The position numbers were made by a program, and so were the translations under genes. A DNA stretch of 64,000 nucleotides from Terriglobia bacterium. GTDB lineage: Bacteria > Acidobacteriota > Terriglobia > Terriglobales > Acidobacteriaceae. Where the stretch lies: assembly GCA_020073465.1 (NCBI GenBank), contig JAIQFC010000021.1, positions 62,001-126,000 of the forward strand, read 5' to 3'. This document shows positions 1 to 64,000 of the stretch, piece by piece; position 1 is the stretch's first letter, and each line of letters opens with the position of its first letter. The notes below the pieces were generated by a model. The model was not told the DNA's origin. It did not search any database and was given only the letters and a program-made list of their open reading frames with translations.

Positions 1-366
1 GGTCACCGATTGGCTAACCGAGCCCACCTGAAGAGCGGCATCAAGCCGGGCTACTTCTGTCGAGTCGAGGGTGACAGATGGACGCCACAGCGTTTCAAAC
101 CCCTCCTTCCTGAACTCAACCGAGTACAGCCCCGGGAAGAGATTAGGGATAACGTAGATGCCGTCCTGGTTGGAGACGGTCTTCGTGGGCACGTTGGTGC
201 CCTTGTTAACGGCGGTTACTTCAACGCCGGCCACCACCGCTCCGGAAGTATCCGTCACAGTTCCGGTGATCGTCGCGCGATTGGCCTGCGCTACCGCGGA
301 TTGCGCGGCCAGAATAATCATCAGTGTGACAAAAACAAATAAACCGCAGAACTTTGCTTTCGACAT
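1..366 (-). CDS. TonB-dependent receptor (Oar-like), N-terminal part only
   Basis: Leftward gene running off the left edge; only the first 122 codons are visible. The ATG at 366 has GGGGAGG just upstream. The product begins with a signal peptide (hydrophobic stretch ending VAQA at about residue 26), followed by a carboxypeptidase-regulatory-like beta-sandwich domain (TITGTVTDTSGAVVAGVEV, then the YVIPNLFPGLYSVEF type of ending). This start is typical of the roughly 1000-1200 residue Oar-type outer-membrane receptors of Acidobacteriota, which import oligosaccharides and other bulky substrates. The plug and barrel lie outside the window. The GH43-like gene just upstream on the same strand suggests a glycan substrate, which is inference. 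Confidence 0.85.
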   Translation of the reverse strand, partial: MSKAKFCGLFVFVTLMIILAAQSAVAQANRATITGTVTDTSGAVVAGVEVTAVNKGTNVPTKTVSNQDGIYVIPNLFPGLYSVEFRKEGFETLWRPSVTLDSTEVARLDAALQVGSVSQSVT

Positions 367-435
367 GTTGCCTCCCCGCAAACCGTGAATCGGATTCCTA
401 TCATTCACTTCTACCCGGCACCGCACGAGCGCGCA

Positions 436-1572
436 CTAGTGGCCGCTGCCTGCGCTCGCCGTCTGCGTTGTCTTCAACTGAACTTCCACCATCCCCATCG
501 CACCGGGAGTCAGCGTGATGCCATTTGCGTCCGGCGCCATGCCTGGAACCTTCTCGTTCGCCGTATAGAACAGCGTGAACGAATCCTTACCCTCGGCGAT
601 CAAGCCCAGGGGCGTTCGCACTTCTGTCGCCCACACGCCATTTCCGTCCTGGACCACCAGATGCTGTCCCCGAGACCAGTGAATTCCATCGCTCGAGAAC
701 GTATAGCCAACCGCACTCGGCTCATCGGTGTCGTACACAGCCACGTAGCTCCCGTCACCCAGCTCCGTAACAATCGGATTCTCGACGAAGCGATTCTCCA
801 TCTTCAGGGGATTAAATTCTGTGTAACGCGCCCAGGGTCCGGCGAGATCGGGCGACTTCGCGAGGCCCACTTGCCACAACGACAGGGGTAGCTTCTCCGT
901 GTGCGCACTTCCATAGAACGCATACCAGCGATCACCCACGCGGTAGGGGAAGAACGAATCCGTTCCCTGCAGTCCTTCCCATGAGTCCGAGTCCGGTCCG
1001 CGCTGCAAAACGATTCCCGCGTCTTTGTAGGGTCCGTCGATTCCGTCCATTCCCGGAGTCTCGGAAACGGCACGCCAAATCCGGCCCTCATGATTGGTCA
1101 ACCATTGCTGAGATGTATCCGGAGCTGCCTGGTACGCCACGTAGAACAGGTTCCATCGGCCATCCTTGGCGTTGTAGACCGGCATGGGAGACCACAAAGC
1201 CGCCCGTGGATCCTTTCCCGTGAAGTCGCCACTGGACTCGAGAAGCGTTGAAAGCCGCTGCCAATGCACACGATCCCGGCTCACCCAATGCGCCATCCTC
1301 ATCTTGACCCAGTGCGGATCACCGACCATCTCCGATGTGAACAAGTGATACGCGCCACCGAGCTTGAGCACTCTTCCGCCCTCGAATCCGTACTTGTTCC
1401 CTTGCGCGCCTTCGGAGTGGATCGTCAAGACTGGGTTGTCAAGACGACGAGTGACCGCCAGCACCAGCCCCGTTCCGGGCGCCGAGCCTTGGAATGCGAG
1501 AAGGGACGGCAAGGTCAGCAGGCTGAAGAACAACTTCCCGGAGGTAGACGCCCATCCCGTCGTGTCGAGCAC
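436..1572 (-). CDS. secreted GH43/GH32-like five-bladed propeller glycosidase
   Basis: A 378-residue product with an N-terminal hydrophobic segment (LFFSLLTLPSLLAF, about residues 14-28) that reads as a signal peptide. The body has repeated propeller-like blades such as GGAYHLFTSEM, SRDRVHWQRL, GRWNLFYVAY, GDRWYAFYGSA, FVENPIVTELGDGSYVAVYD and SSDGIHWSRG. That pattern is typical of five-bladed GH43/GH32/GH130-like folds. I cannot assign a CAZy family or identify catalytic acids with certainty. The start given is a GTG with poor ribosome-binding context; a start closer to the hydrophobic segment is possible. It lies 70 bases upstream of the TonB receptor gene on the same strand. Confidence 0.6.
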   Translation of the reverse strand: MLDTTGWASTSGKLFFSLLTLPSLLAFQGSAPGTGLVLAVTRRLDNPVLTIHSEGAQGNKYGFEGGRVLKLGGAYHLFTSEMVGDPHWVKMRMAHWVSRDRVHWQRLSTLLESSGDFTGKDPRAALWSPMPVYNAKDGRWNLFYVAYQAAPDTSQQWLTNHEGRIWRAVSETPGMDGIDGPYKDAGIVLQRGPDSDSWEGLQGTDSFFPYRVGDRWYAFYGSAHTEKLPLSLWQVGLAKSPDLAGPWARYTEFNPLKMENRFVENPIVTELGDGSYVAVYDTDEPSAVGYTFSSDGIHWSRGQHLVVQDGNGVWATEVRTPLGLIAEGKDSFTLFYTANEKVPGMAPDANGITLTPGAMGMVEVQLKTTQTASAGSGH

Positions 1573-1893
1573 CCTCGATACTCAGGCGTCAGGAGGGGAT
1601 GCCGCAAGGTAATCGAGGTTATGGGGACGTTAACAGCGGCCGAATCGCTTCCGAGTCGCCAGAACAAGCGGTTCTAGAGGTCACGTAGCACCGAAATTGG
1701 ACCCTGGAGGCTGCGCTGGCCAATGACTGGCTCCGAGTCGATGCTTCCACTTCTTCTAGTTCTGAACATTTCTGTTAGAAAACGTCACCAATCAAAGCCA
1801 CGCAGCCGAATGCGCGCCCGCGGAATTAACGGGGACTAACGGGGCGGATAACCGTTAATTGTCCCCTTTGAGCCCGCGCGTTGACGGTGATGG
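1573..1893. other. intergenic region between divergent genes
   Basis: About 320 bases between the leftward GH43-like gene and the rightward regulator-like gene. I see no coding potential. It must hold the promoters of both. The only clear structure is the nested inverted repeat at 1824-1866. Confidence 0.5.
1824..1866. repeat. nested inverted repeat, candidate operator or attenuator
   Basis: AATTAACGG at 1824-1832 is the exact reverse complement of CCGTTAATT at 1852-1860. The overlapping GGGGACTAACGG at 1831-1842 can instead pair with CCGTTA (1852-1857) plus GTCCCC (1861-1866) around a 3-base bulge. The two pairings exclude each other. It lies 28-70 bases upstream of the ATG at 1894, so it may be an operator or a switch in the leader. 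The arms are seen; the function is inferred. Confidence 0.45.
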
Positions 1894-3303
1894 ATGGGCG
1901 GTGCTATCGTCCCACCGGGGCCGCGAGCGCGTCGAGCTGTGTTTCGAGCGTGCCCCTCGCGGCGCCCAACGCCGGCAGCTAAGGTGGTCTCTGTTCACAC
2001 TTCCGCGACGCCGCCAATCTCGCTCTTCGAGAAGCGGGAAGAGCTACGCCGAATCCTGGAGAGCAAACACTTCGCCAACTCTCCCAAGAAGACCCGGTTT
2101 CTTGAGTTTGTTGCCGAGCAGAGCTTCCTGGGGAATGGCGACAAGCTGAATGAGTATCTCATCGGCGTCGAGGTCTACGACCGGGGAGTCGACTTCAATC
2201 CCCAGAGGGACCCCATTGTGCGCGTGCAGGCGCACGAGATTCGGCGCATCCTTAAGAAGTATTACGAGGAAGATGGCCAAGGGGCCCTGATTCGTATCGA
2301 TCTTCCCTCAGGACATTATGTTCCTATCTTTGTCCGCAGCGCTCTGGAAGAGGCCTCCCCTGCAAGTATCCCAGGCGCGCAGGTCAGTCCGGATGCGCAA
2401 CCGTCAAATCGTCTGCATTTTGCGTTCACCGTGAGCCTTGGAATTCTGTGTGTTGTGTTCGCTTCGCTTCTCGCCGTGTCGAGGTGGAGCAACGGACACA
2501 CACAGTCTCGAATCCAACCCGGTACCTTGCCGGACGGTCTTGAGTGGTTCTGGCACCCGTTCCTTCCTCCCGCGGATGCCCCGCTCATTACGATCCCAAA
2601 TCACCCATTGCTGCGAGCGGCTCACGACGGGGACAGTCCTCAAACCCTGGCTGGCGGCCATGAGATACCCAAGGCGGATCTGCCGGAATTCCGCGACACA
2701 ATTCATTTCCGCGAACTGAAGCGTTTCCTCTTCGTCCCAAGCCTGACCGACTTCACTTCTGTGGGGGAGACCCTGGGAGTGGTGAGCTTGTGCAAGATGT
2801 TTTCCAGCGTCGGCCAACCGTGCCGGGTACAGCAATCTCGCCTCGTCAACCTCGAAGAAATCAAGGGGGACAACGCGATCCTGCTTGGAGGAAATCAGGC
2901 CTGGAGCGGACGAGTCTTTCTCAATGTCGAGGGATTTCACTTCCAGAGCGGCGTAATCCTCAACCGCAGTCCTCAGCCGGGAGAGCAGGCGGTCTACAAG
3001 CCGGAATTTGACTCCGTGACCAACCAGCTGACGCGAGACTACGCGGTTGTGCTCATGCTTCCGAACGAACGAAAAGAGAAACGTGTCCTGCTGATCTATG
3101 GCATCTACACTCAGGGTTCGCAAGCGGCAATTGAGTACCTCACGAATCCGGAGCGCATGGCCGAACTGCGGAAGGCGTTGCTTGATCGTTCGCCCGACCA
3201 CAAGACCATTCCGCCTTATTTCCAGCTTCTGCTCACCACCACGGTCGAGAATTCGGTGCCGGGGAAATCGTCGCTGGTGGCCCTCCGGATCATCTCGAAC
3301 TGA
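1894..3303 (+). CDS. membrane-anchored regulator-like protein, acidobacterial type
   Basis: A 469-residue product. Residues about 44-140 form a conserved cytosolic module seen at the N terminus of many acidobacterial regulators: KREELRRILESKHF, then SPKKTRFLEFV, then LIGVEVYDRGVDFNPQRDP, IVRVQAHEIRRIL and IDLPSGHYVPIF. I recall it as a winged-helix-like, probably DNA-binding or oligomerising module, though this is not proved. One membrane helix follows (FAFTVSLGILCVVFASLLAV, about residues 171-190), then a periplasmic domain of about 270 residues that I do not recognise. The layout resembles ToxR/CadC-type one-component sensors. A GTG at 1984 is an alternative start that removes a low-complexity N terminus. 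Confidence 0.55.
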   Translation: MGGAIVPPGPRARRAVFRACPSRRPTPAAKVVSVHTSATPPISLFEKREELRRILESKHFANSPKKTRFLEFVAEQSFLGNGDKLNEYLIGVEVYDRGVDFNPQRDPIVRVQAHEIRRILKKYYEEDGQGALIRIDLPSGHYVPIFVRSALEEASPASIPGAQVSPDAQPSNRLHFAFTVSLGILCVVFASLLAVSRWSNGHTQSRIQPGTLPDGLEWFWHPFLPPADAPLITIPNHPLLRAAHDGDSPQTLAGGHEIPKADLPEFRDTIHFRELKRFLFVPSLTDFTSVGETLGVVSLCKMFSSVGQPCRVQQSRLVNLEEIKGDNAILLGGNQAWSGRVFLNVEGFHFQSGVILNRSPQPGEQAVYKPEFDSVTNQLTRDYAVVLMLPNERKEKRVLLIYGIYTQGSQAAIEYLTNPERMAELRKALLDRSPDHKTIPPYFQLLLTTTVENSVPGKSSLVALRIISN

Positions 3304-3419
3304 AGCGCCGTTGTTGCGGGGCTGCTCGCAAGTCGGCGTTTCCTCAAGATAGGCTGACCGCACTTCGCAACGCGCGGGCACTGCTGGGGTTTGCGAGTGG
3401 CTCGAGAGATCTCCGACAA

Positions 3420-3758
3420 TTACTGTTCGAGCTTGAAAATCCTCTCCATCAGGAGCCACTTCTCGCCCGGCCTGGCCTGGGGTAGTGGTTGCTGAAATCT
3501 CCACATCAGTTGTTCCCACTCGCGGACCTTTGGATTGTTCCGGTCGGCTTCCGCCTTGGCGTCGAACGAGAAACGATCGTTCACTTCCAAAATCATGAAC
3601 ATGCGTGTCCCGAGCACGTAGATCTCAGCGTCTTCAATGCCAGCGGACTTGAGACTTGCGGTGATCTCGGGCCAGATCTTCTCGTGGTATCTCTTGTACT
3701 CTGCGATCAGTTGCGGATCACTTTTCAGGTCCAGGGTGAGGCAGTAGCGTCGGTTCAT
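3420..3758 (-). CDS. L-fucose/L-rhamnose mutarotase (RhaM/FucM-type)
   Basis: A 112-residue protein of the rhamnose mutarotase family (dimeric alpha/beta barrel). It interconverts the alpha and beta anomers of a 6-deoxyhexose so that the dehydrogenase receives its preferred anomer. Family features are YKRYHEKIWPEI (about 21-32), GIEDAEIYVLGTRMFMILEV (about 40-59) and the MWRFQQPLP segment near the C terminus. Its ATG overlaps the stop of fucP by four bases (ATGA), so it is the last gene of the fucose operon and translationally coupled. The context favours L-fucose over L-rhamnose as substrate. Confidence 0.85.
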   Translation of the reverse strand: MNRRYCLTLDLKSDPQLIAEYKRYHEKIWPEITASLKSAGIEDAEIYVLGTRMFMILEVNDRFSFDAKAEADRNNPKVREWEQLMWRFQQPLPQARPGEKWLLMERIFKLEQ

Positions 3759-5074
3759 TCGACCTCGCTTGAGGCAATGCTCAGACTTGGATTAGCAGGT
3801 GCCACGGTGACCGGTTTGTAGCCGCGAAGGGCGAAATAGAGGATGTAGGCGTGACAAGTCAGCGGCACCACAAACGCTACCTGGATGTTCGTAGCATCGG
3901 AGATTCGACCCATGACCGCGGGCACAATCGCGCCCCCAACAATGGACATAACCAGCAACGACGATCCCAACTTCGTGTAGAGGCCAAGGTCTTTCAGACT
4001 CAGCGCGAATATGGTCGGAAACATGATCGAGTGGAAAAAGCCGAGCAGGACCACGGCCCAAACCGGAGCGTGTCCGGAACCGACCAGAACAACCAGCAGG
4101 CAGGCGAGGGAGCCGGCTGCAAACAGGCTGAGCAGCCTCGGGGCGGCTACCTTCTTCATGATCGCCGACCCGGCGAATCGTCCCAGCATGAAGCCAAGCA
4201 TGTGCAGTTGCAGGTAGCGGGCAGCGACTTTTTCGTGGGTGCCGGGAACAGAGTGTTCGGCAAAGCGGATGATGAAACTGGCCACTCCGACCTGCGCGCC
4301 GACATAGAAAAATTGCGCGACCACGCCTTTCACAAGATGCCCGTGAGGCCAAATGCCGCTCAGATGCGTCCGCGAAGCCTCGGTCTCGTCGGCCTTGCCA
4401 CTCTCCCGAACTTCCGGCAAGGCGGAGAAATAGATAAGGAGAGCGACGCACAGGAAGATCCCGGTGATCACGAGGTAGGGTGCTCTCACCATGTTCGCTT
4501 CTGATGCCTGATAAGCCAGCAACTGTGCCGGAGTCATGGCCGCGAGTTCAGCTGGCGTGTGCTCGATGCCGGAGAGAATGAACGCCGCGCCCAGAAAAGG
4601 CGTCGCCACAGCGCCGACTGAATTGAAGGATTGGGCGAAGTTCAGGCGCCGTTCCGAACTTGCCGGGGGGCCCAGTATGGTCACGTAGGGATTAGCTGCA
4701 ACCTCAAGGAAGCACTGGCCGCACGCCATCACGAACAATGCGAACAGAAAGAATCCGTAGACGCGAATCGACGCCGCTGGAATAAACAGGAATGCGCCCG
4801 TGGCGCAGACGCACAGTCCGATCAAGATACCTTTTTTGTATCCGAGGCGCTGCATCAGCCACCCTGCGGGGAGTGCGGCCAGGAAGTATCCGCCAAAGAA
4901 GGCGGACTGGATGAGAGAGGATCGGAAATCCGTAAGACTGAACGCCTTCTTCAAGTGAGGAATGAGAATGTCGTTGAGATTCACGCCGATCGCCCAAAGA
5001 AAGAAGAGGCTGGTAACGAGGATAAGGGGCACGACGAAGCGTCGTTCCGTGATCGGCGCAGATGGATTCATCAT
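3755..5074 (-). CDS. fucP: L-fucose:H+ symporter, MFS
   Basis: A 439-residue major facilitator of the FucP family with about twelve hydrophobic segments. The start (RFVVPLILVTSLFFLWAIGV, then NLNDILIPHLKKAF) is diagnostic of FucP, with conserved Asn and Asp in the first helix region, followed by GYFLAALPAGWLMQRLGYKKGILIGL. It brings L-fucose across the inner membrane. The ATG at 5074 is preceded by AAAGGA. It lies 9 bases after the fucose dehydrogenase gene and overlaps the mutarotase gene by 4 bases. The central loop is long, which is not unusual for the family. Confidence 0.92.
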   Translation of the reverse strand: MMNPSAPITERRFVVPLILVTSLFFLWAIGVNLNDILIPHLKKAFSLTDFRSSLIQSAFFGGYFLAALPAGWLMQRLGYKKGILIGLCVCATGAFLFIPAASIRVYGFFLFALFVMACGQCFLEVAANPYVTILGPPASSERRLNFAQSFNSVGAVATPFLGAAFILSGIEHTPAELAAMTPAQLLAYQASEANMVRAPYLVITGIFLCVALLIYFSALPEVRESGKADETEASRTHLSGIWPHGHLVKGVVAQFFYVGAQVGVASFIIRFAEHSVPGTHEKVAARYLQLHMLGFMLGRFAGSAIMKKVAAPRLLSLFAAGSLACLLVVLVGSGHAPVWAVVLLGFFHSIMFPTIFALSLKDLGLYTKLGSSLLVMSIVGGAIVPAVMGRISDATNIQVAFVVPLTCHAYILYFALRGYKPVTVAPANPSLSIASSEVE

Positions 5075-5083
5075 GCTCGTCCT

Positions 5084-5866
5084 TTATGTGAGTGCCCGGT
5101 CGAGATGCACATAGCCGCCATCCACGAACAGATGCTGGCCGGTAATGTGTGACGCCTTGGCGGAAATCAGGAAAACGACCATTGCGGCGATTTCATCGGC
5201 ACTGGTCATCCGCTTGTCCAACGGAATTTTGGAAACAATCGTCTTCAGCTTCTCCTCGGGATTGGGAAACGTGTTGAGCCACTGACGGTAGAGAGGAGTC
5301 ATCACTTCCGACGGCACGACCGCATTCACGCGAATGCCGTAGGGAAGCAGTTCGACGGCCCATTCACGAGTCAACGCGAGAATTGCTCCTTTGGCCGACG
5401 CGTAGCCTGAGGTTCCTCCCTGGCCGGTCACCGCCGTCTTCGAACTGATGTTCACGATTGAGCCTTTGCAGCGTTTCAAGTGGGGCAGGGCATAGTGCGC
5501 CATATTGAAATAGTGAAGGAGGTTTCGCTCTAAGGAGGCAACGTACTGCTCAGGACTGCCGTGCTCAAGGCCGATGCGGTCATTGACGCCCGCGTTGTTG
5601 ATGAGCGCATCCAGTTGGCCAAACTCCTTGACGGTTTGTTCGATGGTTCGCGAGCAGCCTTCGGCTGAAGTCAGTTCGGCCGAGATCAAAGAACATCGGA
5701 CTCCGCTGCCGCACAATTCTGTGCGCAGTCTTTCTCCTGCCTCGGTGTCTCGATCCACTATCACCGGGATCGCACCCTCCTGCCCAAGGGCCTGAGCCGT
5801 CGCGGCACCGATGCCCTTCGCGCCGCCGGTGATGAGTACGACCTTATCGCGCAGTTGCAGGTTCAT
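5084..5866 (-). CDS. SDR-family L-fucose dehydrogenase
   Basis: A 260-residue short-chain dehydrogenase with the cofactor loop GGAKGIG (about 14-20), NNAG (about 90) and the catalytic YASAK motif (about 154-158). The gene sits between the permease and the lactonase, so the expected reaction is NAD(P)-dependent oxidation of L-fucose to L-fucono-1,5-lactone. SDR sequence alone does not fix the substrate, and the roles of the two SDRs in this operon could be exchanged. The C-terminal GQHLFVDGGY is typical of SDRs. Its start overlaps the end of the lactonase gene by 23 bases. Confidence 0.8.
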   Translation of the reverse strand: MNLQLRDKVVLITGGAKGIGAATAQALGQEGAIPVIVDRDTEAGERLRTELCGSGVRCSLISAELTSAEGCSRTIEQTVKEFGQLDALINNAGVNDRIGLEHGSPEQYVASLERNLLHYFNMAHYALPHLKRCKGSIVNISSKTAVTGQGGTSGYASAKGAILALTREWAVELLPYGIRVNAVVPSEVMTPLYRQWLNTFPNPEEKLKTIVSKIPLDKRMTSADEIAAMVVFLISAKASHITGQHLFVDGGYVHLDRALT

Positions 5867-6704
5867 GATGTGAGGTCTTCAATCCGTAAAAGTGAGTCGC
5901 ATTCAAGCCGAAGATTCCTTCCTGTTTCTCGATCGGCAGGTTACGAATATAACCGGCAACCAGCTGTTTCACCCGGCCATACGTTCCGGCCAACAGGCAT
6001 ACCGGCCAGTCGGAGCCAAACATAAGCCGGTCGGGGCCAAAGGCGTCGAACACCACGTCCAGATACGGCTTGAAGTCAGACTCACACCAGCTCTGCCAGT
6101 CCGCTTCGGTGATAAGGCCCGACAGTTTGCAGTACACATTCGGATTCGACGCGATGGTTGTGATCTGCTGCGCCCACGGCGAGACTTCACCGGAGCGGAT
6201 CCGAGGCTTGGCCAGGTGATCAATCACAAATCGCTGCTCAGGAAACTTTCCAGCCAGTTCGATTGCCGCAGGGAGTTGCTGAGGATAGATCAGGATGTCA
6301 TAGGTGAACTTGAATCGTTGGAGAGACCCGATTCCGGCAAGGAAGTCTTTGCGCAGCATGTATCGATCGTCGGGTTCAGATTGGACTACATGCCGGAAGC
6401 CGCACAGTCTCTCGAAGCGTGAGAAGTATTCGAGGCGCTGCGGCAGCTCTGGAGAACACAGGTCGACCCAGCCGACTACGCCCTTGATCCCGCTGAATCG
6501 GCCAGCCAGGTCAAGCAGGAACATCGTCTCCTGCTCGGACTGATCCGCCTGTACGGCTACCGATCCGTCCATATAGTTGGCGCGTAACTCGGGAAGCAGA
6601 TCTTCGGGAAGGAAATCGCGCTTGAGTACCGACATCTGGGGTGTGATCCAACTATCTCGGCGTTCGTCGTAGCGCCAGAAGTGCTGGTGAGAATCGATGT
6701 GCAT
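5844..6704 (-). CDS. L-fucono-1,5-lactonase, amidohydrolase family
   Basis: A 286-residue metal-dependent TIM-barrel hydrolase. The N terminus MHIDSHQHFWRYD carries the HxH metal motif, FVIDHLAKP (about 159-167) gives a further metal-ligand histidine, and GSDWPVC near residue 230 contains the catalytic Asp. This matches the L-fuconolactonase / 4-sulfomuconolactonase branch. It should open fuconolactone to L-fuconate in the cytoplasm. It lies 10 bases after the upstream SDR gene and overlaps the next gene. Confidence 0.88.
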   Translation of the reverse strand: MHIDSHQHFWRYDERRDSWITPQMSVLKRDFLPEDLLPELRANYMDGSVAVQADQSEQETMFLLDLAGRFSGIKGVVGWVDLCSPELPQRLEYFSRFERLCGFRHVVQSEPDDRYMLRKDFLAGIGSLQRFKFTYDILIYPQQLPAAIELAGKFPEQRFVIDHLAKPRIRSGEVSPWAQQITTIASNPNVYCKLSGLITEADWQSWCESDFKPYLDVVFDAFGPDRLMFGSDWPVCLLAGTYGRVKQLVAGYIRNLPIEKQEGIFGLNATHFYGLKTSHHEPATAR

Positions 6705-6714
6705 GGTCTGTCAT

Positions 6715-7479
6715 TCAGCCGCGCAGATTCAGAAACCCCCCATCAATCGCATAGTCCGTACCAGTGATGAAAGCGGCTTCGTCGGAGCACAGAAACAGAG
6801 CGAGTGCGGCGATTTCGTGAGGCTCGGCCATGCGTCCGATGGGCTGCGTGCGGGACAATTTATCAAACATCTCCTGCTCGCGGCCGGGATAGTTCTTACG
6901 CAAATACCCATCTACGAAGGGGGTATGGACTCGCGCCGGCGAAATGCTGTTACAGCGAATGTTGTCCGCCAAATAGTCTCGGGCTACCGAGTTTGTCATG
7001 GCAACGACCGCGCCCTTGCTCATGGAATACGCGAACCGGTCGGCTAGGCCAGCCCATGCCGCGATCGACGCAAGATTCAGAATGACGCCGCCCCCCTGCA
7101 TCTTCATGTGCTCAACCGTGGCCAGCATGCAGTTGTAAAGGCCCTTGACGTTTACGCGGAACACCTTGTCGAAATCCTCCTCGGTGGTATCTCCCACCTT
7201 TCCGATGTGCGCAATCCCGGCATTGTTCACCAGGATGTGGACGCGCTCTCGTCCAAAAATCGCTTCCAGGACCACCTTCACCTGCTCCTGGCGGGAAACA
7301 TCGCATTCGTAGGCGTGTGCCTGCCCGCCTGCCTCCGCGATCTTCCGCGTAGCAGCTTCGGATTCGCTGCCGTGGATATCAAGGACGTGAACGCTGGCTC
7401 CGCTCATGGCAAATCGGTGCGCGATGGCTAGACCAATGCCACTGGCGCCGCCGGTGACGATGGCGGCTTTGCCGTCCAA
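6715..7479 (-). CDS. SDR-family 2-keto-3-deoxy-L-fuconate dehydrogenase
   Basis: A 254-residue short-chain dehydrogenase with GGASGIG near residue 10, NNAG near residue 88 and the catalytic YSMSK motif near residue 150. Sequence and place in the operon fit 2-keto-3-deoxy-L-fuconate 4-dehydrogenase, which forms 2,4-diketo-3-deoxy-L-fuconate. The start is a TTG with GGA about 7 bases upstream. No ATG or GTG lies in frame between it and the end of the preceding gene, where codons for a plausible extension (NGFRLDGKAA) run back toward a CTG, so the true start is uncertain. Confidence 0.82.
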   Translation of the reverse strand: MDGKAAIVTGGASGIGLAIAHRFAMSGASVHVLDIHGSESEAATRKIAEAGGQAHAYECDVSRQEQVKVVLEAIFGRERVHILVNNAGIAHIGKVGDTTEEDFDKVFRVNVKGLYNCMLATVEHMKMQGGGVILNLASIAAWAGLADRFAYSMSKGAVVAMTNSVARDYLADNIRCNSISPARVHTPFVDGYLRKNYPGREQEMFDKLSRTQPIGRMAEPHEIAALALFLCSDEAAFITGTDYAIDGGFLNLRG

Positions 7480-7511
7480 TCGAAATCCATTTGAACTATC
7501 GGCGGGACTTG

Positions 7512-9161
7512 TCAGAGCGAGACTCCTCTCTTCCAGGGAATGAAATCGTCCTGGCCCAGCAACTCTGCCTTGGTACGGACGTCTCCGCTGGCGGTTTGAA
7601 TTACCAGGTCGAGAATCGCTTCTCCCATTTGTTCGATCGTCGTCTCACCTGAGATGATGCTGCCAGCATCAATGTCAATGATGTCCGGCATTCGCCGGGC
7701 GAGATCCGAATTGGTCGAGATCTTGAGCACCGGCGCAATGGGATTGCCAGTCGGTGTGCCCAGGCCGGTTGTGAACAGCACTACACTCGCACCCGCGCCG
7801 ACCTGTGCCGTAACGCATTCCACATCATTCCCCGGCGTACACTGCAAGTGGAGCCCCTGCTGGTGGGAGTATTCGGGATAGTCCAACACGGCTGTGACCG
7901 GCGAGGTTCCGCCCTTTCGGGCCGCTCCAGCGGATTTCATGGCGTCGGTCACAAGTCCGTCGCGAATGTTGCCCGGAGAAGGATTCATTTCAAAGCCGGA
8001 GCGCACCGCCTTGGCCCGGGCCGCGTAATCGCGCATCAATTGAATGAAGCGGCCGGCGACTTCCTTATTAATGCAGCGGTCAATGAGTTCCTGCTCGACG
8101 CCGCACAATTCCGGAAATTCCGAAAGGATGGTCCTTCCCCCCAGAACCGCCAGCATGTCGGACACGTGGCCGATGGCGGGATTGGCCGAGAGACCGGAAA
8201 ATCCGTCGGAGCCTCCGCATTTCAGACCCACGCAGAGATGGGAGAGGTGCTCGGGTGCACGGTTCGCCTTGTTCGCTTCCACCAAGCCCAGGAAGGTGGC
8301 CTGGATTGCCTCGGAAAGCATCTTGAATTCAGACCCGCTCTGTTGTTGCTCAAACAGCAGCAAGGGCTTGTTGAAATCACCATCGCGCCGTTTAAGTTGC
8401 TCGCGGAGAATTCCAATCTGTGAGTGTTGGCATCCCAGACTGAGGACCGTCGCTCCGGCCACGTTGGGATGATGGATGTAGCCGGCGATCAAACCGCAGA
8501 GATTGTTGGAATCTTCGCGCGTCCCGCCGCAGCCACCCTCGTGCATAAGAAACTTGATGCCGTCAACATGCTCAAAAAGTCTCGGGCGTGCAGAACTCTG
8601 CAAGTCTTCTTCAGCCGAGCGTGATCTGGCGTCGTCCAGCGATCCTTTCCGATAACGCCTGACCAGTTCAGCCACCTGTCGCCTGTAGACCTTTGGGGGA
8701 GCAAAGCCCAGTTCCTCCTCAAAGGCCTGCTTCATCACATCGACATTTCTGTTCTCACAAAAGACCAGCGGCACCACCAACCAATAGTTACGAGTACCCA
8801 CTTGCCCATCCGGACGCCGGTATCCGAGGAACGTGCGCTGCAGCCAGCGGCTTACATCGGGTGGACTCCACTCATATGTATGTGAGCTTTCGCGATACGC
8901 GGCCGCTTCGTGAATTGTGTTGCGCGGGGTCAGGATTTCCCCAATTTGAACGCTCTCCCTGGCCTTGCCGACGAGAACGCCGTACATGATGACATCACCG
9001 CCGGGTTTAAGATTCTCGATTACAAACTTGTGCTTGGCAGGGACGTCTGATGCCAGCAAGAGCTCGTGGCCGGAGAAACTGATCCGGTCGCCTTTGCGCA
9101 GATCCTGCAAGGCGATCAGGACGTTATCTCGGGGATCGAGCTTCAGGACTGTGATCTTCAT
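7512..9161 (-). CDS. UxaA/altronate-dehydratase-family L-fuconate dehydratase
   Basis: A 549-residue protein of the UxaA/GarD family. An N-terminal SAF domain (about 10-85) is followed by the catalytic part with GYRRPDGQVGTRNYW (about 113-127), HEGGCGGTREDS and, later, GLKCGGSDGFSGLSANPA. Family members remove water from sugar acids (altronate, galactarate). As first gene of this operon it most likely converts L-fuconate to 2-keto-3-deoxy-L-fuconate, in place of the enolase-superfamily L-fuconate dehydratase used by well-studied organisms. That substrate is inferred from context only. The ATG at 9161 opens the operon. Confidence 0.85.
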   Translation of the reverse strand: MKITVLKLDPRDNVLIALQDLRKGDRISFSGHELLLASDVPAKHKFVIENLKPGGDVIMYGVLVGKARESVQIGEILTPRNTIHEAAAYRESSHTYEWSPPDVSRWLQRTFLGYRRPDGQVGTRNYWLVVPLVFCENRNVDVMKQAFEEELGFAPPKVYRRQVAELVRRYRKGSLDDARSRSAEEDLQSSARPRLFEHVDGIKFLMHEGGCGGTREDSNNLCGLIAGYIHHPNVAGATVLSLGCQHSQIGILREQLKRRDGDFNKPLLLFEQQQSGSEFKMLSEAIQATFLGLVEANKANRAPEHLSHLCVGLKCGGSDGFSGLSANPAIGHVSDMLAVLGGRTILSEFPELCGVEQELIDRCINKEVAGRFIQLMRDYAARAKAVRSGFEMNPSPGNIRDGLVTDAMKSAGAARKGGTSPVTAVLDYPEYSHQQGLHLQCTPGNDVECVTAQVGAGASVVLFTTGLGTPTGNPIAPVLKISTNSDLARRMPDIIDIDAGSIISGETTIEQMGEAILDLVIQTASGDVRTKAELLGQDDFIPWKRGVSL

Positions 9162-9498
9162 TATTGCAGTCTGGCTTCACGGCGCCCATCACGGAGCGTC
9201 CGCGGCAGGGCAGCAGTGTACACCCGCCGCTATTGCTTGGCGCCGGACCAACCGCCACTAAGTTGCGGTTGCCAACAGGTGTTTGCACCATTTGTCTGCC
9301 AGATTGGGGCACGGTCCTGGATGGGCCGGTCTGCATTCCCCCAAACTGGGTGACTCAGCAGGGCTTGGCGAACCAATCCTACTTTCGGAGGATTCCCGAC
9401 TCTCCCCATGAAGGTAAGATTCCGCGAACTGTCTGCTCGGCTTTGAAAGCAGGCGTCTTCTACCGAACTGTCATATTGCCGTCATATTGCGACAACGC
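9162..9498. other. divergent promoter region, fucose operon / GH2 block
   Basis: About 340 bases separate the leftward fucose operon from the rightward GH2 gene. No gene is visible. It must contain the promoters of both operons; I could not pick convincing -35/-10 pairs. The one clear structure is the tandem repeat at 9470-9490. Confidence 0.5.
9470..9490 (+). repeat. 11-base-period tandem repeat before the GH2 gene
   Basis: GTCATATTGC occurs at 9470-9479 and again at 9481-9490, separated by one base, so the centres lie 11 bases (about one helical turn) apart. It ends 8 bases before the ATG at 9499, where a regulator could block initiation. No clear Shine-Dalgarno sequence is present there. 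Confidence 0.4.
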
Positions 9499-11601
9499 AT
9501 GAAAAGGATTGTGCTGGGCACGATCATCGCGCTCATCGTATCGGCCCCGCTGCTTGCTACGACCCGCGTTGACCTGGATCACGACTGGCTGTTCCGCACG
9601 GACCCTGGGGAAATCGGGGAAACGGCCAATTGGCAGAAACATCCTCCTCCGAACGCCGACTCGATCAATGTTCCACACACCTGGAACCTGGGCCGTCATG
9701 ACGGCTATCTTGGCAAGGCGTGGTACTTCAAGACGTTCGACATGCCGGTGCAGTCGCCGGACTTGCATGTGAAACTGCATTTTGGAGCGACGTTCTATTC
9801 CGCGCGTGTCTGGCTGAACGGCGTTGAGCTCGGAACACACGAGGGCGGATACACCGCCTATTCCTTTGACCTCACTCGGGACCTGCAGCCGAGCAACTAC
9901 GTTGCAGTCGAGATCGACAACCGCATTGGAGCGACGACCATTCCCGGCCTGGCGCAGCGGGGAGAGGATCATGCATGGTACGACTGGTGGGATTACGGCG
10001 GAATCGTTCGCGATGTCTGGCTGACGCTGGGCGGTCCCGTCCAGGTGAGCCGCCAGCAAATTCGCAGCCAGATCGTAGACAACGGAGCTGTCATCGAGGA
10101 CCGGATCTTCCTGGAGAATAGCCTGGCTCAGAAACAGCAACTCTCGGTGCAGATAACGGCACTGGGACCTGACAGCCAACCCGCCGGGAGCGAAACTCGA
10201 ACTCTTGCAGTTGCTTCAGGAGTCGACGCTGTAACGATGTCGCTGCGATTCCAGGAACCGAGATTGTGGGGCATCGATCATCCCAACGTGTACCGGATGC
10301 GGGTGCTGGTTACCGACCAGCAGGGTCACATCCTGGACGAGCACAGTGATACGTTCGGCATCCGCAAGATCGAGATCCGCGACCGCCACCTGCTGATTAA
10401 CGGTGAGCGGGTGCGTCTCACCGGCGTGGCGCGGCACGAAGAGTCTGCCTGGGAAGGACTGGCTGAGACTCCTGGCACGATGCGTCACGACTACGACGAC
10501 ATGAGGTTGCTGCAGGTAACTCTGACCCGCCCTGTCCATTATCCGCAGAACTCCTTTATTCTCGATTACGCCGACCGGCATGGCATCCTGCTGATCCCCG
10601 AGATCCCTGTGTGGCAATTCAGCGAAGCCCAGCTCAAAGACCCTCGGGTGCTCGCCTCAGCTAAACAACAGATGCGCGAGATGATCGAGGAGTCGGGCAA
10701 TCACCCCAGCATTTTTGCCTGGAGCGTGTGCAACGAAAGTGATACGGGAACTCCCGGTGGCATCGCCTATTTCCGGACCATGCGCGACTTCATACGGCAA
10801 CTCGATCCCAGCCGGTTTGTAAGCTATGCTGACGATCATCTTCCGAAGTTGAAACGAGCTGAGGACTCCGCGGCCAATGACGCGGACTTTCTGATGATGA
10901 ACCAATACTTCGGAAGCTGGCACGGACCGGAGGCCGAGCTTTCAGAAACGCTGGATCGAATCGGGCAGATGTTCCCCGACCGGATGATGATCATTTCTGA
11001 ATTCGGCCTGGCCGGAATCTTTGCCAAGTATCCCGAAGAGGCCGATCGCATGCGCGTACGGGTCATCAGCGATCAGATGCCAGAGCTGGCACGACGCGAT
11101 TGGATTGCGGGAGCGATCTTGTGGTGCTATCAAGACTACAAATCGAGGAGAAATCTCCGCCCAGGGTGGGACGAAGGCTACGTCGAACACGGTCTGGTGG
11201 ACGAGAACCGTCAGCGTAAACCTTCTTACTATGTCTGGAAAGAACTCAACGCGCCGGCGGCCATTGAGGCCCACTGGGACCAGGCACCGGAGGCGGTGCC
11301 GTCGAGTTTCACAATTACGGTAAAGCCGAACGGCATCAATGACCTTCCGTTCTATCCACTTCACGACTATCGGCTGGTCTGGGAGGTGAGCGATCAGGGT
11401 GGCAAGCTGCTTGGCCGCAATGAGCAGCAGTTCACTCATCTAAGCAGCGAGCAGACGGTCTCCGGTAATATCGGACCACAACCCGATGCCAGGATGCTGA
11501 AGCTCCATTTGACCCTGCTGCGCCCCGGAGGCTTCATCGCTGCCGAGAAGTACATGGACTGGTACTTCCCAGATGTTGCCCGGCAACCTGCCAGTAAATA
11601 A
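9499..11601 (+). CDS. exported GH2 family beta-glycosidase (beta-galactosidase/glucuronidase-like)
   Basis: About 700 residues with a signal peptide (IVLGTIIALIVSAPLLATT). Domain order is the usual GH2 one: sugar-binding jelly roll (WYFKTFDMP, LHFGATFYSARVWLNGVELGTHEGGYTAYSFDLT), an immunoglobulin-like domain, then a TIM barrel. The acid/base is Glu413 in CNES and the nucleophile Glu501 in ISEFG. No C-terminal small-chain domain of the LacZ type is evident. The segment where an invariant Asn-His-containing barrel strand is expected reads TLTRPVHYPQNS. A TTG at 9487 would add four residues; the ATG at 9499 is preferred. It is followed after 8 bases by GH53, suggesting one transcript for galactan breakdown. 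Confidence 0.85.
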   Translation: MKRIVLGTIIALIVSAPLLATTRVDLDHDWLFRTDPGEIGETANWQKHPPPNADSINVPHTWNLGRHDGYLGKAWYFKTFDMPVQSPDLHVKLHFGATFYSARVWLNGVELGTHEGGYTAYSFDLTRDLQPSNYVAVEIDNRIGATTIPGLAQRGEDHAWYDWWDYGGIVRDVWLTLGGPVQVSRQQIRSQIVDNGAVIEDRIFLENSLAQKQQLSVQITALGPDSQPAGSETRTLAVASGVDAVTMSLRFQEPRLWGIDHPNVYRMRVLVTDQQGHILDEHSDTFGIRKIEIRDRHLLINGERVRLTGVARHEESAWEGLAETPGTMRHDYDDMRLLQVTLTRPVHYPQNSFILDYADRHGILLIPEIPVWQFSEAQLKDPRVLASAKQQMREMIEESGNHPSIFAWSVCNESDTGTPGGIAYFRTMRDFIRQLDPSRFVSYADDHLPKLKRAEDSAANDADFLMMNQYFGSWHGPEAELSETLDRIGQMFPDRMMIISEFGLAGIFAKYPEEADRMRVRVISDQMPELARRDWIAGAILWCYQDYKSRRNLRPGWDEGYVEHGLVDENRQRKPSYYVWKELNAPAAIEAHWDQAPEAVPSSFTITVKPNGINDLPFYPLHDYRLVWEVSDQGGKLLGRNEQQFTHLSSEQTVSGNIGPQPDARMLKLHLTLLRPGGFIAAEKYMDWYFPDVARQPASK

Positions 11602-11609
11602 GAGGATGC

Positions 11610-12653
11610 ATGAGAGCACAGGTCCGACATCTCATTTTCCTGCTACTTGCAGTAACCTTTGCAGCCCGTCTCGCCCAGTGCCAGGAATATGCAGTCGGTG
11701 CAGACGTTTCCTTCCTGGGTCAGGCGGAACAGCAAGGGGTGGTCTTCAAGGACGGTGGGACCGCTAAGCCTGGTTTGGAAATACTCAAATCCCACGGCTA
11801 CAGCTGGGTCCGGCTCAGGCTCTTTCATACCCCCACTGAACTGCCAAACAGTTTGGACTACACCATCGCGCTGGCCAAGAGCGCCAAGAAACTCGGTTTC
11901 AAATTCCTGTTGGATTACCACTACGCAGATGACTGGGCAGATCCGGGTAAACAACCTCTGCCCAAAGCGTGGCTAGGCAAGACGCACGCCGAGCTCGTGA
12001 AGGCTGTATTCGAGTACACCCGAGACACCATCAGCGCGTTCCGCGATGCCGGTGTTTTACCCGACATGGTCCAGGTGGGCAATGAAATCACCAACGGGAT
12101 GATGTGGCCTGACGGCAAGCTGCCGGAGAATTGGGACAACTTCGCTCAATTGGTGTACGCCGGCATCAATGGCGTGGACGCTGGCCGCGGAAACGGCCCT
12201 CGCCCAAAAATCATGATTCATATTGATCGCGGTGCCGACATGAAAGGAACGAAAGCGTTCCTGGACAAGCTGAACAGTTATGACGTGCCTTACGACATCA
12301 TCGGTCAATCGTACTATCCGTGGTGGCACGGAAGCTTGAATGACCTCCGGCGAAACCTGGAATTCATGGCAGGCGAATATCAGAAAGACATCATCGTGGT
12401 GGAAGCCGCCTACAACTGGCAGTGCGGCAATTACGTGAACAAGCCAGCACCGTTCCCGGAGTCTCCTGAGGGGCAACGTGCTTTTCTGGACGAAGTGAAC
12501 CGCGTGGTGATGGAAACTCCGAACGGACGGGGCAAAGGCGTCTTTTGGTGGGAACCGGCAGTGACGGGACCTCTCACCATTCGTGGATTCTTCGATGACC
12601 AGCACAATGCTTTACCTGTGATCACAGTGTTTGACCGGTTCACGCGAAAGTAG
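11610..12653 (+). CDS. arabinogalactan endo-beta-1,4-galactanase, GH53
   Basis: A 347-residue exported enzyme: signal peptide ending near ARLAQCQ (about residue 25), then a complete GH53 TIM barrel. Diagnostic segments are YAVGADVSFLGQ, YSWVRLRLFHTP, FLLDYHYADDWADPGKQ and QVGNEITNGMMWP. The acid/base is Glu159 in GNE and the nucleophile Glu265 in VVEAAYNW. GH53 enzymes cut beta-1,4-galactan side chains of pectin (type I arabinogalactan). The gene starts 8 bases after GH2. Confidence 0.93.
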   Translation: MRAQVRHLIFLLLAVTFAARLAQCQEYAVGADVSFLGQAEQQGVVFKDGGTAKPGLEILKSHGYSWVRLRLFHTPTELPNSLDYTIALAKSAKKLGFKFLLDYHYADDWADPGKQPLPKAWLGKTHAELVKAVFEYTRDTISAFRDAGVLPDMVQVGNEITNGMMWPDGKLPENWDNFAQLVYAGINGVDAGRGNGPRPKIMIHIDRGADMKGTKAFLDKLNSYDVPYDIIGQSYYPWWHGSLNDLRRNLEFMAGEYQKDIIVVEAAYNWQCGNYVNKPAPFPESPEGQRAFLDEVNRVVMETPNGRGKGVFWWEPAVTGPLTIRGFFDDQHNALPVITVFDRFTRK

Positions 12654-12735
12654 GAGAAATTGTGATAGATTCACGGTGCTTGAGAGCAGGGTACGGCTTC
12701 CGTAGACAAGTTGCAGACACCATCGTCTGCGTTCC

Positions 12736-15700
12736 ATGGTGACTGAGTTACATTGGGACCCGATCGCCGTTCGACTTAAGTTGCTGCGCAGGGCCGCCTG
12801 CATATTGCTTTGCCTCGCTTCCTTCCTGGCTATACCCGTGGCCGCAGTGGATACTCCACCTTTCACTTATACCCAGCGCCTGTGGCAAATGCAGGACGGC
12901 CTGCCGGAGCAAGTCGTGCAGGCCTTCGCTCAAACCGCCGACCGGTACTTGTGGATCGGAACTACGGGCGGGCTTGTCCGCTTTGATGGTGAAAGGTTCC
13001 TGACATTCGACCGTGAAAACACTCCCGCCTTCAGCGACAACAACGTTTTTTGCCTGACCGTGGCCCGCGACAATACGCTCTGGATCGGAATGGAGGGCGG
13101 TGGGCTGATTCGCTACCGCGGCGGGGCATTTCGATCCTTTTCGAGCAACGATGGTTTGACGAATGCATTCGTGCGCGTCGTTTACGAAGACAGCCAAGGA
13201 AGGATCTTGGTGGGCACCGACAGCGGATTGTTTCTCCTCTCCGGCGACCGCCTGGACCGAGTTGACAACACGGCAGACATTCCGGCGATTGCAGTCCATG
13301 CCATCCACGAAGATCGTCGTGGCCAGATTTGGGTGGGCGGCTCCAAGTTCCTGCGCCTCACCGGGAACGTTGCTTTTGAGTATCGCCTGGGTGGTGAAGC
13401 CAGCCAGAACCGGGTCAAGTCGATCATGGAAACGCAGGATGGGACCGTGTGGGTGGGCACGGTTTCAGGCCTGCAGAGGATGGCTCCCAACGACGCTTCG
13501 TTCAAGGCGGTGCCGGAAGTCAAGGGAACGGTCCGGGTTTTGCATGAGACGTCGGACGGAACTCTTTGGATTGGGACGATCGGGCGAGGACTTCTTACTT
13601 ATCGCGAGCATCATTTTTCCGGAATTGCGGCTCCTGATCCACTGCCCAGCAACACTGTCTTAAACCTTTTCGAAGACGTGGAGAGGAACATTTGGATCGG
13701 CACCCAGGGCGGCATGCTGCGGTTGATCCAAACCCCCGTCAGGACAGTGAAACTGCCCGATGCCGCTGATTCAGACGCAGAGACGGTTTATCAGGACCGC
13801 AATGGTGACCTCTGGGTCGCTGCCGTAAACCTGTTCCGGGTACGAAACGGTCAGGCGGCCCCCTACCGTTTCCCGGGGATCTCAGGCGTAAGAGTGCGGA
13901 ATGTGTTTCGTGACAGAGAGGGCGCGCTGTGGATTGGGACTGAAGGCCGAGGCGCATACCGGCAAGTCGGTCAGCGGCTCATTCACTACTCTGCGACAGA
14001 AGGGTTGGTCAACAACTTCATTCGCGCGTTCCTGCAAGGCCGGGACGGCAGCGTTTGGATTGCCACCGATGAGGGGGTAAGCCGCTGGCGTCCCGAGGGA
14101 ATCACCAACTATCAGATGCGCGATGGGCTCGCCTATTTCAGCACGCGGTCGCTTCTGGAAGACCGTCATGGCGATATATGGATTGGCACTGACCGGGGCG
14201 TGAGCCGCCTGCATGGCGACCGTTTCCAGACCGATGGCGTCACGGAAGCGCTCAAAAATGAAAAGGTCTGGGCCATCCATGAAGACCCGGACGGTGGTCT
14301 GTGGTTCGGAACCCGGACGGGAGGTTTGTATCGCTGGCGCTCGGGAAGCATGACGCACTACACCGTTGCCCGCGGGCTCGCGAGCAATGGTATTTATGAG
14401 CTCCTTGAAGATGGCAAAGATAATCTGTGGATGAGCGGACCGAACGGAATCTCGGCCGTGAGCCGTCGCGAACTTGACGCTATTGCCGAGCACTCCTCGC
14501 GGCCGGTTGCGCTCACACTCTATGGAGTTTCAGACGGTCTCGAAACCATCCAGATGTGTGGCGGTGAAAAGCCGGCCGGAGTACTCACCGTTCAGGGCGA
14601 AGTTTGGTTCCCCAGCAGCAAAGGCCCGGTGCGTGTGTCCATTGGTTCGCCGATGCGGTCGAAACCCGCCCCGGTGGTGATTGACCAGGTGATGGCGGAT
14701 GGTTTGCAGATCCCCGTTACATCTGGAATTTCTCTTGGGCCCGATAACGCGAAGCTGGAAGTGCACTACGGAGTCGTGCTGCTGCGTTCCCAGGAGCGAA
14801 TCCGGTTTCGGTACATGCTGGACGGCTTCGACAAAACCTGGAGCGATACTTCCCCGGCGCGAGTAGCCTACTACACGAATCTTCCTCCGGGCCGGTATCA
14901 GTTCCGCGTGGCTGCCTTCGAGATGAACAATCCCGAACAGGTTGCGTCCGCAGCGCTGGAGATCGTGCAGAAGCCGCATTTCTACCGAACCTCCTGGTTC
15001 CTGGGTTGCATGGTGCTATCGCTGGGAGCCTCCATTTGGGCCGTCTACCAATTCCGGCTGGGCCAACTGCGCGCACGATTTCACGCCGTATTGAACGAAC
15101 GCAATCGCTTGGCACGGGAAATGCACGACACGCTCATTCAGGGATGCGCCAGTGTCTCGGCTCTGCTCGAGGCGCATTCCAGCCTCGGCCAGCACCAGCC
15201 TGACACCAATGGTGATTTGCTGGACTGCGCCCGCACGCAGTTGCGCTCCACCATCGAGGAGGCACGCCAGGCCGTATGGGGCCTGCGCAGCAGTTCGGAA
15301 TTCACCAGCGACATCATTCCACTGCTGGGCAAGATGACCGAACAGTTTAGTCACGAGTTTGCCCTGCCGGTGGAGTGCCGGACTTCGGGCAAACCGTTTG
15401 CCCTTGACCAATCCACCGTGCATGAGGTGCTCATGGTGGCGCGCGAGGCCCTCTACAACTCCGTTCGCCATGCTCGACCCAAAAACGTGCAGCTTACGGT
15501 TTCTTTCGAAGAAAACGTCTGCAGCATACGAGTTCGGGATGATGGCTCCGGATTTGACCCTGCCACCTTGTCCCATCTTCCGGAAAACCACTATGGCTTG
15601 ATCGGCATCAGGGAGCGGGTGGAACGTATCGGCGGCAGATTCACTTTGTATAGCGAGATCGGCGCAGGGACCGACCTCAGCATCGAGGTCCCGCGCAGGA

Positions 15701-15741
15701 CTGGTACTTCCGCAGGCCGGGTTTCCGAGATCACGTTATGA
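12736..15741 (+). CDS. propeller-type hybrid-like sensor histidine kinase (NarL-family partner)
   Basis: A 1001-residue membrane kinase. After a signal or anchor sequence (about 15-37) come many two-component-regulator-propeller repeats of the GxLWIGT type (about 60-600), forming a periplasmic sensor of probably two seven-bladed propellers. A Y_Y_Y domain (about 670-750) and one membrane helix (about 755-775) follow. The cytosolic part has a HisKA_3 dimerisation helix with phospho-acceptor His797 in REMHDTLIQG and an HATPase domain (EALYNSVRHA, DDGSGFD, GLIGIRERV). There is no receiver domain, unlike Bacteroidota HTCS proteins. The stop overlaps the response regulator start (ATGA). It probably senses galactan fragments for this locus. 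Confidence 0.92.
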   Translation: MVTELHWDPIAVRLKLLRRAACILLCLASFLAIPVAAVDTPPFTYTQRLWQMQDGLPEQVVQAFAQTADRYLWIGTTGGLVRFDGERFLTFDRENTPAFSDNNVFCLTVARDNTLWIGMEGGGLIRYRGGAFRSFSSNDGLTNAFVRVVYEDSQGRILVGTDSGLFLLSGDRLDRVDNTADIPAIAVHAIHEDRRGQIWVGGSKFLRLTGNVAFEYRLGGEASQNRVKSIMETQDGTVWVGTVSGLQRMAPNDASFKAVPEVKGTVRVLHETSDGTLWIGTIGRGLLTYREHHFSGIAAPDPLPSNTVLNLFEDVERNIWIGTQGGMLRLIQTPVRTVKLPDAADSDAETVYQDRNGDLWVAAVNLFRVRNGQAAPYRFPGISGVRVRNVFRDREGALWIGTEGRGAYRQVGQRLIHYSATEGLVNNFIRAFLQGRDGSVWIATDEGVSRWRPEGITNYQMRDGLAYFSTRSLLEDRHGDIWIGTDRGVSRLHGDRFQTDGVTEALKNEKVWAIHEDPDGGLWFGTRTGGLYRWRSGSMTHYTVARGLASNGIYELLEDGKDNLWMSGPNGISAVSRRELDAIAEHSSRPVALTLYGVSDGLETIQMCGGEKPAGVLTVQGEVWFPSSKGPVRVSIGSPMRSKPAPVVIDQVMADGLQIPVTSGISLGPDNAKLEVHYGVVLLRSQERIRFRYMLDGFDKTWSDTSPARVAYYTNLPPGRYQFRVAAFEMNNPEQVASAALEIVQKPHFYRTSWFLGCMVLSLGASIWAVYQFRLGQLRARFHAVLNERNRLAREMHDTLIQGCASVSALLEAHSSLGQHQPDTNGDLLDCARTQLRSTIEEARQAVWGLRSSSEFTSDIIPLLGKMTEQFSHEFALPVECRTSGKPFALDQSTVHEVLMVAREALYNSVRHARPKNVQLTVSFEENVCSIRVRDDGSGFDPATLSHLPENHYGLIGIRERVERIGGRFTLYSEIGAGTDLSIEVPRRTGTSAGRVSEITL

Positions 15742-16367
15742 CTCACACGGAAAAGATCAGAGTGATGGTGGTCGACGATCACCCACTCATGCGAGTGGGA
15801 ATCGCGGCCATTATCAACGCGCGCGCTGACATGAATGTCGTCGCCCAGGCAGGTACGGGAGAGGAAGCCGTGGCACTCTTCCAGCGACATAAACCCGACA
15901 TCACTCTTATGGACTTGAGGCTTCCGGGAATGGGTGGGGTGGAGGCGATTGCCGCCATCCGTTCCAAATCTCCGCGTGCTCGCTTCATCGTGGTGACGAC
16001 CTACGACGGGGACGAAGACATTCACCGCGCTCTGGAAGCCGGAGCCCAGGGCTATGTCATCAAGGGTATGCCTTACCAAACCCTAGTGGACGCTCTGCAG
16101 AAGGTTCACGGCGGAGGCCGCTTCCTGCCGCCGCCCGTGGCTCGCGCTTTGGCGTCGCGCCTTCCCCACTCGGACTTGAGTTCCCGAGAACTGGAGGTAC
16201 TGCACCTTTTGGTGGGAGGGAACAGCAATAAGGACATTGCCAACCTGCTGGGGATCACGGAAGCTACCGTGAAGAGTCACGTCAGTACGATTCTCATGCG
16301 ACTGGACGTTGAGGATCGCACCCAGGCTGTTGTCGCCGCTCTGCAGCGCGGTCTGGTCCATTTGTAG
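15738..16367 (+). CDS. NarL/LuxR-family response regulator
   Basis: A 209-residue regulator with a receiver domain (acidic pair VDDH near residue 12, phospho-acceptor Asp59 in LMDLRLPG, conserved Lys in YVIKGM) and a C-terminal LuxR-type helix-turn-helix (LSSRELEVLHLLVGGNSNKD, then ITEATVKSHVSTI). It is translationally coupled to the upstream propeller kinase by a 4-base overlap, so the two form a pair. The TonB receptor gene 220 bases downstream and the surrounding glycosidase genes are the obvious targets, by inference. Confidence 0.95.
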   Translation: MTHTEKIRVMVVDDHPLMRVGIAAIINARADMNVVAQAGTGEEAVALFQRHKPDITLMDLRLPGMGGVEAIAAIRSKSPRARFIVVTTYDGDEDIHRALEAGAQGYVIKGMPYQTLVDALQKVHGGGRFLPPPVARALASRLPHSDLSSRELEVLHLLVGGNSNKDIANLLGITEATVKSHVSTILMRLDVEDRTQAVVAALQRGLVHL

Positions 16368-16587
16368 CGCCATTCGCATAGGCTTATCCCTGTTGTCAAG
16401 ATAAATACTTTTTTCGCAGTCCAACTTTTGGCGGATTCGCGGACTAGTTGCTTCGCATTAGGATTCCGCACCAGTAGTAGGTGAGGTGTGTTTTTCACAA
16501 CTCCCGCTAGGAGTGTTCGCGTCCTCCAGATCCAAGATGAGATGGGAGCGCGATCCTGGATGGGAGCCAATCTCTGGAGGCTCCGCG

Positions 16588-19500
16588 ATGAGATTCGAGA
16601 TGATCCGCCGCTTTGGGCGCATTGGTTTGCTGCTGGCCGCGGGCTTAACGGCTACCCTTGCCGTCGGCCAAAACGCCAACACTGGAGAAATTAAAGGAAC
16701 GGTTCAGGACTCCACGGGCGCGGTAGTGGAGGGCGTCAAAGTCACGATCACGAATCTAGATACGGGCGTAAACATCGTCTCGACGACGAATTCGGCCGGC
16801 TACTATGACGCGCCTTCGGTGCCGACCGGCCCCTATACGATCACTTTCTCGAAGGCTGGATTTAAGGACCTCGTCCGCAAAGGCGTCACCCTGCAACTGC
16901 AGACGATCGCAGTCGACGCCACACTGCAGGTAGGCAACACCACAGAGCAGGTTACGGTCATCGGCGAAGCTCCGTTGCTGCAGACGGAAACCTCGGATCA
17001 GCAGACGAACTTCAGCACCAAGGAAGTGATGAATGCACCCATCGTAGGAGGCGTCTGGTTCAATGAACTAACCAAGGTGCTGCCCGGAGTGCAAGGGGGC
17101 GGAGCTGGTTCTGGAAGAAACGGTGCCGGCGGAGAGAGCGTTGCGGTCAATGGCACCCAGTCTTTCATGGCCAACTTCCAGATCGAAGGTTCGACCGCTA
17201 CCAATCCACGCGACGAGAACGCGAGTAACTTCTATCCTCCGATTGACGCCATTCAGGAAGTGAGCGTCAACACCGCTTCGGGCGCTCAGTATGGAGGCAG
17301 CCTGCTGGCTTTGAATGCCAATCTGAAGAGCGGTACGAACCGCTGGCATGGCTCGCTGTTTGAATTCAACCAGAATGACTTCTTCGAGTCGCGAAACTAC
17401 TTCAATACCGGCAAGAAGGCGCCGCAGAGGTGGAACGAATTCGGCGGCAGCGTCGGCGGCCCCATCATCAAGAACAAGCTGTTCTTTTACTTCACCTATC
17501 AGCGCAATCCTGTCCAATCCAGTGGTTTCTACACGACGACAGTTCCCACGGAAGCGATGCGCGGTGGTGATTTTTCCGATCCCGCCTTCCATGCGACGAT
17601 TTACGACAAGAACAGCTGCTCGGGCAACTGCGCCCGGACACCGCTCAATGGCGGATCGAACATCATCGACCTGACCACCCAAGCCGACCCGGTGGCCCTT
17701 GCCATCCTGTCCTACATGCCTCACCCCACCGATCCCAATGCGTTGACGAACAATTTCAGCGCGGTCGTTTCCACGCCAAGCAAGTCGACGTGGTACGTAG
17801 GGAAAATTGACTATCAGATCAACTCGAAACACCGCCTCTCCGGGTCAATTCTGGAATTCCCTACGGTTCTCACATTCAACCCGGATGCCTTGTGTGGTTT
17901 GGGTTTCGACTGCACCACGTCGACTCCCAACAATCGCAACCAGACCGCACGTATTACGGAAACTTGGAGCGTTAGCCCCACCATTGTCAACGAATTCCGC
18001 GCCGGGGCGATGCGCGAGCACGATCAATATGCACCGGGGACCTGGCACAAGGGGTTTCTGACAAAGATCGGCATGCAACCGGCCTACGGAGGCCAGGCGC
18101 CGGCCGACGTTTTCCCCAATATCACAGTCTCAAGTTCGGCGCTGGGAGTCGGCGCACAGACTTTCATCGGCGGCGGCGTGCATGCCAACCTGGTGGAGGA
18201 TGACCTTACGGCGTCGGATGTTCTCACGCTCATTCGAGGCAGGCACACCATCCGCCTGGGTGGCTCCCTTGACCGCCAGTTCCAGCACGACACAACCTGG
18301 GGTGACTCCTCCTCCGGGGATTTTACTTTCACCGGCGTGGGGACAAACAGCGGAACATCGGCTGATCCTCGCAATGGAGGTGAGACGAGTTCTGGCATCC
18401 CCTTCGCGGATTTCCTGCTGGGCAACGTTGGCACATGGAATATTTTCAACGGCACCCCAACGAACATCGCCTCGTGGATCACGGGTGCGTTCGTGAATGA
18501 CGATTTCAAGGTCACTCCCCACCTCACCTTGAATCTGGGTGTTCACTTCCAGCACCAGACAGGCTGGGCTGTAGCCGGCAGCATGTTCGGAAACTTCGAT
18601 CCCAACCTTGTCAACCCGGCGTCCTATCTCCCTCCCAACAGCCTGGGAGCCGTCCGCTACGGTGGAGTCGGTGGCAGCAACACCATCGAGCCCGGGGTCA
18701 ATTCCTGGTCGCCGAGAATCGGGTTTGCCTGGGCGCCGAGGGACAAGTGGTCGCTGCGGGGCAGCTACGGTATCTTCCAGGTATCTCGAGGTACAGAGCT
18801 GTATGCCCATGACAATTTCCCGGCCACGCTGGCCTTGGGATTCACGCCACACGGTTTCATCGGAGACGGGTCCAACGTCGCATTCCCGTTGCAGACCGGA
18901 CCACCACCTGGGTCGCTTATTGTTCCGACTCTTGCCACGCTGACCCCCGATCAGTTCAATTTTGATCGAGTCGGCTATTATGCGCCGACGATCCCGCTCC
19001 AGTATTACCAGCAGTTCTTGCTGAGTGTTCAACGCGAGCTGCCCGTGGGTCACTTACTCGATGTGAGCTACGTCCACACCAAGGGCACGCATTTGAACTT
19101 CGCCACCGACATGAACCAGGTGCCGACGGATGAACTGGTGAATGGCGGCGACTTCAGTTCTTTCCGCCCCGTTCCCTGGTTCAGAAGTATCCTGGCGCAC
19201 GATTTCACGGGTTGGTCCAACTACGACGCGTTGCAAATGCGGTTGGTGAAGCGCTTCACCCACGGCGTGTCCTATCAGTTCAACTACGCCTGGTCGAAGC
19301 TCCTGGATACAGGCACGAGTTCGGGTCACGACCAAAATATTGATTTCTGGCAGATTGCCAGAGATCCTCGGGCCAACTACGGGCCGTCGCAGATCGATGC
19401 CACCCACAACCTCACCGGCTCCATCACCTACGAACTTCCCTTCGGTGCGGGGCGGATGTACGCCGCTCATGGCGTCCTGAATCAGATTGTGGGCGGTTGG

Positions 19501-20001
19501 CGCATCTCCGGCATCATCCAGGCACATTCGGGGGCTGTGTTCACTCCCACCGTCTCGGACAACGCGAACGGAGGCGACCCCGCTCTATCAGGAGCGCCGA
19601 ATTGCTTCTGCGGCTACTCACTGAGACCGAATCGTATTGGCAGCGGCAAGGTCTCCAGCCCGACCCTCGCCCGGTGGTTTGACCCAACCGCATTCACGGA
19701 CCCGACCGATAACGGCCTCGGGTCAGGCACCGCTCCCGCGTTTGGCGATTCGGGAAGGAACATCCTGCGCGGACCGAGACTCGTGAATGTGGATCTCAGC
19801 TTCGGTAAGACCTTCCGCATCACCGAGACTGTCGCCCTTGACGTGCGGGCCGATTCCTACAATGCCTTCAATCACCCCCAGTTCAATAACCCGGACAGCA
19901 ACATCATGTCGTCCACGGCTGGCCAAATCGGTTCGGCGCAAGGCGCGAACAACTTTGGACCCGGTCGCATATTCCAGTTGGGAGGCCGTATCACCTTCTG
20001 A
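16588..20001 (+). CDS. TonB-dependent receptor, Oar-like, complete
   Basis: About 1137 residues. The ATG at 16588 is chosen over an upstream ATG at 16486 because TGGAGG lies 7 bases before it and the signal peptide (IGLLLAAGLTATLAVGQ) then starts correctly. Order: carboxypeptidase-regulatory-like domain (GEIKGTVQDSTGAVVEGVKV), plug (EQVTVIGEAPLLQTETSDQQ and onward), then a long beta barrel with aromatic-rich strands ending in GRIFQLGGRITF, an outer-membrane insertion-type terminus. It should import galactan-derived oligosaccharides, judging only by its neighbours. A hairpin follows the stop codon. Confidence 0.92.
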   Translation: MRFEMIRRFGRIGLLLAAGLTATLAVGQNANTGEIKGTVQDSTGAVVEGVKVTITNLDTGVNIVSTTNSAGYYDAPSVPTGPYTITFSKAGFKDLVRKGVTLQLQTIAVDATLQVGNTTEQVTVIGEAPLLQTETSDQQTNFSTKEVMNAPIVGGVWFNELTKVLPGVQGGGAGSGRNGAGGESVAVNGTQSFMANFQIEGSTATNPRDENASNFYPPIDAIQEVSVNTASGAQYGGSLLALNANLKSGTNRWHGSLFEFNQNDFFESRNYFNTGKKAPQRWNEFGGSVGGPIIKNKLFFYFTYQRNPVQSSGFYTTTVPTEAMRGGDFSDPAFHATIYDKNSCSGNCARTPLNGGSNIIDLTTQADPVALAILSYMPHPTDPNALTNNFSAVVSTPSKSTWYVGKIDYQINSKHRLSGSILEFPTVLTFNPDALCGLGFDCTTSTPNNRNQTARITETWSVSPTIVNEFRAGAMREHDQYAPGTWHKGFLTKIGMQPAYGGQAPADVFPNITVSSSALGVGAQTFIGGGVHANLVEDDLTASDVLTLIRGRHTIRLGGSLDRQFQHDTTWGDSSSGDFTFTGVGTNSGTSADPRNGGETSSGIPFADFLLGNVGTWNIFNGTPTNIASWITGAFVNDDFKVTPHLTLNLGVHFQHQTGWAVAGSMFGNFDPNLVNPASYLPPNSLGAVRYGGVGGSNTIEPGVNSWSPRIGFAWAPRDKWSLRGSYGIFQVSRGTELYAHDNFPATLALGFTPHGFIGDGSNVAFPLQTGPPPGSLIVPTLATLTPDQFNFDRVGYYAPTIPLQYYQQFLLSVQRELPVGHLLDVSYVHTKGTHLNFATDMNQVPTDELVNGGDFSSFRPVPWFRSILAHDFTGWSNYDALQMRLVKRFTHGVSYQFNYAWSKLLDTGTSSGHDQNIDFWQIARDPRANYGPSQIDATHNLTGSITYELPFGAGRMYAAHGVLNQIVGGWRISGIIQAHSGAVFTPTVSDNANGGDPALSGAPNCFCGYSLRPNRIGSGKVSSPTLARWFDPTAFTDPTDNGLGSGTAPAFGDSGRNILRGPRLVNVDLSFGKTFRITETVALDVRADSYNAFNHPQFNNPDSNIMSSTAGQIGSAQGANNFGPGRIFQLGGRITF

Positions 20002-20014
20002 TCGAAGCCATAGG

Positions 20015-20062
20015 ACGCTGGGCTCTGGGTCGAGATGCACTCTTCGATTCCGAGCCCAGTGT
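20015..20062 (+). terminator. hairpin after the TonB receptor gene, possible terminator
   Basis: CTGGGCTC at 20018-20025 is exactly complementary to GAGCCCAG at 20052-20059; the arms extend to 11 bases with one mismatch. The loop is long (26 bases), though a small inner TCGA pairing shortens it. There is no clean T-run, only GCTTTCC, so intrinsic termination is uncertain. It starts 14 bases after the stop and ends 54 bases before the TPR gene. Confidence 0.35.
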
Positions 20063-20115
20063 GCTTTCCATCCAGTGGGGTTCCGAGCTCCTGGTGCAAA
20101 TACGTAGAATTGGGC

Positions 20116-21333
20116 ATGCGATCCTCCGTCGAAGGTCTTACCGCCAGTGCCCGTAGGGCCACTCTACTTATGGTTCTCGCGCTTGCGGCTGCAGCCGCGC
20201 AAACTGCCATACCGAAGGCGTCGCCGGTCCGCACGCATCTACAGCGGGCACAGGCGGCACTGACGGCCCACGACACGGAAACCGCCACGCAGGAGTTTCG
20301 TGCGGTTCTTACGCTCGACCCGCGAAATGCCGAGGCCCACGTCAACCTGGGCGTCATTGCATTTTCCCAGGGGGACGTTCGGACTGCCTCCGAGCATCTG
20401 CGCAAGGCTCTGGCGATACAGCCCTCGCTCACGCAGGCGCAGGCCTTGTTGGGTATCTGTGAGAAACGACTCGGCAGCAGTTCCGCCCAACGCCTCCTGG
20501 AAAGCTCTTTTGCGAAGCTGACGGATACAAACCTGCGCACCCAGGTGGGGAAGGAACTGATCGGCCTGTACTACCAGCGAGGCGACTCGGAGCGGGCTAT
20601 TCCCGTCATTCAGAAGCTTGTGGACCTAAATCCTGACAACGTGGAAATCCTGTACATGGCGCAGCGGCTCTACAAGGAGCTGGCCGACGACACGCTCGAT
20701 AAGCTGGCGGTACTGGCCCCCGGCTCAGCCCGCATGCAGCAGGTAATCGCAGAACGGCTCATCAATGCGGGCGACGCGGAAAGTGCGATCGACCATTTCA
20801 AGAAAGCCCTGGAGATCGATCCCAAGCTTCCCGGCGTGCGTTTCGAACTGGCGCAAGCCATCCTGGAATCCGCCAGGAGTAATCCTGCGGTCCAGGATGA
20901 AGCCGAGAAAGAGTTTGAAAGCGCCATCACCGCGGAAGGCGACAGCGCGAGTTTGCAGTGTGCTCTGGGCGGCATCGCAATGCTCCGATCCGACTCGGAT
21001 AAAGCCTTCTCTCACTACACGCGCGCATTCTCGATGGATCCCGGGTCTACGCAAGCCCAATTGGGGCTAGGCCAGGTTCTGATGACCATGGAGAAGCCGG
21101 AAGAGGCCAGGAAATATCTTGAGATGGCGGTTAAGTCCGATCCCCTGAACGGCACAGCTCACTACCGTCTTGCCTCCGCCTACAAACGTCTGCAAATGCC
21201 AGACCAGGCGCAGAAGGAAATGCGCTTGTTTCAGGAGATTAAAGACACCAAAGATCAAGTGAGAAAAATTTACCGGCAGATGAAGAGTCAATACCACACA
21301 GAACCCGGGGGAATGTCTGACAGTGAGGAGTAA
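20116..21333 (+). CDS. exported TPR-repeat protein
   Basis: About 405 residues from the ATG at 20116; an upstream ATG at 20035 would put a poor leader before the signal peptide and overlap the hairpin. A hydrophobic signal (LLMVLALAAAAAQ) is followed by tetratricopeptide repeats, for example AQAALTAHDTETATQEFRAV, NAEAHVNLGVIAFSQGDVRT and later GTAHYRLASAYKRLQMPDQA. TPR arrays bind partner proteins. Proteins of this sort often sit beside TonB receptors and glycosidases in Acidobacteriota. The next gene overlaps its end by 11 bases. Confidence 0.8.
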   Translation: MRSSVEGLTASARRATLLMVLALAAAAAQTAIPKASPVRTHLQRAQAALTAHDTETATQEFRAVLTLDPRNAEAHVNLGVIAFSQGDVRTASEHLRKALAIQPSLTQAQALLGICEKRLGSSSAQRLLESSFAKLTDTNLRTQVGKELIGLYYQRGDSERAIPVIQKLVDLNPDNVEILYMAQRLYKELADDTLDKLAVLAPGSARMQQVIAERLINAGDAESAIDHFKKALEIDPKLPGVRFELAQAILESARSNPAVQDEAEKEFESAITAEGDSASLQCALGGIAMLRSDSDKAFSHYTRAFSMDPGSTQAQLGLGQVLMTMEKPEEARKYLEMAVKSDPLNGTAHYRLASAYKRLQMPDQAQKEMRLFQEIKDTKDQVRKIYRQMKSQYHTEPGGMSDSEE

Positions 21334-23509
21334 GGGCCGAATCGTGACAGCTGAACTCCGTTTGGAACCGCGCCGTTTGCCGCTTCTACCGTGTCTCGCG
21401 CTCGCTCTTCTGTGGAATGTCGGCTGCGGTGGCGGGGGATCGAGCACTCCTCCTCCGCCTCCCGTGAAACTAGCTCCCACCATCACGAAAGCATTCGGGG
21501 CCGCTGGGGTAAATTTGAACGGAAGCACGACCCTAAGCTTCAGCCTGTCCAATCCCAACAGCGGCACATCTTTGAGCGGGATCGGCTTTACCGACAATCT
21601 CCCAAGCGGGCTGGTTATCTCGACGCCTAACGGCCTGACGGGTGCCTGCGGAAGCGGAACGATCACCGCTACGGCGGGCGCAAACAGCATCAACTTGGCA
21701 GGCGCGACGCTCGCCGCGGGCACGTCGTGCAGCTTTGCAGTGAACGTCACCGGCAGCAGCTTGGGAGTGCAGAACAACGTTACGACGGCCGTGACCTCGA
21801 CGGAAGCAGGGAACGGCGGCACAGCATCGGCCCGCATCACGGTCGTCCCGCCGAGTCAACAACCGCCGGAACCTACCGACATCAGTCCCATCGGCGGTGA
21901 GGTTTATTACCTCGTGAATCAATTGAGCGGCTTGCAGGCCGACCTCAACAGCAATTCCGTGACAGCGGGCGATCATATCGTTCAGCAACCACGGAGTTTT
22001 ACAAACACGAGCCAAAGATGGGCCTTCACGAAGGTCCCAGGCGGATTCTGGCAGATCAGCAATGTCCGCAACAGTCTCTGCTTTGATAGTGCGAACATTT
22101 CGGGAGTGCTGTACGTGGTACAGAATCCGTGCACTGGCAGCGCCACGCAGCAGTGGACGCTCACTTCGACGAGCAATGGTTATTACACGATTTCGAACAA
22201 AAGCACTGGCTTGCTGATCGATGTATTTCAGGCGTCGCTATCCACGGGCGCACTTCTGGACCAGACTTCTTCCTCCGGCACCGCGACGCAGAGTCAGCAG
22301 TGGCTGCTGCGCCCGGCTTTCTTCCGTGGCGTGGACAATGCCTTGCTGGAAAAGCAGGAGGCGGCACGCGCCTCAACAGGGTTGTCCTGGTGGAAGGATG
22401 CTGGCCAGCCAGAGGACGTGCTCGCAATTTTCAAGAACCACGGCGTCAACATGATCCGCCTGCGACCAAGTTCGGCTCCGCCGTATTCCAACCCTTCGCA
22501 GACCGGTTGCAGCGGCAACGCCTGTTACGCGGAAACCGAAGCGCAGGATCTGGACCTCGCCAAACGCACCAAGAACCTGGGAATGAGTGTGGAATTGACC
22601 CTGCTCTTCGACGGCGGAAATTCCGCCAGTGTGCCGCCGTCGTGGGCGGGCCACAGTCTGAGTCAACTGCAAACCGACATTTACAACTATGTAAAAGCGG
22701 AAATCATGGCATACCGCCAGGCCGGGGTAATGCCCGACCTGGTCTCGATCGGCAACGAAGTCGACACCGGGTTCCTGGGCAGCATTGGCAGTCCGACGGG
22801 AGCGAACTTCGGTGGTTTTGCAGCCCTGCAGATCCAAGCCATGCAAGCCGTGCACGACGCTGCTGCCGAGACCTCCATTGGTCCGGCCATTCCGGCCCCG
22901 CTGACCTGCATCCACATCACCCCCGCGTGGGATCTAACTCAGTTCTTCACGCTCGCCAATCAGAATGGCATTTCGTATGACGCCATCTGCCAAAGCTACT
23001 ATCCTCTTTTCCACGGGCCTTTGACCGATGCCCAGGCTGCAGCCACCAATCCGGGAAACAAGCCCGTGGAGCAGGATGTACTTGTCACTGCAGCCAACAG
23101 CTTGGGCAAGCCTATCTTCATCATCGAGGCCGGAGAACACTACGAGAACGGTTTTCAATCGAACGATCCCTGGTATTCGCCGCCCAGCGTAGCGGAACAG
23201 ACTCAGTTCCTGCTCGACCTGGTGAGTGTGCAGGAAGGTTTACCCAACAATCTGGGAATGGGTGTCGAATACTGGAACCCCGCCGGCGTGAACATACCGA
23301 GCTTGAGCGGCGGATTTATCAACGGGGACAATCTCCCCGATGCAATCTACATCTGGAATGGTCTGACGCTGTTTGACAATGCCGACAGCTCAGGAACAAC
23401 GAACGTGAATGCGCCGAATTACTCGGCGTTGTTCCCCAGCATCGATGCACTAGGCGGCAATCCCGGTCCTGTCCGAAGGTTGCAGCGGCAGACTATTTCG
23501 CCGCACTGA
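21323..23509 (+). CDS. modular GH53 galactanase with DUF11-like and ricin-type lectin domains
   Basis: About 728 residues. A signal with a weak lipobox (LLWNVGC then a Gly/Ser/Pro linker) suggests a lipoprotein or exported protein. Residues about 50-175 form a DUF11-like beta sandwich (NPNSGTSLSGIGFTDNLPSG). Residues about 190-330 form a ricin-B / CBM13 trefoil with three QxW-type repeats (SQRW, TQQW, SQQW). The C terminus is GH53 (FRGVDNALLEKQEA, VNMIRLR) with acid/base Glu479 in GNE and nucleophile Glu602 in IIEAGEHY. The first GTG overlaps the TPR gene; GTG at 21344, eight bases after TAAGGG, is an equally good start. Confidence 0.88.
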   Translation: MRSKGRIVTAELRLEPRRLPLLPCLALALLWNVGCGGGGSSTPPPPPVKLAPTITKAFGAAGVNLNGSTTLSFSLSNPNSGTSLSGIGFTDNLPSGLVISTPNGLTGACGSGTITATAGANSINLAGATLAAGTSCSFAVNVTGSSLGVQNNVTTAVTSTEAGNGGTASARITVVPPSQQPPEPTDISPIGGEVYYLVNQLSGLQADLNSNSVTAGDHIVQQPRSFTNTSQRWAFTKVPGGFWQISNVRNSLCFDSANISGVLYVVQNPCTGSATQQWTLTSTSNGYYTISNKSTGLLIDVFQASLSTGALLDQTSSSGTATQSQQWLLRPAFFRGVDNALLEKQEAARASTGLSWWKDAGQPEDVLAIFKNHGVNMIRLRPSSAPPYSNPSQTGCSGNACYAETEAQDLDLAKRTKNLGMSVELTLLFDGGNSASVPPSWAGHSLSQLQTDIYNYVKAEIMAYRQAGVMPDLVSIGNEVDTGFLGSIGSPTGANFGGFAALQIQAMQAVHDAAAETSIGPAIPAPLTCIHITPAWDLTQFFTLANQNGISYDAICQSYYPLFHGPLTDAQAAATNPGNKPVEQDVLVTAANSLGKPIFIIEAGEHYENGFQSNDPWYSPPSVAEQTQFLLDLVSVQEGLPNNLGMGVEYWNPAGVNIPSLSGGFINGDNLPDAIYIWNGLTLFDNADSSGTTNVNAPNYSALFPSIDALGGNPGPVRRLQRQTISPH

Positions 23510-23553
23510 GGGACCGTTACGGCGGCTGGATTGAGAAAGCAGGAAACTCCCTG

Positions 23554-26025
23554 TTAAGGCTTCACGTCCAGAATTGATTCATATTCCAGAATGGTCTCGA
23601 TCTCTTTCAGGTCGACAATCTCACCGCTCGGGGAGGGCGCAGGACGCGCACCCGCAGGAAGATAGATTGGCGCCTGGTTGCGCAAAGGCAGAACTTTCAG
23701 TTCAAGCCGATCCCACTGCCGACACGGAATCCGGTCCAATCCAATCAGCCAGGGAGTGCCATTGTAGAAATTGTCGGAGAACAGCTTGCCATCGACGTAG
23801 AAGCGAGCGACATCCCCTTCGTACGCAATCCGCAGGAACACTCTGCCGGCACCGCGCTCTACGCAAGGCACTTGGATCGCCCAGCTTGCGGCGGTCTCGA
23901 ACGCGGAATCGTCCGGAGCCAGGGCCACTTCCTTGCCCATCATCTCTTTGCCCATCCTGAGCGGAGGATCGGACCCCGCGTCTTGGTTCTTCTGAACTCG
24001 TGCCGAAATGCGGAGGGGTTGTGTACGCGCCGCATAGAGTTTGAAGATACCGTTCTCTCCGTCTGGAACAAAGCCGCCGCCGGCATGTTCCGGCGGCGGG
24101 AAGAAACCCGCTCTCAACTGCGACGGCTCAGTGGCCACCACATGAACCTGATCATGGTCGAAATATAGCTGGGCAAAGGACAAGATCAGCCGTTCCCGTC
24201 CAGCAATCTTCGCCTTCCACGTATTCAGGGCCTGCTCTTGCGACAAAACAACAATACTCACGCTTGTGCCATTTCCCTGACGGACCCGGATCGCGACCTG
24301 AGTTCCCGGCTCGATCCCGCTTACATAAGCGATTCCTCGCTCTCGGGCAATTTTCCCATGCAGGCTTTCGATCGAGGTGCCATCCTTCTCTTCGAAGGCA
24401 AATTCCGGTGAAATCCCAGGCCAGGCAAAAAAGACGAGCGTGTTCGGGTCGTCCAGCTTGCACAGGAGTTGCGCGGTTGCATAACGAAGCCGAATTCCGC
24501 CGGCGTCGAGATTCACCGGCCAAATGGCATACGCTCCACTGGGAACATTCACAGGAGTTCGAGGCACATCCACAACACTGGAAGGAAACTCCAGCCTGAC
24601 CTGGAAATTCTTTTGCTCCGCCAGCGGGTAAGTCCGTTCGTAGTTGTTGACGAAGATGTACCCATGATCATCCTGAATGCGTGCAGCCACGCGAGGCGTT
24701 GCGGTATCCCGCTTGCCTGTGGGCATTCGCCCGGGAAGGTACGAAGTCATGGGCGCCAGACTGGCGCCAAAGTCTCCTAGGAATAGATCGAAGGCCTTGA
24801 GCGTGCCGTACGACGGATTCATCTGCCCGAACTCGCCGAGAGGAGCCTGGAAGTCGTAGGATTTTATCGGCAGGTCGTTCGGGTAACCGGTCGCCTGCGA
24901 TTCCTGCAACGTGGTCTTCTTTCCCTCCGGATTCGTGCCCCCGTGAAACATGTAGTAGCCATACAGAACCACGCCCGATCCGAGTTTCACCACCTCCATG
25001 GCTGCGGTGTCACTGGGACTCAGGAGCGGTCGCCGGTGATAGGAGAGCTCCATCCCTCCACCCATCTCAGCGGTGAAGAATGGGTACGCAAGGTTTAGTG
25101 CATCGATATCAGGTCGTTTGGAGCGCAAATCATCGCCGACATTCTCCTCACACCGGATCTTTGTGAAGAAATAGTTCGGATTGGGCGGCAGATCCTCCAG
25201 GCTGCGCCACCAGAATCCGTCTGCGTATCCACCGAAGACCGGGAGCACATCACGCGAGGGAATGACCGCATTGTCCCATCCAGTAATGGTGTAGAAGGGA
25301 GCGTCCAGGCCCGCTTCGCGCGCCAGGTCCCGCAGTCTGAGAATGTGGTCGGCTCCCTTTCCCGGTCCGCGGGCGCTGTACTCATTTTCGATCTGAACAC
25401 CGAGGATCGGTCCGCCGTCCTTCCAGAACAGCCCTACTACCTGCCTGCCGATTTCGTGATAGAAGCGACCGACGGCGTCGAGATAAACGGGGTTGTTCTC
25501 TCGCGTGGCCGTCTTCTGGACCAGCCAGTCCGGAAGCCCCCCATTCCGCACTTCGCCGTGATCCCAAGGTCCAATGCGAATCCATACGTACAGGCCGTGT
25601 TTCGCGCAGAGTTCGACAAAACGCCTCAGGTTCCGCTGTCCTGTCCAATCGAATTGGCCCTCTATCTCCTCATGGTGAATCCAGAAAACATAGGTTGAGA
25701 TGATTTGGATCCCCGCGGCCTTCATTTTCAGAATTTCCTGTTCCCAGTCCGCCTCGGGATAGCGTGAATAGTGGAACTCACCCATCACGGGAAACCAGGG
25801 TTTCCCGTCCAGCGTCATGTAGCTGCTGTTGGCAGAGAGCACGTGGCCGTCAGGCGATTGGCCACCCACGGGAAACGGAAGCGGCGCGGGTTCGGGGGAC
25901 TTACTCCGCGCATCGATGACGATCGGGGCGGGCCGGACCTCGCCAGACAAACCTGCCGGCGTCAGCACGATGACTAGGAGCACAAACAAAGCCGCAAGCA
26001 GGCCAAGCCTGGGATTTAGCGTCAT
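23554..26025 (-). CDS. exported GH35 beta-galactosidase
   Basis: About 823 residues with a signal peptide or anchor (LGLLAALFVLLVIVLTPAG). The GH35 barrel is clear: GEFHYSRYPEADWEQEILKM, TYVFWIHHE, IRIGPWDHGEVRNGGLPDWL, acid/base Glu215 in VQIENEYS and nucleophile Glu320 in FFTAEMGGGM. C-terminal beta domains follow, including one ending in a galactose-binding-like fold (RIAYEGDVARFYVDGKLFSD). The ATG at 26025 is preferred over a TTG at 26046. It is convergent with the GH53-lectin gene and would release galactose from galactan oligomers. Confidence 0.92.
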   Translation of the reverse strand: MTLNPRLGLLAALFVLLVIVLTPAGLSGEVRPAPIVIDARSKSPEPAPLPFPVGGQSPDGHVLSANSSYMTLDGKPWFPVMGEFHYSRYPEADWEQEILKMKAAGIQIISTYVFWIHHEEIEGQFDWTGQRNLRRFVELCAKHGLYVWIRIGPWDHGEVRNGGLPDWLVQKTATRENNPVYLDAVGRFYHEIGRQVVGLFWKDGGPILGVQIENEYSARGPGKGADHILRLRDLAREAGLDAPFYTITGWDNAVIPSRDVLPVFGGYADGFWWRSLEDLPPNPNYFFTKIRCEENVGDDLRSKRPDIDALNLAYPFFTAEMGGGMELSYHRRPLLSPSDTAAMEVVKLGSGVVLYGYYMFHGGTNPEGKKTTLQESQATGYPNDLPIKSYDFQAPLGEFGQMNPSYGTLKAFDLFLGDFGASLAPMTSYLPGRMPTGKRDTATPRVAARIQDDHGYIFVNNYERTYPLAEQKNFQVRLEFPSSVVDVPRTPVNVPSGAYAIWPVNLDAGGIRLRYATAQLLCKLDDPNTLVFFAWPGISPEFAFEEKDGTSIESLHGKIARERGIAYVSGIEPGTQVAIRVRQGNGTSVSIVVLSQEQALNTWKAKIAGRERLILSFAQLYFDHDQVHVVATEPSQLRAGFFPPPEHAGGGFVPDGENGIFKLYAARTQPLRISARVQKNQDAGSDPPLRMGKEMMGKEVALAPDDSAFETAASWAIQVPCVERGAGRVFLRIAYEGDVARFYVDGKLFSDNFYNGTPWLIGLDRIPCRQWDRLELKVLPLRNQAPIYLPAGARPAPSPSGEIVDLKEIETILEYESILDVKP

Positions 26026-26228
26026 GGCTAAGGTAAACCGTGTCAAAACTTCAGATTAACAGTCCCGCCAGGGATCGTAATCCAACGAAGGTCGGATTGC
26101 GTCCCATCGACGGTCGGTCGGGAGTCGCTTAGCAGTGCGGAATCCACGTAGATCCGAAACCGGCGGAGGCAGGCACAGGTGCATCGGCATGGATCGAACA
26201 CCAATCCTGACACTGGATACACGCCCAT

Positions 26229-26246
26229 ATGTGATTGAAATCACAT
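26229..26246. promoter_or_regulatory. perfect CRP/FNR-type palindrome
   Basis: ATGTGATTGAAATCACAT is a perfect 18-base palindrome with 8-base arms. It contains TGTGA-N6-TCACA, the exact half-site arrangement of the E. coli CRP consensus. It ends 37 bases before the ATG at 26284 and lies about 200 bases upstream of the GH35 start. It could serve either gene; proximity favours the rightward operon. No CRP-family regulator gene is in the window. Confidence 0.6.
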
Positions 26247-26283
26247 GAAAATCTCGAAGGGCTTAGTAGTTTCTTAGTAATGA

Positions 26284-27204
26284 ATGCGCGCCCATAACTA
26301 CATAGAATGGCGCACGCGGCTCATGAACCCTAAGTGGAATGGCCAGTTCTCGTGTTTCGATCTCGTCGCTAAAACCGACGTGTGCGCGAGCAGTGTGGTT
26401 CGCGTCGGCGACATCGAGATCGGCGGCGACGACTTCGTCGTGATGGCAGGCCCGTGCGCGGTTGAGTCGGAGCGCCAGTTGTTGGAGACCGCCGAAGCGG
26501 TGGCCGAAGCAGGCGCACGCATTCTGCGCGGAGGCGCATACAAACCCCGCTCTTCACCGTACGCGTTCCAGGGTCTGGGCGTCGAAGGTCTGAGGATTCT
26601 GCGCAAAGCGCGAGAACAAACTGGGCTTGCGATCGTTACCGAGGCGATGAGCGAGGAAGATGTCGACTTGATCGCGGAGTATGCCGACCTCATGCAGGTG
26701 GGCACCCGCAGCATGGAGAACTACGCGTTGCTGGAGAAACTTGGCCGATGCGGACGGCCGGTGCTGCTGAAGCGGGGGATGACTGCCACATTGGAGGAAT
26801 TGCTCCGATCTGCGCAAGTGATCGCGGCCAGTGGGAATCGCCAGATTGTTCTCTGTGAACGCGGCATCCGAACATTTGAGACGGCGACCCGTAACACATT
26901 GGACATCGCTGCCGTGCCGGTGTTAAAGACCGTTTCGCACCTGCCCGTGATTGTCGATCCGAGCCACGCCGCTGGAGTGCGCTGCCTGGTTCCGGTCTTG
27001 GCACGGGCCGCTGCGGTCGTAGGTGCTGATGGACTCTTAGTCGAGGTGCATCCGTCGCCGGATCAGGCCATGAGCGACGGAGCCCAGTCGCTCACCTTCC
27101 GCAACTTCCGCGAGATGATGGATGATCTGCAGCCTTATCTGGCGATCCGGGAGGCTGCCCGGCGTCCTGGTCCGCATCTGGTCGCGGTCGGAGGAACAGA
27201 CTAG
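26284..27204 (+). CDS. aroF: 3-deoxy-7-phosphoheptulonate (DAHP) synthase, class I-beta
   Basis: A 306-residue enzyme of the AroA/KDO8P-synthase-like class that condenses phosphoenolpyruvate with erythrose 4-phosphate at the entry of the shikimate pathway. Active-site segments are [46 protein letters not shown] and [10 protein letters not shown]. The N terminus is about 45 residues, too short for the ferredoxin-like regulatory domain of T. maritima DAHPS, and there is no chorismate-mutase domain, so feedback control may be absent. ATG at 26323 is an alternative start. The stop overlaps the next start by one base (TAGTG). Its place as first gene of an operon for exported proteins is odd. Confidence 0.93.
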
Positions 27205-28562
27205 TGCGGGCGCAGCCCATCGTGGTGGGGCTGGTCTCGCTCATCATTATTACTGCGTTCGCGCCCATGCGCTCCGTGCTCTCCTCGGGTCCGGATGCAC
27301 CTGCAATCCTATTCACCGTCGCGAAACACTACGAGCCTCTGGCCTGGACTCACGGTGCGGACCGATTTAGCTCCGATGCAATCATCTTTCTCCAAGACGT
27401 AACCGGACGGCATCCTCTAGCCCCAAATTTTCCAGCATCTGCCGATCCCACTGTTTCCTTCGACGGGAAGAGAGTTTTGTTCGCCGGCAAGCAGAAGGCT
27501 CAGGACCCGTGGCAGATCTGGGAAGCTACTTTGACCGGCGACTCGCTGCATCAGGTCACATCATGCGCGGAGGACTGCGTTCGTCCCCTCTACCTGCCGG
27601 ACGACCGCATTGTGTACGCAAAGAAGACCGGGGGCCGGTTTGTGATGGAAGCTGCCGACCGGGCCGAGGGCAAGACCGTGCAATTGACCTACGGTCCGGG
27701 AAACTTCCTGCCAGCCGATGTTCTGCGCGATGGCCGCATCTTGTTTGAAGCGACGTACCCATTCGGAACCAGTGGCGCTCCGGAACTCTACACCGTCTAT
27801 TCGGACGGCAGCGGAGTCGAGTCCTACCGCTGTGATCATGGCAAAGCGCGTCACTCCGGCCGGCAGATCGCCTCAGGAGACATCGTGTTTGTCTCCGGCT
27901 CCGGCCTGGCGCGGTTTACATCGTCGCGGGCGGAAGAAGTTCGCATCTCAGCTCCGGCCGGAGAGTTCCCCGGAGAGATCGCTGAGACGGTTTCGGGCGA
28001 CTGGCTCGTGGCGTGGCGGGATGGGGCAACCCCATTTCAATTGATGTGGTGGAAGCCGGGCACCGGCACTCTGCGGCCAGCCGTGGCCGAGCCGAATGCG
28101 AATGCAGTGCAGCCGACGCTGGTTGTGGAGCGGACGGTGCCGAAGCGGCACCCCTCGGCCTTGCATGACTGGCCGAATGCCAACCTTCTTTGTCTCAATG
28201 CATACACCTCGAAGTACAAATTTGCTGCCGGATCAATCCACTCACTTCGGCTCTACACGCGTGACCACACCGGGGCCACGAAGCTGCTGGGCTCAGCACC
28301 CGTGGAACGTGACGGATCATTCTTTGTTCAAGTCCCGACGGAGCAACCGCTGCAGATGGAATTGCTCGACAGCTCCGGCAAAACCCTGAAGCGGCAGGCG
28401 GGATGGTTCTGGATGCGCCGCGGCGAGCAACGGGGATGCGTCGGATGCCACGCGGGCCCGGAAACTGCACCGGAGAATGCCGTGCCCATGGTCCTGCTCA
28501 AATCCACGACTCCCGCCGACATGACGGGCGCTGCGGGCCACAGTGCTTCGGGAGGGCAATAG
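27204..28562 (+). CDS. exported TolB-like propeller protein with one CXXCH haem motif (HzsA-like)
   Basis: A 452-residue product starting with GTG. The N-terminal hydrophobic segment (VVGLVSLIIITAFAPM) acts as signal or anchor. Residues about 60-300 show TolB-like propeller blades (DPTVSFDGKRVLFAG, WQIWEATLTGDSLHQVTS, RPLYLPDDRIVYAKK, DVLRDGRILFEAT). Near the C terminus GCVGCHAGPET (Cys412) gives a c-type haem site. The design resembles proteins annotated by similarity to the hydrazine synthase alpha-subunit middle domain. I do not claim hydrazine chemistry. The next gene overlaps its 3' end by about 20 bases if GTG 28543 is used. Confidence 0.65.
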   Translation: MRAQPIVVGLVSLIIITAFAPMRSVLSSGPDAPAILFTVAKHYEPLAWTHGADRFSSDAIIFLQDVTGRHPLAPNFPASADPTVSFDGKRVLFAGKQKAQDPWQIWEATLTGDSLHQVTSCAEDCVRPLYLPDDRIVYAKKTGGRFVMEAADRAEGKTVQLTYGPGNFLPADVLRDGRILFEATYPFGTSGAPELYTVYSDGSGVESYRCDHGKARHSGRQIASGDIVFVSGSGLARFTSSRAEEVRISAPAGEFPGEIAETVSGDWLVAWRDGATPFQLMWWKPGTGTLRPAVAEPNANAVQPTLVVERTVPKRHPSALHDWPNANLLCLNAYTSKYKFAAGSIHSLRLYTRDHTGATKLLGSAPVERDGSFFVQVPTEQPLQMELLDSSGKTLKRQAGWFWMRRGEQRGCVGCHAGPETAPENAVPMVLLKSTTPADMTGAAGHSASGGQ

Positions 28563-30222
28563 CTTGAAGACGCGGATCGTAGTCACGCCAAGCCGGGTCG
28601 CGGTAACCCTGGCACTGCTGTTGATATCTTCTGCTCTGGCGCAATCGCCAGGGGCGGCCTCGCCGGGCGCGATCCGTTTCGACGACGCAACCGCAAAGTC
28701 AGGTATTCAGTTCACGCATAACTTTGGCGCCCAACGCCTGGGTTCATTGCTCGAGAGCACCGGAGGCGGCTGCGTCTGGTTCGACTACAACAACGACGGC
28801 CTGCCGGATCTCTACGTGGTCAGCGGGAAGCCGCTCGAAGAGGGGATGCATCCATATCCGCTGAAGCAGCTCCCGGAGGTTGCACCGCACAATCATCTGT
28901 ACAGGAACAACGGCGACGGAACCTTCACCGACGTTACCGACAAAGCCGGCGTCGCGGCAAACATTTACGGAATGGCCGCGATTGCCGCCGACTTCGACAA
29001 CGACGGCTTCGTCGATCTGCTGGTTACCGGCTACGGGCGAGCGATTCTCTATCGCAACCGGGGAGACGGCACGTTCGAAGACGTGAGCGCAAAAGCCGGA
29101 ATCAAGGTTGACGGCTGGTCGATCAGTTCCGCATGGCTCGACTACGATCGTGACGGCTGCGTCGACCTGTTCGTCGGCCGATATGTAAAGTTCGATCCCA
29201 AATATCGCAACTATTACGCTGCGGACAACTATCCTGGCCCACTCGACTACGCCGCCGACACGAACCGTCTTTTTCGCAACAACTGCAATGGAACGTTCAC
29301 CGACGTCACCGACAAGTCGGGAATCGGCGCCTACAAAGGCCGCACGATGGGCGTCACCGCTGCCGATTTTGATGGTGACGGCTATCCCGACATCTACGTC
29401 GCCAATGACAAGACGGAGAACTTCCTTTTTCACAACAAGCACGACGGCACGTTTGAGGAGATCGCCGCCGACGTCGGTGCTGCCTATGGTCAAAACGGCG
29501 AGAACACTTCAGCGATGGGCCCAGTGTTTGCCGATATCGACGGCGACGGCCATGTCGATCTCTGGGTGACCGACTCGAAATACAACCGCCTGATGCGCAA
29601 CACGGGCCAGAACGGGTTCGAAGACATCGGGCCAAGTTCGGGAATTTCGCAGGCCACGGCGCAATACACCAGTTGGGGCACAGGCATTTACGATTTCGAC
29701 AATGATGGCTGGCTCGACATTCTGATCTTCCACGGCGGACTGATCCACTTAGTCCCGCAAGAGCAGTCTTTGTTTCGAGGGCTGGGAAGTGGCAAGTTTG
29801 CCGATGTTTCGCGCGATGCGGGTTCGGTGCTCGACGTAAAGACGGTCTCACGTGGGGCATGTCTTGCCGACTACGACAACGACGGACGGATCGACGCGTT
29901 CGTCGTGAACCTGGGCGCGCCCGCGACTCTGCTGCACAACGTTACCCAGAACAGCAATCACTGGCTGACCGTGAAGTTGAAAGGGAAGAAGAGTAATCGC
30001 GACGGTATTGGTGCACACCTGGAGTTGCTCTCCGGCGGACGGAAGCAGATCGCTGAGCGCATCGCAGGATCGGGCTATCTCTCGCAGGATGATGGCCGCG
30101 TTCATTTCGGCCTGGGAAATGCGACGAAAGCCGACAAGCTTACGATCCACTGGCCCAGCGGGCACGAGCAGGTTTTGGAGAATCCGGCAGTGGATCGCGT
30201 TCTCACGGTAGAGGAGCCGTAG
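28543..30222 (+). CDS. exported CRTAC1/UnbV-type FG-GAP propeller protein
   Basis: About 559 residues: signal peptide (VAVTLALLLISSALAQS), then seven Ca-binding FG-GAP/VCBS loops of the type DYNNDGLPDLYV, DFDNDGFVDLLV, DYDRDGCVDLFV, DFDGDGYPDIYV, DIDGDGHVDLWV, DFDNDGWLDILI and DYDNDGRIDAFV. This is one per blade of a seven-bladed propeller. A C-terminal ASPIC/UnbV domain follows (WLTVKLKGKKSNRDGIGAHL and onward). Function of the family in bacteria is largely unknown; extracellular protein-protein or ligand binding is likely. TTG at 28564, seven bases after GGGAGGG, may be the real start rather than GTG at 28543. The next gene starts directly after the stop. Confidence 0.88.
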   Translation: MLREGNSLKTRIVVTPSRVAVTLALLLISSALAQSPGAASPGAIRFDDATAKSGIQFTHNFGAQRLGSLLESTGGGCVWFDYNNDGLPDLYVVSGKPLEEGMHPYPLKQLPEVAPHNHLYRNNGDGTFTDVTDKAGVAANIYGMAAIAADFDNDGFVDLLVTGYGRAILYRNRGDGTFEDVSAKAGIKVDGWSISSAWLDYDRDGCVDLFVGRYVKFDPKYRNYYAADNYPGPLDYAADTNRLFRNNCNGTFTDVTDKSGIGAYKGRTMGVTAADFDGDGYPDIYVANDKTENFLFHNKHDGTFEEIAADVGAAYGQNGENTSAMGPVFADIDGDGHVDLWVTDSKYNRLMRNTGQNGFEDIGPSSGISQATAQYTSWGTGIYDFDNDGWLDILIFHGGLIHLVPQEQSLFRGLGSGKFADVSRDAGSVLDVKTVSRGACLADYDNDGRIDAFVVNLGAPATLLHNVTQNSNHWLTVKLKGKKSNRDGIGAHLELLSGGRKQIAERIAGSGYLSQDDGRVHFGLGNATKADKLTIHWPSGHEQVLENPAVDRVLTVEEP

Positions 30223-32127
30223 ATGCAACTGGCGACTACATGCCGTGGCAAAGCAAGGCTGATCGCGAGTCTCGCCCCTGTGTTTGCATTGATTTCTGCA
30301 TTGATGTTGCTGGCGCCTACGGCCAAACCCGCGCGGGCGCAATCCGAGCCCGAAAACAACAAGCGTTACCTGTCGCCCATCGAGATGGCGCTATCACCGG
30401 ATGGGCGCCTGCTCTATGTGGTGTGCCAGGCCAGCGACGAACTGCGTGTCGTGGATATTCAATCCGGCAAGGTCGTGGATGTTGTTCCGGTCGGCCACGT
30501 GCCGCGCGGAATCGTGTTATCGCCCGATGGCCGGCAGATTTACGTGACGAACGCCTGGTCCGACACGGTTTCGGTGATCGACGCCGCAACTCTGAAAGTC
30601 GTGCGGACCCTGCCCACTGGCCTCGAACCGACTGGCATTGTTTCAGACCGGAGTGGCCAGACTCTGTACGTCGCGAACCGCCTGAGCAACGACATCTCTG
30701 TGATCGATGTAAACACTGGCCAGGAGACCAAACGACTGCTGGCCGGGCAGGGCGCAAGCTATCTCGCGTTGTCTCCGGATGGAAAGTGGATATACGGCAC
30801 GCACATCTATCCAAACCACGGAGCCTTCCGGGCACAGCCGAACTCCGAAATCACGGTCATCGACACGGCGCGGCAGGCCGTCGTCGAGCGCAAGCGACTG
30901 CACAACGTCGCAGGCGTGTTTCATGTGGCACTATCTGCCGATGGCAAGCTCGGCGTGGCAACCCAGCTTCGTCCCAAGAACCTCATCCCACTGGCGCACG
31001 TTGAACACGGATGGGTGTTCGGCGATTCGCTGACCCTGTTCGGCGAGGATGTCGGCGGGACGGTTCAGGTCCCTATAGACGAGCTTGACCGCTACTTCGC
31101 GCTGCCTTGGGGTGTGGCCATCACCCCGGACAAGGCGAAGATGTTTGTGACTACAGCCGGGTCCGAGAATGTGACGGTCATCGACGTGCGAAAGCTGTTG
31201 GGCTTCGCGCGCACACGGCCGCAGTCCTTCGTGAATGACCTTTCCGCGTCGGCGAACTATGTAACTGCAAGAATTCCCGTCGGCCATAACCCCCGCGGTA
31301 CCTTGTTGTCGCAGGACGGCAAGCGGTTGTACGTAGCGAACCGCCTCGATGACAACCTCTCCGTCATCGATACGTCGACCGAGAGAGTAGTTTCGACGAT
31401 CGATCTAGGCGGGCCAAGAACCGTCAGCGCGCTTCGCCGCGGGGAACAGATTTTCTTCACCGCCAATTACGCATTTCAAGGCCAGTTCGGCTGCGCCAAC
31501 TGCCATCTGGACGCGACCATTGACGGTCTGCAGTGGGATCTCGAACCCGACGGTTTCGGCAAAGACATCGTTGACAATCGATCACTGGAGAACCTGGCGG
31601 GCACCGAACCGTTCAAGTGGAACGGCGGGAATCCCGACATGCCGACCGAGTGCGGGCCCCGCACCGAGAAGTTCTTCTACCGCTCGCAGAGTTACAACCA
31701 GCAGGAACTCACCGACCTGGTGACATTTGTTTATGCGCTTCCCTATCGCCCCAATCGTTATCGCATGGCCAATGGAGAGTTGACCCCGGCGCAGGAGCGA
31801 GGCAAGGCGATCTTTGAGAGGACAACATACAAGAACGGCCAGCCGATTCCACAGAAGAACCAGTGTGCGTTTTGCCACAGCGGGCCCAAGTACACAAATC
31901 AGCAGCAATTCGATGTCGGCACCGCCAAATCTACCGACCGCTCGCCGCTGGTCGATGTGCCTCAACTCTCCAACACAGTCTATTCCGGGCCGTACCTGCA
32001 TGACGGCTCGGCGCGTTCGCTTGAAGAAATCTGGACCGTGTTCAATCCGAAAGATACACACGGCGTGAGCAACGATCTGACCAAAGACGAATTGAACGAT
32101 CTCATCGAGTATTTGAAAACGTTATGA
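30223..32127 (+). CDS. YVTN propeller fused to a di-haem MauG/cytochrome-c-peroxidase-like domain
   Basis: A 634-residue exported protein: signal peptide (LIASLAPVFALISALMLL, cleaved after ARAQ), then a YVTN-type seven-bladed propeller (about 45-410; repeats such as LSPDGRQIYVTNAWSDTVSV and DGKRLYVANRLDDNLSV). The C terminus has two c-type haem motifs, CANCH (Cys424) and CAFCH (Cys548), arranged as in MauG and bacterial di-haem peroxidases, with PQLSNTVYSGPYLHDGSARS near the second. Such domains oxidise a partner protein or small molecule using peroxide or high-valent iron. It abuts the preceding gene and overlaps the next by 4 bases. Confidence 0.88.
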   Translation: MQLATTCRGKARLIASLAPVFALISALMLLAPTAKPARAQSEPENNKRYLSPIEMALSPDGRLLYVVCQASDELRVVDIQSGKVVDVVPVGHVPRGIVLSPDGRQIYVTNAWSDTVSVIDAATLKVVRTLPTGLEPTGIVSDRSGQTLYVANRLSNDISVIDVNTGQETKRLLAGQGASYLALSPDGKWIYGTHIYPNHGAFRAQPNSEITVIDTARQAVVERKRLHNVAGVFHVALSADGKLGVATQLRPKNLIPLAHVEHGWVFGDSLTLFGEDVGGTVQVPIDELDRYFALPWGVAITPDKAKMFVTTAGSENVTVIDVRKLLGFARTRPQSFVNDLSASANYVTARIPVGHNPRGTLLSQDGKRLYVANRLDDNLSVIDTSTERVVSTIDLGGPRTVSALRRGEQIFFTANYAFQGQFGCANCHLDATIDGLQWDLEPDGFGKDIVDNRSLENLAGTEPFKWNGGNPDMPTECGPRTEKFFYRSQSYNQQELTDLVTFVYALPYRPNRYRMANGELTPAQERGKAIFERTTYKNGQPIPQKNQCAFCHSGPKYTNQQQFDVGTAKSTDRSPLVDVPQLSNTVYSGPYLHDGSARSLEEIWTVFNPKDTHGVSNDLTKDELNDLIEYLKTL

Positions 32128-33245
32128 AGATGAAACTGAGACTGCTGTTTGCGATGCTGGCTGCCGTCATCGCGATTTCCCTCGCGAATGCCCAAGACAT
32201 GCCCCGCTTCCGCTGGGACAACTTCACAACCGCCAACGGTCTTCCCGACAACCATGTTTTCTGCGTACTGGTCGACGGGAGCCGCGTCTGGGCTGGCACG
32301 GAGAACGGGCTAGGCCTGTACGAAAACGGCGCATGGAAAGCATTTCGTCCCGTCGACGGTCTGGCTCACCAGGCCGTGCTGTCGCTCGCGCTCGACAAGC
32401 GTACCGGGGACCTGTGGGTCGGCACGATGGGTGGGCTGAGCCGCATCTCCGCCGGACGGATTGATAACTTCACGCAACTGAATTCGGGCTTGAGCAACGA
32501 CATCGTGTACGGCGTCGGCGTGCAGGGAGATTTCGTCTGGACCGCCACGGCCGCCGGAGCCAGCCGCTTGAATACGCGTACCGGGCAGTGGGCACTCTTC
32601 AACGAGCGCAACACCCCGATGTACGAGATCTGGACTTACGCCGTCAGCCCCGCCGAAGACAAGGTTTACTACGCGGTCTGGGGCGGCGGAGTTCTCGAAT
32701 ATGACGTCAAAACCGAGCGCTGGAAGGACTACAACGATCCCGACGGCGAAACCGAACTGGTCTTGATGAAGGACCAGGGGCTTATTCACGAGATCACAAC
32801 ATCGGTCAGTTATGTCGACAAGATTCTCTGGGTCGCGACTTACTTCGGTGCCAGCCGCTACGACGGCCGTTACTGGCATAACTTCCTTCAGAAAGACAGC
32901 GGCCTGCCCAGCAACTTCCTGAACCAGATCAAAGCCGTGGACGGCAATCGCGCATGGTTCTCCACCGACAAGGGACTGGCTTATTACGACGGCACAAACT
33001 GGGCGGTCTATCGGCCCGCGCTCGACACGCACAAGCCGGAGATGGAGGTTCGCGACGCAGCCGGCACCGTGACGAAGATCGCGGTGCAAAGTGCTCCGGC
33101 CCACAACTACGTTCTCGGAGTCGATTTCCAGGGAGATGACCTTTGGGTGGCGACGGCCAAGGGCTTGAGCCACGGCATTCGGCAACACGGTCCGACACAG
33201 ACCGCACAAGTTTTGCGCGCACGGCAGTCGATACGGAAGAAGTGA
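32124..33245 (+). CDS. exported two-component-regulator-propeller protein without kinase
   Basis: A 373-residue product with a signal peptide (LLFAMLAAVIAISLANAQ) and Reg_prop repeats such as GLPDNHVFCVLVDGSRVWAG, LWVGTMGGLSRIS, KGLAYYDGTNW and LWVATAKGLSHG. It resembles the periplasmic sensor half of propeller kinases but has no membrane helix at the C terminus and no kinase domain, so it is probably a soluble binding protein. ATG overlaps the stop of the di-haem gene (ATGA), so it is translationally coupled. Confidence 0.85.
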   Translation: MKMKLRLLFAMLAAVIAISLANAQDMPRFRWDNFTTANGLPDNHVFCVLVDGSRVWAGTENGLGLYENGAWKAFRPVDGLAHQAVLSLALDKRTGDLWVGTMGGLSRISAGRIDNFTQLNSGLSNDIVYGVGVQGDFVWTATAAGASRLNTRTGQWALFNERNTPMYEIWTYAVSPAEDKVYYAVWGGGVLEYDVKTERWKDYNDPDGETELVLMKDQGLIHEITTSVSYVDKILWVATYFGASRYDGRYWHNFLQKDSGLPSNFLNQIKAVDGNRAWFSTDKGLAYYDGTNWAVYRPALDTHKPEMEVRDAAGTVTKIAVQSAPAHNYVLGVDFQGDDLWVATAKGLSHGIRQHGPTQTAQVLRARQSIRKK

Positions 33246-33265
33246 ATTCTTGGAGGAGTCGTCCT

Positions 33266-33748
33266 ATGAATGTTCAGGAGTTGCTAGCGGAAGTAACCAC
33301 GGCGCCCGTTGTGAAGCGCGCCATCACCAATCACTCGGCGCTGAATGAAGCCTACGCTTACGGCAGCGCGTTCTCGCGCGGCATGCGGATCGATTTGAAC
33401 GGGCTGACCATCCTGTTGATCTCGGGCACGGCCAGTATCGACGATCAGGGCCGAACCGTGCACGTGGGCGACTTGCGCGCCCAGCTCCGTCGCACGTTCG
33501 AGAACATCAGCGCTCTGCTGGCCTCCGAAGGCGCAACGTGGCACGACATCGTGCGCACCACGTGCTATCTCCGCGACATCGAGCGCGACTACCAGGCCTT
33601 CAATGAAGAGCGGACCGCGTTCTACAAGGAGCAGGGGCTGGATCCGCTGCCTGCTTCGACCGGCATTCAGGCGATTCTCTGCCGTCCGGACCTGCTCATT
33701 GAGATTGAAGCGATTGCCATGTTCCGCAACGAATCGCACACGGAGTAA
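33266..33748 (+). CDS. RidA/YjgF/YER057c/UK114-family protein
   Basis: A 160-residue product from the ATG at 33266, chosen because GGAGGA lies 8-9 bases before it; a longer in-frame reading to 33143 lacks family similarity. The chorismate-mutase-like trimeric fold is suggested by LLISGTASIDDQGRTVHVGD, LRAQLRRTFENISALLASEG, DIVRTTCYLRDI and PASTGIQAILCRPDLLIEIE. The key Arg of RidA deaminases would lie in the C-terminal region; here LCRPDLLIEIEAIA supplies one candidate. Most members hydrolyse reactive enamines or imines; some have specialised catabolic roles. Cytosolic, between two exported-protein genes. Confidence 0.85.
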   Translation: MNVQELLAEVTTAPVVKRAITNHSALNEAYAYGSAFSRGMRIDLNGLTILLISGTASIDDQGRTVHVGDLRAQLRRTFENISALLASEGATWHDIVRTTCYLRDIERDYQAFNEERTAFYKEQGLDPLPASTGIQAILCRPDLLIEIEAIAMFRNESHTE

Positions 33749-33752
33749 CGCT

Positions 33753-35615
33753 ATGCGTCGCGTGCTGGTATCGGTTGTTGCCGCTGTGCTCGGGTCCACG
33801 GTGTGGGCCCAGACGCCTGTTCCATGCTCCTGCGGGAGCAATCCTCCAGGTCCGCCTGCACCCCGGTCTCTGAAACCCTACACCGGCGCGCCCGACGACC
33901 TGCGGCCGTTTTCGAAGTTCACCACGCCCTACTACGAGCACTACCAGAATCTCATCGAGTACAACGGCGCGGCTCGCGACGTACCGGACCCCGACCTGAA
34001 AGATTTGTCTGAGATTCGCATCGGCTTCGTCGGCCCGCTCTATGCACACCCCGACCAGGCGTTGGGCAATCGCATGCTCAACGGCGCTACCTTGGCCGTT
34101 GAGGAGGCGAACGCGGCTGGCGGGTACGGTGGTAAACCGTTCAAGCTGATGTTGCATAACGATTCAGCAATCTGGGGCGCAGCCAGCAACGAGATCGTCA
34201 AGATGGTTTACGACGAAAAGGTCTGGGCCATGTTCGGATCGATCAGCGGTGACACAACCCACATCGCACTGCGTGTCACTCTGAAAGCCGAAACCCCGAT
34301 CGTCAACAGCGCCTCCACTGATCCCACCATTCCCGAGACCATCATCCCGTGGTACTTCACTGATCTTCAGGACGACCGCCTGCAGGGCTACACGCTCGCG
34401 CGGCACATCTATACCGAACTCGGTCTGAAGCGCATCGCGATCCTGCGCGTGAATGACCGCTACGGGCGCTTTGGAGTCATCAAGTTCCGTGATGCTTCCC
34501 GCCGGTTGGGCCATCCCGTGGTGATCGAACAGAAATTTCGGCCCGGCGATACCGATTTCCGCCACCAACTTCAGGTGATCGAAGATTCGCGCGTAGACGG
34601 AATCGTGCTCTGGACCGACATTGGTCCAGCCGCGATGATCCTGCAGCAGATGCAGGAACTGGGGATGAAGCAGCGCGTGTTCGGCAGTCACCGCACCATC
34701 GGCGACGAACTCGTCAAGCTGGCTGGCCCTGCCGCAGAAGGCTTCGAGGCTGTTTTTCCCTACGATCCTACCCGCACCGACCCGCGCTGGCTCGACTTCA
34801 ATTCCCGCTATGAGGCCCGCTTTCACGAGAAGCCGGATCACTTCGCCGCCCTCGCCTACGATGCCATGCAGATTCTGCTGGACGCGATCTGCCGTGCGGG
34901 CTTGAACAAGGGCAGGATCCGGGATGCACTGACCGGCGTGACGAGCCACAAGGGCGTGACTGGCGATATGGTCTTCGATCCGAACTGCAAGAACATCGCT
35001 CCGCTCTTTCTCGCCCGCGTACACAATGGAAGCATCGACTACCGCCGCATCACGATGGAGAAACCGTACGCTCGCGTGGGAGAAAACGGAGTGCAGTACG
35101 CCGGCCCAACGCTGGCCGAGGAGAAGACTGAGAAACTGCAAATCGGCGTCTTCGGGCCGCGAGCCGATGAAGTCGTCCACTCAACTGCAGTCATCCGTTT
35201 ACTCGATGCGATCAACAGTGGCAAGGGCCAGCATATCTCGCTGATTGGAATTCCCTCTCAGCTTTCCTGGGGAAAGGCTTCCGGCGAACTCGTGAAGGCG
35301 GTTTACCAGGATCATGCTCTGGCGTTGATCGCTCTCGACCGCCCTTCCAGTCACCTGGCCGAACAAATCGCCGTGAAGTCGTTCATTCCTGTAGTCGCCA
35401 TCTCCTCCGACCGCGCGCTCACTTCAACCAACATTCCGTGGATCTTCCGCCTGCCGGAAGGTACGCCGATCGAGCAAGCGTTGAGCAGTCTCGCGGAAGC
35501 CATCAACCGTGCCGGGCCGAACCGCGAAAAGATTCGTGACCTGCTGGCTTCGGGTGAACGCGTCGGCGGAACAAGCTTCGAATCGACTGGCGAGTATCGT
35601 CAATCGGCTCGATGA
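33753..35615 (+). CDS. periplasmic branched-chain amino-acid-type solute-binding protein, double domain
   Basis: A 620-residue product from the ATG at 33753, four bases after the ridA stop. Signal peptide ends near STVWAQ. Residues about 85-425 form a full type I binding protein (Peripla_BP_6): IRIGFVGPLYAHPDQALGN, GATLAVEEANAAGGYGGKPF, AMFGSISGDTTHIAL, RVNDRYGRFGV and SHKGVTGDMVFDPN. Residues about 460-620 look like a second, incomplete copy (LQIGVFGPRADEVVHSTAVI to FRLPEGTPIEQAL). No ABC permease or ATPase gene is in the window, so it may act as a receptor or use transporters elsewhere. It is the last gene of the propeller operon. Confidence 0.82.
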   Translation: MRRVLVSVVAAVLGSTVWAQTPVPCSCGSNPPGPPAPRSLKPYTGAPDDLRPFSKFTTPYYEHYQNLIEYNGAARDVPDPDLKDLSEIRIGFVGPLYAHPDQALGNRMLNGATLAVEEANAAGGYGGKPFKLMLHNDSAIWGAASNEIVKMVYDEKVWAMFGSISGDTTHIALRVTLKAETPIVNSASTDPTIPETIIPWYFTDLQDDRLQGYTLARHIYTELGLKRIAILRVNDRYGRFGVIKFRDASRRLGHPVVIEQKFRPGDTDFRHQLQVIEDSRVDGIVLWTDIGPAAMILQQMQELGMKQRVFGSHRTIGDELVKLAGPAAEGFEAVFPYDPTRTDPRWLDFNSRYEARFHEKPDHFAALAYDAMQILLDAICRAGLNKGRIRDALTGVTSHKGVTGDMVFDPNCKNIAPLFLARVHNGSIDYRRITMEKPYARVGENGVQYAGPTLAEEKTEKLQIGVFGPRADEVVHSTAVIRLLDAINSGKGQHISLIGIPSQLSWGKASGELVKAVYQDHALALIALDRPSSHLAEQIAVKSFIPVVAISSDRALTSTNIPWIFRLPEGTPIEQALSSLAEAINRAGPNREKIRDLLASGERVGGTSFESTGEYRQSAR

Positions 35616-35803
35616 CCGCGTCGTCCTTATAGGCACGGAGAAACCCTCCCTTCCTCTCGTGCACTCTACCCCTCCACAGTCCGCCAGCAAGAGCGTATCC
35701 TATGGCTCGGACGGCCAGGCTCCGTCTCGTCTTTCCCTTCTGTATTTCTGGAACGGAACGAGAAAGACGCATAACAACTGGCGTGATGTGCCGAGGAGGG
35801 GAG

Positions 35804-36844
35804 ATGCCGACTCGAATTGGCCGTCGTGAGTTCCTGCTCCGTGCGGGAGCAATGGCTGGCGCTGTGGCTGCGTCCCCTGCCCTCAATGCCCTGGCGTACA
35901 GGTTGCCGCCCTGGGCGCCGGACCTTCCGGGCTCTAATGAGCAAGCATCTGCAAAGAAGGCGGAAGCTCACAGCCTGACCTCCCCCTTCCGCGTGTCCAT
36001 CATCAATGATGAAATCTCGCAGGATTTTGGCCGCGCCTGCGAGGTTGCCGCGCGCGAGTTCGGAATGACGTGGATCGAACTGCGTGGTATGTGGAAGAAG
36101 AACATCGTCAACCTGGACTCGAAGGAAATTGCCGAAGCGCGGCGCATTCTCGACAAGTACGGATTGCGGGTGACCGACATCGCCAGCCCGCTGTTCAAGG
36201 TCGACTGGGCTGGCGCCCCGCGATCAAAGTACAGCGAGCACAATGATTTCCACGCCGACTTTACCTTCAACCAGCAGGATGAAGTGCTCGAGCGCTCCCT
36301 TGATTTGGCGAAAGCCTTCGGCACGGATCGCGTTCGCTGCTTCGATTTTTGGAGACTCGACGATCAGGCTCCGTATCGCGCCGCCATCAATGAGAAGCTG
36401 CTGGAAGCCGCCACCAAGGCCGGCAAGAAGGGCATCACTCTGCTTCTGGAGAATGACGGTGGCCTGAATACCGCTACGGGTGCCGAAGCGACCAAAGTTC
36501 TGAATGCGGTGAAATCCCCTTACGTCATGCTGAACTGGGACCCGGGCAATGCCGCAGCCTGGGGGGAAAAAGCATATCCCGACGGCTACAATCTTCTGCC
36601 CAAGGATCGGATCGGCCACTGCCACTGCAAGGATGCGGTCAAGAGCGCCAAAGGCTACGACTGGGCTCCGATGGGGAAAGGGATCGTCGACTGGACGGGG
36701 CAGTTCAAAGCGCTGGAGCGCGATGGTTATCACTTCGGGGTGAGTCTGGAAACCCACTGGGACGGCGGCGGTACCCCGGAAGAGTCGTCGCGCCAGAGTT
36801 GGGCAGGGATGAAGCAGCTTTTGCAGCAGGCTGAAGCTCTGTGA
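35804..36844 (+). CDS. TAT-exported sugar phosphate isomerase/epimerase-like TIM barrel
   Basis: A 346-residue product from the ATG at 35804, preceded by GAGGAGGGGAG. The start RIGRREFLLRAGAMAGAVAA is a twin-arginine signal. The remainder is an AP-endonuclease-2/xylose-isomerase-like barrel: IINDEISQDFGRACEVA, FGMTWIELRG, GITLLLENDGG (metal-binding Glu), MLNWDPGNAAAWG, HCHCKDAV and FGVSLETHW. Metal ligands Glu, Asp, His and Glu appear intact, so it is probably an active epimerase or isomerase working outside the cytoplasm. A leftover 188 bases upstream holds no clear gene. It is followed by another TAT substrate. Confidence 0.85.
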   Translation: MPTRIGRREFLLRAGAMAGAVAASPALNALAYRLPPWAPDLPGSNEQASAKKAEAHSLTSPFRVSIINDEISQDFGRACEVAAREFGMTWIELRGMWKKNIVNLDSKEIAEARRILDKYGLRVTDIASPLFKVDWAGAPRSKYSEHNDFHADFTFNQQDEVLERSLDLAKAFGTDRVRCFDFWRLDDQAPYRAAINEKLLEAATKAGKKGITLLLENDGGLNTATGAEATKVLNAVKSPYVMLNWDPGNAAAWGEKAYPDGYNLLPKDRIGHCHCKDAVKSAKGYDWAPMGKGIVDWTGQFKALERDGYHFGVSLETHWDGGGTPEESSRQSWAGMKQLLQQAEAL

Positions 36845-36863
36845 GCAGTGGAGGAGTTCCACG

Positions 36864-38108
36864 ATGACAGAAAGCACGAGACGGGATTTCTTGCAGCGAG
36901 CGGCTTTAGGCACGGCCGCTTTTCTCGCCTATCCACCTTCCAGTGTTCTGGGCGCCAATGACCGGATTCGGATTGGCATGATCGGCGTGGGCAACCGCGG
37001 ACAGGATCTGCTCGAGGAAGTGCAGAAAGTTCGCGGTGTGCAACTCGTTGCCATGGCCGATGTCTACAGCCGGCGCCGCGACGAGGCGAAAAAGATGGCT
37101 CCCGGCATTCAGACCTTCGACGACCATCGCCGCCTTCTCGACATGAAGAATTTGGATGCTGTCATCGTAGCGAGTCCCTTGCACACGCACGCCCGGCATT
37201 TCCTGGACACGCTGGCAGCCGGCAAAGATCTTTACGCTGAGAAGACCATGACCTGGTCGATTCCTGAAGCCGAGCAGTGCCTCGCTGCGGCAAAAGACTC
37301 CGGGCGTGTAATTCAGATCGGGCTGCAGTGGGAAAGTTCGGGGGCGTTGGCGGATGCGAGAAAGTGGATCAGAGACGGAGCGGTGGGGAGGGTCACGCAG
37401 GTGAATTCGTGGATGAGCCGCAACACTCCTCACGGGAAAGGCCAGTGGGCGCGCGCCGTTCCCTCGGACTGTACCGCACAAAACGTAAACTGGAGCGCAT
37501 TCCTCAACGGCCGGCCGGACCGGCCCTTCGATCCTTTTCGCTTGATCAACTGGCGTTTGTTCTGGGAGTTTTCGGGCGGAAATGCGACGGAGAATATGGT
37601 CCACCAGATCGCGTGGATTATGACTGCTCTGGATCTGCCACTACCCTCCGCCGCGTACATGTCGGGAGGAGTTTTCTCGGAGAAGGACGGCCGTGAGGTG
37701 CCCGACACCATCGCGGTCACTTTGGATTTCCCCAATGACATCGTGGTGACCTGGCAGTCAACCTTTAGCAACAACCACTACGGCTTAGGCGAGCACATCC
37801 TGGGCAGTGACGGCACGATCGAGCACACTTGGGGAGAATCGGACATGGTGAAGGGCGAATCCGGCGAAGGTGTCCGGTACTTTTCCGAGAGAGTAAACCG
37901 TCCGCAAGGGCCGGCACTCACAGGCAAGACTCCAGACCAGGATCACATGACGAACTGGGTCGATTGCATCCGCACCCGCAAGACCCCGAACGCGTCGGCC
38001 GAGATTGGCTACCGCTCTGCTGTTGCCGTGCACATGGCCAACCTGGCTTACCGGCAAAAGCAGCGCGTCACGCTGGAAATGGCGAAAACGGTTAAACCTG
38101 AGTTCTGA
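36864..38108 (+). CDS. TAT-exported Gfo/Idh/MocA-family oxidoreductase
   Basis: A 414-residue product. TRRDFLQRAALGTAAFLA is a twin-arginine signal. The Rossmann domain follows: RIRIGMIGVGNRGQDLL (about 35-51), AMADVYSRRRDEA, DAVIVASPLHTHARHFLDTL and the EKTM motif, in which the family's catalytic-type Lys follows Glu. The C-terminal alpha/beta domain contains GGNATENMVHQIAWI. Such exported members carry bound NAD(P) and may act on glycosidic sugars by an oxidation-elimination type chemistry; GH109 is one example. GGAGG lies 7 bases before the ATG. It sits 19 bases after the TIM-barrel gene, so both probably act together. Confidence 0.88.
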   Translation: MTESTRRDFLQRAALGTAAFLAYPPSSVLGANDRIRIGMIGVGNRGQDLLEEVQKVRGVQLVAMADVYSRRRDEAKKMAPGIQTFDDHRRLLDMKNLDAVIVASPLHTHARHFLDTLAAGKDLYAEKTMTWSIPEAEQCLAAAKDSGRVIQIGLQWESSGALADARKWIRDGAVGRVTQVNSWMSRNTPHGKGQWARAVPSDCTAQNVNWSAFLNGRPDRPFDPFRLINWRLFWEFSGGNATENMVHQIAWIMTALDLPLPSAAYMSGGVFSEKDGREVPDTIAVTLDFPNDIVVTWQSTFSNNHYGLGEHILGSDGTIEHTWGESDMVKGESGEGVRYFSERVNRPQGPALTGKTPDQDHMTNWVDCIRTRKTPNASAEIGYRSAVAVHMANLAYRQKQRVTLEMAKTVKPEF

Positions 38109-38303
38109 TGTTGCCCTCCCGGCTCGCGTTCTGAGGATTTTTCTCGCGAAGGTCGTGCGAACGCTGGCCCCTTTGCGAACCTCAGGGGCCTCAGAATCGT
38201 CATCAGGAGAAACTCCGCGACATGCCAAAATTAGTTGGGCAGCTTATGAGCTTTGAAGAGCCAGACCTGCCCGCACAGAATAGTGCAGCATGGGAGGAGG
38301 CTC

Positions 38304-38733
38304 ATGCCTCGACAAGAAAATATCGACATGCTCCAGCGTGCCAGCCTGCGATTCAAGGCGAGGGATTTGGAAGGACATCTGGAGATGTACAGCAGCTCTG
38401 TGATTCACCATGGCTTTTCCAGCCGCATCCGGCCCGGCGTTCCCGGATTGCGTGACCATTACAACAACCTGCTGAAGGGATTCCCCGATATGCGCATTGA
38501 GATCAATGACATCATTGCGGACGGTGAGAAGGTTGCGCATCGATTCACGTTCCATGGCACCCACCGCGGTGAGTTTCTGGGGATTGCTGCTTCGGGGAAG
38601 ACGATCACTGCAGCGGGAGTCCACATTCATGCTTTTCGCGGCTGGCAAATGCATCGAAGTCTGGCAAGTACTGGATACATTTCGTTTCCTCGTTGAAATT
38701 GGCGCAGTACCCCAGCTTCGCACGAGGCGCTGA
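38304..38733 (+). pseudogene. SnoaL-like / ester-cyclase family gene with a frameshift near its 3' end
   Basis: From the ATG at 38304 (GGGAGGAGG upstream) the reading frame gives a SnoaL-like cone-barrel protein: ENIDMLQRASLRFKARDLEG, GFSSRIRPGVPGLRDHYNNL, FPDMRIEINDIIADGEKVAH, GVHIHAFRG. After about position 38642 this frame degrades and stops at 38696. The +1 frame continues the family's normal ending (GKCIEVWQVLDTFRFLVEIG) and stops at 38733. Removing one base near 38643 restores an intact gene of about 143 residues. It is either a real single-base insertion or an assembly error. The function is unknown; members are small hydrolases, isomerases or cyclases. Confidence 0.75.
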
Positions 38734-38756
38734 ATTATCGGACCCGGAGGACACCT

Positions 38757-39128
38757 GTGGACCAATCTGCCTTTCCTGCGACCAGGGAAACCTGGCGGTG
38801 GCCCGAGTCGCTGGACGCGCTCGTCGCCGCACCGGCCTTCCACGATCTGCTTTTTGAAAATGAGCGGGTACGGGTTATTCACACCCACATTCCACCGGGT
38901 GCGTTCGTGCCCGTCCATACGCACCGTTTCTCGGGGGTCGCGTACCTGGTCAGCTTCAGCGATTTCATCCGACGGGATGATCAGGGCAAGGTCTTGTTCG
39001 ACAGCCGGCAAGCGGAACCACCGCGCAAACTTCCTGCGACACAATGGCTTGATCCGCTCCCGCCCCATAGCGTCGAGAACGTTGGTGGGTCCGAAATCAG
39101 CATCGTCATTGTTGAACTCAAAAGTTGA
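38757..39128 (+). CDS. small cupin-like protein
   Basis: A 123-residue product with GTG start eleven bases after GGAGGAC. Segments VRVIHTHIPPGAFVPVHTHR (two metal-type His pairs), VAYLVSFSDFIRRDD and LPPHSVENVGGSEISIVIVE match the two cupin motifs of a single beta-barrel domain. It probably binds a metal and a small sugar or acid. It follows the frameshifted SnoaL-like gene by 23 bases and ends 32 bases before the convergent isomerase gene. Confidence 0.75.
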   Translation: MDQSAFPATRETWRWPESLDALVAAPAFHDLLFENERVRVIHTHIPPGAFVPVHTHRFSGVAYLVSFSDFIRRDDQGKVLFDSRQAEPPRKLPATQWLDPLPPHSVENVGGSEISIVIVELKS

Positions 39129-39160
39129 GTTCAAACATTTGGAGAACTAACCAGCGAGGG

Positions 39161-40009
39161 CTAAGCGCGAAACTGCTCCATTGTGGTCTGGAACGACCGT
39201 GTGACAAGCTCCTGCAGGGGTCTCTTGCGAAGTTCCTCCGAGAGAACTTCAATTCCCCAGGGGCCTCGATAGCCCGCCTTTTGCATGCACTCGATGAAAC
39301 CCCTGACGTCGAACTCGCCCTCGCCGCATAGCCTTCGGTGGTTGATCGTATCCTCGTGAAGGCTCCAGGGAGCCTTGAACGTCCCGTCATTCAGTTCCAC
39401 GCTGACCAAGTACTGCAGCGGCACGCGACCCACTTCTTCGTAGGGGATGCCCAGCTTCACAATGTGCCAGAGGTCGAGGATGATGCCGCCGTTCTTGGCG
39501 CCCGCGCCCTCAACCATGGTCAGTGAATCTTTGAGGCTGTCGAGCATGGCGAAGGGCATCAGCTCGAATCCGACCTTGGTTCCGTGTTCAGCCGCATCCT
39601 TGCACAGCGAAGCAAATGCCTCAATCAAGCGTGGCATAGGAGTGGTCTGACGCTCAAAGTCACCAACCTTAAGATGCCGCGCTCCGAGCACCTCGGCGGC
39701 AGTCAGAAGAATCTCCTTCTGGGCGTCCGATTTCTTCTTTCTGTCTCCATCCAGAAACCAGCCCGTGAGAAATTCCAGTTCGACGTGCTCGATGCCGTTG
39801 TCGTCGAGGATCTGCCTCATCTCCTTCAGACTTCTGCGCTGAAGAACATGGTCCAGATCAGCGTGCCATATCCCGAAACCAGTAAAACCGGCTCTGGCCG
39901 CGGCTTTCACGCGGTCTTTGAAATCAAAGGGGCTGTACTCCCGGTCGGTGTGCGGGAGCCCGGCGGAAATTGTCCAGTAGGAGGCAAGCAGTTCTACATC
40001 GGGTTTCAT
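39161..40009 (-). CDS. sugar phosphate isomerase/epimerase-like TIM barrel, cytosolic
   Basis: A 282-residue xylose-isomerase-like barrel: FDFKDRVKAAARAGFTGFGI, IEHVELEFLTGWFLDGD, GTKVGFELMPFA, GGIILDLWHIVKLGIPYEEV, SVELNDGTF and GPWGIEVLSEELRK. Probable metal ligands Glu, Asp, His and Glu are present. No signal peptide. It is the last gene of a leftward operon with E1 alpha and E1 beta, 10 bases downstream of E1 beta, so it may act on the same substrate. The reaction cannot be told from sequence. Confidence 0.82.
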   Translation of the reverse strand: MKPDVELLASYWTISAGLPHTDREYSPFDFKDRVKAAARAGFTGFGIWHADLDHVLQRRSLKEMRQILDDNGIEHVELEFLTGWFLDGDRKKKSDAQKEILLTAAEVLGARHLKVGDFERQTTPMPRLIEAFASLCKDAAEHGTKVGFELMPFAMLDSLKDSLTMVEGAGAKNGGIILDLWHIVKLGIPYEEVGRVPLQYLVSVELNDGTFKAPWSLHEDTINHRRLCGEGEFDVRGFIECMQKAGYRGPWGIEVLSEELRKRPLQELVTRSFQTTMEQFRA

Positions 40010-40019
40010 CGTTGTGTTC

Positions 40020-41000
40020 TTAAGCGGCTACGGTCTGTTGTGCGAGCACGGACTTGACCGCCTGTACGATCTTGTCCTCGTTGGGCAGAATAAAGTTCTC
40101 CATCGGCTCGCTGTAAGGAACCGAAGAATCGATCGCAGTAACCATTTTGATGGGTGCGCGCAGGTACTCGAACCCGTGCTCGGCGACCTCGCCCGCGATC
40201 ACGGTGGCGGCCGAAGAATGACGCGGCGCCTGGTCGACCAGCACCAGCCGGCCAGTCTTCTTCACTGACTCCACGATGGTCTTCACGTCCAGCGGGGCCA
40301 GCGTGCGAGGGTCGACCACTTCCGCGCTGATCCCTTCCTGAGCCAGACGCTCCGCGGCAGCGAGTGATTTCTTGACCATCCATGCCGTGGCCACAATCGT
40401 CACGTCACTTCCGAGACGCTTCACGTCCGCTACACCGAGAGGAATCGCATACTCACCTTCCGGCACCTGGCCCTTGTCGAGCGTGAGCATGTAATGGTGC
40501 AGGTAGACAACCGGGTTATTGTCGCGAATTGAAGAGGTCATCAGGCCTTTTGCATCCGCGGGGGTTGAGGGCACAACGACTTTCAGACCGGGGATTCCCA
40601 TCATGGTGTGGTAAATGCAATTCGAGTGCTGCCCGGCCCAGCCCGCACAAAATCCGAAGCCCGCCTTGAGTACCACTGGAACCTTCACCTGCCCGCCAGA
40701 CATGTAGTGGAAGCGCGGAGCCTCATTGATGACTTGATCGAAGGCAACCAGCATGAACTCGCTCATCCACAATTCGACAATCGGGCGCAGGCCGGTCATG
40801 GCTGCGCCAATCCCAATGCCAATCTCGGCAGTCTCAGAGATAGGAGCGAGGCGGACGCGCTCTCTGCCAAATTTCTTGAGCATCGGATCGCGCTCCGTCA
40901 TGCCCATGTTCTGACCGTAGAAGATGACGTTTGGATCACGTTGCATCTCCTCGATGATCGCAGCGGCAATCGCGTCGCCGTACATCATTTCGCGCGCCAT
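40020..41000 (-). CDS. 2-oxoacid/acetoin dehydrogenase E1 component, beta subunit
   Basis: A 326-residue transketolase-like subunit. ATG at 41000 is chosen because GGAGGAG precedes it; the longer frame to 41147 overlaps E1 alpha without similarity. Family segments: MMYGDAIAAAIIEEMQRDPN, YGQNMGMTERD, ISETAEIGIGIGAAMTGLRP, AGWAGQHSNC, IPGLKVVVPSTPADAKGLM and the C-terminal VDQAPRHSSAATVIAGEV. With E1 alpha it performs thiamine-diphosphate-dependent decarboxylation or cleavage and acyl transfer to lipoate. The set resembles acetoin dehydrogenase (AcoAB) as much as pyruvate dehydrogenase. Confidence 0.92.
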   Translation of the reverse strand: MAREMMYGDAIAAAIIEEMQRDPNVIFYGQNMGMTERDPMLKKFGRERVRLAPISETAEIGIGIGAAMTGLRPIVELWMSEFMLVAFDQVINEAPRFHYMSGGQVKVPVVLKAGFGFCAGWAGQHSNCIYHTMMGIPGLKVVVPSTPADAKGLMTSSIRDNNPVVYLHHYMLTLDKGQVPEGEYAIPLGVADVKRLGSDVTIVATAWMVKKSLAAAERLAQEGISAEVVDPRTLAPLDVKTIVESVKKTGRLVLVDQAPRHSSAATVIAGEVAEHGFEYLRAPIKMVTAIDSSVPYSEPMENFILPNEDKIVQAVKSVLAQQTVAA

Positions 41001-41010
41001 ATATCTCCTC

Positions 41011-42042
41011 CTATGCGTACACGTAGTTGATTGCTTCCTCGGGTGCCGGCATGGGGCTGGCCAGCGCGAATTGCATAGCGTCTTTGACTTCAGCCCGGGC
41101 AGCGTCTTCGATATCCTTCGCCTTCCCCTCGGTGAGAACCGCATCACCGATCAGGCGCGAGCGGAATTTCGGGACCGGATCTTTCGCCTTCCACTCCTCC
41201 AACTCCGCCCTGTTGCCATAGACGGCGACGGCCTCATGCTCAGGAAATTGCGTCGGCAGCGGTGGCACGGTAATGACGTTGCCGTGGGCGCTCAGGCGAT
41301 AGAATTTCGATTCAATCAGGCTCGGCCCCTGACCTGCGCGAGCGCGTTCTGCCGCAACGCTGACCGCTTCACGTACCGCAAGTGGATCGGTGCCATCCAC
41401 GGTCATGCCCGGAATGCTGAAGGCTGCCGCCTTGTTCGAGAGTGGATCGCCCGCCACGGCATTGGCATCCTCGAGGCTGTAGTGCGTGTACGCCTGGTAC
41501 TGGTTGTTTTCAAGAACGTAGACGACCGGCAGCTTCCACACCGCGGCCATGTTCAGGGACTCAAAGAATGCGCCTTGCTTCGAGGCTCCGTCTCCGAAGA
41601 AGCAGTAGACGATTTGACCAGCTTTCTTGACCTGCGCGGTCAACCCAGCCCCCGTCGCATGAGCGATGCTCTGCCCGATGATCCCTGAGGTTCCCGGAAA
41701 GTGGTTGGCTGGATCCGCCAGGTGCATGGAGCCTCCGTAGCCCTTGCACAAACCATCCTTCCGGCCGAAGATCTCCGCCATCATCTTTCGCAGAGGCGTC
41801 CCCAACACGATGGGATAACCGTGGCAGCGGTAGCTTGGCATCACCATGTCTGTAGGGTTGCGCGTGGACAAAGTTCCCACAATACTGGCTTCGGCTCCAT
41901 CACCGAGGTGGGCATGCCCGCGAATGGCTCCCGGATGCTCGATGAACGCGTTCTTCACCGCTTCTTCGAACTCGCGGATGCGGACCATCTGGGTGTAGAT
42001 CCAGATGAGCTTGTCTTTCCCGAGCTCTTCCTTCTTTGACAT
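41011..42042 (-). CDS. 2-oxoacid/acetoin dehydrogenase E1 component, alpha subunit
   Basis: A 343-residue ThDP-binding subunit. The ThDP/Mg motif is visible as FFGDGASKQGAFFESLNMAA with following ENNQYQAYT. Other family segments are RGHAHLGDGAEASIVGTLST, MPSYRCHGYPIVLGTPLRKM, GYGGSMHLADPANHFPGTSG and VDGTDPLAVREAVSVA. It pairs with the beta subunit 10 bases downstream. The lipoyl-domain gene lies 13 bases upstream. The substrate is not decided by the sequence. Confidence 0.93.
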   Translation of the reverse strand: MSKKEELGKDKLIWIYTQMVRIREFEEAVKNAFIEHPGAIRGHAHLGDGAEASIVGTLSTRNPTDMVMPSYRCHGYPIVLGTPLRKMMAEIFGRKDGLCKGYGGSMHLADPANHFPGTSGIIGQSIAHATGAGLTAQVKKAGQIVYCFFGDGASKQGAFFESLNMAAVWKLPVVYVLENNQYQAYTHYSLEDANAVAGDPLSNKAAAFSIPGMTVDGTDPLAVREAVSVAAERARAGQGPSLIESKFYRLSAHGNVITVPPLPTQFPEHEAVAVYGNRAELEEWKAKDPVPKFRSRLIGDAVLTEGKAKDIEDAARAEVKDAMQFALASPMPAPEEAINYVYA

Positions 42043-42055
42043 GGCTTCTCCTCTT

Positions 42056-42307
42056 CTACGATTGCGGTATCGGATCGTTGGGCTGGCCGATGTGACAGAG
42101 AGGATCTCCCACCGGCACCTCAGCGGTTTCGTTGGCCACGACGCGGAGCAAAATGCCCTCGGCCGGAGACTCTAACTCGTAGCTCACCTTCTCGGTCTCC
42201 AACTCAACCAGAGGCTCTCCGAGTTGGACCGCATCTCCTTCGTGCTTGAGCCAGCGCACGACAATGGCCTTCGTGCTTGTCACTCCCCCCGACTTCGGAA
42301 CAATCAC
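42056..42307 (-). CDS. free-standing lipoyl-domain protein
   Basis: An 83-residue protein that is only a lipoyl/biotinyl hairpin domain: MIVPKSGGVTSTKAIVVRWL, GEPLVELETEKVSYELESPA. Lys40 in ETEK is the lipoylation site. There is no peripheral-subunit-binding segment and no acyltransferase core. It stands directly before E1 alpha/E1 beta and should carry the acyl or reduced lipoyl group for them. Start: GTG at 42307, or CTG at 42316, which sits 5 bases after AGGAGG and gives the more usual N terminus (x-TTVIVPKSGG). Confidence 0.88.
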   Translation of the reverse strand: MIVPKSGGVTSTKAIVVRWLKHEGDAVQLGEPLVELETEKVSYELESPAEGILLRVVANETAEVPVGDPLCHIGQPNDPIPQS

Positions 42308-42394
42308 AGTGGTCAGAATGTCCTCCTCGGCCCCAGCCTGAATAGCCCCAATCGATGGGCAGTGTCAAGGCAAAGCGTGCTTAAGGGCAGTCGC

Positions 42395-43960
42395 TCAGTG
42401 CACCTGGCGAGCCGCACTGGCCCAGAACGGTTGCCGAATCGTTTTGCGATCGATCTTTCCGGCTGCTGTCTTCGGAATTTCTTGCCAGAACTCGACAGTC
42501 TTGGGCGCTTTCACGCCGCCTAACTTCTCTTTGCAATGGCCGATGACGGCCTCTGCGCTGAGGGGTTCACCGTTCTTGAGTACCACAATCGCCTTCACCG
42601 CCTCTCCCCACTTGTCATGGGGCACGCCGATGACCGCACACTCATGGACTTGGGGGAGGGCCATGATGCCGGCTTCAACCTCGGCGCAATAGACGTTGAA
42701 ACCGCCGGTGATGATCATGTCCTTCTTGCGATCGACAATGTAGACGTAGCCCTCCACGTCGATGTAGCCGACATCTCCCGTGTGATGCCAGCCATGCATC
42801 CGGATTTCCGCTGTCGCGTCGGGCATCTTGTAGTATCCACCGGTGACCAGCGAGCCGCGCGCGACAATCTCGCCACGCTCGTAGGGCTGGAGCAGTTGAC
42901 CCTCATCGTCCACGACGGCAAGACGGATCGCAGAAGTCGGCTTGCCACAACTTCCCAGCCGCTCGGGATGATCTCCGCCAGCGGCTGCAGCCACCGTTTT
43001 TGCATCAAGAAACGTCAACAACATGGGCGCTTCCGTCTGACCATAGCTCTGGCACATGCACGGACCGAAAATCTCAACCCCTCGCTTGAGTTTGTCGGGA
43101 GACACCGGCGACCCCGCCAGGAGAAAAACGCGCAAACTGGAATAGTCGAAGTTTCGCACCTCTGGATGGGCAAGCAGGTTGTAAAACGCGGTTGGGGGAA
43201 GGAAAAGATGCGTAACCCGAAAGCATTCGATGTTGCGCAGCACTTCCAGCGCGTCGAACCGCGGCATGATGACGTTCGTAGCGCCGAGCGCGCACATCGT
43301 GAATGCGACCACGCCAGCGGCGTGCGAGAGTGGTGCGGTGTTGAGGCAAACCGGATCCGCACAATCGCCCTTCCAGTAGTGGGTGGCCATCTCGGTCATG
43401 GTGCCCCAGGCGAGGCTCGTTACGCGGACTCCCTTGGCCGGTCCGGTGGTGCCGCCGGTCGGCACGAGACCAACCAGGCGGTCAACATTTCCGTACGGAT
43501 CAGCCCAGGCAACATCTTCCGCGCTGGCTCCACGAGCCATGAAGGCTGCCAGCGAGGGATGATCTTCATCCCCGTCGATGCAGATCAGATGGCGCAGCGA
43601 AGGAACCCGCAATTCGATCTCGGCAACACTGTCCCGAAAATTGCTGTGATAGAAGAGCCAGGTCATCTCCACATAGTTCATGTAGTCGACGTTGGCGTCC
43701 ATGGCGTTGCGGTAGTTAATGGGGACCCAGACCGCACCAGCACGCATGATTCCCAGCATGCAGAACAGGACGCGAGCATCGTTGTGGGAAAGTATGCCGG
43801 CACACTGTTCGCCGTCCAGACCACACGCCCACATGGCCCGAGCGATACTCTCCGTGATGGAGCGGGTATCGCGATAAGAGTAGCGGGCGTCGCCGTCCAC
43901 GACGGCAGTCCGGTCGGGATTTGCATCCGCTCCCTTGTCGAAATAGTCAATCGCGCGCAT
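42395..43960 (-). CDS. AMP-forming acyl-CoA synthetase
   Basis: A 521-residue ANL-superfamily enzyme: ATP loop VPTGGTTGPAKGV (about 170-182), A5-type motif QSYGQTEAP, hinge and adenylate motifs HTGDVGYIDVEGYVYIVDRK and KDMIITGGFNVYCAEVE, and the C-terminal catalytic Lys in PKTAAGKIDRK. It activates a carboxylic acid to its CoA thioester in the cytoplasm; chain type cannot be told. It lies 18 bases after the saccharopine-dehydrogenase-like gene and 87 bases before the lipoyl gene, in the same operon. Confidence 0.9.
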   Translation of the reverse strand: MRAIDYFDKGADANPDRTAVVDGDARYSYRDTRSITESIARAMWACGLDGEQCAGILSHNDARVLFCMLGIMRAGAVWVPINYRNAMDANVDYMNYVEMTWLFYHSNFRDSVAEIELRVPSLRHLICIDGDEDHPSLAAFMARGASAEDVAWADPYGNVDRLVGLVPTGGTTGPAKGVRVTSLAWGTMTEMATHYWKGDCADPVCLNTAPLSHAAGVVAFTMCALGATNVIMPRFDALEVLRNIECFRVTHLFLPPTAFYNLLAHPEVRNFDYSSLRVFLLAGSPVSPDKLKRGVEIFGPCMCQSYGQTEAPMLLTFLDAKTVAAAAGGDHPERLGSCGKPTSAIRLAVVDDEGQLLQPYERGEIVARGSLVTGGYYKMPDATAEIRMHGWHHTGDVGYIDVEGYVYIVDRKKDMIITGGFNVYCAEVEAGIMALPQVHECAVIGVPHDKWGEAVKAIVVLKNGEPLSAEAVIGHCKEKLGGVKAPKTVEFWQEIPKTAAGKIDRKTIRQPFWASAARQVH

Positions 43961-43978
43961 GGCGTCGTGACACCAGCC

Positions 43979-45091
43979 TCAGGAGTATAGTTTCGCTTTC
44001 GCCAGACCGTGGCTTTCAAGAACGCGAAGCAATTCGCGGGCTCCAAATGCTTCCGCTGCGGAGGCGAAACCCGCTTTGCGCGGCGGCGCGTAGAGCAAGT
44101 GATGAGCGGCAAATGCCTGGATCAGTCCAGTCTGACGGTAAGCGCAGGTGCCGAAGACAACGCACTGTCCGTAGTCCATGGTCCCGCGCCCGGCCACGAC
44201 ATCGATGGTGCGCTGCTCATGTGTGTTTTCACGAGGCGGCGTGGCGCCTTGCACGGAATTCGCCATGTCCGCCAGTTTCTTCTCTTGTTCAGCCTTGGGC
44301 AGGGGACGGATTTGTTCTTCGAACATCTTTTCCGTGGCTGCAATGTTCTCCATGATCTGGCGATCGAGCAATCCGCCAAACGACCGGACATTCGCCACCT
44401 GTGGGTGGTTCTTGAACCACACCGGATGGGGGAACCCGCCCCAGGCCAGCGCGAGCTGATTCTGGATATATCCGGGGATGGCCACGTCATAGCGCGTGGC
44501 TCGCGGCCACGGCTTGTAGCGATTCTGCTCCAGGTAGTAAGCGTCCGTCTGGATTACGGCAAAGATCGTCTGCGTGGAACCGAAGGTGGGAATCCCCTTG
44601 AACATGGTTACGGTTTCGAGGGTGTCGATGGCCCCAGTCTCAAGCAGGAGCCGGGCAGCAGCATCGCTGACCGCGGACATGAACGCGGTGGCGGGCGCTG
44701 CCAGCAACCTGCGCGCGGCGAACTTTTCGCCCCACTTTTCGTCGACTTCGCGGATCCATGCCTGCTCGCCACCAATGTCCATGTAATGGCAGTCGGCCTG
44801 CAAGCTAGCCTCGATGACACGCGGTCCGTTGTAGATGAACGGGCCAACCGTGTTGCATACGACCTTCGCCCCTGCAAAGAGCTTGGCTAGATCGTCCACG
44901 GATTCTCCGACGGCGGCAATTTCGTAGTCCGCTGTCTCGATGCCGGGGACGCGGCTCATGACTTCTTCCAGCTTGGCTCGGTTGCGTCCGGCCGCAATGA
45001 AAGGAACGTTGTATTCGCGCAGGAACTCCGCGACCAGTCGCCCGGAGAAGCCGCTGGCACCGTAGATGACCACAGGTTTCTTCTTGCTCAT
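43979..45091 (-). CDS. saccharopine-dehydrogenase-like NAD(P)-binding protein
   Basis: A 370-residue product from the ATG at 45091; the longer frame adds no similarity. The N-terminal Rossmann domain reads PVVIYGASGFSGRLVAEFLR, FIAAGRNRAKLEEVM, VVCNTVGPFIYNGPRVIEAS and CHYMDIGGEQAW. This is the pattern of trans-acting enoyl reductases and other saccharopine-dehydrogenase-like reductases. Possible reduction of an acyl-CoA or enoyl intermediate is inference. It is first gene of a leftward operon facing the divergent HxlR regulator gene. Confidence 0.82.
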   Translation of the reverse strand: MSKKKPVVIYGASGFSGRLVAEFLREYNVPFIAAGRNRAKLEEVMSRVPGIETADYEIAAVGESVDDLAKLFAGAKVVCNTVGPFIYNGPRVIEASLQADCHYMDIGGEQAWIREVDEKWGEKFAARRLLAAPATAFMSAVSDAAARLLLETGAIDTLETVTMFKGIPTFGSTQTIFAVIQTDAYYLEQNRYKPWPRATRYDVAIPGYIQNQLALAWGGFPHPVWFKNHPQVANVRSFGGLLDRQIMENIAATEKMFEEQIRPLPKAEQEKKLADMANSVQGATPPRENTHEQRTIDVVAGRGTMDYGQCVVFGTCAYRQTGLIQAFAAHHLLYAPPRKAGFASAAEAFGARELLRVLESHGLAKAKLYS

Positions 45092-45287
45092 GTCTTCGCC
45101 CTGTTGGAAGATCGCTCGCCAGGCGGGCGGCACGCGGCTGCTCGCCGCGCCCGCCCAGCCTTCGCGTTCCAGAAATCATGCCGGGGAGGGCGCTTCTTTC
45201 TGGAACAAAGTGCCGATTTTAAGCTAAAGTATCTTTATTGCTAGTAGGCACCTTTCGGTAACCTGGGATCGGTATGGAGGCAGCACG
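45092..45287. promoter_or_regulatory. divergent control region of the HxlR regulator and the E1/ligase operon
   Basis: 196 bases between divergent starts. The AT-rich part (about 45213-45250) holds the imperfect inverted repeat AAAGTGCC (near 45208) and GGCACCTTT (near 45248), which could bind the HxlR dimer. Promoter elements are not clear enough to place. Confidence 0.4.
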
Positions 45288-45686
45288 ATGGAAGAGTTTT
45301 ACTGCCCGGTCAAGCTGACGGCCGACATCATCGGGGGCAAATGGAAGCCGATGATCCTGTTCTACCTGGAAGGCGGAACCCGCCGCTTTGGCGAGTTGCG
45401 GAAGCTGATCCCCACCATGACCAAGAAAATGCTGACCCAGCATCTGCGAGAACTGGAGCGGGATGAAATCATTCACCGGCGCGTGTACGCCGAAGTTCCC
45501 CCCAAGGTCGAATACTCGCTCACCAAGCACGGACAGAGCCTGAAACCCATCCTCAAGCTGATGTCGGCCTGGGGGACGGAGCATCGCGTGCGCTATGGCA
45601 TCCCAAGTCAGAGCGGTACGCGGAAAGTACTGGCCGCGACCAGCAAGCGTGCCTCTGGGGCATCGGAAAGGATCGCGCACGTCTGA
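45288..45686 (+). CDS. HxlR-family transcriptional regulator
   Basis: A 132-residue winged-helix protein with the HxlR hallmark order: CPVKLTADIIGGKWKPMILF, GGTRRFGELRKLIPTMTKKM, LTQHLRELERDEIIHRRVYA, EVPPKVEYSLTKHGQSLKPI. The N-terminal Cys in YCPV is in the position used for thiol or aldehyde sensing in several family members. It is divergent from the saccharopine-dehydrogenase-like/ligase/E1 operon and 49 bases upstream of a thiolase gene, so it probably controls both. Start: ATG 45288, GGAGG eight bases upstream. Confidence 0.93.
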   Translation: MEEFYCPVKLTADIIGGKWKPMILFYLEGGTRRFGELRKLIPTMTKKMLTQHLRELERDEIIHRRVYAEVPPKVEYSLTKHGQSLKPILKLMSAWGTEHRVRYGIPSQSGTRKVLAATSKRASGASERIAHV

Positions 45687-45735
45687 GTCCGGGATGGACC
45701 CGGAGACTCGCGCGCCGGCAAGCTCAAGGAACCTC

Positions 45736-46998
45736 ATGACCACTCGACCCAAAGGCCTGTTGTCCCAGTACGATGACGTGTGGCTGGTGGATGGCGTGCG
45801 CACGCCGTTTGCGGAGTACAACACCGTCCTCGGCCTGATCTCACCTATCGATCTCGGCATCAAGGCGGCGCGGGAAGTCTTTCGCCGCTCCTCGGTTTCG
45901 CCAGAGGCAGTCGACACGGTGATTGCGGGAAACATGGCGCAGGCGTGTTTCGACGCCTACGTATTGCCCCGCCACATTGGCCTCTATTCCGGCGTGCCGA
46001 TTGAAGTGCCGGCACACCTCGTGCAACGCGTCTGCGGAACGGGCGTGGAAGCGATTCTGCAAGCCGCAGATTCCATCAAGCTGGCAAAGGCACAACTCGC
46101 TCTCGTCGTGGGCACCGAGTCCATGAGCAGAAATCCCGTCGCCGCTTACACCCATCGCGGTGGATTCCGTTTGGGGCAGGTGGAATTCAAAGACTTTCTT
46201 TGGGAAGCGTTGCTCGATCCGTGCCCCAACGTGACTATGGGTGGCAGCGCCGAAGGTTTGGCCAAGCAATACAAGATCTCCCGCGACGAGGCGGATCGTT
46301 TCGCTGCCGAAAGCTTCGCCCGTGCGATTGCCGCGCAGAAGAGCTGTTTCCTCAGCGGCGAGATTGCTCCGGTCGTGAGCGAGACCTTCGAGCGCGATGG
46401 ATACCAGGCGCGTGGCATTCGTCTTCCACGCAAGGTGGAATCGTTTGGTGAAGACAGTCACGTCCGACCTTCGCCGCTTGAGGTGCTGGCCAAGCTTCCA
46501 CCAGCTTTCGGCGGTGTACAAACTGGAGGCAACAGCTCGGGCATTGTGGACGGGGCGGCTGCAACCCTGGTCGCGTCCGGCGACTTCGTGCGCGGCCACG
46601 GCCGGCCCCCATTGGCCAAAGTCGTCGCTGGCGCTGCCGTCGGCGTTCCGCCGGAGATCATGGGCGTCGGCCCGGTTCCCGCGATCCAGGCAGTTCTGGA
46701 AATCAGCGGACTAAGCCTCGACCAGATCGACCGGGTCGAAATCAACGAAGCCTTCGCGGCGCAGGTGCTGGCTTGCGAACGAGAGCTTGATCTCGACCAC
46801 GCCAAGGTGAATGTGAACGGCGGGGCCATCGCGATCGGCCATCCCCTGGCGGCTACTGGAGTGCGGCTGGCGATCACTCTGGCACGAGAACTACAGCGCT
46901 CGGGCGGACACTACGGAATTGCCTCGGCCTGCATCGGTGGAGGGCAGGGAATCGCGCTGCTGCTGGAAAATACCAAGCCAGGGAATGCTGCGGCGTGA
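45736..46998 (+). CDS. thiolase (acetyl-CoA acetyltransferase family)
   Basis: A 420-residue thiolase from the ATG at 45736, with AAGGA five bases upstream; ATG at 45694 is possible. All catalytic blocks are present: nucleophile Cys100 in QRVCGTGVEAI, EINEAFAAQ, the His in GGAIAIGHPLAATG and the second Cys in ACIGGGQGIAL. It cleaves 3-ketoacyl-CoA to acetyl-CoA (or the reverse). It would finish the degradation of acids activated by the nearby CoA ligases. Confidence 0.93.
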   Translation: MTTRPKGLLSQYDDVWLVDGVRTPFAEYNTVLGLISPIDLGIKAAREVFRRSSVSPEAVDTVIAGNMAQACFDAYVLPRHIGLYSGVPIEVPAHLVQRVCGTGVEAILQAADSIKLAKAQLALVVGTESMSRNPVAAYTHRGGFRLGQVEFKDFLWEALLDPCPNVTMGGSAEGLAKQYKISRDEADRFAAESFARAIAAQKSCFLSGEIAPVVSETFERDGYQARGIRLPRKVESFGEDSHVRPSPLEVLAKLPPAFGGVQTGGNSSGIVDGAAATLVASGDFVRGHGRPPLAKVVAGAAVGVPPEIMGVGPVPAIQAVLEISGLSLDQIDRVEINEAFAAQVLACERELDLDHAKVNVNGGAIAIGHPLAATGVRLAITLARELQRSGGHYGIASACIGGGQGIALLLENTKPGNAAA

Positions 46999-47040
46999 GG
47001 GACAATCAGACTGACTTCAGTCGCGCGAAGGCGCCAACCC

Positions 47041-47883
47041 TTAGACTGGCCAAATACTTAGTGCCGTCTCGCTGAGAATCTGCCGCTTCACCTCGTCGGG
47101 CAGCGCGAGCGCACGGAACGCGTCAAGGTTCTTCTTGATGTCCGTAACTCCCGGCCCTGGCCAATCCGTCCCGAATAGCGTCTTGTGCGCGATTTCCTCC
47201 AGCCGCGGGAAATATTTCAGCAGAGCCTTGGGAGGAATGCCACTGATGTCCAGGAAAATGTTGGGGTGGCGCCTCAGCAAGAAGAACGCAGTATGCATCC
47301 ACAGGGGCCGGCCCCCGTGGGCCAGCAGGATCTTCATCTTGGGAAAGTCGACGGCGACGTCGTCGAGGTACATCGGATCGCCGTAGCGATTGCGGGCTCC
47401 GGCGAAAATGGAAGTCCCGGTGTGAAACATCACCGGAATTCCATTCGCCTCGGCGGCGCGGTAAATGATTTCCAGTTCCTTCACGCCATTGAGATAGTCG
47501 TTGGGGAACAAGAGCTGGTGCGGAGGATGAATCTTGATCATGCGGATCTTGAGCCGCAGGATCTGTTCCACATCCGCCAGCATGTTGGGGCTTTGTCGGG
47601 GATGCAGGCCGCCGCAGGAAATCAGGCGCTGCGGCGCTTCTTTAACATACCCCGCGACAAATTCATTCACTGCCGAAGTGAATCCGATGACCTCGGGAGC
47701 CACATAGTTAATCAGCACGGCGCGGTCCAGGCCGACCGCGTCCATGTGCTTGAGAAAAGACTTGGGCGAGCGGCAGAACTCCTGAATCTGTGCGAAGTGT
47801 GGCTGCGTGGTCCGGATCAGCTCCAGCGCGGGAGGCTTGATCATCTCCAACGGCAGAATGTGGATGTGGCAGTCGGTGATCAA
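47041..47883 (-). CDS. amidohydrolase-2 (ACMSD-like) family protein
   Basis: A 280-residue metal-dependent TIM-barrel protein: MITDCHIHILP carries the HxH motif, MIKIHPPHQ and VMFHTGTS hold further His ligands, LLAHGGRPLW another, and GTDWPGPG the catalytic Asp. Members of this group decarboxylate or hydrolyse, often in aromatic catabolism (ACMSD, resorcylate decarboxylase). The start is a TTG at 47883 without an obvious Shine-Dalgarno; an in-frame CTG lies 12 bases upstream. It follows the TetR gene by 86 bases on the same strand. Confidence 0.8.
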   Translation of the reverse strand: MITDCHIHILPLEMIKPPALELIRTTQPHFAQIQEFCRSPKSFLKHMDAVGLDRAVLINYVAPEVIGFTSAVNEFVAGYVKEAPQRLISCGGLHPRQSPNMLADVEQILRLKIRMIKIHPPHQLLFPNDYLNGVKELEIIYRAAEANGIPVMFHTGTSIFAGARNRYGDPMYLDDVAVDFPKMKILLAHGGRPLWMHTAFFLLRRHPNIFLDISGIPPKALLKYFPRLEEIAHKTLFGTDWPGPGVTDIKKNLDAFRALALPDEVKRQILSETALSIWPV

Positions 47884-47969
47884 AGTAGTTGTCAGTGTTG
47901 AGCCGTTGCTGACTGCATCGCTCCAAGTACGACGCGCACTGCCAAGTACGACGGAACGAGGGGATCGGC

Positions 47970-48605
47970 TTACAGCCGCTTCACCGCGGACTTAACGCCC
48001 CCCAGGAAAATGTCGCCAACCTGGCGGGCCAGAGCCACAGCATCGGGGTCGACTTTAGGCTTGTACCAGGTGTAGATCCAATTCATGGTTCCAAACAGAC
48101 CCAGCACCGCGACACGGGTATTGAAGTCCAGTCCTTTTTCGCGCTTCAAGTCATCCACGAGCTCGGCGCAGCTGTGATAGTACTGGCGCTTGAGCGAGAC
48201 AATCTCAGCGCCCAGCTCGCCGCCCAGCACGTCATCTTCCTTTGAGAGAACCTTCGTTGCCTTGTAGTTTTCGGCCAGGAAGTATTCAAAATGGTTCAGG
48301 ATGAAAGCGCGCACCCGTGCTTCGCTGTCTTTTACACCTTCCAGGCGTTTGCGGAGCCGCTCCACCACGACGGTGAAGTAGTGTTTCTGAATCAGGTACA
48401 GCAGCTTTTCCTTGGACTCAAAGTAGTAGTACAGGCCTGCCAGCGAGAGACCGGTGACGCGCGACAAGTCGCGCATGGAGGCGCCCTCGTATCCCTTCTT
48501 GTAAAACACTGCAGTCGCATGTTCGAGGATCTTGGCCTGACGCCGGTCAAAGCGGGTCGCGGCGCGGGGCCGCGTGACCTCAGGCGTCATTTGACCAGTA
48601 CTCAT
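47970..48605 (-). CDS. TetR/AcrR-family transcriptional regulator
   Basis: A 211-residue regulator. N-terminal helix-turn-helix (about 18-65): RFDRRQAKILEHATAVFYKK, GYEGASMRDLSRVTGLSLAG, LYYYFESKEKLLYL. The C-terminal ligand-binding domain (about 75-205) has the helical pattern of acyl-CoA or aromatic-CoA responsive members. A GAACG-N2-CGTT palindrome overlaps the region directly upstream of its ATG (48608-48626), indicating autoregulation. The same palindrome precedes the ligase pair and a TonB receptor gene. De-repression by a CoA thioester is a reasonable guess. Confidence 0.92.
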   Translation of the reverse strand: MSTGQMTPEVTRPRAATRFDRRQAKILEHATAVFYKKGYEGASMRDLSRVTGLSLAGLYYYFESKEKLLYLIQKHYFTVVVERLRKRLEGVKDSEARVRAFILNHFEYFLAENYKATKVLSKEDDVLGGELGAEIVSLKRQYYHSCAELVDDLKREKGLDFNTRVAVLGLFGTMNWIYTWYKPKVDPDAVALARQVGDIFLGGVKSAVKRL

Positions 48606-48607
48606 AT

Positions 48608-48627
48608 CTATCGAACGTTCGTTACTA
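48608..48627. promoter_or_regulatory. TetR operator copy 1 (autoregulatory)
   Basis: CTATCGAACGTTCGTTACTA begins 3 bases upstream of the TetR start codon. Its core CGAACGTTCG (48612-48621) is a perfect palindrome and it shares the CTATCGAACGTnCGTT string with the copy at 55730. It would cover the ribosome-binding or promoter region of the TetR gene. Confidence 0.72.
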
Positions 48628-48684
48628 ATTTTAGATCAAAGTCCTAAATCCGGCAAGGGTTTACAGTCGTCCTGACTGCGTCGA

Positions 48685-50034
48685 TTATTTGGTTTTTGCG
48701 ACAATATCCTCGTAAGCCTTCTTCACCAACTGTCCTTTCATCTCGTATCGCGGGAGCGTCCCCGCGGGAACCAGGTCCACGGACGCCGAGACACTCAACG
48801 TGGCCTTGATTTTGCGTTCGATCTCGTCTTTCAGGGCCGGCAAATCCGAGCAGCCTGTCGCATACTCCGCGACCACCTTCAGCGGCGGAACGACCTTGGG
48901 CCCAGGCTCATCCAGCACGACCTGAATCTCCCCCGTGGTTCTGGGATGAAAGCTGGAGACGATCTCCTTCACCGCGGAAGGAAACACGTTGACCCCCAGC
49001 ACAATCAGCATGTCGTCGGTGCGCCCGATGCAGCGCAGCTTGAAGCTGGTGCGGCCGCATGAGCAAGACGTGCCTAGGACGGCCACGCGGTCCCGGGTGC
49101 GAAATCGGAGCAGCGGCACGCACTCGCGCTCGAGGCTGGTATACACCAGTTCCCCCGTGGCGCCCGCTTCGATCGGCAAGACCTCGCCGCTTTCGGGATC
49201 AATAATTTCCACCCGCACGAATTCCTGCCCGTTGAAGTGCATGCCCGACTGGTCGGGGCACTCGCTGAAAATGATGGGCGCCATGTCCGCGTTGCCCAAT
49301 CCCTCGGTGACTCTGGCTCCCCAATCCTGCTGCAACCTGGCGCGAACCGCCGGAATCCCGGCCCCCGGCTCCGCCCCGCAGAAAAGCTTCTTCAGTCCCA
49401 ATTCTCGCGGCTCCAGCCCGGCTTCCCGCCGTATCCAGTCCGCAAAATACGTGGCATAGGATGGTGTGCAGTGCATGGCGGTCGCTCGCAAGAGTTGTAT
49501 CGCCATCAGCGCTTTCTCCGACGCTCCCGTGCCGATCGGGACGAACATCGCGCCCACCGACTCGATGGCATCCTTCGAGGAGAGTCCTGCCACAAACAGC
49601 GTGAGCCCGGCGGCGTGAATTACGATGTCAGGTTTCCGTAGACCTTGCGTGTAAAACGACCGCGCGGTGAGCCGGGTCCACACCTTCGCATCGCGACGCG
49701 TAAGTCCGACAAAGCTGGGCTTGCCCGTCGTACCTGTGGAACTGTGCACCCGAATGATGTCATCGATGTGCGCGGCCACATGCTTCCCCAGTGGCGGGCA
49801 GGCTGCCTGGCTCTCCCGCAATTCTTCCTTGGTCGTGAACGGGAAGCGGGCCAGGTCGCCCAGACGGCGATAGTCCTTGCGACGGATACGCGCCGCCTGA
49901 AACTTCTCCTGATAGAAAAGGGAACGGGCAAAGAGATAATCCAGCTGCTTTGCCAGCCTCGCCTCTTGCAGTCTCTGGACTAGCTTGAGGCTAGCGGTTT
50001 CGACCTCTCTGTCCAGGTACTCCGCTGTCCGCAT
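48685..50034 (-). CDS. PaaK-like (phenylacetate-CoA ligase family) acyl-CoA ligase
   Basis: About 449 residues from the ATG at 50034, the start that matches the family length; ATG 50091 lies within the operator region. PaaK-type features: LGDLARFPFTTKEELRESQA, the ATP loop HSSTGTTGKPSFVGLT, LGNADMAPIIFSECPDQSGM in the A5 region, RTRDRVAVLGTSCSCGRTSF, IGRTDDMLIVLGVNVFPSAV and a C-terminal PRYEMKGQLVKK Lys. Such ligases activate phenylacetate or related aromatic acids. Divergent from the 50178 synthetase gene, with a TetR operator between. Confidence 0.88.
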   Translation of the reverse strand: MRTAEYLDREVETASLKLVQRLQEARLAKQLDYLFARSLFYQEKFQAARIRRKDYRRLGDLARFPFTTKEELRESQAACPPLGKHVAAHIDDIIRVHSSTGTTGKPSFVGLTRRDAKVWTRLTARSFYTQGLRKPDIVIHAAGLTLFVAGLSSKDAIESVGAMFVPIGTGASEKALMAIQLLRATAMHCTPSYATYFADWIRREAGLEPRELGLKKLFCGAEPGAGIPAVRARLQQDWGARVTEGLGNADMAPIIFSECPDQSGMHFNGQEFVRVEIIDPESGEVLPIEAGATGELVYTSLERECVPLLRFRTRDRVAVLGTSCSCGRTSFKLRCIGRTDDMLIVLGVNVFPSAVKEIVSSFHPRTTGEIQVVLDEPGPKVVPPLKVVAEYATGCSDLPALKDEIERKIKATLSVSASVDLVPAGTLPRYEMKGQLVKKAYEDIVAKTK

Positions 50035-50093
50035 GTTGGCCCCGGCCCGGCGTGGATGCGGGTTTGAACGATCCCCCGCGCCGTAGAACATTA

Positions 50094-50110
50094 GCGAACG
50101 TACGTTATAA
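50094..50110. promoter_or_regulatory. TetR operator copy 2 with overlapping TATAAT
   Basis: GCGAACGTACGTTATAA contains the perfect palindrome AACGTACGTT (50097-50106) and the GAACG-N2-CGTT core shared with the other two copies. On the + strand a TATAAT box at 50106-50111 overlaps it, so a bound repressor would block the promoter of the rightward acyl-CoA synthetase; the leftward PaaK-like gene would also be covered. Confidence 0.72.
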
Positions 50111-50177
50111 TTTGCAAGCCTAAAAATGACCTGTTCTCCTTGTAAATGGCGCTGATTGTTGAGCACGAGAAAACCGT

Positions 50178-51791
50178 ATGCAAGGCACAATGATGCACTA
50201 CCCGCTGACGCTCACCCATCTTTTGGAGCGTGCCGGAAAGCTTTTCCCGGAGCGAGAAGTTGTTTCCCGGCTGCCGGATCGTTCTTTGCATCGTTACACT
50301 TTTGCCGACGTTTACCGTCGCTCCCGCTCTCTGGCCGAGGCGCTTCAGAAGGCTGGCCTGGGCCGTGGCGACCGTGTCGCTACGTTGATGTGGAACCACT
50401 ACGCGCATCTGGAGGCGTATCTGGGAATACCCGCGGCGGGCGGCGTCATGAACACCTTGAATCTCCGGCTGGCGCCCAAAGAGATTGCCTACATCGCGAA
50501 CCACGCCGGCGCCCGGTTTCTCATCGTCGATGACGTGCTCCTTCCGCTCTGCGAACAGATCAGAGAATCCGCCAAGTTTGAGCGTGTTTTCGTTGTGTCC
50601 CTAACCGGACAACCTGTGCCGCCGGGCTACGAGCGCTACGAGGATCTCCTCGCCACGGCGAACGGTGATTTTCGCTACCCCGATCTCGACGAAAACGAAG
50701 CTGCCTCGATCTGCTACACCTCAGGGACAACCGGTGTCCCCAAAGGGGTCGCGTACACGCATCGTTCCGTGGCGTTGCACACCTTCCTGCTCACCACGGC
50801 GGACAATTTCGCCATCAGCCACGGGGACGTTTGCCTGCCTGTGGTTTCGATGTTTCATGTGAATGGCTGGGGTCTGCCCTATGCAGCGGCCATGGTCGGC
50901 TGCAAACTCATTCTTCCCGGTCCCCTCTTGGATGCGGAAAGCCTGCTGGACCTTTGCGAAACCGAGAACGTCACGGTCGCCGCGGGAGTACCGACAATCT
51001 GGCTGAACGTTGTCGACGCGCTGGAACGGCACCCCGGCCGCTGGCAGCTCCAGCCGATGCGCATCCTGGTGGGTGGTGCCGCGCCACCCGCTGCACTCAT
51101 TGGCAAGCTCGAACAGCACGGATTCCGACTCCAGCAGGGATGGGGTCTCACGGAAAGCAGCCCGCAGGCCACCACGAACCAGCTGAAGGCCCACATGAGG
51201 GACTGGGATCGGGAGAAGAAACGCTGCGTCCAGGCGATGGCGGGCATCCCGGTGCCCTGGGTCGATGTGCGAGTGATCAACGAGTCCGGCGAGGTTCCAC
51301 GGGATGGCCAGACCATGGGAGAGATCCAGTTGCGCGGACCCTGGGTCGCCGCCCGCTACTACAACTTACCCGAAGAGACTGACAAGTGGACCAAGGACGG
51401 GTGGTTCCGCACCGGCGATGTGGGCGTCGTCGACCGAGAGGGGTACCTGAGGATTGCCGACCGTACGAAGGATTTAATCAAGTCCGGGGGCGAGTGGATC
51501 AGTTCCCTGGATCTGGAAAATGCTTTAGCCGCGCACCCGGGTGTGCGCGAGGCAGCGGTGATCGCAGTTCCGCATCCCAAGTGGCAGGAGCGCCCTGTCG
51601 CCATCGTTGTAGCCAGAGACGGAGTAGCACTGGCGGCGGAAGACCTGCGTGAGTTTTTGACCGGGAGGTTTGCCAAATGGCAACTGCCGGATGCGTTCGT
51701 TTTTGTGGATCAACTTCCCCACACTTCCACGGGAAAGCTCCAAAAAAAGGAACTGAGGCGGCGCTATAACAATTGGAAGTGGGAGGGCTGA
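50178..51791 (+). CDS. medium/long-chain fatty-acyl-CoA synthetase-like AMP ligase
   Basis: A 537-residue ANL enzyme of the AlkK-like type: TLTHLLERAGKLFPEREVVS, RVATLMWNHYAHLEAYLGIP, ATP loop CYTSGTTGVPKGVAYTHRS, VSMFHVNGWGLPYAA, QGWGLTESSP, TKDGWFRTGDVGVVDREGYL, RTKDLIKSGGEWISSLDLEN and the C-terminal PHTSTGKLQKKELR catalytic Lys. It activates a fatty or arylalkanoic acid. An alternative ATG is five codons in (MMHYPLTL). The region upstream carries operator copy 2. Confidence 0.92.
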   Translation: MQGTMMHYPLTLTHLLERAGKLFPEREVVSRLPDRSLHRYTFADVYRRSRSLAEALQKAGLGRGDRVATLMWNHYAHLEAYLGIPAAGGVMNTLNLRLAPKEIAYIANHAGARFLIVDDVLLPLCEQIRESAKFERVFVVSLTGQPVPPGYERYEDLLATANGDFRYPDLDENEAASICYTSGTTGVPKGVAYTHRSVALHTFLLTTADNFAISHGDVCLPVVSMFHVNGWGLPYAAAMVGCKLILPGPLLDAESLLDLCETENVTVAAGVPTIWLNVVDALERHPGRWQLQPMRILVGGAAPPAALIGKLEQHGFRLQQGWGLTESSPQATTNQLKAHMRDWDREKKRCVQAMAGIPVPWVDVRVINESGEVPRDGQTMGEIQLRGPWVAARYYNLPEETDKWTKDGWFRTGDVGVVDREGYLRIADRTKDLIKSGGEWISSLDLENALAAHPGVREAAVIAVPHPKWQERPVAIVVARDGVALAAEDLREFLTGRFAKWQLPDAFVFVDQLPHTSTGKLQKKELRRRYNNWKWEG

Positions 51792-51825
51792 GCGCCGCCT
51801 TGCACAATTTCTGAATCTCCAGAGG

Positions 51826-52260
51826 CTACTTTTCCTGCAGCGACTCGATGTAGTGATTCAGATTCGCGATGCGTTGCTGCACCACTCCTTCACGGCCCTG
51901 GCTCATCTTCCAGAAAAGGGGACCCCACACTGGCATCTCTTGTGTGCCGTGCGCGGCAACGGTGGCCTCGCCCCGCAGCACGCTGGTTACTCTTAGCGCC
52001 GGGTATTTTCCGCCATTGCTCTTGGCCAGTGCGGTCAGATCCGCGGGCGTCTTGTTGAGTCCGGCTGCGGCGGGACCGTCGCCCTTGGCGTTTTTACCAT
52101 GACACGCCGCACAGTACGACATGAACATCTCTTTCCCCGAAGCGGGCGACGTTTGTGCCGCGGGGGCGTGCTTGATCGCGGGCTTCTGGTCTTGTGCCGC
52201 GGAAAAGATGACAGCCGCTAGGAAGAAACCCGCACAGCTAACCGCGCAACGAACCGTCAT
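51826..52260 (-). CDS. periplasmic mono-haem cytochrome c
   Basis: A 144-residue product from the ATG at 52260, six bases after AGGAGG; an upstream in-frame start adds seven residues. A signal peptide (VSCAGFFLAAVIFSAAQD) is followed by a class I cytochrome c: SGKEMFMSYCAACHGKNAKG with the CXXCH haem motif and a distal Met in GTQEMPVWGPLF. It is the kind of electron acceptor used by the PQQ alcohol dehydrogenase encoded about 9 kb away, though it may serve other oxidases. It ends 35 bases from the convergent ligase. Confidence 0.9.
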   Translation of the reverse strand: MTVRCAVSCAGFFLAAVIFSAAQDQKPAIKHAPAAQTSPASGKEMFMSYCAACHGKNAKGDGPAAAGLNKTPADLTALAKSNGGKYPALRVTSVLRGEATVAAHGTQEMPVWGPLFWKMSQGREGVVQQRIANLNHYIESLQEK

Positions 52261-52347
52261 GAATGTCCTCCTGAGGTTCACCCGTATCGGATGGCTGGCC
52301 GCTCCCTTTGAGTCAGTAAACGGCCAGCCCCCTCGAAGCTGTTCCCG

Positions 52348-54483
52348 CTAGAACGAGAACTTGATGGCAAACTGCAACTGCCGCGGATTGAGCATCGTCC
52401 TGGGCGTCCCGAAGTTGCTGTTCGGAGCCGGAGGAACGAAGAATTGCGGAGGAAGCGCTCCAGCCGGAATCTGGCCGGCAGCCGTCAGGTCGCCCATGGT
52501 TGGACAGGCCGCCGCTCCTTGCTGAATCGCCAGCGACGCGGCGTCTCCAAAGTGCTGTGGCACGGCTCCGCAGAAGACGGGTGAACCATACACGGTGAAC
52601 ACCTCGTCGATATTCTGGCGGTTGAGCACGTTGAACGCGTCCAGCATCAGGTCCAGCTTCTTGTGCTCGCCCAACTGGAAAGAGCGAGACACGCGCAAGT
52701 CCCACGAGCGTAGTGGCTGACCGATGTACGAATTCCTTCCGGAGAGGCCCACACGATCGGTGACCGGGTTCGTGTCACCGTTAGAGTCGCCGCCCACGAA
52801 CATGGTGAAGGGCCGTCCCGACTGAATCGTGACAATGCTGCTGAACTGGAAGCCCCTGGCGAAGCCGTGATCGGGCGCGTTCGCGGTGAAGTTCGCCACG
52901 AAGCGGTGGCGCGCATCCTGATTCGAGAGCGCCCGCTCCGACTTGTTGTCAAACTGGTTCTGTGGGAGGTTAATGAAAGTCGTGAAGTTTCCGTTGTCTA
53001 GGATCTTGGAATACGTATAGTTCGCATTCAGGCTGAAATGCGAGCCGAGCTTCTCGATGGCCTGGAAGGTCATGCCGTGGTAAATCGCATTGACCACGTT
53101 GTAGTTGTAGTCCAGAAAGCCGCCATTGGAGAATTCCAATCCGTGGGCAGTGGCCCCGTCATCGAAATAGGGCTTGCCTACCAGCAAGGTTGGCGTCCCA
53201 TCGCAGCCACTGATTGTGCCATTGGCATTGAGCCAACCGTTTGCATTGGCATCCGGCTTGCTGGTGCCCACTGGGCAGGTGACGTTCAAACCATTTCCGA
53301 GGACGAGGCGGTGGGCCTGCACCATGAGGTATCCGATATCAACCGTCAGCCCTTTGCCGATCTGCCGGTCGATCTCCAGGCTGGCCTGCTCGGCGTAGGG
53401 GACTTTACTGCGGTGGCGGTCCATTCCTCCGGCGCCGACCGTACAGTTGTATTCGGCACCCACCGGAAGGAACGGAGTGCAGTTGCCGGTCAGGGTCTGC
53501 TGCGGGTAGAGACCGGTTGAAAGAATACTCTGGGCTGCGGTGGCAGCCGCCCCGAGACAGAAATCACCTCCCAGGTCGATACCCTGGCACTGTCCCACCA
53601 ATGACTGCGGCAGGAAGCCGGCCGCATTCACCAGATTCAATTGCCAGCCACCCGTGTCCGCACCTTTGCGAACCATGGGGAGGGTAATACCTGGAATGAA
53701 GTTGGGGAGAGTTTTCTGGTTGCCGGTGATGAAAAAGAAGGTCATGTTCTGGCGATCATCAAACATGCCAAACCCGGCACGAATTACGGTCTTGTTGTCC
53801 GGGGAATACGCGATCCCCACTCGCGGCTGAATTGCGCCATAGTAGGAGTCGATCTGGGCCGACAGGCCAGTTTCAAAGTCGTACCGCAGACCGTAGTTGA
53901 GGGAGAATTTGGGACTCAGCTTCCATTGGTCTTGCGCAAAGAAGCCGTAGTAGCCGTGGTTCAGCTTGTACTGGTAGTTCGACTGTAGCTGCGTCGGAAA
54001 TGCGTTAGCCCAGTTCGTGGTATCCAGCCCACCCACATTGTTGCTGAGGGGGAAGTCGCCATTCTGGAAACCGGTTCGGGCCAGGGCGACACCATAGAAA
54101 GTGGCTCCGACACCAAAGAAGAAGGGAGGGAGAGGGCAAGGCGGGCCGGGGATTGGGGAAATGGCTGCCCCGCCCGGCTTGTTGATGAAGTTGGCAAAAT
54201 CGACCATGCAGTTCAAGTCCGGCAGGATGATTCTGGCCGGCGTAAATCCGGGATAGATGGTCGCATCCCAAATGTAGTTTGAATCAAACCCAAACTGCGC
54301 ATTGTGCTTCCCTTTGAACCATCCGAGCGAGTCCGAGAACTGGAAGCGGCTCTCGTAAATGGAGTCCAGAGTTCCAAAGTTGTGCCCGAACGACAGGTCG
54401 TTGGGAACGTCCAGATCCGGCTGACCGGTTACCCCGGGGAAGTTGTAATGCCTTCGGGCGTACTGGACCAGGGCAGTGTTCAC
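52348..54483 (-). CDS. TonB-dependent receptor, C-terminal barrel part of a split gene
   Basis: A 711-residue reading frame that continues the barrel of the Oar-like receptor begun by the next entry: TALVQYARRHYNFPGVTGQP, LGWFKGKHNAQFGFDSNYIW, GYYGFFAQDQWKLSPKFSLN and the C-terminal LNPRQLQFAIKFSF. Its apparent GTG start overlaps the TGA stop of the upstream part (GTGA). Compared with intact relatives, roughly 50 residues of barrel appear to be missing at the junction, and the frame changes. A product alone would lack signal, plug and TonB box. Confidence 0.8.
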   Translation of the reverse strand: MNTALVQYARRHYNFPGVTGQPDLDVPNDLSFGHNFGTLDSIYESRFQFSDSLGWFKGKHNAQFGFDSNYIWDATIYPGFTPARIILPDLNCMVDFANFINKPGGAAISPIPGPPCPLPPFFFGVGATFYGVALARTGFQNGDFPLSNNVGGLDTTNWANAFPTQLQSNYQYKLNHGYYGFFAQDQWKLSPKFSLNYGLRYDFETGLSAQIDSYYGAIQPRVGIAYSPDNKTVIRAGFGMFDDRQNMTFFFITGNQKTLPNFIPGITLPMVRKGADTGGWQLNLVNAAGFLPQSLVGQCQGIDLGGDFCLGAAATAAQSILSTGLYPQQTLTGNCTPFLPVGAEYNCTVGAGGMDRHRSKVPYAEQASLEIDRQIGKGLTVDIGYLMVQAHRLVLGNGLNVTCPVGTSKPDANANGWLNANGTISGCDGTPTLLVGKPYFDDGATAHGLEFSNGGFLDYNYNVVNAIYHGMTFQAIEKLGSHFSLNANYTYSKILDNGNFTTFINLPQNQFDNKSERALSNQDARHRFVANFTANAPDHGFARGFQFSSIVTIQSGRPFTMFVGGDSNGDTNPVTDRVGLSGRNSYIGQPLRSWDLRVSRSFQLGEHKKLDLMLDAFNVLNRQNIDEVFTVYGSPVFCGAVPQHFGDAASLAIQQGAAACPTMGDLTAAGQIPAGALPPQFFVPPAPNSNFGTPRTMLNPRQLQFAIKFSF

Positions 54484-55583
54484 CAGGGATTGTTGGTGTT
54501 GATCTGATGATCAAGCCGGGCAAAGCCGTAGTCGTTGTCTTTTGTCTTCAGAGGATTGGGATCCTCCCCTGGAATCCCGATATACGCCTTGGCCAGGTTG
54601 ATGGTCGCAATGTTGTCCCTGAAATCGGGCGGGAGGATTGGGTCTTCTCCACGCCGTACGCCCTCGTAGTTCAGAAAGAAAAAAGTCCTGTCTTTGACGA
54701 TGGGACCGCCGAGAGTCCCTCCAAACTGGTTTTGCCGCAGGGCAAATGGTGCCGGCGCCGGTTGCAGCAGCGAACGTGCGTCCAGTTTGCTGTTCTGGAA
54801 GTAGTCGTAGATCGAGCCATGCAGGTTGTTGGTACCAGACTTCGTCACTACGTTGACGATGCCGCCCAGTGCCCGTCCATACTCCGATCCAAAACTGTTG
54901 TTGACCACGCGAAATTCCTGTACTGACTCTTGTGGAGGTGTGGCGCGCTGTACACCGGTGTTCGAGTTGATGAAGTCTGCGCCATCCACGGTAATTTCGT
55001 TGCTGAACGATCGCATGCCACCGAACGAGATCTGCGTGATCTCAAACTCAGTGAAAGTAGTGCCCAGACTCGTGCGGCCGCTGGCGACACCTGGAGTCAG
55101 CAGAGCGAAATCTGTGAACAGGCGTCCGCTCACCGGTAAGGAACTGATCTGCTTCGGGTCAATCACCTGGCTGATCTCGGTGCGCGTGGCCTCCACGGTG
55201 GGCGCTTCCGTGGTGACCACAACCTCTTGAACCACCGCCGCCACCTTCATGGTGACATTCATGGTTGCAGTTTGGCCGACCGTTAGAACCACGCCGGTGA
55301 GTTGGTATTTCCCGAAGCCGGTGTAGGTCACCGTCAGTTCATAGCGTCCCGGTGGCAGGCTGGGGACCAGATAGTACCCGGTCTCATTCGATACGGCGCT
55401 GTAACTCTGATTGGTATCGAGTGCCCGAACCGTGATGGCCGCTTTTACCAGGGCCCGGCCGCTTTCGTCCGTGACGGTTCCGCTGAGCTGGGCAAAACTT
55501 ATCGTGGCTTGAGCCGCGGCAAACTGTGTCGAGAGCACAGTCATCATCACCGCGGCCAGGAACGTCCAAATGCGCAGTCTCAT
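54480..55583 (-). CDS. TonB-dependent receptor, N-terminal signal, regulatory and plug part of a split gene
   Basis: A 367-residue frame with signal peptide (LAAVMMTVLSTQFAAAQ), carboxypeptidase-regulatory-like domain (LSGTVTDESGRALVKAAITV), TonB-receptor plug (ITVDGADFINSNTGVQRATP, YGRALGGIVNVVTKSGTNNL) and the first barrel strands, ending abruptly at DHQINTNNPW followed by TGA at about 54480. AAGGGGG precedes the ATG. The rest of the barrel lies in the overlapping downstream frame. Operator copy 3 upstream places it in the TetR regulon, so the substrate is probably the acid handled by the nearby ligases. Confidence 0.85.
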   Translation of the reverse strand: MRLRIWTFLAAVMMTVLSTQFAAAQATISFAQLSGTVTDESGRALVKAAITVRALDTNQSYSAVSNETGYYLVPSLPPGRYELTVTYTGFGKYQLTGVVLTVGQTATMNVTMKVAAVVQEVVVTTEAPTVEATRTEISQVIDPKQISSLPVSGRLFTDFALLTPGVASGRTSLGTTFTEFEITQISFGGMRSFSNEITVDGADFINSNTGVQRATPPQESVQEFRVVNNSFGSEYGRALGGIVNVVTKSGTNNLHGSIYDYFQNSKLDARSLLQPAPAPFALRQNQFGGTLGGPIVKDRTFFFLNYEGVRRGEDPILPPDFRDNIATINLAKAYIGIPGEDPNPLKTKDNDYGFARLDHQINTNNPW

Positions 55584-55729
55584 AAGCCCCCTTGTCAGGA
55601 TCCCCTTGGCGCGTTAACTCAAGATTGCTCAGACCTCTAACCGGCTTAAACACTCGGGCCGGTCGGGATGAATGCGACTGGCTCAACCGAAAGCACTCTG
55701 GAATCGGGCTGCTTCCCCACAGTCTTACT

Positions 55730-55750
55730 CTATCGAACGTCCGTTCACTA
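55730..55750. promoter_or_regulatory. TetR operator copy 3, before the TonB receptor gene
   Basis: CTATCGAACGTCCGTTCACTA has palindromic arms GAACG and CGTTC around a 2-base centre, and shares CTATCGAACGTnCGTT with copy 1. It lies about 147 bases upstream of the ATG at 55583. Nothing else is recognisable in the 247-base gap 55584-55830. Confidence 0.72.
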
Positions 55751-55830
55751 TATTTGCCTGAGTCGCAGTATTTTCCACAAGCACCCCGTGCTGTCAAGAG
55801 AAATATCGATCGAGACGATCTGTTATTCCA

Positions 55831-56931
55831 CTAACGGCCTGCCAGAACCGGTTTCCCCCAGACCTCGCGCGCCGTCTCAGCCACCAGCCGGAGTTTGGCC
55901 TCCTGGTCGGCCGGGGTCAACAAGTTCCCTTCCATGGTCGAGGCGAACCCGCACTGAGGACTCAGGGCCAGCCGTTCCAATGCCATAAAGGCGGAGGCCT
56001 GTTCAATCCGGTGCTTCAGTTCGTTCTTGCTTTCGAGGACCGCCTTCTTCGAACTGACCAGGCCCAGAACTACGGCGCGATCCTCCGGAACCTGGCGCAA
56101 AGGCTCGAAGCCTCCGGACCGTTCGTCGTCGTACTCGAGCAGGAAGCGCTGAAATTTGGTCTTCTGAAAGACCTTGGTGATCGGACCGTAGTCTCCCGAA
56201 GCGTAAAACTTGCTCTGGTTGTTTCCCCGGCACAGATGCAGGCCAAAGGTGATTCCCGGATGGTCGCCAATCACCGCATTGTCCATCTCGATGGAGAGAT
56301 CCAGCAGCCGGTCTGGGTCATTGCCCCGCTGGCGGTATCCCTCGCGCAACTGCGGATCGAGCAAGGCGGTGTATTGCGGTGAATCGATTTGAATGTAAGT
56401 GCAGCCCAGGCGGATCAACTCCTCGACTTCGCCGCGCAGGATGTCGACCAGGTCCGCCAGATAGGCATCGATCTTCGGATAAGCTCCGCTGGATTTATTG
56501 CCATCGTAGTAAGCTGCGGCTTGCTGTGCGCTGATCATGGTGGTCTTCGCGGCGCGATCCGTGCGCGCGCGCATATAGGTGAATTCCTCGGCGCACAGCG
56601 GCCGCTTGCGGCGCAGCTTGGATACAACTACGGGCCGGGGCAGGACCAACTCTTCGCCCTTTTCGTTGCGGAAAGGAATCGCCCAACCGCCGAACTTATC
56701 GAAGCCTTCGACTGCATCAATCAGGTGTCCGTAGAATGCATACCGCCGCATCTCGCCATCAGTCATCACTTCCAGGTCGACGCGAGTTTGTGTATCGATG
56801 GCTTCATTCACGGCGCGGTCTTCCACGCGCTTGAACTCTGCTTCACTCAGCTTGCCCGATTCGTGACGATCACGAGCTTCCTTCAGATATGCCGGCCGCA
56901 ACAGACTCCCGATCACATCGCTGCGATACAT
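55831..56931 (-). CDS. core MetE-like (cobalamin-independent methionine synthase C-terminal) methyltransferase A
   Basis: A 366-residue TIM barrel of the MetE C-terminal / UROD superfamily from the ATG at 56931, preceded by GAGGAGG. It lacks the MetE N-terminal domain. Zinc-thiolate ligands appear in order His232 and Cys234 in LHLCRGN, Glu266 in LLEYDDER and Cys327 in SPQCGFAS, with an E-to-C spacing close to that of E. coli MetE. EVMTDGEMRRYAFYGH and VIGSLLRP resemble the archaeal core-MetE type. It should transfer a methyl group to or from a thiol. Divergent from its likely partner at 57251. Confidence 0.85.
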   Translation of the reverse strand: MYRSDVIGSLLRPAYLKEARDRHESGKLSEAEFKRVEDRAVNEAIDTQTRVDLEVMTDGEMRRYAFYGHLIDAVEGFDKFGGWAIPFRNEKGEELVLPRPVVVSKLRRKRPLCAEEFTYMRARTDRAAKTTMISAQQAAAYYDGNKSSGAYPKIDAYLADLVDILRGEVEELIRLGCTYIQIDSPQYTALLDPQLREGYRQRGNDPDRLLDLSIEMDNAVIGDHPGITFGLHLCRGNNQSKFYASGDYGPITKVFQKTKFQRFLLEYDDERSGGFEPLRQVPEDRAVVLGLVSSKKAVLESKNELKHRIEQASAFMALERLALSPQCGFASTMEGNLLTPADQEAKLRLVAETAREVWGKPVLAGR

Positions 56932-57250
56932 GGGGGACCTCCTCACCGCACTGAGCCTCTGTCCCGCATGCACCGTGCGATTGCCGCTGGTTTCATGGGG
57001 CCAAAGGCTTGAGCGGGCATCACATTACTCCAGACGGAACTGGACCCTCAAGCCAAATTTATTTTGAGAATTCGAACAGCACGCGGTGAATTTCGGCCCT
57101 GAGCATTTGACATGAAGCAGTTAGGGGCAGTGGTTTTGCGGCGTAACGAGGCCAAAAAAACTTCTCTGCAATTCACAACTCAAGAACCCTCTTGCAAACC
57201 GGGGGTATTATGTTTTCGCTTCAGGCGGCCGCGACCGGCGGAAGGAAATC
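56932..57250. other. divergent promoter region between the two MetE-like genes
   Basis: About 319 bases without coding potential. It is A/T-rich in parts (near 57055-57075 and 57155-57160). A TTGACA hexamer sits at 57107-57112 without a good -10 partner. I see no TetR operator copy here and no riboswitch I can recognise. Confidence 0.4.
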
Positions 57251-58255
57251 ATGAGCGAGCGAATCAAGACCACCGTAGTGGGCAGCTATCCCGTTCCCTC
57301 CTGGCTGGTGGGCAACACTTCGCGCCTGGTGTTGCGCGACGCGGTGATGGCCGTGCTGAAGACGCAAGAACTTGCCGGGCTGGACATGGTGACAGACGGA
57401 GAACTGATGCGCTTCGATCCCAGTCATCCTGAAACCAACGGAATGGTGGACTACTTCGCGTCTCAGATGGACGGAATCCGCAAGCATTTTTCGCTCTCGG
57501 ACTTTGACCACTTCCGCTCCGACCGCGCCTCCGGATATCGCCTGCTCACCGCGGGAATGGTCGTAGGCAAAATTCAGGATGGAACTCTAAATCTGGCCCG
57601 TGAGTATGAATTCGTCAGCACGCTCACCAAGCTTCCCCTGAAATTTACTTGCACCGGCCCGCACATGCTGGCGCGTGTGCTCACGAACTGTTTCTACAAA
57701 AGCGTCGCGGACCTGGCCATGGATATTGCCGTCGTACTGCGCCGCCAGCTGGAACTGATTGAGGCCGACACCATTCAACTGGATGAGGCTTGTATCGCCG
57801 GCTTTCCCGAAGATGCTCCATGGGCGGCGGACGCGATCAACCATGTTCTCGATGGCCTGCTGAACGAGAAAGCAGTCCACATCTGCTTCGGCAACTACGG
57901 CGGCCAGCCGATGCTGAAGGGTTTCTGGCGCGACCTGATTCCTTTCCTGAACTCCCTGCGTACCGATCACCTGGTTCTGGAGTTCGCGCGGCGCGGCTAC
58001 GAAGAGTTGCCTGTCTTCTCCGATCTCGATCCAAAGATTCACCTTGGCGTTGGCCTGATCGACATTAAGGACAACGAGGTAGAGACCCCCGACCTTATCG
58101 CTTCGCGAATCGAGTACGCGGTCAAGGTCCTCGGTATGGAACGCCTGCGCTACGTCCATCCCGATTGTGGATTCTGGATGCTGCAGCGCAGTGTCGTCGA
58201 TCGCAAGATGCGTGCGTTGGTCGAAGGCCGAAATCTCTTCGAAGGACAGCAGTAG
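57251..58255 (+). CDS. core MetE-like methyltransferase B
   Basis: A 334-residue paralogue-like partner of the previous entry, also without the MetE N-terminal domain. It begins IKTTVVGSYPVPSWLVGNTS, has LDMVTDGELMRFDPSHPETN and zinc-type ligands His210 and Cys212 in VHICFGNYG, Glu244 in LVLEFARRG and Cys306 in HPDCGFWML. These mirror both protein A and full MetE. Methyl donor and acceptor are unknown. AAGGAAATC precedes the ATG. It is first gene of a rightward run with the AprA-like and Rieske genes. Confidence 0.85.
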   Translation: MSERIKTTVVGSYPVPSWLVGNTSRLVLRDAVMAVLKTQELAGLDMVTDGELMRFDPSHPETNGMVDYFASQMDGIRKHFSLSDFDHFRSDRASGYRLLTAGMVVGKIQDGTLNLAREYEFVSTLTKLPLKFTCTGPHMLARVLTNCFYKSVADLAMDIAVVLRRQLELIEADTIQLDEACIAGFPEDAPWAADAINHVLDGLLNEKAVHICFGNYGGQPMLKGFWRDLIPFLNSLRTDHLVLEFARRGYEELPVFSDLDPKIHLGVGLIDIKDNEVETPDLIASRIEYAVKVLGMERLRYVHPDCGFWMLQRSVVDRKMRALVEGRNLFEGQQ

Positions 58256-58288
58256 CAGTCTCACGGAAAGGAGCGTGGGGTTCCTCAC

Positions 58289-59932
58289 ATGATGAGCAGA
58301 TCACCGGCAGACGGCGAAAGAGCAACTGTTCGAGCGTTGGTTTTCAGCCATCTTGCGGGCATTGTTCTGGCTCCTGTGGTCAAAGCCCTCTGGGACCGGA
58401 AAGTTTTTGATCTATTGAATGGTCCATCTCAGTGGACCGGACTCGATGAGATCGTTGAACACACTCACGGCAACCGAGGGTATTTGCGAGTTGCCCTCCG
58501 GCTCTTGACCAGTTTCGGCTGGCTCGAGGAGCACGTCAGTGACGGCGGGACGCATCGGTCGTATGCCCTGACGCGTGCTGGCGTGTTGGGCTCGTCCGTC
58601 GCTCCACCTCTGTACGAGGAAGTCGTCGAATTCGTTCCGAAAGCGATCTTCTTGGAAGACTTCCTGTTCGGCACCTCCGATGAAATCGTGCTTCCCTCTC
58701 TGCAGGAACTGGTGGCTCGCGCCAAGTCCGGCTGGGGGCTCGCCTCAGACCATGGCCCTGAGTCGGCCAAGGTGCATGATCAAATCCGCAGGCATCTGGA
58801 TGGCATGTTGATCGGTCCCGCAATGGTTGCGTTGGCTCGAGCCGGAATATTGGACCGGCTCGGGCGCGGACCAGTCGCGATGAGCTCCATCGCAGCCCAC
58901 CAGGCCACCCTCGGCTGCATATTCGATCTCTTAGCGGCGCAGGGCTGGGTAGCGCGTGAACACGACACGGTTCGCCTGACCGCGTGCGGCCAGTACGCTG
59001 CCCAGATTTCGACTTCATACGGGGTTACCGTGTCCTACCTTCCGATGTTCAATGTAGTGAGCACCCTGTTGTTCGGAAATCCTCGCATTCCGCGATTGGA
59101 CGAGAGTGGGGTCGAGTTGCTGGTCAACCGCGGCATGAATGTGTGGGGAAGTGGAGGCGCTCACCAGACCTATTTCAAGAAGGTCGATGAGATCGTTGTC
59201 GAGATCTTCAACCGCCCGCTCAACCAGCAGCCGCAGGGCATCTGCGACATGGGTTGCGGGGATGGCAGCTTTCTGGAGCACCTGTATTTCGTCGTCAAGA
59301 ATCACACTGCTCGCGGCACCGTGCTGGATAAGTATCCGCTGATTCTTGTGGGAGCAGACTTCAACAAGGTGGCGCGTCGCGTCGCCAAGCAGAAACTGCG
59401 GAAAGCGGGCATTCCCAACTTCCACGTGATCGGCGGTGACATCAATCGTCCCGCGCAACTGGCAAGCGATCTCGAAGAACTTGGGCTGGATGTGCACGAT
59501 CTGTTGCATGTCCGCTCTTTCCTCGACCACAACCGGCCTTATATCGCACCGGCCAACTACGTCCGGGGAAGTCGGGAGGCGAGATCCACCGGTGCATGGG
59601 CGCACTTCGGAGCGGAAATCACCGCGGATGAGTTGGAGGAGAACCTCTTGCGCCACCTGCGCCGCTGGGCTCCGTATGTCGGGCGATTTGGCTTGTTGGT
59701 GCTCGAACTCCACACCTTGCCCCCTGTAGTCGCGGCCACCAACCTCGAGAGAACACCTGCTGTCGCCTACGACGGCACTCATGGGTTCTCCGATCAATAC
59801 CTGGTGGAGTTGCCCATTTTTCTGGACTGTGCGCGGGAGGCGGGATTGCGAGCGGACCCGCGCCACCAATGCAAGTTTCCGCCATCGGAGTTGGCTACAG
59901 TCAGCGTCAATTTCTTTGCGGCGGGAAGTTAG
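58289..59932 (+). CDS. AprA-like SAM-dependent methyltransferase
   Basis: A 547-residue protein. Two winged-helix-like segments (about 10-90 and 165-235) precede a class I SAM-binding fold around residue 320 (ICDMGCGDGSFLEHLYFVVK), with VLVGADFNKVARRVAKQKLR, FHVIGGDINRP and LHVRSFLDHNRPYI following. This arrangement resembles the MT2-type domain of the polyketide loading protein AprA and its stand-alone relatives. No polyketide synthase is nearby, so an unusual methyl donor/acceptor in catabolism is more likely. It lies 33 bases after MetE-like B. Confidence 0.7.
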   Translation: MMSRSPADGERATVRALVFSHLAGIVLAPVVKALWDRKVFDLLNGPSQWTGLDEIVEHTHGNRGYLRVALRLLTSFGWLEEHVSDGGTHRSYALTRAGVLGSSVAPPLYEEVVEFVPKAIFLEDFLFGTSDEIVLPSLQELVARAKSGWGLASDHGPESAKVHDQIRRHLDGMLIGPAMVALARAGILDRLGRGPVAMSSIAAHQATLGCIFDLLAAQGWVAREHDTVRLTACGQYAAQISTSYGVTVSYLPMFNVVSTLLFGNPRIPRLDESGVELLVNRGMNVWGSGGAHQTYFKKVDEIVVEIFNRPLNQQPQGICDMGCGDGSFLEHLYFVVKNHTARGTVLDKYPLILVGADFNKVARRVAKQKLRKAGIPNFHVIGGDINRPAQLASDLEELGLDVHDLLHVRSFLDHNRPYIAPANYVRGSREARSTGAWAHFGAEITADELEENLLRHLRRWAPYVGRFGLLVLELHTLPPVVAATNLERTPAVAYDGTHGFSDQYLVELPIFLDCAREAGLRADPRHQCKFPPSELATVSVNFFAAGS

Positions 59933-59970
59933 TCGAGTTGGCAGGGACCGAACCTTGGGGAGTAGGGGAT

Positions 59971-60999
59971 ATGTTTCTACGGAACTACTGGTACGCAGTT
60001 GCCTGGGATCATGAAATCAAGCGCTCGCCATTCGGGCGAATCGTATGCGGCGAGCCGATCGTTCTCTATCGCCAGACGAATGGTGCTCTCTCGGCATTTG
60101 AAGACTGCTGCCCGCACCGGTTGCTGCCTCTTTCGAAAGGGTTCCTCCAGGGCGATCAACTGGTCTGCAAGTATCACGGACTGAAATTCGACCAGCGTGG
60201 CGAGTGCGTTTGGATGCCGGGCCAGGAAGGCGTCCACAAGGACACGAAAATCCGGACATACCCGGTCGCAGAAAAGCATCGCTTCGTGTGGGTCTGGATC
60301 GGAGATCCCGCGTTGGCCGACGAAGCCAAGCTTCCCGATCTTCACTGGTGCTCTGACCCGGCTTGGGTCTTCGAGGGCAGCACCTACCATGTCAAGTGCA
60401 ACTACCAACTTCTGGTGGACAACCTGATGGACCTGTCCCACGAGACTTTCGTGCATCCTTCCAGCATCGGACAGCACGAGATTCTTGAAGCTCCGATCAA
60501 GGTCACGTCGGATGAGCGGTCCGCGACCGTGACGCGGTGGATGTACAACATTGATCCACCACCATTCTGGGCGGCAAACCTCAGGTCATTCGAGAAATGC
60601 GATCGCTGGCAGATCTGTAACTTCTCCTTGCCGGCGAATGTGATGATCGATGTCGGTGTGGCTCTGGCGGGAAGTGGCGCCCCGCAGGGCGACCGCTCCA
60701 AGGGTGTCACGGGTATCGTTGTGGACTTGATGACGCCTGAGACCGAAACGTCAACCTGGTATCACTGGGGCATGACGCGGAATTTTCAGGCCGATGATCG
60801 AGGTCTCACCTTCCGCATTCGTGATGGCCAGGCGGCGGTGTTTGCAGAAGACCTGGAGATCCTCGAGGCTCAACAGGAAAACATCCTGCGCCGTCCCGAC
60901 CGGGCCTTGCTCGATCTGAAGATTGATGCCGGCGGCGTCCAAGCCCGCAGAATTATTGCGCGGGAACTGGAGCGCAGCGCGGCTGCCCGAGTGAAATGA
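59971..60999 (+). CDS. VanA-type Rieske aromatic O-demethylase/oxygenase
   Basis: A 342-residue product from the ATG at 59971, preceded by AGGGGAT; the longer frame to 59869 overlaps the upstream gene. Rieske 2Fe-2S ligands are Cys47/His49 in CCPHRL and Cys66/His69 in CKYHG. The mononuclear iron site is DNLMDLSHETFVHP (Asp, two His). The start MFLRNYWYAVAWDHEI and length match the vanillate O-demethylase oxygenase group, which releases formaldehyde from methoxy-aromatics. No VanB-type reductase gene is in the window. It is convergent with the PQQ enzyme gene. Confidence 0.88.
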   Translation: MFLRNYWYAVAWDHEIKRSPFGRIVCGEPIVLYRQTNGALSAFEDCCPHRLLPLSKGFLQGDQLVCKYHGLKFDQRGECVWMPGQEGVHKDTKIRTYPVAEKHRFVWVWIGDPALADEAKLPDLHWCSDPAWVFEGSTYHVKCNYQLLVDNLMDLSHETFVHPSSIGQHEILEAPIKVTSDERSATVTRWMYNIDPPPFWAANLRSFEKCDRWQICNFSLPANVMIDVGVALAGSGAPQGDRSKGVTGIVVDLMTPETETSTWYHWGMTRNFQADDRGLTFRIRDGQAAVFAEDLEILEAQQENILRRPDRALLDLKIDAGGVQARRIIARELERSAAARVK

Positions 61000-61022
61000 A
61001 ATCGCCAGGTCGCCTTCGCGAT

Positions 61023-63185
61023 CTATTTGGCGTCCGCCTTTGGCTTCGCCTGCACGGCCGACTTTTCCTGTGCCAGAGTCTGCTGTGCACGCTGAATCAC
61101 GTAGTCACGAATCGCCTTCGCATCGTCGTGCGAAAGTTCCTTTGCGAACGACACCATGCCTTCCGTTTGCAGTTGCCCGTCCAGAACAATGTGGTACCAC
61201 AGGTCATTCGAAAGCGTGCTGGAGTAGCGCAGGTCGGGAAGAATACCTCCACTCACGGCAACGTCGCCGTGACAAGCCGCACAGTAGCGCTGGAATAGAC
61301 GCTCGCCCCGCGCAACTTGAGCAGCGCTTGCCCTGGTTGACGGAGGCTTAAGCGCGGGTTCTTCGACTTCCGGCAGCGGTGGCAGGCTCGCTTTCCCGCC
61401 CAGCTTGAACGCCAGCATCCGGCTCACATTGCGCACACGCCCCGATCGAAACGAAACCTCGCCAGTAGCCAGCGGAAACACACCGCCCCAACCCGCGAGA
61501 ACCGCCACGTACTGTTCGCCGTTCACGGTGTAGGTCACCGGGCCTGCCATTACCCCTGTCTGCGCGTCGAATGACCAGACCCTCTCGCCGGTGTCGGCGC
61601 GGTACGCGTCAAAGCGACCGGCTGCCGTGCCCTCGAACACGAGGTTCCCTGCCGTCACGAGCGTTCCGCCGTTCCAGGGCCCTGGACGTTCCACTGCCCA
61701 CACCTGTTTCTGCTGCGCCGGATCCCACGCAACCAGCTTCCCCTTGACGGTATCAAGAATGGCCTTCTTGATCTTGGGATCTTGCGGCATGCCGGCAGCC
61801 ACGACATCGATGCCGTAGTTTGCAGCCAGTTTCTTGAACTCGAATCCTTCCGTGGACTTGAACTTGAACCCCACGTCATTGACGGGAATGTAGGTCAATC
61901 CCGTCAGCGGACTGTACGACATCGGCTGCCAGCTGTGCGCACCAAGCGGCCCGGGCACGATCGGTGGCGGGTTGTTGCCGGGATAGCGCGCGATGTCCGT
62001 TTCAATCGGACGCCCGGTTTTCAAGTCAAGCCCCGTCGCCCAATTGACGAAGGTGTATGGCTTGCCGGAGATCACCGCGCCGTTCTCACGATCGATGACG
62101 TAGAAGAACCCGTTCTTCGGCGCGTGCAAGAGGACCTTGCGGGGCTTTCCATCGATGGGAATGTCGGCAAGGATGATCTGTTCGGACGAATCGAAATCCC
62201 ACTCATCGGCGGAGTCTTCCTGATAGTGCCAGACGTATTCCCCGGTGTCCGGGCGAAGCGCGACGATCGAGCAGGTGAGAAGATTGTCGCCGCCCTTGGG
62301 ACTTCGATACTTGCTGTTCCACGGCCCACCGTTGCCGACGCCGACGTACAGGAGATCAAGTTCTGGATCGTAGACAATCGCGTCCCACACGGTCCCGCCG
62401 CCACCAAACTTCCACCACTCCCCGGTCCAGGTCTTGGCGGCTCGCTCCAGAATGGGGCTCTCGAACGGCTTTGAGGGATCACCGGGAACGGTGTAAAAGC
62501 GCCAGACCATCTTGCCCGTCCCCGCATCGTAAGCGGAAACGTAACCGCGCACTCCGAACTCTCCGCCTCCGTTGCCGATGATGACCTTGCCCTTCACAAC
62601 CCGTGGAGCGCCCGTGATGGTGTAACGAGCATCGCGGTCGACAGTGAGTGTTTCCCACAGTACTTTGCCAGTACCTGCGTCGAGTGCAATCAGACGTCCA
62701 TCCAGCGTCCCGACAAATACCTTGCCCTCCCAAACGGCTACGCCGCGGTTCACGACATCGCAGCAGGCATTGACCGCCCACGCCGGTGGCACCTTGGGAT
62801 CGTAAGACCACAGTCGTGCACCGGTAGCGGCATTGAGCGCGAAAACCTTGGTCCATGCGCTGGTGAAGTACATAACGCCGTCAACTACCAGCGGCGTGGC
62901 CTCCTGGCCGCGAGCCGTATCCAGGTCGTAGTGCCAGGCCAACCCCAATTCACCTGCGTTCTTGTCATTCACGAACTTCAACGGGCTGAAACGCTGCTCG
63001 TTGTATGTGCGGCCGTGAATCATCCAGTTTCCCGGTTCGCGATCGGCAGCGAGAATCCGGGCGCCGTTGACGTCCGCGGGATTTCTGGAAGCAGCGCTCT
63101 CGTTCGCGAGGTTCTTGCGGCTACACCCCGCACATAGCGCGAGTGTCAGCACGATCAGAACAGACCACACCTTTGGGCCCACCAT
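61023..63185 (-). CDS. PQQ-dependent alcohol dehydrogenase with C-terminal cytochrome c, lipoprotein
   Basis: A 721-residue quinohaemoprotein from the ATG at 63185 (AGGAGA upstream). LCAGC is a lipobox, so it is periplasmic and lipid-anchored. The eight-bladed PQQ propeller has W-docking repeats (GLAWHYDLDTARG, LWSYDPKVP, GKVLWETLTV), the adjacent-cysteine disulfide in VNACCDVVNRG and the catalytic Asp330 in SADEWDFDSSEQ. Asp332, two residues after it, matches the extra acid that marks lanthanide-type enzymes. A C-terminal class I cytochrome has CAACHGD and a distal Met in TEGMVSF. It oxidises a primary alcohol or aldehyde. Confidence 0.88.
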   Translation of the reverse strand: MVGPKVWSVLIVLTLALCAGCSRKNLANESAASRNPADVNGARILAADREPGNWMIHGRTYNEQRFSPLKFVNDKNAGELGLAWHYDLDTARGQEATPLVVDGVMYFTSAWTKVFALNAATGARLWSYDPKVPPAWAVNACCDVVNRGVAVWEGKVFVGTLDGRLIALDAGTGKVLWETLTVDRDARYTITGAPRVVKGKVIIGNGGGEFGVRGYVSAYDAGTGKMVWRFYTVPGDPSKPFESPILERAAKTWTGEWWKFGGGGTVWDAIVYDPELDLLYVGVGNGGPWNSKYRSPKGGDNLLTCSIVALRPDTGEYVWHYQEDSADEWDFDSSEQIILADIPIDGKPRKVLLHAPKNGFFYVIDRENGAVISGKPYTFVNWATGLDLKTGRPIETDIARYPGNNPPPIVPGPLGAHSWQPMSYSPLTGLTYIPVNDVGFKFKSTEGFEFKKLAANYGIDVVAAGMPQDPKIKKAILDTVKGKLVAWDPAQQKQVWAVERPGPWNGGTLVTAGNLVFEGTAAGRFDAYRADTGERVWSFDAQTGVMAGPVTYTVNGEQYVAVLAGWGGVFPLATGEVSFRSGRVRNVSRMLAFKLGGKASLPPLPEVEEPALKPPSTRASAAQVARGERLFQRYCAACHGDVAVSGGILPDLRYSSTLSNDLWYHIVLDGQLQTEGMVSFAKELSHDDAKAIRDYVIQRAQQTLAQEKSAVQAKPKADAK

Positions 63186-63371
63186 GAGTCTCCTACTCGC
63201 CATTCGGCAACGGATCTGCGCAGCGAGATCTGCGATCCCAACCACGGCCCGCGAGTCTAGCACCTCCTGTTTTCCATTGCAGGAGGGAACTGCGAGGGTA
63301 CCTGGTACCCGAGCGAACACGGAGTCGAGATAAGAATGCACCCGGGCGCCGTCGCATTGAACCTGGGTTGG

Positions 63372-64000
63372 CTACGTGCTCTTCAACTTCTCAATCTCGC
63401 TGCCGGCAATCTGAAAGGCGGTGTTCGCCGCAGGTACTCCGGCATAGATCGCGGTCTGCAGCAGCACTTCCTTCAGATCGCACGCTTCCAGTTCATGCAT
63501 CAGGCCAGCGCGCACATGCATGCCGAACTCTTCGGTACGGCCGAGCGCCGCCATCATCGCCAGCACCAACAGACGTCGCGTCCGGCGATCCAGTCCCGGA
63601 CGCGTCCAAATGGTTCCCCACGCGTAGCGCGTGATCAACTCCTGGAACTCACGGTTGAAGTCGTTGGTTCCAGCAATGGCGCGGTCGACGTGCGCATCGC
63701 CCAGCATGGCCCGCCGCGCAGCGAATCCCTGCTCCAGCGTATCGACTTCGACCGGGGCCGGCTGCAGGAACTCGAGCAGCGCGGTAGTAAACGATCGCGG
63801 ACGTTCGAGGTTGGACAAATGTGCCGCGGGCAGCCGCACCGCTCGCGCACCGGGAATCTCGCGAGCCAGGATTTCGCCATGCCCTTCCCAGGGAGTGGAA
63901 ACATCACGATCGCCAACGATGACCAGCGTCGGAACGCGAATCGTTCGCAGCGATTCCCGGTGGTCCACATCGCGGAGGGCCGCGCAACAACCGGCATATC
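63372..64000 (-). CDS. pcaL: PcaL-type fusion: 3-oxoadipate enol-lactonase / 4-carboxymuconolactone decarboxylase, 3' part
   Basis: Leftward frame open through the right edge; about 209 C-terminal residues are visible. The first part is the end of an alpha/beta hydrolase (YAGCCAALRD, PTLVIVGDRDVSTPWEGHGE, catalytic His in PAAHLSN). A carboxymuconolactone-decarboxylase domain follows: HVDRAIAGTNDFNREFQELI, TRYAWGTIWTRPGLDRRTRR and EEFGMHVRAGLMHELEACDL. This PcaD-PcaC fusion catalyses two consecutive beta-ketoadipate steps after protocatechuate ring cleavage. It supports aromatic catabolism in this region. Confidence 0.9.
   Translation of the reverse strand, partial: YAGCCAALRDVDHRESLRTIRVPTLVIVGDRDVSTPWEGHGEILAREIPGARAVRLPAAHLSNLERPRSFTTALLEFLQPAPVEVDTLEQGFAARRAMLGDAHVDRAIAGTNDFNREFQELITRYAWGTIWTRPGLDRRTRRLLVLAMMAALGRTEEFGMHVRAGLMHELEACDLKEVLLQTAIYAGVPAANTAFQIAGSEIEKLKST

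Follow-up and report, generated by a model that had tools for sequence, protein, structure and literature searches.

Two haem proteins encoded in one operon of an acidobacterium are, judging from profile searches and predicted folds, both of which rank hydrazine synthase (HZS) first, relatives of the α and β-γ subunits of HZS, respectively. The initial annotation had labelled them a TolB-like CXXCH protein and a YVTN-MauG protein; these domains were confirmed, but the kinship to HZS had been missed. Two further products of the operon, a Rid-fold protein and a DAHP synthase (DAHPS), may be producers of an aromatic acid. Our preferred reading, which is tentative and falls a little short of an even chance, is that an exported HZS-family haem complex acts on or with a chorismate-derived aromatic compound, as one two-part conserved system. 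Gene content and linkage, HZS-superfamily kinship in sequence and fold, conserved haem ligands and chorismatase-type residues were all computed.

Organization of the operon

The window, which is the whole 64 kb stretch of DNA analysed, contains the operon as seven rightward genes at 26284-35615 (Table 1). Neighbouring genes overlap or are separated by gaps of at most 20 bases, in agreement with the tight packing claimed before. The operon had been placed at 26229..35615; its end is correct, whereas position 26229 is not a gene start. The longest ORFs of the Rid-fold and binding-protein genes begin too far upstream, and the ATG codons given in Table 1 are preferred. By eye, putative signal peptides are present at the N-termini of the α-like, UnbV, β-γ-like (BC), Reg_prop and solute-binding (SBP) proteins; the N-termini of DAHPS and the Rid-fold protein (RidA) are unlike signal peptides. 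The operon encodes three CXXCH motifs, one in the α-like protein and two in the γ-like part, and the earlier picture of an exported redox system with multiple propellers and three c-type haems is supported.

Table 1. Features of the operon and its upstream region
Feature	Position	Strand	Description
CRP-like perfect palindrome	26230-26245		TGTGA-TTGAAA-TCACA; 38 bases upstream of DAHPS start codon
DAHP synthase, type I-β	26284-27204	+	306 aa; NF006421 411.5 bits (cut-off 335); TIGR01361 364 (cut-off 267.75); 1-base overlap with α-like gene
HZS α-like protein	27204-28562	+	Putative signal peptide, TolB-like propeller, HZS_alpha middle domain; next gene overlaps by 20 bases if GTG start used
Exported FG-GAP/UnbV (ASPIC) propeller	28543-30222	+	PF13517, PF07593; abuts β-γ-like gene
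HZS β-γ-like fusion	30223-32127	+	4-base overlap with Reg_prop gene
Seven-bladed YVTN propeller of fusion	~residues 50-390	+	Putative signal peptide ahead
Di-haem MauG-type domain of fusion	~residues 396-634	+	CXXCH codons 31492-31506 and 31864-31878
Third-Cys equivalent of fusion	31651-31653	+	
γ-II distal His equivalent of fusion	31999-32001	+	
Exported Reg_prop propeller	32124-33245	+	Without kinase; PF07494 37.8 bits; then 20-base gap
Single-domain Rid-fold protein	ATG 33266 to 33748	+	160 aa; PF01042; Gly54, Cys139 (33680-33682), Glu146 (33701-33703); then 4-base gap
Exported double Peripla_BP_6 binding protein	ATG 33753 to 35615	+	620 aa; PF13458

The palindrome upstream of the first gene is the single occurrence of TGTGA-N6-TCACA in the window. 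Among loci from the best of at least 379 relatives, 7 of the 81 scanned have the exact pattern close to the gene recognised first; DAHPS comes first in 20 loci, and these account for 6 of the 7. The palindrome is of the CRP type; an FNR-type site is absent from the window. A simple scan of the plus strand at 25500-37000, which is a weak test in this phylum, gave no sigma-70-like promoter.

Relationship of the haem proteins to hydrazine synthase

The α-like protein matches PF18582 above the cut-off, and its single CXXCH (codons 28437-28451) lies within the HZS_alpha middle domain. Its profile matches 5c2v_A with an E-value of 3.8e-68 and its predicted fold has HZS as the first match; the HzsA NCBIfam score (56.7 bits) does not reach the cut-off of 800. 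The CXXCH His of haem α-I, a zinc ligand in HZS, is present in all 43 sequence rows of α. Tyr591, the proximal ligand of haem α-I in HZS, is replaced in every one of these rows (0/43), by Glu in the window protein. The second cytochrome domain, α-II, is absent from the window protein; three relatives (L036, L171 and L173) carry a second CXXCH in α.

The β-γ-like protein matches 5c2v_B (E 5e-49, residues 14-350), the propeller being alignable over its full length, and 5c2v_C (E 6e-23); the best match of its predicted model is 5c2v_B, with a TMt of 0.87. The BC-fusion model NF052342 (231.4 bits, cut-off 1250), HzsB (192.2 bits, cut-off 560) and HzsC (89.5 bits, cut-off 625) are not reached. Both CXXCH haems of γ and the distal His of γ-II are conserved in 38/38 rows. 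Three cysteines are stated for HZS in PMC12607021. The third one at haem γ-I, whose residue number 165 is inferred from Asp168, is Cys in the window and in 26 of the 38 rows, and is replaced by Asp in 10 and by Ala in 2, which counts against our preferred reading. At the Asp168 position beside haem γ-I, only the anammox row has Asp (1/38); the window has Thr.

Like Kuenenia HZS (HzsABC, 5C2V), the operon encodes an α propeller with a CXXCH middle domain and a seven-bladed β, and its family shares the di-haem γ, the γ-II ligands and often the third Cys; the β-γ fusion also occurs in some anammox bacteria. Different from Kuenenia HZS, the operon adds two propellers, binding protein(s), the Rid-fold protein and DAHPS, and its proteins belong to a separate clade: in the midpoint-rooted tree, the anammox rows fall outside the 39-row cluster clade.

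HZS is called unique to anammox bacteria (PMC12607021) and hzs genes serve as anammox markers (PMC10732223). The latter (2023) reported hzs-like genes with fused BC and upstream hzsA, as in the operon, in Phycisphaerae and KSB1 MAGs, and proposed anammox for seven MAGs; the operon set, in contrast, comprises seven genes and at least four phyla. The words RidA, propeller, FG-GAP, ABC transporter and DAHP are absent from the main text of that paper, whose MAG prefix recurs in the isolate names of two of our loci (OFTM303 for L108 and OFTM243 for L118). We found no description of this cluster in the open-access papers searched.

That the complex is a true hydrazine synthase, converting NO to hydroxylamine at γ-I and combining it with ammonium at α-I, whether anammox-like or detoxifying in non-anammox bacteria, has in our view a very slim chance. 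The same subunits, the fused β-γ and the retained γ haem ligands would fit it, as would the planctomycete proposal of new anammox bacteria (PMC10732223). Hydrazine synthesis is nevertheless unlikely because the catalytic Asp168 and Tyr591 are absent; the one-CXXCH α without α-II, the chorismate enzymes and binding proteins as neighbours and the tree speak against it too, and PMC11266412 states that hzs genes in UBA1845 were not confirmed with anammox HMMs. Anammox in this organism was rejected as the main reading, on the absence of Tyr591, Asp168 and the α-II domain. A nitrogen substrate retains some probability, because a search with PF13447 alone identified an eight-CXXCH protein elsewhere in the genome; this protein would fit a true hydrazine synthase and counts against our preferred reading.

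The γ-like domain is of the CCP/MauG type by family match, and HZS γ is placed in the same fold family in PMC12607021. The operon might accordingly encode a propeller-scaffolded enzyme, either a di-haem peroxidase or one of the MauG type, that acts by reducing peroxide or by oxidising another protein, with the chorismate genes as general aromatic supply. We consider this unlikely: the BC protein scores far under the MauG and MbnH model cut-offs, the α and β folds match HZS first, and RidA and DAHPS occupy several locus positions. MauG/TTQ identity was rejected (TIGR03791 25.6 bits, cut-off 443.85), and the protein-modifying role proposed initially is unsupported as far as the MauG/TTQ type is concerned. 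L-NosZ and quinohemoprotein amine dehydrogenase readings of the BC protein were also under their model cut-offs. An exported YVTN propeller and binding proteins, resembling those of the operon, form the accessory set of PQQ-dependent alcohol dehydrogenases; different from that set, no quinoprotein dehydrogenase was noticed among the recurring families of the operon, and the PQQ-accessory reading of the BC protein was rejected (TIGR03866 150 bits, cut-off 287).

The Rid-fold protein and DAHP synthase

The label RidA was right about the fold and had overlooked the Hyg5-type chorismatase residues. When aligned to Hyg5, Gly54, Cys139 and Glu146 correspond to Gly240, Cys327 and Glu334 of this CH-II chorismatase, and are invariant in 19 rows. 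The Hyg5-type Cys pattern is present in all 65 Rid matches in the retrieved loci (best of at least 379 relatives), whereas Ile and Leu occupy this position in the two Rid paralogues encoded by the genome. In three loci (L033, L050 and L124), a two-domain chorismatase-like protein replaces the Rid-fold protein. Different from the two-domain CH-II chain, the window protein is one Rid domain and nearer to Rid proteins overall: TIGR04444 is far from reached (35.8 bits, cut-off 325), the E. coli YjgF fragment (56 bits) outscores the Hyg5 fragment (44 bits) in the profile search, and the best PDB matches are Rid proteins. All three results count against our preferred reading.

The YjgF score and the matches to Rid proteins also favour an ordinary imine deaminase, which would guard an amine-linked step and be unrelated to chorismate. 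The Arg of the PARS motif, found in YjgF, is the substrate Arg of RidA imine deaminases. This Arg is absent here, Ser or Ala taking its place (PAST in the window, PAST or PAAT in most of the 19 rows). Together with the Cys pattern, the two-domain substitutes and the frequent presence of DAHPS in the locus, this makes the deaminase a rather improbable explanation.

The alignment of DAHPS begins at position 71 of the 338-position model, the N-terminal part being absent; DAHPS motifs were examined in operon copies. The Hyg5-type residues and the extra DAHPS point to a chorismate-derived aromatic acid, e.g. 3-hydroxybenzoate, and the proposed tie to an aromatic pathway is supported. No exporter for an aromatic compound was seen, which counts against our preferred reading.

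Conservation of the gene set

The gene set is present in Acidobacteriota, Planctomycetota, Verrucomicrobiota and Bacteroidota; a search for the same gene order, suggested at the outset, found it in other Acidobacteriota and further phyla. Because it recurs across many genomes and several phyla, the arrangement exceeds chance and suggests a widespread pathway. Our sample of 80 named loci comprises the best of at least 379 confirmed relatives and leans to the cluster clade; two places were entered twice (L030 = L103 and L035 = L053). Relatives' genes were called as longest ORFs, and a masked stretch in L046 was kept unchanged. Phyla were taken from database labels, all other loci being counted as Acidobacteriota; one Chlorobiota-labelled MAG falls among Bacteroidota rows in the tree.

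Among the 42 flank-complete loci (5.5 kb on each side) from these best 80 of at least 379 relatives, β-γ and UnbV accompany α in 40 each, Reg_prop and SBP in 41 each, RidA in 26 and DAHPS in 17. On the same strand, RidA is missing from 16/42 and DAHPS from 25/42, which counts against our preferred reading; because their locus positions vary, a functional link of both is argued for. The Peripla_BP_6 protein is encoded by two separate genes in many relatives. A TPR-FG-GAP/UnbV giant near at least 23 loci and an amidase near at least 14 are left out of our preferred reading, also to its disadvantage; they decide between none of the readings.

Under differing limits, which make the figures not comparable among phyla, matches were found in 20/396 Acidobacteriota (window BC, E ≤ 1e-40, own genome counted), 2/296 Bacteroidota (same query and limit, one being the centre genome), 43/240 Verrucomicrobiota (39 at only 25-36% identity, counted irrespective of context) and 53/343 Planctomycetota (anammox query, 1e-20; by identity, 20 are anammox sequences). 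Plasmid spread was rejected: a set of 72,556 plasmid records gave a single remote match (26% identity, E ≤ 1e-40).

Domains of the Reg_prop type usually belong to sensors. With the CRP-like site and a LuxR-type response regulator near at least four loci (193 bases ahead of DAHPS in L084), this would suit a sensor whose binding protein and Reg_prop propeller respond to an aromatic or amino acid, the redox state being set by the haem proteins. Regulators recur in few loci, the response regulator in 4 and a PadR-like gene (by eye, near at least 3) in 3 among the matches listed, and the three haems, plus eight or four additional ones in some relatives, fit catalysis better. The sensing role suggested initially is unsupported by these findings, and we regard a sensor as highly unlikely.

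Proposed mechanism

According to our preferred reading, the extra DAHPS would push carbon toward chorismate in the cytosol, where the Rid-fold protein, as a small chorismatase-like lyase, would split chorismate or a close relative into pyruvate and an aromatic acid, most likely 3-hydroxybenzoate. Outside the cytoplasmic membrane, the α-like and β-γ-like haem proteins would assemble into one complex, joined by the UnbV and Reg_prop propellers as additional subunits. The Peripla_BP_6 protein(s) may hold or deliver the aromatic compound; among solved chains, those nearest to the protein of the operon bind branched-chain amino acids (4gnr, E 2.9e-31), which counts against this reading. The compound would then be the substrate of, or a partner in, a redox reaction of the haem complex, electrons moving between the bis-His γ-II haem and the γ-I haem; a c554-type multihaem part, fused on in several relatives, would lengthen this electron wire. 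We infer the Rid-fold product, its delivery to the haem complex, and which way and with which partner the redox reaction runs. A second active site may exist at the α haem, as in HZS; its chemistry would be altered, because the proximal Tyr and the γ Asp are absent.

A bolder form, which we rate as quite unlikely, is a new branch of HZS chemistry. Here, γ-I would make a reactive species from a nitrogen oxide or another small oxidant, and this species would pass to the α haem. Its reaction partner there, instead of ammonium, would be a carbon compound derived from chorismate and bound by the binding proteins, yielding an aminated, hydroxylated or N-O-bearing aromatic outside the cytoplasm. In that case, the aromatic pathway would be the older one, and hydrazine synthesis in anammox bacteria would have branched off from it.

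Significance

These observations point to an exported aromatic redox pathway, none such having been found in the open-access papers searched. Cultured bacteria may allow the function to be tested, because the carriers include Maribacter arenosus CAU 1321 (L072), with close β-γ relatives in Maribacter luteus among the matches listed. Matches to hzs-like genes alone call for caution before anammox is assigned. A widespread sister family of HZS in a conserved gene setting offers a clue to the possible origin of HZS.

Organization of the operon and its surroundings

According to the gene calls in the window, the operon consists of seven rightward genes, which overlap or are separated by no more than 20 bases (table below). 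The tight packing proposed in the initial annotation was thus borne out; its start coordinate, 26229, does not correspond to any gene and marks a palindrome instead. Two large open reading frames lie upstream, which by eye look galactanase-like, with a ricin-type lectin part, and beta-galactosidase-like, respectively. Directly downstream, family search identified a xylose-isomerase-like TIM barrel and a Gfo/Idh/MocA oxidoreductase; this pair is outside the recurring gene set.

Locations of the operon, its surroundings and related features (window positions unless a locus, contig or accession is given)
Feature	Location	Strand
Seven-gene operon	26284-35615	+
Palindrome TGTGATTGAAATCACA, TGTGA-N6-TCACA	26230-26245	
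Putative galactanase-like ORF	21323-23509	+
Putative beta-galactosidase-like ORF	23554-26046	-
TIM barrel and Gfo/Idh/MocA pair	35702-38108	
Exact palindrome near first recognised gene	L032, L069, L073, L095, L101, L116, L126	
TPR-FG-GAP/UnbV protein, examples	L072:16117-19722; L126:702-4259	
Closest TPR-UnbV relative in the window's genome	G000:C33:82703-86389	
Amidase, example	L126:4288-5718	
Eight-CXXCH protein of the window's genome (L190)	G000:C25:2816-3685	
Distant beta-gamma-like gene, Aureibacter tunicatorum	NZ_AP025309.1:77138-78889	

Conservation of the gene set

In a first search, 20 of 396 genomes of Acidobacteriota, the window's own among them, had relatives, and at most of the 20 places examined (18 Acidobacteriota genomes) the neighbours are as in the window. 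A scan of named genomes gave at least 379 confirmed relatives, the best 80 of which were taken as loci. Among these 80, 13 have exactly the gene order of the window. Forty-two of the 80 have at least 5.5 kb on either side. When same-strand genes no more than 9 kb away are counted, these contain Reg_prop and the solute-binding protein (SBP) in 41 each, hydrazine synthase (HZS) alpha-like and UnbV in 40 each, the RidA-like protein in 26 and DAHP synthase (DAHPS) in 17. By record labels, they belong to Acidobacteriota (21), Planctomycetota (9), Bacteroidota (6), Verrucomicrobiota (5) and Chlorobiota (1; in the tree this locus falls among Bacteroidota rows). Conservation of the gene set extends past Acidobacteriota.

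RidA is located ahead of alpha, between Reg_prop and SBP, or past SBP; DAHPS opens or closes the set or, in L109, lies between RidA and SBP. These varying positions look like repeated recruitment and argue for a functional link. The more distant HZS-like BC genes L164-L166 likewise have DAHPS and RidA in their vicinity, and L175-L177 have a chorismatase-like protein next to them.

Two further neighbours recur. One, a protein some 1,150 residues long with TPR and FG-GAP/UnbV parts, is found in 23 loci next to the cluster or in its neighbourhood; in some Bacteroidota (L072, L075, L088, L125) it abuts the operon. One amidase (PF01425, 325.8 bits) is near it in 14 loci of Acidobacteriota relatives, adjoining DAHPS on the same strand in nine. 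Neither adjoins the operon in the window; the closest TPR-UnbV relative in the same genome (47% identity) is on another contig, unlinked to the operon. Response regulator and CN-hydrolase genes are each near four loci.

The palindrome occurs once in the window. Among 81 scanned loci of relatives, seven have an exact copy close to the first gene recognised, six of these with a spacer different from that of the window; six of the seven are among the 20 DAHPS-first loci. Two further loci have it there with one mismatch. Loci L029-L127 together contain 11 exact matches versus 1.56 expected under uniform base use; the remaining four (L050, L078, L104, L124) are placed elsewhere. A fair inference is that some Acidobacteriota use the palindrome as a CRP-family control site.

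Relationship to hydrazine synthase and haem content

In the 59-row tree, rooted at midpoint, 39 cluster-family rows form one clade (support 100/99), and four anammox rows are its sister inside a 43-row clade (support 100/99). Sixteen further HZS-like rows are on the opposite side of the root. This second beta-gamma set (L163-L170, L172, L175-L180, L047) comes from planctomycetes and one acidobacterium and has different neighbours; in L163, for example, these include an FGE-sulfatase-like protein and a two-CXXCH cytochrome c. Beta-gamma-like genes were also found in 43 of 240 Verrucomicrobiota genomes, 39 of them at just 25-36% identity to the window, and on a 105 kb Aureibacter tunicatorum plasmid (a distant gene, 26% identity, annotated c-type cytochrome).

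Tyr591 is described as the proximal ligand of haem alpha-I in HZS, and Asp168 as adjoining haem gamma-I (PMC12607021). None of 43 aligned alpha rows has Tyr at the former position, and Asp at the latter is confined to the anammox row among 38 aligned. Different from HZS, window alpha lacks the alpha-II domain, and the window proteins fall short of the NCBIfam cut-offs for HZS subunits by a wide margin. Owing to these departures, the alpha/beta-gamma system is probably not a hydrazine synthase. Some relatives (L036, L171, L173) have a second CXXCH in alpha.

The window alpha/beta-gamma system has three core haem sites and no extra ones. Eight extra CXXCH are present at the beta-gamma N-terminus in L012 and L033-L036, and four at the C-terminus in L037, L038 and L040; the parts tested are of cytochrome c554 type (PF13435; L035, 111 bits; L040, 68 bits). 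Because of these multihaem extensions, electron exchange by the exported protein of these hosts probably runs along chains of haems. The window's own genome also encodes a 455-residue protein with eight CXXCH, of family PF13447, to which the HAO family belongs.

The Rid-fold protein and DAHPS

The residues equivalent to Gly240, Cys327 and Glu334 of the chorismatase Hyg5 are identical in all 19 aligned Rid-fold rows. Glu334 is reported as the essential acid of Hyg5, and Gly240 and Cys327 as marking the 3-hydroxybenzoate-forming type (PMC7170507). The Cys position is Leu in E. coli YjgF, and Ile and Leu in two Rid paralogues of the window's own genome. Among 65 Rid hits of relatives' loci (58 in L029-L127 and 7 in L163-L182, L030 and L103 being one place counted twice), C-x(2-4)-[LW][LV]-x-E is found in 65, SGTA[SA] in 64 and a PASTGI-like motif in 57. 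Two-domain proteins with Hyg5 and FkbO as first PDB matches are encoded in L033, L050, L124 and the distant L175-L177. The Rid-fold protein looks like a small chorismatase. Against this, a YjgF fragment reaches 56 bits with the single-domain profile, more than the 44 bits of a Hyg5 fragment across two domains; the protein therefore descends from the Rid family and carries chorismatase-type letters in its active site.

The window DAHPS exceeds curated cut-offs in profile search; it aligned to the model only from position 71 of 338 onward, which we take to mean that the regulatory part has been lost. GPC, KPR and SH motifs are present in all 36 operon copies examined, E-x-H in 32 and S[DN]xxQ in 25. 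These features suggest that the Rid-fold protein and DAHPS form a dedicated chorismate-to-aromatic branch.

Relation to published work and proposed working

PMC10732223 (2023) reports that Phycisphaerae MAGs contain fused hzsBC-like genes preceded by hzsA, proposes new anammox bacteria from them, and also suggests that HZS-like enzymes may form a broader family with other substrates; its main text is without the terms RidA, propeller, FG-GAP, ABC transporter, DAHP and synteny. According to PMC11266412 (2024), the anammox claim could not be confirmed with anammox HMMs. L108 and L118, which bear the prefix of the MAG series of the 2023 paper, carry the cluster. Among the papers listed by searches of an open-access library on hzs-like genes, on hydrazine synthase in non-anammox bacteria and other phyla, and on its links to chorismate, we recognised none that describes the cluster.

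What the analysis shows is limited to gene content, linkage, folds and residues, from which we infer the remaining steps. A chorismate-derived aromatic acid would be made in the cytosol, leave the cell and be held by the Peripla_BP_6 protein(s); the HZS-like complex would then convert it, or use it as an electron carrier.
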